64,000 nucleotides of DNA. Origin: Mesodorylaimus sp. YZB2_4 (Eukaryota; Nematoda; Enoplea; Dorylaimida; Dorylaimidae). The translations under genes were made by a program, and so were the position numbers. The stretch covers positions 62,001 to 126,000 of the forward strand of contig JASANH010001455.1 of NCBI GenBank assembly GCA_030248295.1, read 5' to 3'. Below, in pieces: positions 1-64,000 of this stretch. The notes beneath the pieces were generated by a model. It saw nothing but the letters and a program-made list of their open reading frames with translations, did no database searches and was not told where the DNA came from. The first letter of the stretch is position 1; every line of letters starts with the position of its first letter.

Positions 1-446
1 TTAAGATTTTTTGGTTTTTGGGCAGAGAATCCAGAATTTCAGGGTGAGGACTGAAAATCAGGGTTTTCAGGGCATTCAGGGTTCCCCTGGAAAACCCTGA
101 AACCTATCCCATCCACCTCTGATTCACCCCTTTTCCCTCATCTATGACCCTTTCTTGTTAGTGCCAAGTAAAACGGTAGGATCGTGCGGTTGCGCCCAAC
201 ATCCACTGACTCGTGAGCTCCGCAGAACATCGGACAAACGAAACGCAGACCGCGGCCCCGAGGCTGGACTAAGCCCTAAGAAAATGATGATATGAAATAG
301 ACATTTGCATATGTACAGTACATACTGTACCTTGTTAATGATGAAACCCCCATCTGCCTCCTTCAAATACCATCAGAGAGCCTAGTCGAATTTTTCTTCT
401 CCCCAGTCCCTCAGTCAAAACTAAAACATGCACTCCACTCCCTTAC

Positions 447-3400
447 CTCAGACAACGTTGAATCGTGCAAAGCTGATTCGATACTTCTTTGCAACGCTTT
501 TATCCAAGCATTACACAACGACTCTGAATCGGCTTGCAACAAATGATTCCTGAAAAACACGATTCTTTTCACTTAACAAATTGGAACACAATCACACCCC
601 CCTCCCCATTAGTGACCTACAATAGTCAGTGACGCATGCCTTCCGACACCCCGTCATCGACCTGAGTTTAACTCCCAGTCAAGGTAAAACATTCCCCCCC
701 CCTGAACTTACTTTGTAGGCGTAACCAACTCGAAACAATGACGTCGTTCGATATTATTCGGTGCTGGTCGAACCAAGCACAATCTTAAATCCACTTCCAT
801 AATCGTATAACCATCTTCGGTCATTTGATTCTTTTCGTGCGTGCTCGTATCGGCATCCCGGTGACAATACAACAATTTATTGTCCCGTATAACGAACCAA
901 CGTCTGCGCGTACCCATACCATATTTTCGAGAGCTACAAATTCCAAAACGGGACGGGGGATAGGCCCCAGCTAGCAAACCAATTTACTCAAGCGGGTAAG
1001 AAAATAAGGCCTCCACTCCTCATATGGCCAGTACTATCTCGCATCGCTCGATCCGACCCGGCCCGGCACGACACAAAATTTATGATTCTGCCTTTAAAAA
1101 TTCAGCATACAATTTTTGTTATCGTGTAAGATAGGATCGACTAGAAAATCCAAAAATTTCATTAAATTGTATTGGTTAGAAACACGAAACATATGACCCG
1201 ACTCGGTCGGCCCCCTGAAGTTGGGTTGGGTCGGGTCGGATGATGCTGGCACTACATTGAACACCAACTTACCGGTTCCAAGTTTTGAATGCATTTGACG
1301 CACGTTTGAATAAATAACCTTCCATCACCACGTCCGGATCCAATGGCATTCCAGCTGGATGTTGAAAAACTTCCTAAAAGTAAAAATAAATTTAGAAAAC
1401 CCGCTGGATGCCATTGGTTCTTTTTGAACTTGTTTAGTTAAAGCCCGTTTTGCTTATCCTTGTAAGCGAAGTTGTGTGGGAACAAGCACACACAGCAGCG
1501 TCCCTTTGTGAGTCTCCACCTCCACATTAGGACATCCTGGACCAGACACGGCAGCTGGGCCTGTCGGTGTTCGACAGCCGAGACTGTCTCCACGGCTTCC
1601 AATCTCTCCACTCAGATCTAAGGTACCGGGTGAGTCACCCACGGCCTGACGTGCAAGGTCAGCGAGAGTTTATGGTTCGCCAAAAGACCTCCGTCACTGG
1701 GGATCGAGCCCGGGACCAAGCAGTACGGTGTCAAACTGCTGCACCAACGCGGCCGCTGCTTCCGACAATGTAGGAGGGACGTAGCTGCGGGGGGGGGGGG
1801 GGGGGGCGGGGATGTGGCTCAGCTTCCTGCTGACTTCCAACCCTTCTTGCCTCTAGCTGGCCAGAAGTCACGATATAAGCGAGGTCGTGAGGTGACCAGC
1901 TCTCACGGCAGCGTCCCTCTGTGCGTCTCCCTCCACTAGGTTCACTTCCACACAAGGGCATCCTGTGCCACCACCAGCCTCCCAGGATGATACTGGGCGA
2001 GAAGGGAATGACCTTCCTGACTGGCATCCGGCCAGTCTCCTGATTCTCTACTCGACAATTCCAGGGTGAGTCGCCTGGAGCCAGGCGTGCAGAACCAGCG
2101 AGGGACACCGAGCATAATCCTGGCTACGCTCCTAAAAACTTGTGCGCTAGTTATTGTCAACTTTTCCACAGAATTTTTAAATATTCTACCCAAGTCGATC
2201 CCACCTAAATTCTAGACCCTGCCCTCTGCTCTGTGTTGTATACTCATTCGCGACCGATAGATCTGGAAGAGACGCAGTGAGCAAGACGAACCTACAGCCT
2301 ATCAAATAGTAGACTTAAAGGCCTGTAACACAAAATTTTCAAATTTTCAAACTCCCGCCAATTCAAATACCGACTGCAACCCGCAGGTTCGCATGCAAAA
2401 TGATCTTCCCCAATACGATACAAAAATTCGGACCTGCTTTATATCTTCCTACGACAGACATTGTTTAAACAACCCTCCGTAATCGCAATCGTGCCTGCGG
2501 CTCACGGTAGCTATCAAAATTTGCGGGAATTCGAATAATCCCTGGACACTGGAAACTTGGGTATGGACACCCAGTTTCAGCTCTTGGGCGGTGTTATGAG
2601 TTGGAAAAGACACTGTCTATCATGGATCATTACCTAAAGTACATCCATGCAGTCTATCGACTTTAAAGTGCTTTGTTTATTTTGGAGTTCAAGTAAGATA
2701 TTCTGAAATCGAATAGATCTTCGATCGATCGAATCGATTTTATTTATCAATAAAATCAAATTCCAAATTTTTCAATAAACGTTTTTTCGTGCGCGCAAAT
2801 CCAAGAGAGTGATGCCTAGGAATATTGGAAAAAACTGGTAGGTACTCTCACTTTTCCGCTGTTCCTATAACGAAACGCGCGAATTTCAAATTTACATTCT
2901 ACTAAATGCTTACAGAAGATTTTGGAATTACTCATTACTTTAACTACATTCTAAATTTTAAATATCGCGCGCTTTGCCATAAGAACCCGAGAAAAGTGAG
3001 AGCACCTAGTTGATCACAACCCAAAATCTTTTAGCGTCATTTTCTCGTCATCACGTGAAATTTTGAATTTGCGCATAACTAAAAGCATGGCATACACGTT
3101 CGGAATATCGATTTCAAATTTTTAATGAAGTCGCTGCTTTAAAGTTACAAGGTCACAAGACACTTGACAGCATCGCGTAATTGTCTCTAGACCGTCTAGT
3201 TTTTGATAAAAAAAGTGGATTGCAGTTTTCCAGAGCATTTTTAGGAATACACAATGAGGTCTCCTCATAAGGCACTTACCCTTGGCACGAGCATATGACG
3301 ATCCTGCATTTTCCTTTCGACTTGTTTGCTATTCTGCTTCAAGACACCCAAAGTTTCGTCCAGTCCGGTCATTGTTGGTTCCCAATCGCCGCTAAATAAA

Positions 3401-4569
3401 TCGGTACCTTGATGAAAATAAGTTTGATAAGCGCGTAAAAATGAAAGCAATGCTTCGAGAATTTCAAATTTCTTTCGCGATTGAACCATATTTATCTAGA
3501 AAGAATCCAATTTTTTAAAAATTCGAATCGATAATTTTTCCAATGTCGCCCTTGAATTTTCAAACCGTTTTTCATATGATTTTTAATCACTATCTTGATT
3601 TTTTAAAAAATTTTCCCGAGTAAATACGAGATCAATTTGCATTTTTGATAAGAGTTATCGAAAATGATCGAAAAACTTACCTGGAAGACGTAATCCAACG
3701 CAGTATGAGCGAAACACGTTCCAACAGCCGTCAATTCATTTCGGGCTTCGAAACTTTCTTGTTCTTTATTTTTATTGATTTGGGCATTCTTTGTCAAGGC
3801 ATCGTCCAAACTCTGACCGACCCGTAGAAAGTGAATACGCATTTCGTGAGCTTTATTGAGCTCTCTAAAATAAAAATTTGAATTATTTTCATTGTCAGTT
3901 TTTAAAATTAAGTATTACCGCTTATTAAAATCGGATACGTTTTTTACAACAGACCAATGAGCTTGTTCGATCAGCACCTGAAACAAAAACGTACAAATTT
4001 AAATTTCCTGGAGCCATTTTTAATTTAATAATATTCCTACCTTTTGAAATTTGGCCACTTCTTCGAAGGCGGTAGAAAGTGTTTCAATGGCATTGAAAAC
4101 TGTTGAATCAGTTTTGAAACACGTTCCGTTCAAATCCGAAATCGCTTCGAGCATGGAACTACAGGAAAGTTTGAATTGGAAAAAAGAAAGGAAAACAAAA
4201 AGTTAAAACTCACTGAAATGAGCTCACATAGGCTTTTCCATTTTCTACCATTTGATTACATTGTTTCAGCACCTAAAAGAGTTTCTAAATTGTATACGGC
4301 CGTACGGATCAGAGACGAAAACTTTCAAAAATACTCACTTCTTTCAACTTGCTTTCCAACAGCGCCAAATAACTTTCGTGCTGACCCAAGCTCCATCTGA
4401 AATTTAGAAAATATTTTTTAGGTAAAGTACAGTCAAATGACTTCACGAGAATTAATTAGCTTCGACATTTTAAATTTTATATTTTATGCGTCTCATACCT
4501 GAATCGAGGCGAATCTTTTAAAGCTTCAGTAAAATCGAGGGGCTCTAATGATGGATGCAGATCTTCCAT
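447..4569 (-). CDS. ACAP: ACAP-type ArfGAP (BAR-PH part; 3' end beyond the window)
   Basis: Arf GTPase-activating protein with coiled coil/BAR, PH, ArfGAP and ankyrin domains; the family acts on Arf6 at endosomes and plasma membrane. Ten phase-consistent exons (minus): 4499-4569, 4339-4396, 4214-4272, 4041-4158, 3919-3977, 3681-3864, 3280-3495, 1273-1373, 712-903, 447-549, giving 387 residues. Exon 1 opens at an ATG and contains ALKDSPRFR, close to the ACAP start ECLKDSPRFR. The BAR region covers about residues 10-270 (ALDYVFQ, KKFEILEALLSFL). The PH domain follows: MEGYLFKRASNAFKTWNR, then RRWF, DLRLC, IERRHCFELV and QADSE..NAWIKALQ. The last visible exon ends in phase 0 with a good donor, so ArfGAP and ankyrin exons should lie left of base 1. 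The 1.9 kb intron 1374-3279 carries SINEs. Seen: ORFs, phases, motifs. Inferred: ACAP1/2/3 orthology, not resolved further. Confidence 0.93.
1453..1790 (-). repeat. tRNA-derived SINE, family B
   Basis: Reverse-strand copy of an approximately 330 bp repeat. Its head is tRNA-like (GCGGCCGCGTTGGTGCAGC... then a B-box-like GGGCTCGATCCCC), followed by a body with CTCGCTGACCTTGCACG and a tail GGACGCTGCTGTGTGTG. The same order of blocks occurs at about 28157-28490 and 43088-43425 on the plus strand. It lies inside an ACAP intron. Confidence 0.75.
1782..2125 (-). repeat. G-homopolymer plus second SINE (family B variant)
   Basis: A run of 16 or more G (about 1791-1806) is followed by a reverse-strand repeat sharing the blocks CACGGCAGCGTCCCTCTGTG and CACAAGGGCATCCTGTGCC with the element at about 43490-43880. 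The repeat sits in the same ACAP intron, next to the family B copy at 1453-1790. Confidence 0.6.
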
Positions 4570-5778
4570 CTTCAATCGAAATTTTCCAGAAATAGATATA
4601 TCTATCTAGATACTTCAACTTCCGATCCGATCGAATAAATGTACTGTATCATTTCCGCCGCACTGGTTGCCATCGGCACGGCGAACAGAATAAAACGCAC
4701 GCACTAGGTGCGGAAACACGGCTAACATGAAGTCTGCGGTTCCTCAAAGCGCAACTCGCTCCGAAAACAGAGCGAAGAGTAAAGTTAAATCTAGAGTTGA
4801 TGAAAAACATTTTTCAAACTATGGAACTTTAATACGGTTAGGTCAAAATTTTCAAGAATTTAATGCTCCTGTCGCCACCGCCACCAATGAGTGCAATGGG
4901 TGAAGGCGGTCCCGGATTGGTCAGTAGGCGGAGCTAAGTGTGTACATAAGCAGCATGGTAGGGTAAGAAAGGGGTTTTTGAAAGGACGAAAAGGTTTGGT
5001 TTGGTCTTAAAATGGGGTTTAGCTGATGGTGTATCACCCGGCCGCCAGTCTCTCTTGACCCACTGTTGACCTCAGGTAACTAATGCATGCCTGATATTGA
5101 GAGGGGACCGCCTGACTTACTTGGCCGACTAATGTCCCAGCAGTGCCATGTACCAAACACATAAGGCGGGTATGTGATAATGTCCAGGCCCGGTTTATCG
5201 AAAGCACTTATGTTTGAGTCAGCATTAACTTTTGGATGATCTGGCATTAACTTTGCGATCTGTTTCTCAAAAGGACTTAAAATTAAGGTTGACCAGCTAA
5301 GGCCGGCAAATAAGGTACCTTATCCATGAAAAGCCCTCATTATCGGGCTCTGTCACAGCTTTTGCCTGATCAGGTGCAAGTGTTATGCTTGTTGTTTGTG
5401 AGTGTGCGACAGATCTTCGCGCTCGTACCGGCGGGTTTGGGCTGATCTTACTAGCGAGCGGTTTAAGGTCTTCAATAGCCCAAGCTTGGTAGAAAGGCTT
5501 AATCCTGCAGAGTGTCGATCACTAGGTCCCGATTCCTCAACAAACCCCTCAGGCGTGTTTGCCGCGCCTCCCAAGGGTGCCTACAATTGCTCTGTGCACT
5601 AGCCTGGCTGCTGGTCGAATGCACCCGGTCGTAAGATGCCTACGCTGACGAACACTTCCACAGTCGGTGGCGCAGTAAAGACTTCTGTAAACACCAGAGG
5701 ATCCTTTACGAAGCACAATGCACGACCATGTCCGGTCCTAGATCTTACCCACAGACAAATCCGCAGACAAACCAAGTA
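4570..5778. other. Intergenic, ACAP 5' flank; no gene recognised
   Basis: Between the ACAP start codon and the mariner. The first few hundred bases should hold the ACAP promoter, but I see no clear TATA element. Short ORFs at 5383-5869 show no recognisable domain or splice structure. Confidence 0.5.
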
Positions 5779-6691
5779 CGGAGGGGTTCAAAAAGTTCGT
5801 AGCCTGAGTACCTTCCGCATGAGCTACAGCAGTGAAATTTGTACTTTGCACTGCCACACATCCCACTAGAATCCCTACAAAAAATCACGCTGATTCATCC
5901 ATGCGTTCTTGAGATATGGTCATCTATTCGGAATTGGGTCAGAGAAATTACAAATTTTGCGTATCAGTCTGTCATCAAGTTTTTAACAAAGAAGGCTTGA
6001 AGCCGACAGAAATTAGCGATCGGGTTGTCTCAGTGTATGGAAATGATGCACCTACATTGCCGTCAGTGAAAGTGGTCTGCTTTGCTGAAACATTGGGGAG
6101 AATCGATTGAAGGTGACCTTGGGTCACCTTCAATCGATCCCCAAGGTTGTTGGTGACCCAAGGTCATGGCAACAACTTTTTGGGATTGCAGCGGAATGTT
6201 AGTGATTGATTATATGCCAGTCAAGACCACAATCGCTGGGCAATATTTAGCTGATGTTATCCGCCGATTGCTTAAAGCGATCAAATCGAAGCGGTGCAGG
6301 ATGATGAAAGAGAAGGTGCTGCTGCTGATTGACGACGAGCCAGTTCACAAAGCACGCGTTGCTCAGGCTGCCATCGATGAATGCGGATTCGAACAAATCG
6401 CTCATCCACCGTACAGTCCAGACCTGGCGTCCAGCGATTATTACCTATTCGGAAAACTCAAAAAAAGTTTACGTGGCAAGAGATTTTCGAGTGATGAGGA
6501 AGTGAAACCAGCGACTGAAGCATTTTTTGAGGGGTGTGAGTAATATTTCTTTTTACGGGTATGCACGCGGTGCACTAAGTTTAAACAAGCGCATTGGTCT
6601 CAGGGGATGTCATGTCGATAACGAATAAGCATTACCTTGTACAGTTTCAATTAACATGTGGTCAGGCTACGAACTTTTTGAACTCCCCTCG
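5779..6691 (+). mobile_element. Degenerate mariner-family DNA transposon
   Basis: Terminal inverted repeats of about 30 bp are visible: left CGGAGGGGTTCAAAAAGTTC (5779) and right ...GAACTTTTTGAACTCCCCTCG (to 6691). Both ends are flanked by TA, the target duplication of Tc1/mariner elements. The element is about 0.9 kb, shorter than the usual 1.3 kb of an intact mariner, so it carries an internal deletion. Inside are two separated transposase pieces (5916-6110 and 6166-6543) and a perfect-looking hairpin at 6093-6144. Confidence 0.85.
5916..6543 (+). pseudogene. Broken mariner transposase
   Basis: Two reading frames match a mariner transposase. The 5' piece (5916-6110) resembles the N-terminal helix-turn-helix region (RNYKFCVSVCHQVF ... 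VYGNDAPTLPSVKV). The 3' piece (6166-6543) carries the catalytic-domain end: LLIDDEPVHKARVAQAAI, then the hallmark HPPYSPDLASSDYYLF and LKKSLRGKRFSSDEEV. The central part is missing and replaced by a 52 bp inverted repeat, and the frame changes, so no full-length enzyme is possible. Family known: DDE/D transposases that cut and paste at TA. Inferred: a non-autonomous fossil copy. Confidence 0.85.
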
Positions 6692-7967
6692 TACCTGCCC
6701 TGGAGTCAACTCCTGGACTCTTCCGGTATGAACCAAAGGAAACGACGACCGCAGAGGCCCTCTGAGTATGCTCATCGAAGTCCCTGGCGGGCGCCTGGCC
6801 TGCCCCACAGTTCTGCCAATGGGGTGGACAACACAAGGGGCGGCTCCCCACAAATTCAGAACAAAACAGATGGAACCGAATCGAGCGAAAACAAGCAAGG
6901 GAGAGCACCGATCTCTCCCAGCGGCCTGCTCTTATACCGCCCTGGCTCCTCCTCACCGAGCTAAATACTCGAGCCACACCCCAAAGAATTCCAGGCGCCC
7001 CCAAGCGGCAATGGTCACAACAAAAGCAATTTTGAATCTTCTCCCGGTCACACGCATGAAGAAGCGCCCTGGTCATGCCATGCTCGTGGCATTTACTTGG
7101 ATGTCGTTGATGGCACTTTTTGCTGTCTCTGAGGTGAGGAGGCTGCACGACTCTTTTCTGCTCTTAATCTGATCTGGCCTCAATGGTTTCACAGTTCAGT
7201 AGCATGCGAGGCGTTGTTGGCGCTAACGAAGGCCGCCTGGCACCAAACCAGCAGCAGCAGCAGTGTGTAAAGTTGCAAAGCGAGGGGTGTTTTTGAAGAT
7301 GAAAAAGAAGATGAGGACAGTCTGACCGTGCTTTAACCAGCGAATCAGAGGGCACCGCTGGGAAGTGGCTGGTGGTCGTGCGGGCGTCAACCTTCCAAGC
7401 GGGGTCCTGGGGTTCAGCCACGACATCTGGTTATTTTTCTCCGCGGTTTGGAAAGCAGAGTCGTGCACGCTTGCCGCCGCCGTCGCCATTGGAATTTCTA
7501 CCAGTATAATCGCCTTCTCAAATTTCCGCATTTGCCCTACCATTGGAAAATTTCAATTTTCCCGCCCTTAATTTTTTTTGCTACCGGTGGAATCGCCTTT
7601 TAAGATTTTCTCATTCGCCCAGCCTTTCCTGCGCAAAAATTTTCGAGTAAAATAATTTTAAATTTCCCGCCTCTAGCTGTCTGCTAGAAGGCGGGGTTAA
7701 CGCGCACCTGCCGATCACGAGAAACGCGCCAAATTTAAAATGTTTTAAACTAGCTCATTTCTCTTCCTGTTTTCATTTTTCCCTCGCGCATTTTCCTGGC
7801 GTTTCAAAATAAAACCAGCTCTAATCGCAATTCAAATTCTATTCTAACATGTCTAATTCAAAAGTAAAAAAGCCTAACACAAACAATCACCAAAAAAATG
7901 CATCAAATAAATCATTTTTTAAGCCACAACTAACAAAGCTAACCATCTATCATTCCATTTTCCCATT
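6692..7967. other. Intergenic; 3' flank of SEFIR receptor gene
   Basis: No convincing gene. ORFs at 6651-7172 on both strands are mutually overlapping and lack domains. A loosely repeated short block (GGAATTTCTACC...ATCGCCTT near 7490 and GTGGAATCGCCTTT near 7590) is visible. The part after about 7560 is AT-rich and probably includes the receptor 3' UTR. Confidence 0.4.
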
Positions 7968-10900
7968 TCACGCGCGTTCTTGCGGCCTATTCGACGAATT
8001 AGAATTAGTATAGAATAAATTGGCCAATTCATCATCGTCGGGTGGCAAAAGTGAAAACTGCTCTCCATTCTGGCCCACACCTTGTTCACTGGTGGATGGT
8101 GGTATCAACAAATACGTGTCCTCCTTCCCCTCCTCCCCTCCACCCAATTCCAACCCTCTGTTATGCTCTTCCAGTACACCTGCATAGAACTCTTCCAAAT
8201 CGGCTGGTACTTGATTGGCCACCGGGCTGCGCAATCGATCGATGGCTGTTGAAATTTCATTAATTCTTTGCCTTTCATTCAATGTCGACGATGTTGCCTC
8301 GTTTCCATTTCTTTCAACTAATCTCGACTGTAACCAATTCGGATTAGTATCGACAAAATTAGCTGCATCGGAAACACAGGAATACAATCGATCAGCGTCC
8401 ATAGGACAATGTTCATACACTGTTTCGTGCGGGAATTCATGCACGTGACAAACCAATCTTCTTAAATCATCGGGTAATTGAAATTTAGGACAAGGCAATG
8501 TTCGAAATAAATCGGGTATCAGATCGATTGGTGAATATGTGAAATGCAGGCACACATATCGATCGAACACATTCGAATTTGGTCCATTTTTATTCTCTCT
8601 CGAAATAACATTACTATCCACGCTTCTTGCCGCGTGTAGAATACTTTGTAAAACGAAATTCATAGCCGGTGCAAATGTCTCGTCCCAAGGTCGTTCAGAT
8701 TTCAATTCAACAACTGATGAATCGATTGGTCGAAAAACTGTTTCTTTCGCCCCGCTAGAAAATATGATTAAAAAATAATCGGCTCTTTGTAACGAATGCA
8801 TCAGCCATTCTCCTGGTGCCCGATTTCCACCCGATGAAAATACCCATTCGTCAAAGATCACATCGCAATTGGCCTTTGATTGAAGATATGTGGCCAATTC
8901 GCAGACGCATCGACGATGTTGCGCAAAATCATTGGTATAGAGAATTAGTAGGACTGGTCGTTTTGTAAATTGAACAAAATTAATACCATCTAAAAAAACA
9001 AAAAAGATTATTAGATGTCACAGGTTTATAATCTAGCGTTCGTTCGGGATCATTAAGTGGTCACTTTTGGTCAAATCATAACTTGCCTCTTTTGGGGCCT
9101 AGAACAATTTTAAAAATACAGAAATGACCGCTACATTCTGAGGAATCTGAATCTTTCTTTAAAATTAGCCCATCTATAACCGTTCATGAGATATTCAACA
9201 AAAACCATAAGTGATCAGGCATATAATCGATTATGGGCAAATTATTTAAGCACTCCAACCCTGTTTTTTTTCACTGAAATAGTAGCCTGCGGACACACCA
9301 TCATAGAACCACCCTAATTTCCGCACTACAGACCACAGTTATTGCGCACATGGCTGATAACTACGCCCCATCTTGGCAATTTCGGCTAATCATGATCGAT
9401 CACTTCAGCTGTTGATTAATCGCGCTGATCAGTCATAGTATATCTTGTAGCCCTTGGAAAGAGCTTTCAAATGCTTTTTCCGCGTCAGAATTCGTTCAAT
9501 TTTATCCGAGATATTGAAGAAAACTCAAATTCATAAGGGGTGCCTGCAGTACGCACTTTTTGAATTTCCCGCCCGCGTGCCGCCTATGACATAAGAGCGG
9601 CATTGGCTGCTTGCGCTGGGAATCGCCAGTTGATTCATACCTTTATCACTTTTTCACTACGTGTCGGTCTAATTCTGTGCTGGAGCATCTGCCTTTCATG
9701 AAAAATAAATCAATTACTGGCGATTCTCAGAGTAAGCAGCCAAAGCCGCTCTCCTGTCATAAACGTCACGCGGGCGGGAAATTCAAAAGATGCGTACTGC
9801 AGGCACTCCTTCCGAATCAGAGTTTTCTTCAATATCTCGTGTATAATTCAATGAATTTTGACGCAGAAAAACCATTTGAAAGCTTTTCCCAGACAAGGAA
9901 AACATGTTGTAACAAATTGCTTTCACAGGGTTTCCACCAGCCTGATAAGACGAATTGAAAGGTTTTATAGAATTTACGATTGGAGGAAGGCTGGGCTGTG
10001 GCCTACTTGATATTAAGAGGAGAGGGTTCGACTCCAACCTGGGTAAAAATTGATTGTCAATACATGGATATTTTTTCCCAGTTTGCTGCATAAACCCTTA
10101 GCCAGGGATAAAGTACGTAATGGCATGAGCTGGCGTGGCTTATCTGCAGTTAGGCGTAGTTAGGCCTGTATCGGAATTGCGTATTTTTTTGGTCAATTTT
10201 CAAGTCATATAATAATTGATAATTGGAAAGAGAAGTTTAAAAAAAGTTGTATGACTGAAAAGTGTGCTTCAGTGAGGAGAAGAGGTTCAAACGCAAAAAT
10301 CAGAAAAATCTCGATACCCATCCTGGTCCCAATCAGGACTGCCCTGATCCTGATCTCGAGCTATAGTTAAGCTCCATTCATTTCTTATATTTCCCATTGT
10401 TAATGATTTCTCTCCGACCTCTTGCACCCACTCGCAAATTGACTTACATGATGTCACAGAGGCCATGATTATGGGAGAGAACCCACATTTCAGAGGAGGA
10501 TTAGAGAATTAAGGCAGGGAACTGGAATCAAAGGTGGTTTTGAAAGGATTTAGTGTGTGCTGGGAATCCTGTTTTCAGATTGCATCGCAGAAAGTGTAAC
10601 ATACGCGTGTTTTACAGGCAGGTAATGCGCGGTAAATTTGAAATGACGATCCGGCCGATCCGGCAGTTGGATCGGATCAGGAACTGATTCACCCCGGATC
10701 AGCCGATCGGTCGATGCTGGACCGACCCCCATAAAAAATGGTCGGGACTAAATGTTGTGGAGATGTGTGAAGAAAGGGAACCTGAACAAAATTTGGCGCA
10801 TGATTGAGCTGAGAAAGAGGAAGGTAATTTCTTTGTTAATTGGTGACTGATTCTCCGCTTTTTTGCTTGCCTGATTTTGAATGCAATGATAAATACCGCA

Positions 10901-13900
10901 CAAAAATTACTATATTATGTTTTTTGCTCTATATTTGCTGGCTACTCAGGATAGGGTGTAGGTTATCAACAGCGAAAAAAATGTGAAGAAAGCACTCTTT
11001 AAAAATCCTGATCCCAGTCGGGATTGAGCGAGTCCTGATCCTGAACGAACACCACTATTATCTGTTTCTTTTCACTCTCCAATGCGCATCGCATACCCGC
11101 CCCGCCCTGCGTTCGACCATGGGATAAAAGGTGCACACGAACGGCTAACGGTTGGTCGGATCGATCGTAACCCCCTGAGACGAGTTTAAGACCTGGACAG
11201 TTGGCTCGGTGGAAATTGAGACAGTGAAGAGCAATACAAAAGAGACGTGACGTCAGTAGACATCACGTCTCGCGTGACAAGATCGATAGTCAGCATCCGG
11301 AACTGGGGGGCCTATATGCCCCTGCAACAGGCTGAATGGCCGTACATTGGCGAAGGTACCGCAGGGCGCATGTGGTCTCAAAACACTCCTAGTCGTGGGA
11401 GCCAGGCATCAACTCGACAGATTTCTGACTCGCCTGGAGAGTATGTCGACCAACAACGAAAGCAAGTCTGCATAAGGAGGTCAACTCCACACATCACCTT
11501 CCCCACTGGCCAAGCACTCCTATCACACCCCAGGACGGCCAAATGGGCATTTTCCGCCTCCACCAGCTCATTTTTGACCGGGCCCCCCTCTCAACCGCTC
11601 CCTGGTGAGAACCGAGCTGAAGTGAGTCCAAGACCGGCTCACGAAGCGAGCCAAGTCCAAGAAACTCTGCCCGGGACTACCTCAAGTGCCAGACTGTGTC
11701 CTGCTAGAAAATGGGGCCCTATGAGCCACGTGAGGACTCCCCTCCCCCCCACGTGTATATCGTTGCATCCAACCCGTATTCACACGCAAAAGCATGCACT
11801 ATGATCGCTATGCTCAGGATGATCAGGGTTCATTCAAGTCTGGGAATCTAAGAAGTGTCTGGAAAACCAGAGAAAATGGGAATTTTTTGGCCAAAATCTG
11901 GGAAATCTTGCATTTGAGGTTACAAATTGTAAACAAATTTAATTTCTGTCTGGAGGACTTGAAAAGATCAGGGAAAATCATTTTCCGTGTCTGTTAAAGA
12001 CGAAGTGCACTGTCAGGGCTCATGCTGTACAAGGAGCGGAAACTGATTTTCCAGGTTTCCCAGACAAAAAATTGATTTTTTCCTTGGTTATTTTCACTAT
12101 GCCTCCGCGACTGCTCACTGATTCACTGATCTCCAGCGTGATAAATGGGCGCACAAAAAAGGCGGGTGACTCGAAATTTGGAACCTCTGAGGTTTCCCTG
12201 ATTTTGAGTCCAAAATCCTCATTTTCCCAGGTTTTCCAGGCGCTTCTCGGATTTTCTGACTTTTCTTGGTTTTCCAGCCTTGTATGAACCCTGAATGAAA
12301 AATCGACGTCGGAAATTTGAAAAACTATGCTATTCAGATTCAGTATTCGCATTTTAGTGGGGGGGGGGGGGTAGCCAAAATTTTGGACCGCTGTCTCAAT
12401 CGAAGTCGAAATTTTAATTTCCCACAGGTCCTCCTCTGAAATCAAGAATTTCGAGTTCCATACATTGGTGCCGGAGATCCAGAATCTAGGCTACCCCACT
12501 AAAACGCGAGTGCTGAATTAGAATATATTCTTTTTTTTTCTGACATCGATTCTGAGTGCAACAAAACAATGACCCCTTGCGATAATCACAGAACTGTCCT
12601 TATCTCTGGTGAAGACCAGCTACAATAAAAGTCTCACAAGCTAATAAAAAATTTGAATTTCCCCCAGAAAGATTTGAAATTGTCTTCAAACGATTCAAAG
12701 TTTTCTTACTTTGTCGCCTTTTCCTTTTCACCGCTTTCCATTTCAAATAGGCCATAATGGAGATCGCAATGATTAGGAATGCCAGAATAACACCCACAAC
12801 GGCCCCTGTCACTGGAATCCAAGCATTTTCCAATCGTATTTTGTCATCGATTAATTTTTGTGCGTAATCAGTATAATGATCGGTAGTCAAATTGAATCTG
12901 ACATTAATCGGTGTACATTTATCATCTTGGCACGACGTATGTTTAGCGTAGACCACGGCCGAATACATAGCTTTGGGTAAATCTTTAAAAAATGTACCAC
13001 GATCAGGAGTCGAAATCACAGCTTCGCGTCGAAGTGCGGTGTGAACGCTAGCTAATCGCTTAGAATCTGAATTAGGCGCATTGGAATCGTGATCATTGGA
13101 CAAAATCTCGTATAATTCTACAACCGTTTGACGTATACGAATTGATGAAGGTGGCGGTGAGATATTGATCCAAACACCGTCTTGACTGTTCGCATCCACG
13201 GAGACCAATGGCGCGTATCTGGTGGCATCGGTGGCCATGACATTAGCTTTTAATGGCATTCGAAATAAATAAGAAGCCATGCAATTTTGAGGATATAAAG
13301 ACACGTTGATCATGAAAACGGATAATCCAGTTAATCGGAAACAATCGTTATGAAAAAGTAATGGAAAAGTCAAAATGGCCGATGGATGAATGTTGGTGAA
13401 ATCGAATAGACGACAGGGCCAATAAAATTGATCCCAATGTGGTGGGCGTGTTCGATTTTCGCAATAAAATTCTTTCTCGTATTTATTTTCCAAACATATT
13501 AATCGAAGAGCGGCGGCACGAGTCGATTGGTCCAAAATTGTAAGCGTAACATTGAGTGATAAGGTTTCTTCGTATAAAGGATGATCGAAAATGTACGGAA
13601 ATAAGCCGACGCGAAGACGATCTAATTGACACGAACTATTGCCCTCATCCGAATCCATTAATATTCGAGTTCTTTTCTCGCACTCGTACGTATCTTTTAT
13701 AAATTGACAATCGATCGACTCGCTCGTGTCCAAACTTTCGTTTCTTACCATTACTGAACATTTTGATTTGCATTCGGGCGGTTCTTGAAATTTCACGAAA
13801 GGTGGCACTTGTGTTCTTACTGAACTGATAGAATAGCAGATGAATGCGAACACGAACCGAATCTTGACTAGGTTCCATCGAGAGAGGGCGTTTTCGAAGT

Positions 13901-13922
13901 GGCCATTTTGAAAAGGGGCCAT
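7968..13922 (-). CDS. IL-17-receptor-like single-pass protein with SEFIR domain
   Basis: Two exons (minus): 12710-13922 and 7968-8989, phase 1 to phase 1 (CAA A|GT...AG|AT GGT), 744 residues. The N-terminus has a hydrophobic signal-like segment (IRFVFAFICYSISSV, about residues 21-35). The ectodomain is Cys-rich with many N-x-S/T sites. A membrane span follows at about 372-393 (VVGVILAFLIIAISIMAY), then a basic stop-transfer KWKAVKRKRR. Exon 2 begins with the SEFIR domain: RPVLLILYTNDFAQHRRCVCELATYL, then CDVIFDEWVFSSGG and ADYFLIIFSSGAKETVF. Known: SEFIR domains of IL-17 receptors pair with Act1-like adaptors in innate immune signalling. Inferred: an invertebrate IL-17R homologue; the ectodomain is too diverged to assign a subtype. 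The 3720 bp intron holds fold-back repeats at about 9439-9908 and 11822-12296. Confidence 0.88.
9439..9908. repeat. Fold-back (inverted repeat) element in receptor intron
   Basis: Arms of about 195 nt at 9439-9633 and 9712-9908 are inverted copies of one another. Shared blocks include GAGATATTGAAGAAAACTC, GTGCCTGCAGTACGCA, TGAATTTCCCGCCCGCGTG and GAATCGCCAGT. The loop is about 78 nt. The arms have clearly diverged, which suggests an old MITE-like insertion. Confidence 0.75.
11822..12296. repeat. Second fold-back repeat in receptor intron
   Basis: The block CAGGGTTCAT...GGAAAACCAGAGAAAATGGG...TTTTGG..CAAAATC.GGGAAA at about 11826-11915 recurs in reverse complement at about 12190-12296. A related CAGGG/GGAAAACCCTGAAA motif also appears at bases 1-110, so this is a dispersed family. 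A run of about 14 G lies just downstream (12358-12371). Confidence 0.6.
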
Positions 13923-15234
13923 TGGTTATAGTGGGAGAAATTAAGTTTTCCTAAAACATGTAACTGCGTCTAGGCTACGGCATGAGACGAGGCAAATGTG
14001 CCAGGCTGGCAAAGTAACGGTAGGCCTGTGTAAACGTTGAGAATGTCTCAGGTTTCAAAGTATGCAAGCCGATCCCCGTACGTAGGCCAACAAATCCAAG
14101 TTCAAACTTACCCGGATCGCTCAAGCGCAGTTTAAATCATTCATCGAGACCCTGTTTTTTCGCTGATTTTTGCAGCACAAGTAAATACAAGAGGCTTCAT
14201 GTGTGGAGCAGGTCAAAGGACTGGTTGCCAGCCAGCAAAATGAAAGTGAAAATGGCAGTGCGAGTGCGCGCTTTCGCAAACTGATGCTGGCTAAATGCCA
14301 CAAAGTAGCTATGTATCTCTTTATGACAATTGGCGGTAAATTCAAATTTATAAATGGTCTTCTCATGATTTACTTGACCGCATGTGCTTGGTGTTCTTTT
14401 CACGCATATGATATGGACCCCTGGGGGTGCTTTCAGCGAGAGATACATATCTGACGTCTGATCTGATCTCTCACTGTTCTGATCTGCATGTCTCACTTGT
14501 CCATTCTAGTATGATGGGTGTGATATGGCTTGGTTTGAGAGCCTCTAGGGGTTTATCTAGGGGTCGAGGAGGCGCCAGTTTCTATGGATCAAAGTGGGGG
14601 TTCAAAAAAAGGAAAAATGTGCGAACAACAGAACTGGCGACAAATTCAAATACGAATGCTTGGTCACATGGGTCTCGTACAAGATGCCAACATGAGGAAG
14701 TGACTCAGAGATGTGTCGGGTGCACTAGTGTCACTGGAGGTAAGGTCGATTCGACTTTCAAAGGTCACTTTGAAGGTCGAATCCGGAACGGTCGGGGGCG
14801 CTGTCCAAGCCAATGTGGATCGTTACGTGGACGAAAAGGTAGAGGTAGATCTTGTTGATTTTTGGAAAAAAGATGTGGCCCAGTGAGGTCTCAAGGATCA
14901 AATGTTGCGTCTGCCGGTCGATCGGAGACGTATTCGAGGGGGTTTGCTCTGATAGTGACGGACCGCGTTTTGGTGAAGATCGATGATAAGTGGGTCCGAC
15001 TTGCATCGATTGGGGCGCTATCGGGTTTCAGTGTCGCCTCCATTTCTGCTCACAGTGACAGGAGGAGGGGTGACGCCCAGGGATGTCCTGTAGGTGGCCA
15101 CACATTTTCGCAGTTTACGATCGGAGCAAGACAAGCGAGAAAAGTCCACACGCACCTGCATTCTCCGAGCACAGGTCAGACAGCATCTCACGCGATCAGT
15201 GGCAAGAACGAACATCACAGGCGCCATCTCTTCG
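13923..15234. other. Intergenic between receptor and Cys-rich gene
   Basis: Contains receptor 5' flanking sequence and a plus-strand run of overlapping ORFs (14203-15474) without domain, signal peptide or splice pattern. I see no supportable gene here. Confidence 0.4.
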
Positions 15235-15954
15235 TCAGCAGTTCTCCTTGGCCGGGACTGGATTGTTCGGGCCGACGGTCTCGTTGATCTTCACGCAGGT
15301 GCCCAGGACGCAGTACCAGTCGGGCTCGCTGGCCTTGCACTTGATCCCGTCCGGTATCTCATCAGGTTTCGACGACCCGCATTTGTACGACGTGCAGTCC
15401 CCGTCGACGTCCAGACTGCAACCGTCGCCGCGCACGCACTCGCCGCATTTCCACACTCGGAATGGCAGGCCTGAAAAACCAAAAGTCAGAAATCGAAAAC
15501 AGGCAGCCACTTCGCGCTCACCTTCGCACACGCCCATCGCCGTTCGATCGTCTCCGACTTTGCATCGCAGGTGCTGCACCCAGATGACCGCGTCCACGTT
15601 GTTCCCGCACGACGTCTTCCCACTCATGCATCGCTGACGATCTCCGAGCTGTTGTTTCATGCGCTTCATTGCAGCCATGTTTCCTTCCCAGCAGTCGATC
15701 ATCTCGTCGCAGTTGTCCTCCCACTCGCTCGTCTCGTTCCACTTCCCGACTTGGCCAGTGAACGCCTTGGCGCACTTGTCGTTGGTGCACACGCCCAGCC
15801 GCCCATCGTCCATCACGCACAGCAGACCAGTGCCGTTGGCGGGGGTCCTGGTTTCAGTCTTGGATTGGTCGTTGAATTGGTAGTATGTCGACTCATCCGT
15901 TTCCATCTGGTCCACTTTGTACGAGTAGCGAACGCACTTTCCTGTCGTGCACAC
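15235..15954 (-). CDS. Cys-rich secreted-type protein, 5' part missing
   Basis: Two exons (minus): 15522-15954 (open at its 5' end) and 15235-15470. They are joined by a 51 nt intron with donor GAAG|GTGAGC and acceptor TTTTTCAG. Because the intron is a multiple of three without a stop, a naive ORF reads straight through it. The product is rich in cysteine with short C-x-x-x-x-C units (GVCTNDKC, YCVLGTC, WKCGECVRGDGC) and an N-glycosylation site (WNETS). It ends ...AKENC-stop. No start codon or signal peptide is visible, because upstream coding sequence enters the A/C-only tract at about 15960. I do not recognise the family; spacing of this kind is common in secreted, often venom- or saliva-like, arthropod proteins, but that is only an analogy. 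Confidence 0.7.
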   Translation of the reverse strand: MCTTGKCVRYSYKVDQMETDESTYYQFNDQSKTETRTPANGTGLLCVMDDGRLGVCTNDKCAKAFTGQVGKWNETSEWEDNCDEMIDCWEGNMAAMKRMKQQLGDRQRCMSGKTSCGNNVDAVIWVQHLRCKVGDDRTAMGVCEGEREVAACFRFLTFGFSGLPFRVWKCGECVRGDGCSLDVDGDCTSYKCGSSKPDEIPDGIKCKASEPDWYCVLGTCVKINETVGPNNPVPAKENC

Positions 15955-15959
15955 TCAGG

Positions 15960-16064
15960 AGGCGAGCCAACCCAGCACGAACGGCCACCCCAACCCCCAA
16001 AACCACTCCACAACACACACCAACACCAACCCCCCAAACAAAAAAAACAACCCACCCACAAACA

Positions 16065-16097
<33 letters not shown>

Positions 16098-16238
16098 AAC
16101 CCCCAAAAAAAAAAAAAACAACAAAAAAAACCCCCCAAAAAAAAAAAAAAAAAAAAAAAAAAACCCCCCTTTAAACCAACACAACAACAAACAAAACACA
16201 CAACCCAACAACCCAAACAACAAAAAACAACCCCTCTT
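15960..16238. repeat. A/C-only low-complexity tract (probable assembly artefact)
   Basis: For about 275 bases the plus strand is nearly all A and C, with long A runs separated by C runs. Only a few G occur at its left edge and three T near 16170. The composition starts abruptly in the coding region of the Cys-rich gene and returns abruptly to normal at about 16236. On the complementary strand the tract is only G and T. Confidence 0.75.
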
Positions 16239-17254
16239 ATAAAAGTCTACTATAAAGAGGGACTACTTCCGAAAGCTTACCCTCCCCCCCCGCGTATCTC
16301 ACATTGTGCTCATTGTCACACAGGGCTTTCTGCAGAAGTAGTCCCACGGACTCTGAACGACTGCACCACACAGCAGATCCTGTAGACCCCCTCATACTCA
16401 TAGTTTACTCGTACCTAAACGCGAATGCGTATTTTTTAGGATCCGTTTTGAATGACCTGAGAAATCTGACCTCATTCTGGCATTAGCTTATGCAGCAAAG
16501 ACACAGTCATGCACGCGCTTCGGAGTGGGCACATTGCATTTCTGCATTGCCTGATCCCTCGCGCCCACTCCTCTACTGCGTACGAGTACAGTACATAGTG
16601 CGGGCTCTGTGATGTGTTATCTCGTCGACAGCCATTTTTTGCATGGTGTTCAAATTTCAGCTAGTCTTTACTCTGCATGTTCAGCGCACTTGAAGGCACT
16701 CTGCGCTGCTGCCTCCGAGCGTGAAAAGGACTAGTAAAACACTTTGTAAAAAAGTTTCTAGCCGGGTAGTTGAGCAGGGCGGTTTATGTAAGCTGAAGGA
16801 ATGGAGGCGAAGAGCCTTGTGCTACTGTTACTCAAGACCGCCCGCTTGGGTGTCGAAATGGGCTAGGAGTAGGACGTATGCATAACAAGCCTCAACAGTT
16901 GTTCACATGGCTTAGTCCCTAGCCTCTGCTTCCAACCTACATTGCCAGGTATCGAAGCTGCGTCAGAAGGAGGTCTGAGGGATTAAAATAGCGCCTGAAC
17001 GCAAGAACCTCCGACACACGTCGACGAGGAGGAGTATAGGCGAACTTGGCCTCGGTCTCACATATCGTTCTCTCTCGACGAGCTAGGCCAGACACCTCTC
17101 TAAGCACCTTGCTAATCCGTGGTCATATCATCACTGCTACAAATAAGTCTAGTCCCTGGATTTCTCTGACTTACCATCGCTTATAGAGGTAAGTCAGGTA
17201 TTTGCAGTGATACTTGTTTTCCAACAAGATTAGACTGTCTTGCAGACCGGCATC
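16239..17254. other. 5' flank of the Gln-rich gene
   Basis: No gene recognised. The sequence TGTCTTGCAG immediately before ACCGGCATCATG at 17241-17257 looks like a splice acceptor, so a non-coding first exon may lie in this stretch. Confidence 0.4.
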
Positions 17255-20242
17255 ATGAGTGAAGTGGCAGTCGAGCCAGCGGCCAATGGACTGGCAGCCG
17301 CAACGGAAGCACCAGTTCAAGATGGTCAGCCGGTGCCCACTCAGGAAGCACCTCCGCAACAAATCCCAGCACCAGCACCGACCAAGGCTACGACGAAGAA
17401 GCCTGCGGAGGAGGAAGAAGAGGAAGAGGAGGATGAGGAAGTCGTTATCAAACCCAATCTTCATCAGAAAAGTGGTGGTGTGCGATTTGTACCTCAAGAA
17501 GGTGGAGAATTCAAACCAGCGGGTCCTCCAACTATGCAAATTTTGGGTTCTTCTCGAATGGAACATCATCAAGCTGCATCGAGGAAAACGCAAACGAGGA
17601 CCGAAATCACGCACGGCGAGCACGGACCTGTTGAACATGTGCAGACGGAAAGTCAAGAAAGTCAGAAAGCTTCAGGAGCGGTGCAGGTTACCAAAGGCGA
17701 GGAAGCGGGTCATCAAGAAGTGGCAACGAGTCAACCTCAAACACAGCCGAGTCAACAACCAGAACCTGTGCAACAAATTACAATCGTGCAGCAACAGATT
17801 GCTCCTGGCCCACAACCAGATCAACAAGCAGTCTCATTCCAAAGCTCGCACACTCACACAACCAGTTCCCAGAAGACGGTGCAAGAATCGGAGACAAAAC
17901 AAGAAACGGGCCCAGTTCAGATCCAAGTTATTACCCGAAGTGAGCCTGGTGCACCCACTGTCCAGATCCAGCACACGTCCAGCCAACACACGACTGAACA
18001 AACCAGTCAACAGCAGCCGCAGATCGTGCGTCAAGTGATCCAGCAGCAACAGGCCCAACCGGAACATCAAGGCCAGCCGCAGTTGGAGCAACATCTCCAG
18101 CACCACCAAGAACAGCACCACTATCATCACAAGGTGACCAGCACGTCACAGTCGACTGAAACGAGCACGGCCCCACAACCACAACCACAGCAGGAGCACA
18201 AGGAACAGCATCACACGGCGCAACATATTCACCTGGGTATTTCTCCTCAGCCACAGTTACAACCACAGCAACCTTATACACAAACGTTTATTCACACCCA
18301 TCACGAGACCCACACTAGCCAACAACATCAGCAACCACAGCGATCGCCACCACATCGACAAGTAGTGCTGCAACCTGCGCAGCCTCAGCCGACTGAAAAG
18401 CAATCGTTGCCCGTCCAGTTTCAACGTGTCCAGCTTCACGAGGAGCCGAGCCAACAGCAGCAACAGGTGGTACAACAACAGAGTCATCAGCATATCCAAC
18501 TGCAACAGCAGACTCAGCAGCAACAGCAACAACAACAGATCAATTACCAGCAGCAGCAGCACCTGCATCAGCAGCAGCAGCGTCAGCAGATACAGTACCA
18601 ACAGCAGGTCCAACCACAACAGCCGCAGCCGCAGCAAATTCAGTATCAGCAACAGCAACAGCAGGTCCATTACCAACAGACCCAGCAACAGCAAGTGCAA
18701 CCCGGCCAGCAGCAGTACCCGCAACAACACCAACAACAATCGCAGCTACAGCAGTACAGGCAAGAACAAAGACAATATCAACAGAAGATCACCACTCGCA
18801 CCGAGTCCCACTCTACCACCGCGGAGCGACCAGGTCCTGAGCCACTCGCCAAGCCAACTCCTTTGAAGCAAGTAGTATTAGCTCCAGGCCAGCAGCAGGA
18901 AGAAGAAGAACCGCATCTCAATGTTGGCCAGTTGATCCAACAGCACCAGCACTTTCAACAGCAGCAACAGCAGTATTACCCGAACCCCCAACTATCTCCG
19001 CAGCACCCACAGCAGCCAGTGCCGACACAACCCCAGCAGCAAACATCGCAACTGCAGGTGCAACTGCAACAGCAGCAACAGCACCAGGTGCAGCATCAAC
19101 AAGTGCAGCAGCAGCAGCAATACAGGCAAGAACAGAGGACAGCCACCCAGTCCCACTCTGTCACAGCGGATCAGCAGTACGGCCAGCAGACAGCTCCAGC
19201 ACCCGCTCCCAAACAAGTGGCGCCAGTGCAACCCGAAACGGGCAACGTGGCTCAGCTGACCCAACAGCGCCTGCAGAGTTCATCGAAGCGTCAGGAACTG
19301 CAGGAATCCTACAAGCTAACCACCAAGATCGCTGGCGACGAGGCCTGGATCAAAGAAGAGAGGGCTACATCAGGTTATGTCAGAGCCACACCTTGGAGTG
19401 GACGACCAGTCGCTGGCCGTCAGAAGCAATGGCCGCCACCTGAACAGGAGAAAGTCTATGTGCCATACAAATCGCCCGTCATTGAAACACCTCCCAGGAG
19501 GTTTTCCGAAATACCATCGTTCCCACCAGCTGGTTACCCACGTTATCAACGACAGCCCAGTGCACCTGCACCTCAACAAGTATATTACCAGCCAGCACCG
19601 GCCGAACAGCAAGACGTACACTGGCAGCAGAGTCAGCCCCAACCGCAGTGGCAACCTGCGCAACCCCAACCTCATCTTCAACCACAACCCCAATTCTCGC
19701 CGATCCAGCCAGCCGTTCAAACCCAAGTGTACACACCCAAACAACTGTCCCCCTCCGCCCAACAAACCTCAGCACAGCCGCTGGCCAGCCCCCAAGCCAA
19801 CTACAACTATCAGCAGCAGCAAATTAGACCCCAGCCCTACCAGGGGGAGCCGTATCAATACGCACCCCCTGAGCACCAGTACCAGCCACCAGTCGCACCC
19901 AAACCGTGGGCCCCCCAAAGCCCCCACCACGTCGAGGCGCCTCATCCGCATGGCCAAGGTCAATACGATCAACAATTGCAACAGTATTTCAGCCAGCATC
20001 CACCCCAAGACTGGATCGAGCAGCACTCGCATTTGCCAGGAGTGACCCCCGAGAACTGGACAACCACCACCTACCAACTGCCAGGCGGCGGCACCAGCAT
20101 CGTCCAGGAACAACAGTTCCACGACCAGGGCATCGACCCCTCCACAGGTCGCCCCTACACGAGGGACGTGCACGCTCAACGCTCCTACACAAGCAGCGGG
20201 CCCAACGTGAGCCAGACCTGGGACCAGCCCCAGTACCACTGA
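17255..20242 (+). CDS. Large Gln/Pro-rich low-complexity protein, 995 aa
   Basis: One uninterrupted reading frame of 996 codons, starting at ATG 17255 (MSEVAVEPA). Layout: an acidic N-terminus (poly-Glu near residues 55-65), a short ordered-looking stretch (KPNLHQKSGGVRFVPQEGG), then about 600 residues dominated by Gln with His, Pro and Thr/Ser repeats. A distinct C-terminal part has WIKEERATSGYVRATPWSGR, KQWPPPEQEKVYVPYKSPV and DPSTGRPYTRDVHAQRSY. The Gln tracts mix CAG and CAA, which argues against a simple recent triplet expansion. There is no signal peptide, membrane span or known domain. A polyadenylation signal AATAAA lies at about 20530. The family is not recognised; the aromatic/proline motifs could be cytoskeletal or sarcomeric ligands, but this is speculation. 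It is tail-to-tail with ATG9. Confidence 0.85.
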   Translation: MSEVAVEPAANGLAAATEAPVQDGQPVPTQEAPPQQIPAPAPTKATTKKPAEEEEEEEEDEEVVIKPNLHQKSGGVRFVPQEGGEFKPAGPPTMQILGSSRMEHHQAASRKTQTRTEITHGEHGPVEHVQTESQESQKASGAVQVTKGEEAGHQEVATSQPQTQPSQQPEPVQQITIVQQQIAPGPQPDQQAVSFQSSHTHTTSSQKTVQESETKQETGPVQIQVITRSEPGAPTVQIQHTSSQHTTEQTSQQQPQIVRQVIQQQQAQPEHQGQPQLEQHLQHHQEQHHYHHKVTSTSQSTETSTAPQPQPQQEHKEQHHTAQHIHLGISPQPQLQPQQPYTQTFIHTHHETHTSQQHQQPQRSPPHRQVVLQPAQPQPTEKQSLPVQFQRVQLHEEPSQQQQQVVQQQSHQHIQLQQQTQQQQQQQQINYQQQQHLHQQQQRQQIQYQQQVQPQQPQPQQIQYQQQQQQVHYQQTQQQQVQPGQQQYPQQHQQQSQLQQYRQEQRQYQQKITTRTESHSTTAERPGPEPLAKPTPLKQVVLAPGQQQEEEEPHLNVGQLIQQHQHFQQQQQQYYPNPQLSPQHPQQPVPTQPQQQTSQLQVQLQQQQQHQVQHQQVQQQQQYRQEQRTATQSHSVTADQQYGQQTAPAPAPKQVAPVQPETGNVAQLTQQRLQSSSKRQELQESYKLTTKIAGDEAWIKEERATSGYVRATPWSGRPVAGRQKQWPPPEQEKVYVPYKSPVIETPPRRFSEIPSFPPAGYPRYQRQPSAPAPQQVYYQPAPAEQQDVHWQQSQPQPQWQPAQPQPHLQPQPQFSPIQPAVQTQVYTPKQLSPSAQQTSAQPLASPQANYNYQQQQIRPQPYQGEPYQYAPPEHQYQPPVAPKPWAPQSPHHVEAPHPHGQGQYDQQLQQYFSQHPPQDWIEQHSHLPGVTPENWTTTTYQLPGGGTSIVQEQQFHDQGIDPSTGRPYTRDVHAQRSYTSSGPNVSQTWDQPQYH

Positions 20243-20633
20243 GCTACCCCACTCAGCCTATTTATTGCTTGCTTAGCTTAGCTTAGGGCCCATGTGCGCC
20301 ACGCATGCCAGTGTCCTTATTGCATACGCCCCTTCCTCTGCTGGTACCCGTCCTAGTGCCAGGCACTACTCGGGCGACCCGCTATGTGTATTGATAAGAT
20401 AAGACTAGACTGACTTGACTTCTCGCCAGTGTTTACCCACATCATTCCACTGCAGCCCTTGCCCCGCACTGACGGGCGATGGTACAGGAAAGGTCAATTC
20501 TTGGCCGCTAACGGTCAAGACCCTGAATCTAATAAAGCAAAAGCCAATACACTTACAACTCACACAGTACACATACTAACATAAAATAAGCAGCCACAAG
20601 ACAACAGAGACCTAATTGTCATAGTCGCTAATA
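20243..20633. other. Shared 3' flank of Gln-rich gene and ATG9
   Basis: Only 391 bp separate the two stop codons. A plus-strand AATAAA lies at about 20530. A minus-strand AATAAA (plus TTTATT) lies at about 20260. If both are used, the two 3' UTRs overlap as antisense transcripts. Confidence 0.45.
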
Positions 20634-23358
20634 CTAGGTCGAATCAAAGCAGTGCGGTGCAGCCTCATCATCCTCCTGACTATGCAATCTCAAAATCTGC
20701 TGCGCCGGTCTCTCCTCCCGAGCATCTACATTTTCCAATGGTGGCACATTCCACAAATCCTCGCGTCCCCGACCACTCTCTTCCTCTTCCTCCTCATCGT
20801 CTTCGTGCGTGACTGCTCGAGCCAGCATGGCAGTCTCGTTCACAGCACCATAATTCCTGCCCGCCACTCGTCGTCTATGCAATTCGTGCATGTACAATGC
20901 ATGCATACTCATCTCGGCCGCCGTACTCTCAGCCAAGCCACTGAACACGGACGACGGCGTGGTCGGTTGGCCATTGTAATTCTGGGCAGCCGCAATGAAT
21001 CGACTCGACATCAACACGGACGACAAAGATGGCTGATGTTGTTGAGACAATCCAGCCGAATTCGAACTCGATCCAACCACGCCACTTCCCACTCCGATCG
21101 ATGCGTACAATGGTCCTTCCGACTTGCTCACTCCGCGTCCTTTCAATTCCGTTGCTCGCATTGGCATTGATGCGCCCGCGAACACGCTATGCACTCCGCC
21201 CAGTAGACCGAACGACGGCGGGACTCCCAATGAGCCCAGGCTTTGTAAAAGAGCATTATCAAATACGCCCGTCGCCTGATGCTCGCGTATGGTCTGCGCA
21301 TCTTTATGAATCTCCCGACGAAACGTGTGCAAGAACCGTTGAGCCAACCCAGTCCCGCCACGAGCCGGTTCCCATTCGGGATTCGTAATAGCGAAATGAA
21401 TTAAGGACATTTCCGTTTTCCCATAATCGGCTGCTACTCGAGCATCGTCCGGTTCCCTCGGGCCGCCCGAACTAGCCGCTTTCGGCGCCCCGCGAGCCTT
21501 CGTCGGTTGCCAATACGGATCGCCGTGTTTCTGCACATCCATTTGTGCAAACGAGCACACATCGCCCAAACCGGGTACTTCCACTGTAAATTTTCGAAAA
21601 AAATCAATAAATTCAGCCGAACGTGGTCGAAGCCAAAATAATAAAATAAATGGTGTCACAATCGGACTTAATAATTCTTCCACCAAAAATGTAGCTTTAT
21701 ATTGAAATAATTGACTGAATTCCGATCGAACTTGTTCCGTATGACCTTGACAACGCCAATGATCGGGCATATAATGCACTTGCGATAAAATACCGGACAT
21801 CATCATTTCCGGACACCACACTAGATTCTCGTCCGGAATGAAAACTTTGCATACGGCTATGACCAAACCTAAACCTGTGATGGCCGTCAAGACGTGTTCC
21901 ACCTGAAGAATAACATAAATTAGTGAACTACAATTTTTGAATCCGACTGACCCCACGTCCCCATAATTCCAAAGACCGACTCACTTGCAAGACATCTTCA
22001 TCGTAGACGCTCAAAATAACCAAAACGGCAAACAGAGCTCCGGCGAAAAAGGCTACATTTTTTGCCAAAACTTCTCCGATACTAGAAATGAACATGTCCA
22101 TATAATATTGGGCTGGTCGATAGGCTCGGCACAATCGTGCATCCAATTCGTGATCTAATTCGTTGAAATGACGAAAATAATATCTTCCATAAATTGACCA
22201 TCGTCGAGCGCCCAATGAACCCGGTTCACGTTTGATCAATTCGGCATAAAAGAAAAAACTATATAAAATTTGCCAAATAAAAATAATCGGCGATAAAATC
22301 AAATTAAAAATACCCAAATAAAGTAAAATGCGTCGTGTACGTTCAGTTAATTCTTGTCTTTTTTCTCGACGTTTATAATCAGCTTTTAAATGCCAATAAT
22401 TTTCCCACGCCGACCATGGACTGGCGAAAAAGAGTAATTCTAAATTTAATTTCAAAAAATTAGTAAAGAAAGTTAAACTGAAATGTTCGCCAATAAATGG
22501 GAGAGAAAATTTAGGTGGTAATAAACTTTTATTGACCATAGCGACTAAATAATTTTTTCTTCTTAAAATTCTTTGATAAATATCCAGTTCGGTCAATTCT
22601 CGTTTATGAATACATAATTGATGTTCGTGTTGGGCGTCGCGTAATCGTCGTTGAACTTCGTGCCAAGTTAAATTTTCTAATTCGGCATCGCGTATTTTTA
22701 ATACTTCTTCAAAAAATTGACGCATTTCCCAAGATTGAGTTGTTCGATAAACGACACGAACCAAACGATGAAACCAAAATGCCGCTGCTAATATTAGACA
22801 AATTATTAACCAACCGGGAAATCTTGAAGCGCAATCGGATCGAATAGCATCGGCTAGAGTTAATTTTCGAGGTGGTATTTGAGTAGGATCGAAATTTTTC
22901 GGGATAACTTCTTTGAATAAAATGCCATAATCGACGCATTCTAATAAAAACGAACTGAATGCCACCACGAAAACGAATTGAAATAATTCGAAACAATCCG
23001 ATAAAAGCATGCAAACGAAACCGTGTCGTTGATGATATTCATAAACCCGTGTGAAGAAATCGTCCAAATTATCAATATGTCTCCATCGACTAGCCGCAGC
23101 GATGGTCATCGATGAAGAGGATTGAGGATATTCATCAGTTTCTGCTGCTGATGTTCGTTTATTTTGATTCTTTTTTGTTCTTGAATTGTTCGATTCTGTT
23201 TCACCGATATTTACCAAAACATCGTCTGCATAAAATGTTGTTGGATGATGAGCTTCATTGGATTGTTGTCGAGTAATTAACGGCGATTGCGTAACTTCGG
23301 TCCGTTCCTCGTGGCCACCCGCAATTCCTGCGATCGGCTGATATCCAACACGAGGCAT
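20634..23358 (-). CDS. ATG9: Autophagy-related protein 9 (lipid scramblase)
   Basis: Two exons (minus): 21985-23358 and 20634-21902, with an 82 bp GT-AG intron in phase 0 (TTG CAA|GTGAGT...CAG|GTG GAA), 880 residues. ATG9 is the multispanning scramblase of vesicles that seed autophagosomes. Diagnostic core blocks are present: WRHIDNLDDFFTRVYEYHQRHG, RRKNYLVAMVNKSLLP, YGRYYFRHFNELDHEL, AKNVAFFAGALFAVL, YDEDVL, HYMPDHW, EFSQLFQYKATFLVEELLSP, FFRKFTVEVPGLGDVCSFAQ and LIHFAITNPEW. The start MPRVGYQPIAG is an in-frame ATG followed by a Ser/Thr-rich cytosolic tail. The C-terminal tail after about residue 650 is variable and ends with an acidic DDEEEEEES stretch. Length is near that of human ATG9A. 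The 5' end is divergent from PACS. Confidence 0.97.
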
Positions 23359-25298
23359 AGTCGAAAAAAGGAGTTTCCAACCTAGAAATTAGGTAGATAT
23401 TGTCAAAACAAAACAATATTCAGTCGGATACACTCAAAGGATCACGCGGATGCCATTTTGGCAAAAGATGCAAGTCTACTAGAACCAGAAGATTATTGTT
23501 ATATTGTTGCAAAACGGTCAGTTATTTCTCGCCCATTTATAAAACTATATGATGTATTATCAAGCATAAATTTTGTAAATGTTGAAAAAAATGATAAATT
23601 AATGTAATGATTTATTTTTTCAGCTATAGCTAATGACTTTGTTTCATAACAACGCAGAAGTTTCTTGATTTTAGTAGGTGAGAAATACATTAATTTTTTC
23701 CACAGCTGACTGGGTAAAATTGAGGTACAGATTTAACAGCCTGAGTCAGCTGATTTCTAAAGCAGGACAAAGTCTTTTTTGGTAGTTTCTGAAATTAATA
23801 TGGATAAACCATTTGCATTAAATCAATTAGGATTATCTCATTCGCTCATTTATTGTGCCGTATGCTCTGTTCCATATGTCACCCATTGTGTTGTGCCATA
23901 TGCGCACATCAGGGCATGACGTGCATGAGTACAATCTGTCGCAAGCTTGACTCACAGCCCGTAACTGATGGTCTTCCTTCCCATGCTCCAGCAGGCCCGC
24001 AGCGGATGGTCCCCTGTTTTGACAACACAAAACCTGTGCGTTGAGCGGGAGTCGAACCCGGCCCAATACTTGCAATCATCATGTTCATGTTTTACCACAT
24101 CACCAAACGCTTTAACGCACTCGAGGGTGAAGGGACACATTTTACAGGAAATGATTTACCGGCCCGCGAGTCGAACACTCGCTCGTAACTGCGCACCTGG
24201 CGTGAGAGGCAGACGCCTAATCCACCAGGCCACGAGACCGTTGCAATGATGCTCCATGTTTCCATCCCTCGCCAAGGATCACCCTTATGTAGATCCGTTG
24301 CAGTACCCCCCCCCCCCCCGGGTTACACGCCTGAACTGATTACGGTTCGGGTGCAGGCGTACTGGATGGATGCAGGGTGGGGTGGGTGGTGGGGGGGTGG
24401 TCTTGATTGACCATAAGGAGCTGGCTGGGTGCCGCACTGGTCGTGCATGCAATCACCGTCGGCCAATATTGGTGATCATTTCGCAGACAAAGCTCATTCG
24501 GGTGTTGGCGGTGGGTCTTAGTTCATAGGATCTCGTTTCCTGCGCTCGGTCGTGTTGACACTGGGGCACTTCTTTGAGCCTGGACGGGAGGGCATTGAAT
24601 GGGCAATATCGCGCTTCACTGGCTCGTATCGTGAGGCTTGTATTGAAAAGTAGGGCTTTCTATGTGGCCCATAAAAACTAGCTTGTATGCCTTTGCGCGG
24701 GGACTGGGGCTCGTAGCGAGTCGTCTCCTCCTCGTCCTCCCTACATGCTTTCATTGAAACAGAGGCGGGCGGAGGAACGTGATGCCAAGCTTTGAGAGGC
24801 TCTAGCTTTGTCGATTGATTGGCTCTGAAACGGCATCCGTTCGTTTTCCGCACCGGACCAGAACAAATTCGACGAGCAGCCGAGCGGATGACGCTGATTG
24901 TCATTGTTGCTTGAACACTCAGCCAACTTTGGTGTCTGTCCCTCATTCATCATCGTCACTCGTCGCCAGCCCCACTAAACGTCATTACCCTGGAATTCTT
25001 AGCTCTCGAGAAGGCCAATTTGCTTACAGAAACGAGCTACCGTGTCATCGAAGAGGGCCCATAGAATCGTGTTTCTTTACGGCCTCGACATTCTTCGGTG
25101 CCAGCAAAAGCATGCTATGCGTTTCCTCTTTCTAGAACCTGTCCAAAGCGAGCTCATTAGCCAGTAGCCCTACTTCGTGCAGTGCGAACGATTCGAAAAA
25201 ATTGGCGGGAAAAGGAAGGTGAGAGGAATAGAGTAGAGGAAGTCGATGATTTCCGGTCACTTGATAACATCCGCCCATGTTTGGCAGGTTCGTTAGCC
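23359..25298. other. Divergent intergenic region ATG9/PACS
   Basis: Holds the promoters of both genes, a reverse-strand tRNA-like SINE (about 24078-24240) and a C run of about 13 at 24307. The minus ORF 24518-24946 has no recognisable domain. No other gene supported. Confidence 0.45.
24078..24240 (-). repeat. tRNA-derived SINE, family A
   Basis: Reverse-strand copy of an approximately 160 bp element. In sense orientation it reads GGCCTGGTGG(A)TTAGGCGTCTGCCTCTCACG (A-box and anticodon-like region with CTC), then a B-box-like GAGTGTTCGACTCG. The tail contains ATCATTTC.TGTAAAATGTG, CCTCGAGTGCG and a GTTTGGTGATGTGGTAAAACATGAACATG end. The same layout occurs at 57828-57990 and, more diverged, at 35895-36070. 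Confidence 0.75.
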
Positions 25299-28200
25299 AT
25301 GAGAGGAGACAAGCAAGCACTGGCAATGGAACCGTGCCGAGCTGTGCCCATGAGACTGTTCGCTACGTGGGAGAACGACCGGACCTCGTCCAACTGCGTG
25401 CCCAGGTAAGTCGCTGCCGAACTCTTCCCACAGATAATAAATTGGGTTTTTTGAAGGCTTTGCACCATGTCATTAAATCGATTGACTATTTTCAAAGTAT
25501 TGGAATCGGATTTGAACTGTTTGGTTATCGCTGTCAAATTGCAGGTAAATCTTGTCCGGCATGGCTGGGTGCCCTTTTTGTGTGGTGTGTATCTGCTGGG
25601 TTGTGGGGTGGCGTGGGCCTCACTTTGCGGGGGGGGAAGCCCTACCGAATATGCTGACGCTTTCGCCCAATCCACTGTCTGCCATTCGCAATGCGGGTCT
25701 TCAGTTTTCTACATTTTGGTTTCGTTTACGCAATAGTCGGGAAATAGTGATCAGTAAAAGAAGCCTTGATGAGCTTGATGTTTTCTTTTAAAGTTCTCAG
25801 AAAGACTTTCTTTCCTTCTCGTCCCAGTTTGAAAAGAATTTCCGCTTTCACATATTGACATAACCGAGAACGGCTGTCCTTGTCAGACAATCCGTTTCGG
25901 TTCCTGATGAGCAAACTTCCTCGCCTCGCCAGTTAGCACCAGTTTAGTTTAGAGGGCCAGTTGTCACTTGGCTTCGAGTTTTTTCCAAACTTTCTAAGCG
26001 GAAAAGCGCAGTGTATTTGGCTGACAATCAACATGAGAAAAATAATTGATCATCAAATTCTCTTTGACAATCTCCGATTAAGATGTAGTAGAAAACAGAA
26101 AAGCAAAGGGCAAACAGACAAAACCTTTTTGTGCATTTCAATGAATAAGCATCCGATTGATGATTTCTCAAAGGCTTCGATGCGTGCGCAAGAGATTGAT
26201 CATTTGGCTATGCCTTCTATGCCTTCTTTGTGGAGACTAGATTGGTTTAGTGGTTTTTTAAGCTCTTTCGATCTCGCCTAAATGATAGACTTCACTTGAT
26301 TTAATATGCAAGGTCTTATTTGCTTTCTAGTCGTATAAGCGGAAAATGGTCAGGTTTTTTAACTGGCTCTTTCTTTTTCAAAGACGCCGCAGCTTTCAGA
26401 GGAAATGAAAGATTTGTATTCATGGGGCGAAGTAGGCTTAGGATGAGAAAGAGACAGGTGATGAAGAAGACTGGTTCTACTTGGAACTAGTTTACTTTTT
26501 TCAAGTAGCTTATTCGTTTGTCTTCATAAAACTTGACTGTCTGTCTGTCTAAGCACTGTTCTGGGTACTTTTTTGAACAGTTCTCTGTCCACAGGTACAA
26601 GTTCTTGTAAGTGCAGGACTGTCAATTTGGTGTGTCGAGTGTGACTTGGAGTAACTGTTCGTTCGACGAGTCAATCACTGGCCTGTGTACGCAAGACTGG
26701 CGTATGCACATCGAGTATTGTGGAATCGAATGTGTTCGAGTCACAGGCTAATTACTCTGGTCTTCTCCACGAGTGCGTACAATATTCCTCGCAGTGACAG
26801 TGGTCCAGAGTACTATCAATCTCTGGAAATGAGATGGCCTCTTCGAGGACTGCCATGAGATTGTCGAGTGGGGCTTAGAAGGAATGGGCGGAATGGATCT
26901 CTGTTGGCCAGGATGGCGAATGAGGGATCTTTTGTCTGATGAATGCCATGTGTGAGAATGGATTGTTATTCTCGGATAGGAGTATAAGGAAAATGAAACA
27001 CTCCATTTCGATGAGATGATTAGGCGAAGAGGATGGTTTGGTCGTTGGAGAACGGAAATTAGTATCTTTCCCCTTTATACGTTCTTGAGCCAAGGATGTG
27101 TGCACTGGGCTCGTTTCAAGACTGCCGGGTTGAAAATGTCAGAATTTTATATAAGATAGCGTGGAAAAAGGACGAATGACCTTTCCAAAAATAGCAGGCT
27201 AACATGGAGAGAATGCGTGAATGACGTTAGTAAAGACAGAGTCATGTGTTGTACGGCTAGGTTACAAAATAAGGTCCCACCTATGGTTCTGTTATTGTCG
27301 GATATGACCTATTTTTGAAAACGATAGGACATTTTTCAATTATGTGTGGACTAATTAGTGTTCTTTTGTCCGAGCGTGTTCATTATCTCGGCGGAGCGTA
27401 TAAACATGAAAATGACATTGCACTGGACTCGAGAAATTGAAGACGCATTCGTGTGAAAAATAGCAATCTATTCTGCCAAGCCATGCATTTATTCAGACAC
27501 CATGTATATTGAGCGAACACGGGTTCAATAGTGCATGTATCAGCACTGGCGCGCAAGGGTCACCGGTCGAGCATAGGACTACGAGCAAGGACCCTCACGA
27601 CAAGCACAGGGTATAGCCGCGCACTATATGGCATGAGAAAGGACATGGGAATGAGTGAAACTGTCATTTTACAGTAGTTGGGCTTGGAGAATTTCGGAAA
27701 ATCAGTCATGTGAGGGGCCTTTGAATATTTGTCTGTGTGGGCCACGCTCTGAGAAAGTATGGTACATGGGCAGAGGCTAATACCCTAGCGTTTTAACCCT
27801 AGAAAACTTGCAGAACCAGGCATGAGAAGTTGACCATAACTCAAATTTAAAAATGGCGGGAAGTTGCATGCAGAATGCAAGTAACCCGGACTTCACCCAA
27901 ACATGGATTAGCGGGAGCGAGACAGCCCTCATGCAACTGCGTCATTAGTAGTCTCTAAAGGTGGGGAATAAAGTGTCAAGACATCCCGCTAGACGCCTCT
28001 CTTTTAGGGGTACAAAAGGACGTTACGTTCGAACGATATCGCTGTGCAACAGGTCAATGGAACTGTCGATGTGGATCTGGATATTTCTTTCACATTGCAG
28101 GTGAGCTCACCAAAGATTTCATTCCACAGTAAGTGAAATAGGCAGCACACAAAGCTGCAGCGGCCGCATTGGTGCAGCGCTTGGAATTCCCGTATTGCTT

Positions 28201-31200
28201 GGGAGCTAGCGGCTGGGCTCGTCCCGGGTTCGATTCCCGGTGATGGAGGTGGTTTGCGTATCATAAGCCCCCGCTGGCCTTGCATAGCCGTGGGTGACTG
28301 CCCTAGAGGTGCTTCCAGTGGAGACGGAAGCCAGGGCTGCCGAACATCGACATGGCTCACAGCCCATCCCCCACGCTCTGAAAGTCAGTGTCCAGGATGC
28401 CCTCGCATGGAGGCGCTTCTAGTGAAGACATACAGAGGGACGCTGCTGTGTGTTCTGCTGACCTGCTATAGGCATGACAGGCTGAAACCAAAAAACACAA
28501 ATATGCTGTGCAAGTGTACATGGACGCGCCCATCTGTGCCCTTCCTTTATGCGCCCCAAGCCATGTAATTTCCTTACCATGTGGTTGGCACAACCTTGTC
28601 TGCTCTTGCACGTCCGTCAGATCTCCTCATGCCAGCCGTCTGCTCTTTCTCACCACCGATTTCCAATTCGGTTCCGCTCCTACACACGCCTTAACGTTCA
28701 GCATGCAGTGCCCAGACGCCATTCCATGTCTGCCCCAAGAAATATGCACAAAACTTTATCCTTGTCTGGGATTCGAACTCGCACCTCCACCATGCTGTGA
28801 TTTCAGTATCCGCATTTTATCAAGAAAAGAAACAACTCTCTTCTGGTCATGTTGCAACGTCGAAAGAAATATAAAGGTCGGCCAATCCCGGGCAGTTTCA
28901 AGACACTGGCATTGGGCATGGTCAACTTGACCGAAGTTCTGCAAAATGCGACGACAGTGAAAGATATTGCATTGTACAGTGATATGACCGACGTGGAACT
29001 GAACGATGTCACCTCGCCACCACCAACCCAAACATACTCGCACCACAAAAATCCAGTGACGGCCAAATTGTATTTGCACTTCTTGAACAGCCAGCCGTTG
29101 GAACAGGATGATTCCAAATCGAAGGGTAGGTCTTGCCAAGCCATCAAACCGGATAGTTATCCGGAGCTACCGGGGTCTGACCAGGGAAGTTACAAACTGC
29201 AAGATGCGGCAGAGGCCTGACCCGGAAATGATATGGTGTATTTTAGAAGGCCATAGTGAGTTTACGGATGAAGAAGACGATGATTCGACGGCCAACGAGG
29301 ACAATGCTGGTGGCTCGGACTCGGAACCATCGCCTGCCATCGCTCTGGACGAGTCGGGTGCTGGGACAGCCAGGAGCAGGGCATCGCGAGCCATCGCAGC
29401 CACTTTGGCAGCTGCTACCAAACGATCCATCAGTCGACAGAAAAATCTCAAACAGAAATTTGTGGCTATACTGAAAAAATTCAAGATTCCGGAAGAAGAG
29501 GTGAGTCAAGTGGCTTTGAAGAAAGCAGCGACCATTTGGATTGATCTTGGGGCATGCTAAGTTTTTTAGTATAGATAACTTTGCAGTAAGTATGGCCAGA
29601 GGGAAGCTGCCTGAAGTCATTTTGCTATGCACTGGAGTTGGTATTCTGTAGTCAACATACAGTAGGCATACTGTACTTTCAGCGCCCAGCTCAAGCTATG
29701 CCTTCCTTAAATTAGTCTCTGTGTTCAGGTACTGAAAGCAGTCGAGGACCCGCATTCTCAACCACCCACTGAACAAGAAATCCGAGACTTGTTTGACGAA
29801 CTGGAGAACTACTCGAACAGTGACCAAGAGCCCGATGCGGATACCTTGTCAGTCAAGTCTACCCCTAAGCCGAGTCTGCGTCCTTACTTCAGCTCATTGA
29901 CGTCGTCGAGAGAACTCTTGCCGGGACTTGATAAAGTGCTTATTTTCCTTTTTCCGCCCCCTCGCGAGCTAACGTCGCCTCTTTTAGGGTGTCAAAGAAA
30001 GTGAGGACAGCAAGGAGTCTGGTGGCGACAGTCCAGGCGATATCGACGTCACTGAGCCTGAGTTGGCCGAAGCGATGGCGCTGGCCGCATCTACGAACGG
30101 CATCAGCGCCATGAGCAGTGGCGCCATGACAGGCAGCGCACCCGCCGCAACAACTTCCAGAACGGCTGCCTTGCTATCTCGTAGAGAACCGCTACGACCA
30201 GCTGTCACATTACCCGGGGCGCATGGGTCTGACAAGAGGTACGATAGCGTTGTTCAAGGGTGACAAGCTTAAGCGATGATCTCGTTTCAGGAAGGATGCT
30301 TTCCCTTCGCATCGTCAGGTCAGTGCAGACGTAGTACCATCGTCGGGCGCGCCGGCGTCCGCGTGGGCTGATATGAAAGCCAGTAGGCAGCAGTCGTTGC
30401 ATGAACGACCATCAGCATCCGGTGCTCGATTACGGGGTTTGGGAAAGGCCAGCGAGAGCTTGACATCTGCTTTAGCTGTGCTCCCATCCTTGTCCTATGT
30501 GTCAGTCAATGAACAGCTGGCTCAGATCTTACCGCTTGATGATAAGGTCAATTCGGTGCCGGATGTGATGCTGATCTTGTCCGCCTCGGATATCCAGTGC
30601 CAAGGAATGGTCGATCGACTGAGGGAAACGGTGTCGAGCAAGTTGGTGATTGTGTCGACTCAAGCCGACATGAAATGCGTATTCAATGCTTTGGTTAGTC
30701 GGATACAAAAGTAGTACGTGATCTAGTGATGCTATCAGCAGTCACTGATAAGCATAACCTGTCCTGCTTTCAGTTGCAACACGAATGCTTTCCAAGCCCA
30801 GAACGCTGTCAAGCTAGTCGTGATGGGAGGCGATAGATTCTTCGCCTACTGTCTCAAATCGTACACTGAAGTGTTCGCGCAGAAGTCGAATGAGTGGTTG
30901 CATTACGTGCGTGTATTCGTGCTCGGGTCGCCCTGGAGTGTGGTCAGTCGTTGCCTGTCCACAGTCGACCATACTTATTCGATTATGTTCAACGATGCGC
31001 TGTGGAGAGAGTGGTGGGATAAGGCTGACCTGTCGGGGCCTGGTAAGGAATGCCATTAGAATGTGCCGATGTCTGCAATGCAACTGGAGTTTCAGAAATG
31101 GCTGACGTGGCGGGTCGTGTGGCCAAGTATTTGCAAAGCGCCAAGTTGACTTTGCCATTGCCGATCGCTGAGGTCATGTTGCAAATGAAGGAGAAAGGGT

Positions 31201-33825
31201 AAGGGCCATTATGGCACTCTGCATGGTTTCTGTCGAGTGCTCCTGGCCCAGGCCTTCAGGGATCCCCTTTCTGGGGCGTTTTGTGTCCACCTAAACCTGA
31301 TATGAGACTGATTAGTGGCAGGCAAGGTGCTTTTACTGTATTCTACCAGTAGAACCGCATGTGGGTCCGAGCTAGTCTCACAGTCAGCGCTAAACCTAAT
31401 GTAAGACTGACCAGTGGCACTCTAGATGCTCTTATTCTGCCAGTAGTCACTGCGCATGTGCGTCCGAGCCAGTCTCTCAGCCAACACTGTCAGCTTCGGT
31501 ATCCTGCAAGGTCTCTAATCTCCTCCTTTGCAGGACTGGTGACGAGATGACGCATATCTTCGTCCCATTTGTAGTCGAATTGAGGAGAGCTGCTGGTGAC
31601 GGTACAGGTACCAGTCTGCTGACATGGCAGTCCTTTTTGGCTTATCCAATCGCCATGTGTTTCCAGGTGCCGACGATTCGTTGCCTCAAAGTCCGTTATC
31701 AGGAATTCAGTCTGCTGGCCCTGTACCAACGTCGAGTTGCAGTAGCCCTCCAAGCAGTGCTGGCACCGTGTCTAGCCCTCGTGGCGTGCCAATTGGGAAT
31801 GATGTGTTTTCTGGGGCCATTCATTGCTCGCCACCAAGTTCACCTCATTTCCTGGACCGCACTGGCGGATCCGTGATTAGGTAAGATTATTTCAGTGATG
31901 TGAATGCGGATCTGATGGCTGGTCTGTTGCAGTGCTGTTGAGGCGCAAGATCTGCAGATTGAATATTGGACGCCTGCTGGAGTCTCTCCGCCGTCGCAGC
32001 CAGCGCTCGCAGGTGAGACCCGCCTTGGTCTATTTTTTGGGTCCTTCGACCCAATTAGGTACTAGAACAAAAAATTAGTTATTACACGATGCATGGGCAA
32101 ATCTAACAGCTTTTGACAAGACAGGACGCACAGCACAGGCCAAGTTGTTAACAGGGATCAACTGATTGTGAGAGCCTTGTGGTGGCTGCCGGGACTAATC
32201 ATGCGGGTCTGAATTTCAGACTGTTCATTTTATCCAAGAGGTGCTTCCAGTTTGTACAGTCTTTGATTTCCATTGTTTGCTCGCATTCCAAAGAAATGCA
32301 CTTACCTGCGCGGAGATTGTAATCTATTTTTGATCTCTGTGTCATATCCCTTGATTGTTCTACTATGTATTAGCTATGCACATCACGATCGCGAAGCTAC
32401 TTTCCGCAAAGCAAATGCTTACGTTTAGGGGCGCTGCAAAAGAAGGATTCTTCGTCGATCTCTGCAACATCTCCGCCTGGCGTTGCGGCTGGTTCTGGAA
32501 CTCCGCCGACTCTAGCCTCTACGAATGCTCCAATCAAATATTCCTTGAAAACCGCATTCAAATCGTTGCTGATCACGCGCTACCCGTCCGCATTCTCTTC
32601 GCTCGTGGGAGAATCGCCTCTACCACCGCCTTTGCTGATGGTGCAGTTTGTGAAAGAAAAGAAGAAAGACAAAAGTGAGTGCTTTACCTGCCCCTACTCG
32701 TGGAGGCCGAACTGGTCAGGACTGGTCGTACTTGCTTGTCCTTTCTTTCTAGTGTTACAAAAACTCGGAATGAAGAACAAGGAGAAGATAGAAAGCGAGC
32801 AGAAATGCCAATCGATCGAGGGCATTAATCGATTGATCTGTAGTGCCAAGCAGCATGCGACTATGAAGTGTAAGTCCAGTACTTCTACATAGTGTGCTCG
32901 ATTCATGAGCTGGCTAGCCCTACATTGCGAAAGATAACGCAGGCCTTCCAGTCGGGGGAGGGGAGTCAGAGACTCGACGGGTTTCTGCCTCGGATCTGGA
33001 GGTCTTATCGAGCGGCCAACGAAGGTCACTGATGTGCTGTATGCGGCTGCTGTACCATGCTCTGTATAAGGCCAAATACAGCGCACTGCTCACCCCATGA
33101 CCCAAGCATACTAAATACTGTAGGTAGGCCTTGCTACTAACAATAAGGGGCCGAATTTCAGCTTTCAATTTGTGGTACCGCATCGCTCTCTGCTTTGCTT
33201 GCACCGACTGTGAGATGACGAAGGCACAAACTTTATCCCGCCCTCTAATTTCCAATTCAAATTGTCTTGTCACCTTTGTTGATCTCCTGCTTGGCCAAGA
33301 ATAAGAAGTCATAAAAACTAGCCTTGAGCGGGAATCGAACCCGCCTCGCTCTGTGCGTGTAGCTTTCCTTTGTCAACCCTGCGTAGGTCGTTTATCAGAG
33401 GGATTGAAAAATCGGATTTACGATTAGTTCATGTTCATGTTTTACCACATCACCAAACGCTTACGCGCACTCAAGGGTGAAGAAACACATTTTATACGAA
33501 ATGATTCACCGGCCCGCGAGTACATCGCAAGCATTCCTGAAGGTGTGGATTTTGCGTCACTGATATGCATCTAACGATTTTTCTAATCTATACCTGAGTG
33601 GAGGCCACAGACTGGAGGTGCCAGGTTCATGTCCATATTTTACCCCGCCACCAAACGCAGATATACCCACTCGAGGGAGAGAACAGTCAACATTCTAAAA
33701 TTAGCTTTCTTTCAGTGAGCATCGACGGTGTGGAGTGGACCAACGTGAAATTTTTTCAAGTCTCGTCTCAGTGGCAGACTCTGGTCAAGTTCATCCCCTT
33801 AGCTTTATTCCATACTGATCCTTGA
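25299..33825 (+). CDS. PACS: Phosphofurin acidic cluster sorting protein (PACS), 16 exons
   Basis: Cytosolic adaptor that sorts furin and other acidic-cluster cargo in the TGN/endosome system. Phase-consistent exons: 25299-25405, 25457-25544, 28008-28100, 28807-29125, 29247-29500, 29729-29935, 29988-30238, 30291-30713, 30774-31042, 31096-31198, 31534-31607, 31667-31880, 31933-32012, 32429-32674, 32753-32869, 33716-33825; 984 residues (human PACS1 is 963). The furin-binding region is residues about 16-190: LFATWE, CVPR, VIAVKLQ, KRTLRSNDI, then YPHF and MLQRRKKYKG. An acidic segment (FTDEEDDD, about 206) corresponds to the regulatory acidic cluster; KQKFVAILKKFKI and STPKPSLRPYF follow. The C-terminal half has SRIQKYCN, KLVVMGGDRFFAY, VAGRVAKYL, LQIEYW, SIEGINRLICSAKQ and SIDGVEWTNVKFFQ. 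The start is uncertain: ATG 25299 or 25326, or an upstream exon. Introns hold SINEs and a tandem duplication. Confidence 0.95.
28157..28490 (+). repeat. tRNA-derived SINE, family B (PACS intron 3)
   Basis: Plus-strand copy: GCGGCCGCATTGGTGCAGCG, a B-box GGGTTCGATTCCC, then GTGACTGCCC..AGGTGCTTCC and the tail GGGACGCTGCTGTGTGTTC. It is collinear with the reverse copy at 1453-1790. It lies in sense orientation in the intron just after PACS exon 3. Confidence 0.75.
31283..31490 (+). repeat. Tandem duplication in PACS intron 10
   Basis: Two diverged copies of an approximately 100 bp unit lie head to tail. Both contain CTAAACCT.ATG(T)A.GACTGA, AGTGGCA, TCT(A/G)CCAGTAG and GTCCGAGC.AGTCTC. Spacing of equivalent blocks is about 100 bases. 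Confidence 0.65.
33420..33700 (-). repeat. Two 3'-truncated family A SINE tails
   Basis: At 33428-33520 the reverse-strand tail TGTTCATGTTTTACCACATC ... CTCAAGGGTGAAG ... GAAATGATTCACCGGCCCGCGAG is present, but the tRNA head is cut off. A second, more diverged tail (CCAAACGC, CTCGAGGGAGAG) follows at about 33628-33695. Both lie in the last PACS intron. Confidence 0.6.
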
Positions 33826-34180
33826 AAAATGATGAAACCAAATTTGGTGAGCCTTTCTTGCTTTAGAGTATGGTTTCCATGTTTAGACAGGGTGATACTA
33901 ACGATAAGGGATATGACAGAGTATTAGAGGATCCTTAGGGGATCTCGGAGTAGCCCATATATTGCCTACTGTATTGTGCAGTCAACGTGGCCAGTAATCA
34001 GTTTGTGTATCGCATACCTCGGCTAATAGTCATAAATAAGACCCGATAAGATACTCGAGAAAGCAATTATAAAAAGGCACGGGCCTAGCGTGTCAACGAG
34101 TCCTAAGCACCACATAAATCAGCCCCCTATTAATTGTACAGGCACTCATTATTCCAGCGAATATTGACCAATCATATTGC
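33826..34180. other. Convergent 3' flank of PACS and the PDZ gene
   Basis: 355 bp between the two stop codons. No additional gene. No canonical AATAAA is obvious; ATAAATAAG near 34030 (plus strand) is the best candidate for PACS. Confidence 0.4.
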
Positions 34181-37100
34181 CTAGGAGGAAGTGTACTGTC
34201 CGTTGTGCGCGGGTGGTCTCCGTTTGGCACCGGGTGGACTCTGTTCAATGGTACTGGCTGGCATGGGGATGTGGATGCCCAGCCGAGCCAATTCTTCGTG
34301 CTGTTTGGCCAATTGCCGCTGAAAATAAAGTAACTTTTCGAATTGCATTTTCTCCACATCTTCTTCGGTCCCGTTATTCTCGTAACCACTGTCTCGTTTT
34401 GATCGCTCGGGCGAACTGAGACGATCGGATTCAGTGCCGATCGACGAGCCGCTGGGCGATGTCAATGAATCGAGACGATGTTTGGAAAGGTGTGAATTGT
34501 TGACCGGGAACAAACTGTGGTCGTGAGACTGAGGATCAGTGGTGCTCGACTCGAGCGAGGATGGACTTTCGCCCAAGTTACTAAGCGTCTCATCTTCGGC
34601 CGAGATGGCCTCGTCGTCATGAATGTTCACAGAACACATACGTTCTAGGTTGGTCTCCTCGAATGAGGACGAGTTGCCGTTGATCGGGTCAGGCCGATCG
34701 CCTCGAATAGTGTCTTCCATGGAGACGAGGAACGACTCCAAAGTTGGCGAAGGAGATTTGACGAAATCTTCGAGAACTTTTTTCGAAATATCCTCTTCGA
34801 TAAGGCCTGTCATTTGACTTTCGGATCGGGCTTGATTTGGATCGGGAAAACTTTGGGATGCGTCCATGTCCTCGTAGGATAAGCGAATGATTTGTAGTCT
34901 ATCTTCGTAACTAAGCCCGGCGTACGGATCGTCGAGTACAATCGTCTGCCCTTCGTCTTTGCAATCGACAGCATTGATTTCTGCCGTAACTGTGATCGTT
35001 GTGGGCGAAGTGGGTTTCACAAAGTCCCCATTCATACCATTGGCTGTACTGTTCCCGTCCAAGGAAGAACTGGTTGAATCCAAGGACTCGTTATCATCCA
35101 GGATCTTCCTCGGCGGCACGGGTGAACGTCTTAAAAGCTGCGGCGTTTCTTCGATTACTTCTAAACTGCATAGTGGTTTCGACTTGGGTGTCTCCAATGC
35201 ACTCCCCAACAAGGTACTACATTCCGAAGAGTACTGAAGACTCTTCGATCGTCGAGCTTCTAAAGTGGCGTCGATTGCATCGAAAATATGAGAATAGACT
35301 GCTGGACTATTGGAACGGAAACTGGACACATCTTCGATCGATTGACTTTTAAAAAGTGGATGAAAAAGAGCTTTGTTAGTCGATTTCGAAGCTGACGAGA
35401 TATTGGCCGAATTAGGCGGGGTCTTGTTTCCGATCGGTGTCATATCCACTCCATCGAGACGTTTGCGCGCAGTGGCAGCATCGCCTCGTTGTAGTTCTAG
35501 TGTAACTGGATAGGCCGAGGCGTAACTGATTATTGTCAGGGCATCCTCGAAGACAATATTTTCGAAATTGATGCTGATATTTAGGATGCGATCGCCTGAA
35601 AAAACATCGATTAGTGCACTGAACGATAAATGTATCTTTCTGATCATGGTTCTCATTTTAGTGTGCTGAAAGATCAGCTACCCCAAGGGGCGGGGCACAA
35701 AGGGGCGTACGACAGGCTGATCATTTTTTGGTTTTTGGTCCAAAATTTGTTTGCCTACTCGACAGTATTTCCCAACTGTGGGATAATAAGGTGATTGGGG
35801 TTACACAGGTGATCCTTCTGAGCATAGAAAACGGCTTATACTTTTGGGTTGGCATCCTGGTAGAATTGAGGAAGAGGGTCGTGCGACCGGGCTACCGGGG
35901 TCGTGGCCTAGCGGGTTAAGGCGTCTGCCTCTCACGCTGGGTGCGCACTTACAGGGGAGGGTTCGACTCCCGCCTCGGTACAAAGTGATTGTCAATTATG
36001 TGTTCCTTAGCCCTCGAGTGCGCCTTATGGTGCTTGGCTATGGAGAAAGTATGACATATGACATGACATGACCTTCAGCTGCCAGCTCCATGCAGAGTAG
36101 GTGAGTATCGATTGCCTGTCGAGCCTCTACAGCATGAAGACCATTGAAGACCTTAGCTCAGCTGACCTGTTGGATAGGCCATGTGCACTGAAGACCCTAT
36201 ATCGCGCTGCGTCCATTTAGAAAAAGAGATGGGTCAGAGGCTGCACAGGTGGCCACTCTTTCTGTTATTGGATACCATCGCAGTCCCACTCTTAGTCAGA
36301 GGATTCCTGAAAAGAGTCCGCCAAGAAGCCCTACAGATATTCTAAAAATGTCAAACAAAACTCCTGCGAAACCTCACAAAATTGTGTAAAAACCTTCCAA
36401 AAATTCCACAGATTCTGCACCGCTGTCTCTCATTTATCTGTTTTTTTGTGGTTGCAGAAACAGGGGCCTGTTCGACCCGTTGCACTTCTATCCTTGCACA
36501 ATCTCCCACTATAACATTCTAGTCCAGTACAAGTTGCCTGGCCCCACTGATCGTAATCTCTCGCTGTCTTCGCACCCATCTCTCACCTTCATGCACAATT
36601 CCGGACTCCTTGGCCGGTCCCCGATTCGACAATGTTTTGACGAATATGCCATCTCGCAAGTTTCCACAAATGTTGAAACCCAGCCCGTTGACATCACGAC
36701 TTTTCAACGTGGCTCGGACTACTTCGTTTACCTGAGCATATGACCATCTTTTCCATTGACACAAAAAAACCACACCGATCAATCATCTTACCGAAGTCAG
36801 GGATTCAGTAGAATGGGATATACGACGTTTCGATGATGTATGTTGCGTCCACCACGAACTGAACACACTGCTCCTTTTCTTCTTCGTTCTGTACTCTCCA
36901 CTGTTACGATCGCTTATGTTGGTCTTAAATGCAAGCGACAGTTTGTCTTGTGAACAGCATTGCATTCACCAAAAAGTTAGGTGTAAGAAATTTAATAGCT
37001 TCTGCCCTGACTGGGAATCGAACCCGCGCGCCTAAGATTTAGCGTTCAAAGATGCAAGAGCGCGCTGCTTGGGGAGGGGGTCCAGAGAATGATAAATGTT

Positions 37101-38638
37101 GCTAGCTGTGAGTTTTGGGGTCTTTATAAAGCTTCAGATAGAAAAAAGACTTTATCTCATATGTAGCGGTAAGCTTGCAGAAATATATTATTATTAGGGC
37201 ATTGAGACCCACAACATTTCACTCACAATCAGTGTACGGCTTGCCGCTTTGGAGCAGACAGCTATGTCAAAAGTACAATGTACTTACTACTTCCAATGGG
37301 AGCCACACCTTATCTGGACACCCGCGACACCAAGATCCTAGCCTAGCCTTGTTGTGACCTTACCTGTGGTCGAACTGGTGTCTTGTACTGCTCTCCTTGC
37401 CTGTCCATTTTATCTGCAAGGGTCCTTATTATAACAGATTTGTTGCTATGCCACTTTGGCTTACCTCTCTCATTGTCCTGCACGTGTCCAGTGCTCTCCT
37501 TATTGCTAGCTTGCTGATCGTGTTCACGATCGTAGTATGGTCGACCACACGCGGTGCACTGGGTGCCAACCTGGCCATTGGCTGCGCTATGATAGGTGAT
37601 TGACGGGTGAGCCTCCACGTCCGATTGAGCGTCTTTTGTCGGGGGGCCTACAATATAATTGGTGGATGAATTCAGAATTTGTCCACGTTAATACCACATT
37701 TGGCAGTTGCCCCACATTTTACGAGCCTGCTTCTGCTCGTAAAATAAGCCAGTAGCAATTCATGTAGAGCACATATGGGTACATGAAAGAGTACTCGTAC
37801 CAGTGCATCTATCGACGACCCGCATCTGCCTTCGTTAGCATTCCTATCCTAACTGTACAAATAGACAGATCTAAGTGACCTAGCTGGTGGCACTTTGAAA
37901 AACAGCATTCGCATTGCACCAGTTTATCCAGCAGTTATGAGGACAATGCCAACAAAGGCAAAACAAAGTTTAGAAGTGGAACAAAGATTTTGAACACCTG
38001 TCGTACTTTTGAAATGATTGCCTCCCTCTGACACGCTCAACATTCAAAAACGCCCTTTTGTAATTTCAAAATTTTCAACATTGGACGTGTTTTCAATTTT
38101 GGGCCAAGCGAAAAGGACAGCCGATTTGAAAATTCTATGGCGTCCATACACCGAGTCCAGTGAGGCGTCCTTGAACATCGTTTCCTGGCCAGGACTGTTT
38201 TGAGTAGTTGTCATACACGACCATGGCATTATGGTACACATGGCACAAACTGGTGGTAAAATGTGAATACACAAACGGAAGGCTATCATGGAAAAGGTGT
38301 CAACTTGAAGTGCCCAAATGGACAAACACACCAAAATGAGTACACAGCGGGAAGTACACATCCCTGATGAGGGTCGTAAAAATATTCATAGTAGCTAACT
38401 TCTGCCCCCCTTATTAGTATGACCCAATACACTTACCTTTAACTCGACTGCCTCTAACGTATAGGACACCAAAAAATAGGGCTGCCAATAAGGCCACCGT
38501 TCCTAAGATCGTGCCAAATACGACTCCAGCCAATTGGCCACCGCCCAGGCAATAGGTGGTGGCTTGCACCCCGTCCATTAGTGCAATGACGCATATCACC
38601 AACGACAATCGTCCAATCGATAAAGGTCTGAATGCCAT
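34181..38638 (-). CDS. Membrane-anchored PDZ-domain protein (AHNAK/periaxin-like PDZ)
   Basis: Four phase-consistent exons (minus): 38437-38638, 36792-36946, 36587-36731, 34181-35595; 638 residues. Exon 1 encodes a signal peptide (MAFRPLSIGRLSLVICVIAL...VQA), a very short ectodomain (TTYCLGGGQ) and a membrane span (about 35-58, LAGVVFGTILGTVALLAALF). Exon 2 is basic and Ser-rich. One PDZ domain (about 120-200) is split between exons 3 and 4: GLGFNICGNLRDGIFVKTL, GPAKESGIVHEG|DRIL and FENIVFEDALTIISYASAYP. The carboxylate loop is GLGF. Its second half resembles periaxin/AHNAK PDZ domains (EGD..L....FEN...EDAL). The remaining 430 residues are Ser/Asp/Glu-rich and probably disordered, with a helical segment near the end (EKMQFEKLLYFQRQLAKQHE). 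Seen: splice frames and PDZ. Inferred: type I scaffold at a membrane; partner unknown. Confidence 0.8.
35895..36070 (+). repeat. tRNA-derived SINE, family A variant
   Basis: Plus-strand copy in the PDZ-gene intron: GTGGCCTAGCGGGTTAAGGC (A-box region), CTGCCTCTCACGC (anticodon-like), GGTTCGACTCCC (B-box), then ATTGTCAATTATGTG. The 3' portion from the B-box is shared with about 10025-10070 in the receptor intron. Confidence 0.7.
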
Positions 38639-41626
38639 GACAAAAAGTCGCAGATTCGGGAAATTTCTTTCACAAAGGTGTAAATAATGAACCCATGGCC
38701 AATAAGTTCGTTGCCAAGAGAAAAACTTGTTTCGTCTCTCTTGAACAGCTCGAGCACCGATTTCGAATATAAACGTGGGTCGGCAACGTGCCTGCACGTA
38801 GAGAGCAGGTTACGAGGTGATTATTGGCTCAAAACGCGCCACACACTCAAAGATCTGCATTATACAAAGCCAGCCATCATTGCAATTCCAGCCGGGTTTC
38901 GTTGAACTTTGAAAGCTAAAGGGGGCTTGAGCGAGAGCATTGGTTACATCGATCATACCAAGCTAACCCAACCCAACCCTGCATAGGCATAGGTATTTGA
39001 AAAAAAGCCGCTACAAGTTAGCAGCTGTGCAGAGATTTTTCGAGACGAATTCAATGGCTCGTAGTTGTCGCCAAGGCAGACGGTTTGGAATGCATTTCCG
39101 TCAAGATGTGCGCAAAACATCAGGCCAGATAAGTAGACTGGATTGGTGTCCGTAAAAGGGAGGCTATCAATGTCATCAAAACGGTTGCCGACCGAGATGG
39201 CGATGAAAGATGTTGAGCGCGAGTGACTGGCATGTTCACTCTTGTTTACCATAACCGAGGCGAACGGCAAAGCGACAAGTGGGTAAGGGTCAATGGGCGA
39301 CAGGCGGTCATGGCTACGGGATCATGGACAGTCGGCCATAGACGTGTGTAAAAAATAGTCGAATAGGTGCATGAGAACACTCGGGCACCGCACCTCGTAC
39401 TCACTCACTTACTAGTAGCGAGGTAAGTCGTCGCATTTCCAGCTGTTACGCGGCCATCTTGACACACTCCTTCTCCCGAGCACGCGTGGGAGAGCAAGTT
39501 TTGAAAATAGCTCGTTAGAAATACTGTTGCTCTTACAATTTCATCTTTCCTAGTCGCATCGAGAGCAAACTATTATAAGCCGACCGAAACCAGCCAAAAC
39601 ATAATTTAAACTGGGTATTTTTAAGCCGACTTGTCCACAAAGTTGTGTACACAAATTGAGGAGAGTCTCGTTCTTCATAAATCGCCTTTAAAATATTTCA
39701 TAAAGCACTACGCACCCAATAAACATTCAAATCGGTTATATCTACCAAATTTTTTATGATTTACACATTTTATTTCGCCTCGTTAAAATACCAGGACACG
39801 CAGCAGACGAAATCCAGTCTTCTTTCAAATCCCAAGCCTATTTACCCTGTGCGGATTAGAATGCCCTGGGAATTTTGCCAAACTGACGTCGAAGCAGATC
39901 GTGCAGTGGTCTCAGAGGGAAGTGGAGGGAGGAATCGTGAAGACGCGTTGCGGTGACAGGCTCGATGACCAAACATGGTGTGGACAGATTTGAAAAGGGG
40001 ACCTGGTTGTATGTAAACGAATAATGTCGGTCGATTGAACCAGAACGGTCGGGCCGGAGAAAATGCGATTTCGTGTAAATAAACCTTTCTCTACTTGTCG
40101 ATTGCTTGGCTCGACCGACACGACGACGTGGTCAAGCACACGTCGATAAGGCAATAAAATGGTGGAATCACGGGCTGTCTTGTGTCGAAAAAAAACCAAA
40201 AACGTCGACAAACAATTTTGACGTCAATTTGTCGCATTTTAGACATCGAAGAGGTCGCATTCTAAACTTTGCATACTTTTACGATCTTTGTACGCATTTT
40301 ATTTGCACGAAAACTATTTCAAGTACTCGTTATAAAATAGGATAAATTTCTTTTTTAAATGAAGGATAATTTTTACTTTTGTGTGAAAAATGTGAACTTT
40401 CTCTTTCGCTGTCGTGGTCTCGTTTGGGAGAAAATCTTTATTCATGAACGTCGTGTGTGAAATTATTGAACAATATTATGTCCAAGCACCTATCTAAATT
40501 ATAGACCACAAAATTTCAAAAAAATTTTTTTTAACATTGGCACATCTCTGGCGTGTCTAAATTATAGAAATGTTAGCAGCGAAAAATGACCTGCCTCATG
40601 AAAGCTTGACACAGGATAGCAGTGAAAGGAAAATCAAAGAAAGTCAAGAAAAGCTCGTGAAATTTCACAGAAATATAGAATAGAGCATAGGCTAGCTTCT
40701 CAATCAGCTGCACAAGAAGATGTCGAGCTTATATGAAAGCGTAAAATATAAAAGTGAGAACAAATATTGTGCTATCGACCAATAATTAGCAGGAAAAAAT
40801 TGCTCAGTGCAAAATACATTTCAACAATAACAACATATTTTTTTGCAGACGTCACATTTTTAAGCTTTTTTTTATTGAAGTGCTGCGATCATCGAAGTTT
40901 CTCTCCTTCCAGGAAACGATATCACCGATCGCAGAGCCGATACTTTGCCAGCTGCCTAAAGAAAGAAAAACACAGTGAAAGCAGCAAAAACTGTGTTCAC
41001 ATGTTGTGCAACATGCTCGGCACAATGACTGCTTGACAATCACTTCACCAAGACAGCTTATCTTATCAAATTCATTTGAAAAAGGGGTGCCGAGAAAGGA
41101 GTCGGGCGATGACATTCGCAAAGGTTATTCCATGCATGATTTTGTTTCAAACAATGTGTGAACATTTGTCAAACACGAAAAAAAGACATGGTAAGACGTG
41201 GATTGAAATGTGTTCCTTCGGGCAGCCTTTTTTAAGCACACAAAAGACGTTGGACAAAAAGGCACCACGGAAAGAAAAAAATCGCGAATTCGATTAAGCA
41301 ATTCAAAAAAATTTACTCAATTGCTTGAGTCGAAATGAAAGAAGGGCTTAGTTCACCACGAACGGTTTGTGAGCAAGAAAATAGAAAGCTCGGAGTGGAT
41401 AAAACGTCAAGAAAATATTTTGAATTGATTAACCTGCCAGGACTGGCCATCGTTGGCTACTGCAGTACTGATTTTTTGTCTACGTTTCATGGACGTAAAT
41501 ACAGAATAAGAATCCTAGAAAGGTTATACAACATAATAAAAAATAATCAAAGCGGTCGAAATGAACTCAAAATTTTTTAAATATCTATCACCAATGCCCT
41601 CTTATACCAGTCCTGTATTTTTTCGA
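38639..41626. other. Gene-poor interval between PDZ gene and RGS gene
   Basis: Three kilobases of increasingly AT-rich DNA. The ORFs (for example 38953-39270 minus, 40767-41036 plus, 41335-41580 plus) lack domains and consistent splice context. The left end should hold the PDZ gene promoter and the right end the RGS 3' UTR. Nothing else supported. Confidence 0.4.
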
Positions 41627-44600
41627 TTAGAAAAGTTTAAATCGATCGTAGAAATTCATCACCGCGCCACGATCCAAATGTTCGGGTGAACAACTTTTGC
41701 TAAGGGCGCACTTTACCTTCTTCCGAGCCCCGCTCAACAAATCTTTGTACATGTCGGATCGTATAAATCTCTGGTAGGAATCATTCTTCATAAGGCAGTA
41801 GATGTGTTCCTGAAAGCACCCTCATCACATTCTTCCCTTTTCCATGCCTCCACGAGGTCACTGCACAACATACCGCTGCCTCGTCGAAAGACCAGCGGCC
41901 TGGATTTTCCAAATTCTGGTTCGTAATATCCATCACTTTGCTGTCCACATTGACTGGATAGCCGGCATTTGGTCCGAGAAACTCGCTATATTGGTACGAC
42001 TGGTCAATATTATGGTGAAAGGGGGCTGGCCTGAGGTCTTACTTGTAAATTTCAGTGACGTGAACGGGGACTAATCGACACGATCCACTACGCAATGCTT
42101 GCACTGCTTCCCAAAATCGTAAATTTTCACCCGAGTATTCTTTATCTAAGAATTTTGTGAAACTTTCACGACCCGCTGGATCAGCTAATAATTCATCGAA
42201 TGACAATGCCCATCTTTTGACACGTCGAGAAGATACCTCGCCACTAAACGAAAAAACATTTGAAATATGAGTTGGTGGAGCAATGACTGAGAAATCACCT
42301 GATTATTTCCTGATTCCATAGATCCACTGTATCCGATATCCATGGATTTGATGGCTCGGAAGGGGTCAGAAAAGGATCGAATTCTTGTCTTTGTTCCGAA
42401 TATGTCACGGTGCTGGAACAAAGTTATAATACAGTATAGATAACCTACAGTATGCGAATAGTGACATACAATTCGGCCACTTTCGATGTCTTGAGTGCAT
42501 TTCTGGCAAGTCTTGAGTGGATGAAATGGATCTGAAATGGTTTTTTGTCAATTTAAGTGGTGTGACCAGTTGTCTGTTGCATAATACATAAATTTCTTAG
42601 CTCCCGGCCACCTGACTCAATGAGAATCCGTAGTCAGGGTATACCATTCAAGTGAAAGCGGGGTGAAAGGATTTTTTTGGCCTTCACGTGCTTGAGCAAA
42701 GTCCATTTACCAAGAGCTCATCAGCAGTCAATCTTTGGGAGCACGTTGTGGGGGCATTTCGGACTGGATACTACTTCATGGAGGCGGGTCGCAGGTGCGA
42801 CTCTGTTTCCGTTTCTCCACTTCAAGCACTCAAACAACGGGGTGCGCACCCGAACCTCCTGCGCCCCCTGCCAGAACCACTGCGGTTCAGGGATTTGTCT
42901 CTCCATATGGCTTGGAAGCGAGGCTGATGATAAGCTCGCCCGGGTGTAGAGACTCGACTGACACTCGCTACTCTGCACGGAGACAGCAGCTGGGAGCGTC
43001 ACCCGTCAGGGGTGATGGTTCAGTCATGCACTAGGTCGGAAGACTCGTCTGGCTGCCCTGGGTTTTTTGCGTGGCACAAAAGCTCCACCGGTCACTCCCT
43101 CCAGTAATAGGGACCCAGCCGTACAGTATTACACGGGTTTCACGGTAATGGAGGTCGATTTGCGAACCGTAAACCCTCGCTGACCTTGCACGCCAGGCGG
43201 TGGGTGACTGACCCGGTACCGTCGAGGTGCTCTGAGGGAAGAGACAAGCCAAACGAGGGGATCGTCTCAGCTGTCGAACATCGGCAGGACTCACCCCACC
43301 CGCCAATCTCCGTGGAAGCTGGTATCTGGCAGCAGAAGCCATCGCGTAGAGGTGCCCCAGTGGAGACGCACAGAGGGCCGCTGCTGTGTGTGCCGGTCCC
43401 CGCAGAGCTGCTTACGATTAGAGGCTCAAAAAGGGCTGACGGCGGAAGATAAAACCGCATACAGTATGTCATCACATCATATCACGCTATGTTGTGAGCC
43501 CCGGTGGCTCAGTTGGCCAAGGCGTTGGTGCCGCATTGCTTGGGCCAGCAACCCTGACTGAGAGGCTGCAGCTCTGTTCTGGCTGAGGACCGTTCTCAGA
43601 GTGGGAGCTGGGCTTCGACGGCGATAGACCGTCCGTCTGGCTGGCTTTGCACACCTGGCTCTGGGCGGCTCAACCCGTTGAGTCAAGTCGCGGACGCTAA
43701 ACGAGAATGAGGAAACTGGTCCTCGAATAGCAGTCGGGAGGACCCTCCCTTCTCGCCCAGTGTCATCCTGGGGCGCTGCTGCTGGCACAGGATGTCGTCG
43801 TGGGGATGCCCTCCCAGTAAAGGCACACAGAGGGAAGCTGCCGTGAGAGCTGGTCAACTCACGGCCTCGCTTATCATATCAAGACTTGCTATTGGTAACT
43901 TGGCCCAACCCACAAACAACCCACGCTATGCTGCACCACTTTATACCCGAGGGCATAGAAAAACAACGCGGCAAGCAGGATTCGAACCTTGTAGCAGTAG
44001 GGCGTGGAAGGAAAATGCCCAACCCACCTCCAAATAGCAAGTAGGCGGCTGCATGGCTCTTGCACCCGCGTGTCTACAAGGTCTATTATCCCCTTTTCTT
44101 GGAGTAACTTACAGTAGATGAAAGAGAAGCGTTGGGCGCCCCAGCCCTAGACCCCAGACGAGGAGGAGGAGCACGTATGAAGGAGCCTTGAAGGTCTATG
44201 CTACGCGTCAGCAAGAGTACCTGGTGGCGTAGGTGATCCGAAGGAGATGTGTACCGCCTTGAACCGGGGCGATTGTACAGAGGCGACGAGGATTGCTTGC
44301 TATGCTGTCGATTGCTCCTGCTAAGCTTCCTGAAGTCAACTTCTGTCGTATTTACGGAACCAGGCTAAAAGCAAGGTCATAGCTTTGATTTCTACTCTTA
44401 CAGCTTCGTTCATTGGCTTACCACTGGGCGATGGACGTCCCAGAACGCTCTTTCCTGACTATCCAATATTTGCCTTTCTTGTCGGTCTCGTTTCTTATCA
44501 ACTCTATAAAACGACTGCAAACCTTATCAGTGCAAGGCTCGAAGGGTCCTCGTACTTGTACTGAGCTTCAGCCTGCATGAAAATGAATTCCCATTTTCGG

Positions 44601-45163
44601 CTAAACATTTTCTGCAGCTTTGCTAAATTCTCCGCTTCGAAATCCTCCAATTCCAAATGCGCTTTATTCTGCATTGTACGCTTGCATAAGTAGACTGCTA
44701 AAAAAGCGGAGTGTGAAGAAAAGATAATGCTATCAGATATTTAGCTTGCCATAATCAGTATTTTCGGGCTCCCAGCAATTCGAGGGCCAAAAATAGGGCG
44801 TCTATAACAGACAATATTAGGAATCATCTCCTGTCGTATGGGCATCTTCCTACCTGAAACCTGTAAAAGGTATTGTCATTTTTCACGGTCAAGACGTGAT
44901 CATCTATTGGGAAGATATAGCCGTGCGAGGCCAGCATATGAGCCAGATGAAGTGCTTCGGCTAGAAATAAACGGGTTAAAGGCACTTGGACAAAAGATGC
45001 CAAAAAAGTGCATACTCAGATCATCAACTGGAATGTTCTTTTGAATCCACTGGATTAAATCGAAACCCGTGAATACACTCGGAATTTTTGAGAGAAAACT
45101 TTTTACAGTGCGAACTGGGACGCCATCATTCTCGTCCAACATGTGATGGATTGTTTCTTCCAT
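41627..45163 (-). CDS. RGS7: R7-family regulator of G-protein signalling (DEP-GGL-RGS)
   Basis: GTPase activator for Galpha-o/i that pairs with Gbeta5 through its GGL domain. Exons (minus): 45016-45163, 44854-44960, 44750-44801, 44556-44697, 44422-44503, 44221-44364, 42470-42531, 42299-42412, 42043-42243, 41874-41985, 41627-41809; 448 residues. The DEP domain (1-85) has [20 protein letters not shown] and [19 protein letters not shown]. The DHEX region has [42 protein letters not shown] and [16 protein letters not shown]. The GGL domain (about 220-275) has LKTSKVAEF and [17 protein letters not shown]. The RGS domain (about 285-405) has [27 protein letters not shown] and [15 protein letters not shown]. 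Exon 3 uses a GC donor. The first listed exon begins with an acceptor followed directly by ATG, so a 5' exon is likely but unseen. RGS6/7/9/11 subtype is not certain; RGS7 fits best. Confidence 0.94.
43088..43880 (+). repeat. Two SINEs (family B and variant) in RGS intron
   Basis: The 1.7 kb intron between RGS exons 6 and 7 holds a family B copy (43088-43425, CTCGCTGACCTTGCACGCC, GCTGCTGTGTGTGCCGG). A second element (about 43490-43880) has a tRNA-like start CCCCGGTGGCTCAGTTGGCC and the tail CACACAGAGGGAAGCTGCCG. The second matches the reverse copy near 1880-2120. Confidence 0.65.
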
Positions 45164-47348
45164 CTGCAAAGAGAATTATGCTAGCACCATTCGTCTGGAG
45201 TTCTTGGTACCAAAAATCCAGTCATCTAATGGTTTATCGGCTGCTAAAGTCATGCCAGAGTTTGACAATGTACAGCTCAGACCTGCAGCCACGTGATTTC
45301 CTAGGTTGCAGTAATCCTGCGACATCGATCGATATTTTGCAGGTTATTTGATTTCTGCGATCCGATTACAGTAATCCTATGCCAAGGATCTATTGCTTTC
45401 AAGCTGCCGATACAGTAATCCTTTGACATTATATCAGCTGTCCGTGGAGGACGTGAGTGGTCGAAAGGGAGAGTGCGTTTTTGATAAGGTCCCTAATCAA
45501 ATATGCGAGCCAATAATAATCATCGCGTAGGTTGTGTAAATTTGCATGGACCCGTTTCTAATCCACCCGGGTTTTCTTTACACTTGAAAACAAAGAAAAA
45601 AAGAAACCTTGCCGCGCTAGGTCTGTGCTTTATTCTTGTTGAAAGGGGCGTTTTATTACAGCTCTCCTATCAGCCACCCAGGGGCCTCTTGTTGTCCGTA
45701 TCAGCGCTGCTGGCTGGAAATTTGTGTTCAACTAGAACCCTGGGAAGGGAGCCTAATACGTCGCGGCACGGATTAGCGTCTTACTGTCTGTCACGCGAGT
45801 ATGAGCAAAGTGGCGAACGTGCTACGAGCTTATTGACGCTAGGCAAGACACAAGTGCCGCAAAGCCGACTCGTTTGGTCGGAGCTCAGAAAATTACCAAT
45901 TCCCTATCCTCCTCGTTTCTATTCGAACCCCTCTACTACATATTGATCGCTCCTTCGCCTCGCCCCTCATGCGCATCCCGACCGAGCCGTGGTGCAGGTC
46001 TAAGCTAACTCCTTCGGACAAGCTCGCGCCAGTATCGAAACTACGAGCACGCTTCATTGCCGACCGGAAACTTGCACTGTGATCAGCAGGGTCTCTATTT
46101 TCTAGGAGGTAGGCAATAAATACGGCCCCTACAATTAATCCAAACAGCCCCATCCGAGTGCCCCCCCCCCAGAATGCCCAGCTCAGCTACGATCCCTCCA
46201 ATTTTCAAGCACTATACGAGTCTCCCAGATGTTCTTCGCATAAAGCAACAGTGCGAGAATGATAAAATTTAGGGAACTTCTGCTGCACGTGCACATAACC
46301 TACCTTGGCATGCACCAAATGATTAGGATGAGGAGGGCGGTCGTCTTGGCCACTACCACCAAAAGCAGTATTACGCAATCGAGGAAATGCCATCACGCGA
46401 GCATGAGCCGATTCAAAGCATCAAATAAGCCACGTATATCAAGCAGGACTCGAGCCTAGAAGAATAGTTCCTTCTTTTATGGAAAGTAATGCCTATGAAT
46501 AAAGCTAAGGCGTTGAGGCGACAGCTGCCGCCCGAACCACCATTCCCTCTTATCCCGCCAAGTCACAAAGAGAATGTGGGCTGGGCGAATAGGTCTGAGG
46601 GTAAAGAAAAAACGAAATTTCATATGGGCGGAAAAATATTAATTTTCTCGTCTGGGCACACTTGTTTGCACCCTTACTATTATGCTATCGACTGGCTACT
46701 ACTCTCCGACGCGTACACTAGTCCGACTCGGCCCAGCAGTAAGACTGATTTGCATTGGATGCTACGGGTCTCGAAACGATTCTGTCTTGCTCCACTTCCA
46801 AGCTAGAGCTAACGAAGAAGCTGCGATCGATGTCCCCCCCCCCCCCCCGCTCAGACTGCCTACGAGGTGACCTAACAGAAACGACGAGTGACAAGTTCAG
46901 GCGAAGCGCTTTCAAACGATAGCAAAGCTTATTTGGGGGGAAAAAGAAACGTTTCTTTGACATTTCTTACAGTTGACACGAGCTCTTTAAAAAGTGTTTT
47001 TTTTCGATGGCAAAGGCCAACATCGATTCGCCCACATTAGACCTGTCCAAGTCACTCAGTCACAAATAATTACAGCTCGTCACGAAACATTTAGAATTTC
47101 GAAAACCAAAATGTTTATTTTCTTGATGTTTACGCAAAAAACCAATCACGAATTGCTGCAGTTAAAATTTAAAATTCGCGCTATTTTGTTGTACAGTGAT
47201 CAAACAAGCAATATTGCGCAGTTGTTGCTGTTGTCCCGCCCAGCCCAGACGAATCGTGGTTTCGTGCGAAAGTTTGTTTTCGAAACGAAACTTGCGTGTA
47301 AACTAGTGAATTAGTGGGAAAAAGAAGGATTTGCAATTACAAAAAGAC
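45164..47348. other. Divergent intergenic region RGS/DGAT1
   Basis: Contains three spaced copies of CAGTAATCCT (about 45311, 45370, 45411) and a run of about 14 C at 46835. An 86-codon minus ORF at 45893-46153 begins with a hydrophobic segment (MGLFGLIVGAVFIAYLL) but has no supporting context. The left end should contain the missing RGS 5' exon and the right end the DGAT1 promoter. Confidence 0.4.
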
Positions 47349-49262
47349 ATGTCTTCGTCGAAATCTGATCAAGTTCGTCAACGAGGCGGTGGTAGCAAAG
47401 CGAATGGGGCTGCATCGTCGGCCACGCCAACCTCATTGAAACCACCTCAATCTCCTTCGGCTGGAAAGCGATCAAACTCAAATGCAGCTGATCACAATCA
47501 AATTTTGATGGAAAATTTAAGTCCCGATAATCCGATCCATATATCCCAAGATTCATTATTAAGCGCATCGTCCGGGTACACAAATTATCGAGGTTTCTTC
47601 AATTTAGCTATAATTCTCTTGGTATTATCGAATGCTCGTGTTGCATTGGAGAATTTGATCAAATACGGGATTCTGATCGATTTCGGATATTGGTTTCAAT
47701 ATATGATTACGGATGCTCATAAATCGCCGGTGGGTATCTTATTGGCTTTGGTGAATGTTTTCATTTTGACGGCATTTGGAATCGAGAAAGCGTTATACCA
47801 TGGTCGAATCAGTACTCATCGTCGCGGGGCTTTGTATCATGGTATTAACCTGACGGCTGTATTGACCGTCCCCGTATTGGTCATATTATTGAAAGAACCG
47901 AATCCGCTCGGTGGTGCTTTTTGTTTGACTTTATATACGATTACATTTCTGAAACTAATTTCCTATGCTCACGTGAATTATTGGTGTCGAGCGGCTCGTG
48001 ATAAACGAGCCCGTCGTGGTCGGAATGTGGTAGAAGAAGATAAGAAACCGGTTTCGGCGCCATCCTCAGCCATAAGAGATAATATCCGATTTATGTCACG
48101 ACCGCGAAGTTTTTCGTCGGGATTCAATTCATTGATTTATCCCGACAATTTGACCGTGTCTAATTTATATTATTTCATGTTGTCACCTACGCTTTGCTAC
48201 GAATTGAATTTCCCGCGATCGCCGAAAGTACGCAAATGGTTCGTGGCTAAACGAATGATTGAAAGTTTCTTCTTGATGCAGGTAAGAGACTAAAGGCCTG
48301 ATTTGAAATTCTTGTCTACCGTAGCTGAGTACAAACATGAAATGCATTCCAGTATATGTCGCGTGCGAAACATGCGAACTCGGGTGATCTCTGCAAAATA
48401 TGTAGGAGTAAGTTTACATTTACTGATAAGCCAATAAACAACTGCCTTGTCTCATCTGGGCCACCTTTGACTTTTCCCTGCTAAATATTTACAAACAGAA
48501 AAGTAAGGCGTGTGGCTATTGCAATGTCCTAGAAACGCCCAAGGCTAACATTTTCGTTTGTTTCGCATGTTTTGGATGAGCTAGGTTTTGCATAAACAAG
48601 AATAGGCCTGCGTCAAAACCGGATTTTGCTGTTTTCTGAAAGATGCCACCTTTTTGTTGCAGGTAATCATCGCCCTGTGTCAACAATGGATCGTACCCTT
48701 GTTAAGAAATTCATTGGAACCGTTTATTGCCATGAATTATTCGCGTATGTTGGAACGTTTATTAAAATTGGCCATCCCGAATCACGTAATTTGGTTAATA
48801 TTCTTTTATTGGCAATTTCATTCGTTAATGAATTTGGTGGCCGAACTGTTACGTTTTGCTGATCGAGAATTTTATCGTGATTGGTGGAATTCGGAGACGA
48901 TCGATTATTTTTGGCGTAATTGGAATATTCCGGTTCATCGTTGGTGCGTTCGTCATTTATATAAACCTTTAGTGAATTCGGGTTATGGACGTATGACGGC
49001 ATCGACTGCTGTCTTTTTCGTATCGGCTTTTTTCCACGAGTATTTGATTAGCGTGCCGTTGCACTTGTTCCGTTTGTGGGCATTCACGGGGATGTTCGCT
49101 CAAGTGCCCCTGAATATGATTACGTCGCGGTGGGCCAATGGAAGGCTTGGCAACGTGGTCGTCTGGTTGTCGTTGATCGTAGGTCAACCATTGTGTATTC
49201 TGATGTATGTCCATGACTGGTATGTGACACACCATATGCCTATGACCGAGCGGGTCCAGTGA
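47349..49262 (+). CDS. DGAT1: Diacylglycerol O-acyltransferase 1 (MBOAT)
   Basis: ER enzyme that makes triacylglycerol from diacylglycerol and acyl-CoA. Two exons: 47349-48281 and 48663-49262, phase 0 (ATG CAG|GTAAGA...TTGCAG|GTA ATC), 510 residues (human 488). The start is the ATG of MSSSKSDQ; the upstream in-frame codon run has no ATG. A disordered N-terminus (about 1-75) precedes multiple membrane spans. Family motifs: [61 protein letters not shown] and the acyl-CoA/DAG motif FYRDWWN (about 381-387). The catalytic His is in [12 protein letters not shown] (His about 436). NMITSRW follows and the C-terminus ends after [11 protein letters not shown]. Nothing suggests inactivation. Confidence 0.97.
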
Positions 49263-51681
49263 TTGGGTGGCCAGCCATCGAGTGTGGGGTGATTTCGTAG
49301 ATACTCTGTGCCTCCGAGGGTAGACTGAGGAGAAATGGTCGACAGTATTGTAGATAGATGGTGCTTGTTGAGAGTTAGTTTTTGATTGTCAGTTGTGAAA
49401 TGCTAAGTTATTGCTATCGTTTGTTTAGTTTTTTGCTCAAAGATTTTGTATATGCGATTATTCTGGGTGTGCGAGTTTTTGTAATGTCAGCAGTGTGTGC
49501 TAGACTGCCAGGAATGATTAAAAACTGTGGTCTGTGGCTGAAGGAAACGTTCTGTGGCTGGCCTGGCCCGGGGAACGGCCTGTGGAGTGCTGTCGGAATG
49601 AGGTTCTGACAGTGGAAACAAGTACGAAGCTGACGAGCGCCTGGATTGCGAAGCTCTAAAGAGGAAATGATCTGGGGTTCTTGCAGAAAACAGCGTAGTA
49701 ATACCGCCTGACTGGAGCGTAGGTGATGCTATCGCGATGCAGTGCAGTGGTCCGACGTCACGATGTAGCCCAGGGGCCTGGTTGGCAAGGGCGGGCGGGA
49801 ACGTCAACCCGTCGGTTTAATGTTTCAGCCGCAGTTATAGTCGCAAGTCTTGCCTTGGGTCAGGACAGACCAGGGTTGACTAGAGGAGCTCAAGCCACGT
49901 AGTCCACGGCACCTCGTGCTGACGATGTTTATTGCCAAGGCACCACAAGGGCCATAGAGACTCTCAATTTTAGAGCAGCCTCTCGTGTCGGCCGCCAAAT
50001 GGGTTCTGGAGAACCTGATCACAGATCAGTTCAGACCAGGAACTAGACCAGTCTCCTGCCAATGCTTGCAAAGCAGATTGGACACTCGACCTCGATCTCG
50101 CTCTCAGTCTCCTGCCAGCCCTGACTTAGCAGAAGTGTGGTGATTCCCTGAACCAGTGCACTGATAGGTGCGGAGAGACTAAAGCATGCCTACTTCACGA
50201 GCTTGGTCATACATGGGCATGATAAGCCGACTAAGCGTGAGATGCAGCACGGGCTGACTGACGATGAAAGCCCTGAGCACTGGTGTGTACGTACCAGCAG
50301 TCCTGGCTGTCGGGAGATCGATACCCTCCCCTGGCTAGGAGACGTCAACCTCTCGGGCTGATGTTTCACTGTGTGTGTAGTCGTGAGACTTGCCTGCTCC
50401 AGTCAGAGTTTTTTTGCCCAGAGACTTCGGTCTCACACCTTCCGCCGTCGCGGTGCACTGGTTTTACTGGTATCATTCCGACACCCGCATTTCCTCTCAT
50501 GGCAATGGCTTGGCAGGCCTTGGCATGATCTTGTCGAGGTGGAGATTTCTTGCCACATGTTTTTCTTTCTTTTTTCATGCTAATTTCTTGACGTTTTCAA
50601 GATCGGGCAAGATCCACTGCAGAATCTTTCCCACAAATCATTTCGTGTAAAATGTGTCCCTTCACCCTCGAGTGCGCATAAGCGTTTGGTGATGTGGTAT
50701 AACATGAACATGAGATTCCACGGGGTCATCCATTGCCTTGTGTGCGAGGTCAGTGAGGAGTCACGGTTTAAACCGACCTCTAGCCGCGGCGCACGTGCCT
50801 TTTGTTTGGTTTGCTTCCACCCACTAGTGCGCATACCTGTGTTTGGTGAGGTGCCGAAGCATGAGCATGACTCGAAGCTTCATAGCCGTCGATTGAGCCC
50901 ATGAGTCCTATCTTCACGCGCAAGGGCTTGGCCCGTTTGGGAAGGTCCCTACCGTAGTAGCCAGCAGCTCACAATGATGCCTGCTTCTCTCGATCGCCCT
51001 CTTTTGGTCGCTAAAAGTTCGAATGAAATCCCCGGGAATTATTTCAATTAAGTCCAAGGGGGGAAGCTATTCGAGGTTGAAAGAGTTTACAAGGCATTCC
51101 GACGCCTAATGCCACCTAGGAATTGGTTTCCTGAAAAAATCCTGCCTGCAGATACCTGATGACTACATTATTCTTCCTTTCTTCCCTCATGTACCTGTTT
51201 TACCACATCATCAAACGCTTAACGAGGGTGGAAGAACACATCTTGTAGCCTGGGGCTCAAGCCTCTCCTCCTTGGAAAGTGTGCCCCGGTACAAAGTCAA
51301 ATTTTGTTGCATGGAATTTCGTGGTAATTTTCCTTCGATTTTCGTGCATTATAAAGCAAACACCCCTAGAATTCTATATTTTGATCTTTGTCGACGAGCC
51401 CGCCCAGGCAACCAGGCCGCGAGCCCTCCATTTCATAAAGACGACAGCCATGGCCAATCATGGCACGAGGGTACCGCCTAGGACGCCGCAGTAATTAGGA
51501 CCCATATACTGGGGAAACTATTTGAGGGAAAACTAAAAGGCTTTCATTTCAGCTAGCCATTAAGCAGAGAAGGACACAAAACGCGGAACTCAAGCAGAGA
51601 TTAGTAGGCAAGAAATACAAACGGGCACAAAATTTATTGTTTCATTACCATTTTTCGATCGTCCTTTCTTCTCAGTCGTGC
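49263..51681. other. Repeat-rich interval after DGAT1
   Basis: DGAT1 3' flank, then dispersed repeats. A block with ACGTCAACC...GGTT(T)AATGTTTCAGCCG and AGACTTGCCT occurs at about 49800-49855 and 50340-50410, and again at 57215-57300. A block at about 50010-50160 (GTTCAGACCAGGAAC, CCTGAACCAGTGCAC) recurs inverted at about 56680-56820. Family A SINE tails lie at 50628-50715 (plus) and 51190-51250 (minus). No gene supported. Confidence 0.5.
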
Positions 51682-52716
51682 TCACCATTTCCATCGTTTG
51701 CTGCCCTTGGCATCTTGATTCGACAAAGTATTGTTTTTCATGGAGCTTTGCACCGATTTTTTCGATCGAAGGTGTCGCACTTGTTTCTCAGCTACCGACC
51801 GTTTCTCGCAATATATGCATCCGGCCGCACACAAGACCACCAGCAGTACGAGGGTGACTCCGAGTACCACGATTCCGATGACGATTTGTTTCTGCTTTAG
51901 CTTCCTTTCATCACTTTCAATTTTCTCATCAGCGCATTCCTTGTCTTGAAATAGACTGTATGTGCAGTTTCGCCACACATCTTTCACAGTTTCGTCGCGG
52001 CACACGTAGGGATACTCCTGCGTATCGGCCAGACCGACCAATTCGAAGCCGGGCATCGTGCACGTCGCGTTGCAGGGAATCTTGACGATCTGCAGTTCAT
52101 CTTCATTGTCTTCGCATTGTTTCAAGCACCTGGACATATCGTCCGGGTTGGTTTCGTTGCACGGCCTGGTTGTCAGCAGCAGATTGCAGTACCGTTCGTA
52201 TTTTGGCGCTTTTGCTGATTGCTCCAGGCAAAACCAATATTTCTCGCACGCTCTGATGTCGATTCGGCAATAATTTTTGTTGTAGACTGGCTCAAAGTGG
52301 CATTCGTCGTAACTGTACATTTCGCATTCACAAGATTCCAGCAGCAATGTCACTTTCTACGCCGTTTTGATAGCTGCTGACTCTGCTAGTCCTACGGTAT
52401 GAAATTCCTTGGCCCAAGATGATGGATTTTCGTCGTAATCGCTGTAAATATAAGCGAGAAGCCATCCGGTTCCCTCTGGATAGTCTTCGGTTACAATCAC
52501 AACTTGTCGATTTTCACTGTCTACTCGTGAAAGAGACTATCGCACTGTTGATGAATACCCAGACATCGGCTCGCGGCTTTCCAATCCACAATCCGTGTTC
52601 CTCCATGCCATCTGTGGAATTTATATCGGTACTGGTGTCGACGTTTCCTTCGGCCGCGTTGCCCATATCGAGTAGATTAAGATGGCAGCGGTAATAAGGA
52701 AGATCGAACAGCGCAT
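51682..52716 (-). CDS. Cys-rich single-pass membrane protein with tiny introns
   Basis: Predicted exons (minus): 52643-52716 (tentative), 52559-52611, 52396-52520, 51682-52356; 308 residues. Exon 1 gives a signal peptide (MRCSIFLITAAILIYSIWA) but its donor GTCGAC is weak and the implied intron only 31 nt. The next two introns are 38 nt (52521-52558, GTATTC...TCACGAGTAG) and 39 nt (52357-52395, GTAGGA...GGCGTAG). Splicing both is needed to keep one frame; the 39 nt intron contains the only in-frame stop (TAG). The ectodomain is Cys-rich (SCECEMYSYDEC, NCTYSLF, CNATC) with N-glycosylation sites. The membrane span is at about 242-265 (IVIGIVVLGVTLVLLVVLCAAG), followed by a short basic tail. Family not recognised. 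The last exon is certain as an ORF; the 5' structure is inference. Confidence 0.65.
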
Positions 52717-52988
52717 TTTGCTGGGGTATATTGGGAAAAAACGCAGATGATGCAGAGACGCAGACCGTGCGGAGAAGATTCTGGTAGAAATGACAAAAAC
52801 ATACTCCGGCTGAGCATACTTTTACAATTCTCGCATTTTACCCACCCTCTGCTAGTTACTGTACATTAAGATACAACTGTGCGGTGCGCGTGATATCACC
52901 TACTTCACCCTTCGATTATGAGGTGAACTGCTGGTCCGCTGTGCTCATTTCGAGTCGATCAAAATGGCCGATGCTAAAAAAGATTTCT

Positions 52989-53625
52989 AAAAAAATCTGT
53001 TATCAGACACCGACAAAGTTAGTCCAGCCACCGTACTTTGACTAAATGCAGGGCGAGACTAGGTTTGCTGGGGCTCCTCGGCGACGCATGCGTGGATGCA
53101 TTACACTTTTGTAAAATCGATTCGTAAGGTCATGGGGTCGTTTTCCTGTTGGATTTTATCCTTCCTGTTTTACACCGAAGGCTAGTACTAGCATGAACAT
53201 CCTTATTCGTACTTTAGAGGAATGCAATGCGACCCTCTGTTGCCTTGAAAACTGGGAAACAGTAAAGACTTGTGGCAATAACGTCGCAGCTGTCATAGGA
53301 GGGTATGAGTACTTTATGTTTAGCCCAGCCAGCGACACTAGAACAGAAAATTTAGCTTCTGTGGAGCCAGCTTGCTAATAGCATCGTTTTAGGCGACCAA
53401 CCAACTGCAATAGAACTCATGACTGTCAGCCTGTTTGCCATCTCTTAATTGCCAAAGCCTAAGCTAAGGCAGGGGATGCCCTTTTCCACTTTTTATCAAT
53501 GGGGATTCTGGTTGATCACAATTTATTCACAAACGAGGGAGTCCAGCCAACCTAGTCTCGCCCTGCATTTAGTCAGAGTACAGTGACTGGGCTAACTTTG
53601 TCGTTGTCTGATAACAGATTTTTTT
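52989..53625. mobile_element. Non-autonomous element with long terminal inverted repeats
   Basis: Ends AAAAAAATCTGTTATCAGAC (52989) and its inverse GTCTGATAACAGATTTTTTT (to 53625) continue as inverted repeats for about 75-100 nt. Further matching blocks are GACAAAGTTAG and CTAAATGCAGGGCGAGACTA. The interior (about 430 nt) has no transposase. Size and structure fit a MITE. It lies immediately outside the left arm of the large inverted duplication. Confidence 0.7.
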
Positions 53626-54188
53626 CGAAATACCAATACTTTTTCGCGCTTGTATTTTGGTTGAGAATTCAGAATACATACAAGAAATTTGCCGTCTAGT
53701 CAGTCATGAGAAACGATTGTAGGTGCTGTATTAATATGCAACTGTCCGAAAATTCTACAAAAACGTCAAATACAAGATGAGGGCCATTTAGAGCGCTTGA
53801 AGTTTCAAATTGATAATCTTTCAGAAGCCACAAACATAATGAATAAAGAGAAGAGTCAATAGCACGTACGTTAAAACATATGCTAACAGGAGGAGAAGCT
53901 GGGAAACCAAGTGGGCGGGGCGCGGCAGAAGCCAGACCCGACGTTTAAAAGTTTCTCACCAAATCTTTTTCTCTCAGTTTGATTGATTCACGAGTTTCAT
54001 GCTTTTTTCCTCGCCTCTGTTTGTTCAATGTACGTATAACAACAGTGAGCAGTGCCTTTAAAGTGAGATATAACGTGCTTGGCCACCGAAATGAAGCAAT
54101 AGCGAGAAAAGAAGCAAACAAAGCTCGATTGGTTCCTGAGACACACACTGAAAAAAGCTTTGCACAGCTGGGACGGATGACGATTGGC

Positions 54189-54262
54189 TGATGGCACCTG
54201 TGAAACGGATCAGAGAATGTCAAGAATGTAAGCGGGCTGGCAGAATTGCTATCTCAAGTTTG
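54189..54262 (+). pseudogene. Orphan duplicate of the exon-2 start of the polycysteine gene
   Basis: GGCTGATGGCACCTGTGAAA and the following 50 bases (ATCAGAGAATGTCAAGAATG..., CTATCTCAAG) closely repeat 55233-55305, the acceptor and beginning of exon 2. The copy lies upstream of exon 1 and is not followed by the Gly/Cys repeats. It is a relic of an internal duplication. The right arm has the matching relic at about 61700-61775. Confidence 0.7.
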
Positions 54263-54881
54263 TGTGTGTGGCGTCCCATGGAAGATGCTAACCTGCTATA
54301 ATCAACTAACGCTAGCGAAAAGTCGCCATAGTATCAGTACAGCTCATCAGGCATATGCTTTGAAGTGCGGTCGAAACGTCACACTTGCATGCCTGAATGT
54401 AGTTTTGCGATTACTTGTAACTGCACAGATTGTTTGCGCCACAAATTCCTTAGCTCTCATGCAAATTGTACATTGGCTGTCATATCTAATGGAATCACTC
54501 TGACACACTAACTATAACGTTACAATTCGTTCGGGTCGTCTCATTTTTGTGGAAGCATTTCAGAATCCTGAACGAGGATGAAGCGGCTGAATCATGGCCA
54601 AGCATAAAAACAAGGATTATGGACAGCCGGCCCGCTGATTTCTGACGATTGTTTGTACAAGGTTGCATCGTGATTTCATTAATTGCATTGCACCAGCTTG
54701 TTTATCCCAGATTTTGGCACTATTTACTCAAATTGCCAGCACGCTGTCTACAAGCGCAGGCAAGCACAAGGCTGCCTCGTATCATAACGTATCCATGCCT
54801 GGTAATATTTCGTATATTCAATCAGAAAAAAGATTGTTTGGAAATCTTGTGTAGTGAGCTGGCAGCGTGTTCTCAGACCGG

Positions 54882-54890
54882 TATATAAAT
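54882..54890 (+). promoter_or_regulatory. TATA box of left polycysteine gene
   Basis: TATATAAAT lies 69 bases before the start codon at 54959, with no other ATG between. An identical sequence lies at the equivalent place in the right copy. Confidence 0.6.
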
Positions 54891-54958
54891 CGGGTTTTTG
54901 GCAGAGGTTTTCATCATTCAATTCCTTTTTGCCTTTCAAGCTTTTTCGAATCAGAGCG

Positions 54959-56092
54959 ATGGCACGTACGACACCGATTATGACTAGAATTTCAGCCATT
55001 CTTATGGCCCTCGCCTTGTATACCGACGCGTTTATTTTGCCTGATCCGGGCACAACGATCGGCATCACCAGAACGTACACGGCTCCCAGTAAGTACTGAT
55101 TCGGTCTGCCGAGTGCCATGAGGGCCTTGTCTGAAGATACGTGTGGTCCTTGTGCCTAGTATGAACTTGCGTGAGACAGGAAAGTGTCGTCCTGTAAGTT
55201 TCTATGAGGCCGATTTAAAGGCGCTTAGTCCATGGCTGATGGCACCTGTGAAACAGATCAGAGTATGTCAAGAATGCAATCAGGCTGGCACAATTGTTAT
55301 CTCAAGTCCATCATTTTAGCCACAGATCAACCTCCTCCTGGGACTGAGCCTGCAACTACGACTGAGTCGAGTGAGACGCTAACAACGTTCATTCCACCGA
55401 TATTCAGAGCTAAAGAGCAAAAACGATCTTGCGGTGGAGGTGGCGGTGGAGGTGGCGGATGCGGCGGCGGTGGCGGCGGATGCCACAGAGCTGCCCGCGA
55501 TGCCGAGTATTCTCGCAATGCTCGCTGTGGCGGCGGTGGCGGCGGATGCCATAGAGCTGCCCGCGATGCCGAGTATTCTCGCAATGCTCGCTGTGGCGGC
55601 GGTGGCGGCGGATGCCATAGAGCTGCCCGCGATGCCGAGTATTCTCGCAATGCTCGCTGTGGCGGCGGTGGCGGTGGATGCCACAGAGCTGCTCGCGATG
55701 CCGAGTATTCTCGCAATGCTCGCTGCAGCGGAGGTGGATGGGGAAAACGTGACGAGTCCAGGCAAGGAAGGTGCAGTGGGGGTGGAGACTGGGGCAAGCG
55801 AGACGATCTCACCAGAGGTCAACGGTGTGCGGGTGGCAATTGGGGCAAGAGGGAAGATCTAGCCAGAAACCAGCGCTGCATGGGAGGAGGAGGAGGAGGT
55901 AGCTGGGGAAAGCGTGAAGATTTATCCAGAAATGTACGCTGCGGTGGAGGTGATGGCGGCTGCAGTCATCGTGCGACCAGGTCTGACGATCATAAGCCAG
56001 AGGATGCTAAAAAGATGGAAGCAATAGGCAAGTTGATCAAAACTCTAACAAAACGTGGTTGCTGCTGTTGCAAGTGCTGCTGTTGCTGCTGC

Positions 56093-56139
<47 letters not shown>

Positions 56140-56305
56140 CTGTTGTTGCTGCTGCTGTTGCTGTTGCTGCAAGTGCTGCTGCTGCGGCCGCAAGCGCAGA
56201 CGCGACAGCTTTGGACCGGGTCACGATTTCCGCCGCCATTACGCCGTTTTCATTGAAAAACGCAACCGATGGGAGCGCATGGAGAAACGTATGTGCAACC
56301 AATAA
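54959..56305 (+). CDS. Secreted Gly/Cys-rich repeat protein with polycysteine tract, left copy
   Basis: Exons 54959-55088 and 55257-56305 join in phase 1 (CCC A|GTAAGT...AAACAG|AT CAG), 392 residues. Exon 1 is a signal peptide (MARTTPIMTRISAILMALAL, cleavage likely near YTDA/FILP). Exon 2 encodes a Thr/Pro linker, Gly runs, and four copies of CHRAARDAEYSRNARC separated by Gly runs. Then come four WGKR units of the form (G/N/S)WGKR(E/D)(D/E)..R..RC. After a Lys-rich bridge follows a tract of 4 Cys, Lys, 32 Cys, Lys, 4 Cys, and a basic C-terminus (GRKRRR ... ending MCNQ). The stop overlaps AATAAA (56301-56306). Cys codons mix TGC and TGT. Family not recognised. Options: disulfide-crosslinked structural or adhesive protein, metal binder, or peptide precursor (W-G-K-R would give Trp-amide peptides). 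A translation beginning at the ATG at 55232 would lack the signal peptide. Confidence 0.85.
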
Positions 56306-56306
56306 A
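56301..56306 (+). terminator. Polyadenylation signal overlapping the stop codon
   Basis: AATAAA shares bases with the terminal Gln codon and the TAA stop of the left polycysteine gene. The right copy has the same overlap at 59736-59741 on the minus strand. If used, the 3' UTR is only some tens of bases. Confidence 0.55.
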
Positions 56307-56425
56307 TCAAGAGCAGTTATGATATAACATTCCTAGTTCTTGTCTCTTTGTGATGACTTTGCGCCATTTATGCCTTCGATGTCAATTGTACATGCTGTAA
56401 GCACATCATTCATGTTCTGCCATGC

Positions 56426-59400
56426 CTAATAGTATTTAAACCTGGGCACCAGAATCCAAGAATGGAATGAACCCTGATTCTTGAACTCTATAAGTGCAAT
56501 CAAAACTGGAGCAGCCGAACAAACCCAGACCAAATCGAACCTGACGGAACTGAATAAGAAGCAGGGATTTATAGCTGAACCAGACACGACTGACCGAACC
56601 AGGACTGATCGGACCAGTTCGCGTGACTAGTGTAATAGGCATGTACTATGTCCTCTGGCCCATGAGTGCACTGGTTCAGGGAACCAGTCCGCCTCTCCTA
56701 AGTCAGGGCCAGCATGAGACCGAGACCGGGAGCAAGGTCGAGGTCGAGTGACTGGTCTTATTGCAGGCATCGGTAGAGGACTAGTCTAGAGTTCCTGGTC
56801 TGAACTTGCTCTGTGAGCACTTTGGGCTCAGGTCCGTCAGAACTTCTTCGACGGCCGGCACGTGCGTCTGCCCCCCCCCCCCCCCGATTTGTGAGTCTAC
56901 ACGGACTGCGTGGTACTGTTCCTGTGGCTTGAGCCATCCTCTGGTCAGCCCTAGTTTGCCCTAGGACGAGCCAAGGATTTCACTAGTATCTTTTCACACT
57001 GATTGACAGCGCAAAAATAGAAAAATTAGCAATCAAAGAAGCTTCTTGTAAAAGGACTTTAATAAACTCGGAATTCTCTTTGGTGTCTCTTAATCTTTAC
57101 TGAAAGGGACCATCCACCTGAGCTCTGGCAAAAACTTGTCTGTTGCAGCGTGACCAGCAGCAGCCAGGCAGGCCGTGGCTAGTGGGAGAGAGTAAATGAT
57201 ACTCTCCCCTGGATGGGAGACGTCAACCCCGCGGGTTGATGTTTTAGCCGTAGGTATAATTGCAAGACTTGCCTACTCCAGTGGGAGTCTGTCCTGTGCC
57301 GACTTCGGTTAGCCTCACTATCGCCTACGCCTGCCTGGCAGGGTTGCAGCAGCAAGAAAACTGTCGCTTATTCCTATCTTGGGTCGGCCCTGGGCTGGTC
57401 CTTGTTCAGCCGGTTTGGTCCTGTTCAGTCCTGGTTCAGTAAAAATAGCCACCTGGTCTGGTTCGGGTCCTGCTTCGGCTGCAAAAGCCAGTTTGGTCGA
57501 ACCTGGGCGCCGCCAACGAGTGGCCAGGACTCAGGAGCGACCAATAATTTCTTTTATCGTTTTTCACTTAAAAAGGCTACCTCCTTGAGCTACCTAATGA
57601 GTTGGAATTTGCATTTACACATTTGCATGTACATACATTCTTTCTTTTTGGCGCGGAAGAAATGCCTCGAGAAAAGCCCATTGGTGTCTGGGCTTCTCAT
57701 CGCCCTACCTCAAAAAGAGCTGTCCACCCTACATGCTGACGATCAGTAAAAAATTTCTCCCAACAACATTTTGTGCAAAGGTTAAATAAGCATGAAGGCT
57801 TGCTAGTGTGAAGAAGTCACTAGTTACCGGCCTCGTGGCCTGGTGGGTTAAGCGTCTGCCTCTCACGCCAGGTGCGCAATCACGGGCGAGTGTTCGACTC
57901 GCGGGCCAGTAGATCATTTCGTGTAAAACCTGTCCCTCCACCCTCGAGAGCGCATAAGCGTTTGGTGATGTGGTAAATCATGAACATGAACTAGATGGTT
58001 CTCGCCAATCACACTTTTTAGGGTGGGATCGTGCAAAGACCATGAGGCCACTTGAAGTCATATGTAAATGGCAGGATAGAGCAGGCGTACTTGGACTGGT
58101 TCGGGCATCATATGTGGATTTTGAGCCAGGGAAAGTGTTGAGGACTGGTTTCTGTGAGCAGGCCTCTATGTTTCTGCTGGATTTTCTTGGTAGGGCTTAG
58201 GTTTTTTAGATGTTTTACATGGTTTCTGACGTGTATATTGTGATGTAAACGCATTGGTAGTTTGCATACTTGCCAAGTCATAATCTCACGCCACGCTTAC
58301 GCACCGCTTATGATTAGGCTACCGCAAAGGTTACTTCTACGAGACTGTTACCAGCTTCTAGCACTAGCGCAGCGCACCTACGGCTCACTTGCTCTGCTTG
58401 TTACAGACTAGTAAAGTAGTTTTCTCTACTCGGGTCTTTAACATAACATATATATATTGGGCACCTCTCACGAGTTATGGCATTGTTGTATCGCAATGTC
58501 GCTGGAGTTGAGTCGACAATAAACGTTCATCATCTTCGTACGGCGCGATTTCCACGACTGCGAGGGCTGGGTCGTTTCCATACGTACGCTGGTCGGTCGT
58601 TCGGTGAGCGTGCTGAGTTTTGATGTAGTGAGCTTAGACATTTCTTCAGTCCCCAGATAACTTCATTACACGAGCTCATTTTGCCGCTGGTCTGTGATTG
58701 CAATATCGGTGATATTTTAGTCGACATGGGTAGAGATGCGAACATCGGTAAAAACAATGTATAGGCGCTAATTAAGGCAGACGTAGAAGTGCTTGCTAAT
58801 TTTGATTCAGGCGCATGGATGCCAGCCTGAAGGCAAGCAATGTTGTGCCATTAGAACGAATACAGAAGAATGTAAGCCACAAAGGCTGGGTTACCGAAAC
58901 CCGACTTTGTCCTTTGCTCTGCCAACTAGCAGCGCCTGATATCGAAATTGCTATGGGGAGAAAAGCTTTGATTGAATTCCTTTCCGTGTTTCCATCGCAT
59001 AATTGAGTAACACCTTAAGACTTTGTGGAGATACAGATTGGCATGAGCATCCACAAGGTCAACTCTAAACCTGAAACCAGACCATTATCCTTGCAAATCA
59101 GTTGCAGTTGCAGTAACGCACTGCTCCAGCCTATGAGACAAGATTCCATGACCACTAGTCTCACACCTGATAGCCCCTACAAACGAAATCGGCTAAGTTA
59201 GTCAATACTTGATCGACCACTAGCCATCAATCTAGCAACAGTAGCACAGGACTGTGCCTTTTGAGATATATTGCTTTTGTGTCTAAAATTGCGCAGTGAA
59301 TAAAACAAAAATTCGGGCCGTAGAGAGCCGTTTTTCAGGCCATTTGCGCTTACTCAAAATTACTGCTTTGGATAACTCCCTCAACAATTGACTTATCAAA

Positions 59401-59616
59401 TCACAAAGCGAATTCCTTCAACACAGGTAATCAGTTATTGCTTAACTAGTTCAATATTTGAAACGGAGACATATTTGACATTAATTTTTCGCAAAGGGCT
59501 AACAGCGGCCGAACCGAAGTCCTTATTAAAAGCGAGAAGAGCATATACTCCTCGGGTCCAAAGCATGTTAAGCCAAGCTGGTGATTTATTGTGCTTACCA
59601 AATTTAGAGGCCATCA
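56426..59616. other. Spacer between the arms of the inverted duplication
   Basis: 3.2 kb without a recognisable gene or transposase. It contains an inverted copy of the 50 kb repeat (56680-56820), a C run of about 14 (56873-56886), the CGGGTTGATGTTTTAGCCG repeat (57215-57300), a family A SINE (57828-57990) and an AT-rich stretch near 58445. The 82-codon ORF at 59388-59636 ends inside the right arm and has no domain. Confidence 0.5.
57828..57990 (+). repeat. tRNA-derived SINE, family A (best preserved)
   Basis: Plus-strand copy with GGCCTCGTGGCCTGGTGGGT (A-box region), CTGCCTCTCACGCC (CTC in the anticodon position), GTGTTCGACTCG (B-box region), then ATCATTTCGTGTAAAACCTG and GCATAAGCGTTTGGTGATGT. 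It ends in CATGAACATGAAC. It does not fold as a functional tRNA throughout, so I call it a SINE rather than a tRNA gene. Confidence 0.75.
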
Positions 59617-59736
59617 GCATGGCAGAACATGAATGATGTGCTTACAGCATGTACAATTGACATCGAAGGCATAAATGGCGCAAAGTCATCACAAAGAGAC
59701 AAGAACTAGGATTGTTGTATCATAACTGCTCTTGAT

Positions 59737-59902
59737 TTATTGGTTGCACATACGTTTCTCCATGCGCTCCCATCGGTTGCGTTTTTCAATGAAAACGGCG
59801 TAATGGCGGCGGAAATCGTGACCCGGTCCAAAGCTGTCGCGTCTGCGCTTGCGGCCGCAGCAGCAGCACTTGCAGCAACAGCAACAGCAGCAACAACAAC
59901 AG

Positions 59903-59949
<47 letters not shown>

Positions 59950-61002
59950 GCAGCAGCAACAGCAGCACTTGCAACAGCAGCAACCACGTTTTGTTAGAGT
60001 TTTGATCAACTTGCCTATTGCTTCCATCTTTTTGGCATCCTCTGGCTTATGATCGTCAGACCTGGTCGCACGATGACTGCAGCCGCCATCGCCTCCACCG
60101 CAGCGTACATTTCTGGATAAATCTTCACGCTTTCCCCAGCTACCTCCTCCTCCTCCTCCCATGCAGCGCTGGTTTCTGGCTAGATCTTCCCTCTTGCCCC
60201 AATTGCCACCCGCACACCGTTGACCTCTGGTGAGATCGTCTCGCTTGCCCCAGTCTCCACCCCCACTGCACCTTCCTTGCCTGGACTCGTCACGTTTTCC
60301 CCATCCACCTCCGCTGCAGCGAGCATTGCGAGAATACTCGGCATCGCGAGCAGCTCTGTGGCATCCACCGCCACCGCCGCCACAGCGAGCATTGCGAGAA
60401 TACTCGGCATCGCGGGCGGCTCTGTGGCATCCACCGCCACATCCGCCACAGCGAGCATTGCGAGAATACTCGGCATCGCGGGCGGCTCTGTGGCATCCAC
60501 CGCCACATCCGCCACCTCCACCGCCACCGCAAGATCGTTTTTGCTCTTTAGCTCTGAATATCGGTGGAATGAACGTTGTTGGTGTCTCACTCGACTCAGT
60601 CGTAGTTGCAGGCTCAGTCCCAGGAGGAGGTTGATCTGTGGCTAAAATGATGGACTTGAGATAACAATTGTGCCAGCCTGATTGCATTCTTGACATACTC
60701 TGATCTGTTTCACAGGTGCCATCAGCCATGGACTAAGCGCCTTTAAATCGGCCTCATAGAAACTTACAGGACAACACTTTCCTGTCTCACGCAAGTTCAT
60801 ACGGGGCACTAGGACCACACGTATCTTCAGACAAGGCCCTCATGGCACTCGGCAGACCAAATCAGTACTTACTGGGAGCCGTGTACGTTCTGGTGATGCC
60901 GATCGTTGTGCCCGGATCAGGCAAAATAAACGCGTCGGTATACAAGGCGAGGGCCATAAGAATGGCTGAAATTCTAGTCATAATCGGTGTCGTACGTGCC
61001 AT
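59737..61002 (-). CDS. Secreted Gly/Cys-rich repeat protein with polycysteine tract, right copy
   Basis: Exons (minus) 60873-61002 and 59737-60704, same phase-1 junction as the left copy, 365 residues. The signal peptide exon is identical in translation (MARTTPIMTRISAILMALAL). It has three, not four, CHRAARDAEYSRNARC units and shorter Gly runs, with GGCGGGC replacing an all-Gly spacer. The four WGKR units, the 4+32+4 Cys tract with its two Lys, and the C-terminal GRKRRR...MCNQ block are retained. No stop or frameshift separates the copies, so both look functional. The gene points toward the left copy (convergent). TATA (61071-61079) and AATAAA (59736-59741) are preserved. An acceptor and donor identical to the left copy support the same splicing. 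Confidence 0.85.
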
Positions 61003-61070
61003 CGCTCTGATTCGAAAAAGCTTGAAAGGCAAAAAGGAATTGAATGATGAAAACCTCTGCCAAAAACCCG

Positions 61071-61079
61071 ATTTATATA
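61071..61079 (-). promoter_or_regulatory. TATA box of right polycysteine gene
   Basis: TATATAAAT on the minus strand, 69 bases before the start codon at 61002, at the same position as in the left copy. Confidence 0.6.
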
Positions 61080-61699
61080 CCGGTCTGAGAACACACTGCC
61101 AGCTCACTACGCAAGATTTCCAAACAATCTTTTTTCTGATAAAATATACGAAATATTACCAGGCATGGATACGTTATGATACGAGGCAGCCTCGTGCTTG
61201 CCTGCGCTTGTAGACAGCGTGGTGGCAATTTGAGTAAATAGTGCCAAAATCTGGGATAAACAAGCTGGTGCAATGCAATTAATGAAGTCACGATGCAACC
61301 TTGTACAAACAATCGTCAGAAATCAGCGGGCCGGCTGTCCATAATCCTTGTTTTTATGCTTGGCCATGATTCAGCCGCTTCATCCTCGTTCAGGATTCTG
61401 AAATGCTTCCACAAAAATGAGACGACCCGAACGAATTGTAACGTTATAGTTAGTGTGTCAGAGTGATTCCATTAGATATGACAGCCAATGTACAATTTGC
61501 ATGAGAGCTAAGGACTTTGTGGCGCAAACAATCTGTGCAGTTACAAGTAATCGCAAAACTACATTCAGGCATGCAAGTGTGACGCTTCGACCACACTTCA
61601 GAGCATATGCCTGATGAGCTGTACTGATACTATGGCGACTTTGCGCTAGCGTTAGTTGATTATAGCAGGTTAGCATCTCCCATGGGATGCCACACACAC

Positions 61700-61775
61700 A
61701 GACTTGAGATAGCAATTGTGCCAGCCCGCTTACATTCTTGACATTCTCTGATCCGTTTCACAGGTGCCATCAGCC
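61700..61775 (-). pseudogene. Orphan exon-2 fragment, right arm
   Basis: Mirror image of the relic at 54189-54262: CTTGAGATAGCAATTGTGCC through GACATTCTCTGATCCGTTTC on the plus strand. It shows the internal duplication was already present before the whole unit was inverted and duplicated. Confidence 0.65.
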
Positions 61776-62247
61776 AATCTTCATCCGTCCCAGCTGTGCA
61801 AAGCTTTTTTCAGTGTGTGTCTCAGGAACCAATCGAGCTTTCTTTGCTTCTTTTTTCGCTATTGCTTTATTTCGGTGGCCAAGCACGTTATATCTCACTT
61901 TAAAGGCACTGCTCACTGTTGTTATACGTACATTGAACAAACAGAGGCGAGGAAAAAAGCATGAAACTCGTGAATTAATCAAACTGAGAGAAAAAGATTT
62001 GGTGAGAAACTTTTAAACGTCGGGTCTGGCTTCTGCCGCGCCCCGCCCACTTGGTTTCCCAGCTTCTCCTCCTGTTAGCATATGTTTTAACGTACGTGCT
62101 ATTGACGCTTCTCTTCATTCATTATGTTTGAGGCTTCTGAAAGATTATCAATTTGAAACTTCAAGCGCTCTAAATGGCCCTCATCTTGTATTTGACGTTT
62201 TTGTAGAATTTTCGGACAGTTGCATATCAATACAGCACCTACAAATG

Positions 62248-64000
62248 GCAAAATAAGAGTGACTTTGGACATGTCGGCTGCATGTCCGCTGGCGATCTTG
62301 AATATGAATGAACACTTGATTTCGATGAAATTCCAGCCCATGTCATCATTTATGAAGCTGAACAAGCTTCAACTTATCCCGGCGTTGTTGCAATGTGTGC
62401 GCACAACATACATTCTAGAGGGTAAAAGGACACGTTACACAAGAGGCGCATGCGCAGGTCATGTATATAAGGCACGTGCGCTGTACCAACAATAAAACTG
62501 GTTTGAAACAATAAATCCTAGCTGACCTTGCACACCAGGCGATGGATAAACGTCAAAAGGGTCTAAATTCTCAGGGCTTCTTAGTCAGGCTGCAGTGCTT
62601 CTCATGATTAGTCGGCTTGTCATGCCCATGTACAACCCAGCTCGTGTGTAGGTGGGGACTAGTCTCTCGGCCTATCAGTGCACTCGCGATAATCCTCTTA
62701 GTTACGGGTGGATCGAAAATATCTGTAGACATGAATGCTGTGCACAGCACTATGCCAACCCAACCCACACTTTTCTGCAACGCGCACATGCAATCGGGCA
62801 TGGACGCATCACACGCCTATGTGGTTCGAATCCCTCTTGCGCGGTCCCTACCGAAACGCACAATTCCACGCGTATATGAGACAGCCAAGTGATGGCAGGT
62901 TCATATTTCCTTCCGTGATCACTCGCAGCTACTGTCAGTAAAACAAGGATAAAGCTAGCCGATGCGCGGGAAGACGTAGACTTGTGCACTCACGGTAGCT
63001 GAACTGTAGACACTGGCTCCTCTAATACCAGGCACTGGCTCTCCCCATCGCGCCTAACTCGGTCAATCACCACATGCGCCACCAAGAAGAACGACAGCAA
63101 CTCATCACGTACTACTGTATTTGCTCCTGCGAAAAAAAGATATTTCGAAAAACTCCACTGCGATTGCCGTTTCACTTCTGTTGAATACGTAGCGGTGAGA
63201 ACGCACTAATAGACTATGTGGCTCAATATTGCCTATACGGTACGACCAAACTTTGCGAATTTTACTATGCAAGAGTATAGAACGGAGAGAAGTCGAAAGC
63301 ACAAGCACAGGAAAACTCCTGTAGGCCTAATGTTGCGGCTGCTAGCGGAAAGAGTTTTCATAACGGTGGAAAAGCCAGCATGCAAGTAAATGCTAGGTTC
63401 CCAAGAGCAGCTAAAGAATTAAAGATGGTGAAAAACTCGCTGCAGTAAGCGACAACTTCCTGATTAGGCTGACTATGAGTTTTTTGCAAGAAACATGTTA
63501 AACTGTTCCTGTTTCAAGCACGAGAGAACCTCCTTCCGCTTGAGTTTAGAACCGATTTCACGAACGTTAGTAGATTGAATAATTGTAAGGTGTTATGCAT
63601 GTATTATAAACTTTGACTCCCCATAAGAAAACTTTAGAGCCACCCACATCTCTGAATTTCGCGGTAATTCCTGGCGCTGTTCACAACATACGTTAGGGAT
63701 GTGGTTACCTGCGTCACCCTCATTGTATGGCATTGAAACTCAGCATGAAATCAACGTTATATAGCTTATATCAATAATCCATGCTCGAACCAGGTTTGGC
63801 AATAGCCAATCAATGGAGAGAACACTGACTCGAATGCTCAGATTTTTGCGAAAGCTGATTATCAACTCCTATTCCAGCTGAAAATGGAGTAGCATAGATT
63901 TTATGAGCATGTTCAGAGTTTGCGGCCGGAAGCTGAAATAATCAGTCACAAGATTGTCAAACCCAGATTTGGCATGAGCCAGCTGTCGGAAAGAGTGCCC
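62248..64000. other. Right flank; no gene recognised
   Basis: After the right arm there is a short family B SINE fragment (CTAGCTGACCTTGCACACC near 62519) and otherwise unique-looking sequence. ORFs up to 92 codons are overlapping and domain-free. The last 700 bases have no ORF of note. Confidence 0.4.

Follow-up and report, generated by a model that had tools for sequence, protein, structure and literature searches.

A family of predicted secreted peptide precursors with polycysteine tracts in the nematode Mesodorylaimus sp. YZB2_4

We analyzed a window of 64,000 nucleotides from Mesodorylaimus sp. YZB2_4 (contig JASANH010001455.1, labeled C46, positions 62,001 to 126,000 of the forward strand). 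A two-exon gene, copy A, occupies positions 54959 to 56305 of the plus strand of the window, running from an ATG at 54959 to a stop codon that ends at 56305. A TATA box, TATATAAA, lies at 54882 to 54889 (+), 77 nt upstream of the ATG. Exon 1 (54959 to 55088, +) encodes a hydrophobic N terminus, MARTTPIMTRISAILMALALYTDAF, that is signal peptide-like as judged by hydropathy only, and it ends in phase 1. The phase-1 intron (GTAAGT...TTTTAG; 55089 to 55319, +) is followed by exon 2 (55320 to 56305, +), which carries Gly/Cys repeats, four W-G-KR peptides, a polycysteine tract, and the stop codon.

The preliminary description of this gene had joined 55088 to 55257. Its donor (55088/55089) was upheld; for the start of exon 2, an acceptor at 55319 now appears more likely. 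Phase-1 acceptor candidates were present at 55256, 55283, 55319, and 55325, and the choice among them was made by hand. We prefer 55319 (cattttag/CC), which has a T-rich end, as probably the true site over 55256 (tgaaacag/AT). Both are in frame and in phase 1, so the two models differ by 21 residues ahead of TDQPPP and have the same tract. With acceptor 55319, the precursor is 371 residues long. A 75-nt stretch of the intron, 55233 to 55307, matches 54184 to 54258, 1 kb upstream, with 91% identity. Judged from this match, the pair is an old internal duplication, and it carries acceptor 55256.

The tract region of copy A reads KR-G-C4-K-C32-K-C4-G-RKRRR in one frame and is preceded by TKR and followed by a charged tail; apart from the acceptor, the tract and the two-exon gene around it (54959 to 56305, +) stand as first described. 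The predicted released peptide, G-C4-K-C32-K-C4-G, together with its C-terminal basic site, RKRRR, spans 56057 to 56203 (+), and the tract itself spans 56060 to 56185. On the plus strand, the successive elements are Gly (56057 to 56059), C4 (56060 to 56071), Lys (56072 to 56074), C32 (56075 to 56170), Lys (56171 to 56173), C4 (56174 to 56185), and Gly (56186 to 56188). Farther upstream, a Gly/Cys peptide span, placed approximately at 55431 to 55962 (+) by the cleavage listing, contains four C-G6-C-H repeats, CSGGGWGKR, CSGGGDWGKR, CAGGNWGKR, CMGGGGGGSWGKR, and CGGGDGGCSH, with charged, Cys-free spacers between them. A single-sequence fold model of the exon 2 protein had a mean pLDDT of 43.5 and no confident fold, as expected of a precursor. 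Across both strands of the 64 kb, only two TGY runs of at least 8 codons were found, one in copy A and the other in a second copy, B (59872 to 59967, minus strand).

Copies A and B belong to an inverted duplication with arms at 53717 to 56425 (+) and 59617 to 62244 (−) (93% with gaps). Copy B has its exon 1 at 60873 to 61002 (−), with the ATG at 61002, and its exon 2 at 59737 to 60641 (−), with a C4-K-C32-K-C4 tract whose C32 run lies at 59872 to 59967 and a stop codon ending at 59737. A third copy, C, lies on the same contig about 12 kb further on, at about 135.1 to 136.4 kb of C46. The tract is 4/32/4 in copies A and B and 4/31/4 in copy C. Between copies A and B, exon 1, the tract, and the tail together show 1 difference in 375 sites, compared with 32 in 1,593 sites of noncoding parts. 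In the repeats of exon 2, however, 12 of 660 sites differ, no fewer than in the noncoding parts, which counts against the explanation favored below. Two pairs of related genes on other contigs, one on C109 and one on C174, likewise lie on opposite strands.

The window holds several other features. A SEFIR domain protein of the interleukin-17 receptor type (E = 1e-19) is encoded at 7968 to 9017 (−), and the autophagy gene ATG9 lies at 20634 to 23388 (−) in at least two pieces. Open frames at 47310 to 49262 (+) presumably resemble DGAT1-like membrane-bound O-acyltransferases, the first piece being without a Pfam match. A 1,002-residue open frame at 17234 to 20242 (+) has a very high content of Gln, Pro, and His and no Pfam match, and the low-complexity stretch at 15876 to 16385 (+), with long Lys/Thr/Asn/Pro runs, is probably no gene. 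Copies of a dispersed repeat, 87 to 90% identical, lie at 24079 to 24240, 33425 to 33521, and 57828 to 57993.

We searched the window's own genome (145 Mb, 1,067 contigs) with the copies and their paralogues and found a polycysteine family of at least 28 loci across 16 contigs, these counts being lower bounds. In its protein families, the genome looks like that of a nematode, with 27 matches to PF01060 and 133 to PF01484, two families typical of nematodes that had no match in 14 control genomes. Searches for SL1 RNA and for pectate lyase drew a blank both here and in their controls and do not bear on the species. Small local clusters of young duplicates lie on C247 (five loci), C46 (three), and C2 (three); C41, C49, C109, and C174 have two loci each, and C157, C40, C196, C58, C59, C53, C118, C9, and C164 have one. 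The 25 members outside C46 carry the labels L010/L015, L016 to L036, L078, L079, L081, and L083. Weak matches on C466, C397, C773, C503, C111, C124, and C60 (E values of 0.0004 to 0.4, 28 to 51% identity, several interrupted by stops) were left out of the member count. An assembly artifact was ruled out because divergent members sit on 16 contigs. Among 600 pattern matches in viral contigs, none was confirmed as a relative. In a tree of the members, one starred clade takes four of the five loci with an uninterrupted cysteine tract; the fifth (C53) and the rows for C46, C118, C9, and C164 have long branches or no placement. The C46 copies, whose branch is very long, are linked to the other members by a short low-complexity match and a common layout, which counts against the explanation favored below.

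At 24 loci (the polyC loci), the tract is cysteine interrupted at most by lysines, with a longest run of 11 to 41 residues. Eight loci share a 5/24/5 tract, in which lysines split the cysteine runs, and the other lysine-split tracts are 5/26/5, 6/25/5, 5/22/5, 5/17/5/5, 5/18/5, 6/11/5, 5/27 (two), 4/32/4 (two), and 4/31/4. The 5/17/5/5 tract, at L028 (C41:528407), owes its form to a third lysine, a pattern that duplication of the terminal C5-K unit might produce. Five tracts are unbroken (C26, three of C36, and C41), with C26 at one locus of the C174 pair and C41 at the other. The C164 member has the tract (CCDCCK)14-CCDCC, and one C2 member has two tracts of the CCSCC/CCCCS type that include G, S, and H. 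In the other two C2 members, the tract is largely (GC)n, with A, Y, and E also present in one of them. All 29 tracts at the 28 loci have KR before them and G-KR, G-RR, or G-RKR after them; 28 were scored by script, and the 29th (L083), which the script missed because of an Ala at the second residue, was read by eye. A Cys density of at least half of the residues is kept across the family, while tract length (24 to 89 residues) and the spacer (none, K, D/K, G, or S/H/G) vary. In the patterned members (CCDCCK, CCSCC, and GC), Cys is conserved and the other residues are swapped.

In 23 of the 24 polyC loci, a hydrophobic leader exon, called by hydropathy, and a phase-1 intron give an unbroken precursor, the splice sites of the family models having been picked by hand among candidates. 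The introns of these 23 loci measure 50 to 88 nt in 18 cases and 218 to 257 nt in 5. The exception, L026 (C49:426673), carries a TGA in frame ahead of its intact tract; it is perhaps a young pseudogene and counts against the explanation favored below. The C164 member has a hydrophobic leader with an ATG and is open without an intron, and the three C2 loci have candidate leaders only, again by hydropathy. A TATAWA motif lies 69 to 109 nt upstream of the ATG at 27 of the 28 loci, being absent at C9; its background in the window is 25 of 666 bins of 96 nt.

TGY repeats can be read as pure Cys, pure Leu (YTG), or pure Gln (reverse CAR), depending on the frame, so the tract alone is uninformative as to which frame codes. 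For the same reason, the irregular use of TGC and TGT, put forward earlier as evidence for cysteine, is insufficient alone. On our reading of the sequences, the flanks and the paralogues settle Cys as the coding frame. For 26 loci (all but the two (GC)n loci), we took the stretch between the first KR site and the stop codon and counted the stops in each of the five non-Cys frames. The poly-Leu frame had 133 stops and was open at none of the 26, the poly-Gln reverse frame had 74 and was open at 3, and two further frames had 65 and 40 and were each open at 3. The reverse Ala/Thr frame, with 23 stops, was open at 14 of the 26 loci, which counts against the Cys frame. The absence of stops in the Cys frame is by construction, the stretch having been taken from the Cys-frame open reading frame (and starting past the TGA at C49:426673), so our argument relies on the stops in the remaining frames and on substitution patterns. 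Outside the tract, the Nei-Gojobori dN/dS in the Cys frame had a median of 0.18 and a range of 0.05 to 0.36 (152 of 153 pairs among 18 main-clade members). Shifting the forward frame gave medians of 1.40 and 1.62, and the reverse frames gave 1.39, 0.275 (poly-Gln), and 1.82, the poly-Gln value being low because that frame shares its degenerate position with the Cys frame. Within the eight 5/24/5 tracts, 0, 0, and 19 of 36 columns were variable at codon positions 1, 2, and 3, respectively. By these patterns, the Cys frame is the coding frame and is under purifying selection, and we regard it as nearly certain that this is a real Cys-frame gene family. The earlier proposal of a secreted-type precursor with cysteine as the selected residue is supported, the choice of cysteine by the broken frames, the dN/dS of 0.18, the flanks, and the paralogues. 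It also withstands two of the contrary possibilities raised with it, since the opposite poly-Gln frame is interrupted as described above and the tract stays in frame in every member found.

Basic sites divide the second exons of the family into Gly/Cys-rich peptides and charged spacers that lack Cys (for example, RELQLVGRADSADFEPSTDKR in the main clade). In silico cleavage at basic pairs and between R and C gave, for copy A, C-G6-C-H pieces, CSGGGW-G-KR, CSGGGDW-G-KR, CAGGNW-G-KR, CMGGGGGGSW-G-KR, CGGGDGGC-SH, and the polyC peptide and, for the C157 member, CSCGGG..., CGGGGGW-G-KR, CMNGRSAEKR, and CGGGDMGGHGGMGGGC-KR. Most of the Gly-rich pieces have a Cys at the start, and some also have one at the end. 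A polyC tract was present in every member found, and W-G-KR peptides were absent from many. The KR and G-basic flanks may mark a peptide that is cleaved at dibasic sites and possibly amidated; they are a signature only, in which the Gly may be a spacer. The position of 29 of 29 tracts between KR and G-basic favors the processed peptide precursor, one of several roles suggested in the preliminary description, and we consider it quite likely that the genes of this family encode such precursors.

We propose that, once the leader is removed, prohormone convertase-like enzymes would cut at the basic pairs and a carboxypeptidase would trim the basic residues, after which the exposed Gly might be amidated. 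The products would be a polythiol peptide (e.g., G-C4-K-C32-K-C4) and short Gly-rich peptides that start, or both start and end, with Cys, such as C-G6-C-H or, in the C157 member, CGGGDMGGHGGMGGGC. In the mechanism that we consider likeliest, the polythiol would form a disulfide hub with many arms, which the Cys-tipped Gly-rich peptides would connect as flexible linkers. A single precursor would then supply both hub and linkers of an oxidatively cured extracellular material, which might be a cuticle layer, a gland secretion, an adhesive, or an eggshell.

As a whole, the explanation that we think best, a secreted prepropeptide family yielding a thiol polymer and Cys-bearing Gly-rich peptides for an extracellular material, has about an even chance of being right. 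A disulfide network material as the main function, suggested by composition alone, falls just short of that. More tentatively, the family may amount to a novel class of thiol polymer made on the ribosome, in which animal genes for discrete secreted cysteine homopolymers (and their CCDCCK, GC, and CCSCC versions) and for their linkers are each a self-contained kit for such a material. A run of up to 41 Cys residues in an oxidizing endoplasmic reticulum is hard to imagine without special handling, which counts against these proposals. According to the portions of PMC5613652 available, synthetic poly-L-cysteine of 6 to 11 residues cross-links lysozyme via thiol/disulfide exchange, a point in favor of the proposed hub; the same source says that the polymer has low solubility in water, which also counts against them. 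By sequence, cross-linking, metal binding, and signaling are indistinguishable.

A secreted metal or redox buffer, in which the polythiol binds soft metal ions (zinc, copper, or cadmium) or scavenges extracellular oxidants as a gene-encoded counterpart of phytochelatin or metallothionein, seems to us unlikely. Thiol density is what the family conserves, as such a buffer would lead one to expect, and His is present in both (GC)n members and in each tract of the C2:864 kb member. Multicopy amplification is common among metal-binding genes and counts in favor of a buffer, but metallothionein clusters need Cys spacing, and pure C26 to C41 runs are without it. Moreover, no metallothionein or other Pfam family reached the cutoff in the six members scanned, and the Cys-tipped Gly-rich and W-G-KR peptides would be superfluous. 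Tight binding of Zn(II) by phytochelatins, described in the available part of PMC11191002, is in keeping with a metal-binding role.

We rate as improbable that the genes are nlp-29-like neuropeptide or antimicrobial precursors, with active Gly-rich and W-amide peptides and the polycysteine as a partner or anchor. The predicted leader, the basic sites, the G preceding basic pairs, and the W-G-KR peptides would all suit such precursors, as would the small clusters of young duplicates on C247, C46, and C2; the nlp-29 antimicrobial genes of Caenorhabditis elegans form a 12-kb cluster grown by duplication, in the available text of PMC2453101. However, the family bears no sequence resemblance to a curated family, and since the polyC tract occurs in every member and W-G-KR is missing from many, the tract is the common product. 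The same text describes adaptive evolution in some branches of the nlp-29 cluster, against a dN/dS of 0.05 to 0.36 over 152 pairs here.

That a CAG/CTG-type microsatellite was read by chance as Cys, or that the true gene is poly-Gln on the opposite strand, would account for the pure Gln and Leu reading of TGY in two other frames and for the length differences between near copies (4/32/4 versus 4/31/4 and C26 versus C41), but we dismiss it as extremely improbable, because the frames and substitution pattern argue otherwise, the KR-G...G-KR frame is identical at the 24 polyC loci, the TATA box and leader exon lie on the Cys strand, and the CCDCCK, GC, and CCSCC members make origin from one TGY microsatellite impossible.

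The preferred reading, a secreted precursor of thiol polymers and linkers, concerns a residue that, in the available text of PMC5125637, is among those least tolerated as proteome repeats. Here, nonetheless, at least 28 gene copies carry cysteine amplified as a homopolymer, with purifying selection acting on them. If produced, the peptides would raise the questions of how 26 to 41 adjacent thiols cross an oxidizing secretory route and which function a natural polythiol has once outside the cell, and they would be a gene-encoded counterpart of the polymers that chemists use for cross-linking and metal capture.

No Pfam or NCBIfam family scored over the cutoff in the six members scanned. The only matches, all below the cutoff, were to GRP (E = 0.96), YxzE (E = 0.016), and IgA-binding BAC (E = 0.0016, to the CCDCCK repeat); the Pfam metallothionein model gave no match at E values up to 1 in the same six members, and the C157 protein matched no solved structure at E values up to 10. 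Membership in Ts-PCHTP, metallothioneins, NLPs, or any Pfam/NCBIfam family is unsupported. In the open-access literature, we noticed no natural cysteine homopolymer peptide among the matches listed.

NLP-type precursors resemble the family in having a leader (a predicted one in the family), peptides divided by KR-type sites, charged spacers, a Gly that precedes the basic pair, and clustered duplicates; they differ in that the polycysteine family has a homopolymer of cysteine, or a dense pattern of it, as its common product, with no curated match. The products of the nlp-29 cluster are Gly rich, and to our knowledge, in a comparison made by description without alignment, they include no Cys polymer, whereas polycysteine is found in every member of the present family. 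Like the family, the nlp-29 cluster comprises small nematode genes in young local clusters, as far as the available text goes (PMC2453101). Ts-PCHTP, also from a nematode, is secreted type, is named as poly-cysteine, and has two Cys-rich domains, according to the available part of PMC2954182. That source gives it 36 Cys over 424 residues, a spaced motif, a His tail, and six exons, with the consensus Cx11Cx15CG...CKCCC...GC and CKCCC as the longest run printed; the portions available describe no homopolymer and no dibasic-flanked peptide. Compared by eye with the motif printed there, the family tract has contiguous Cys, no spaced motif, and no His tail. Phytochelatins and metallothioneins resemble the family in their very high thiol density. 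Metallothioneins are cytosolic with spaced Cys, unlike the secreted-type polycysteine family. Phytochelatins, the poly-Cys peptides of plants, algae, and some fungi and worms, are enzyme made from glutathione, in the available text of PMC11191002, whereas the polycysteine family is gene encoded and secreted type. Synthetic poly-L-cysteine is the same polymer but, in the part of PMC5613652 available, man-made and 6 to 11 residues long. The layout of the precursor is classical; its product is not.
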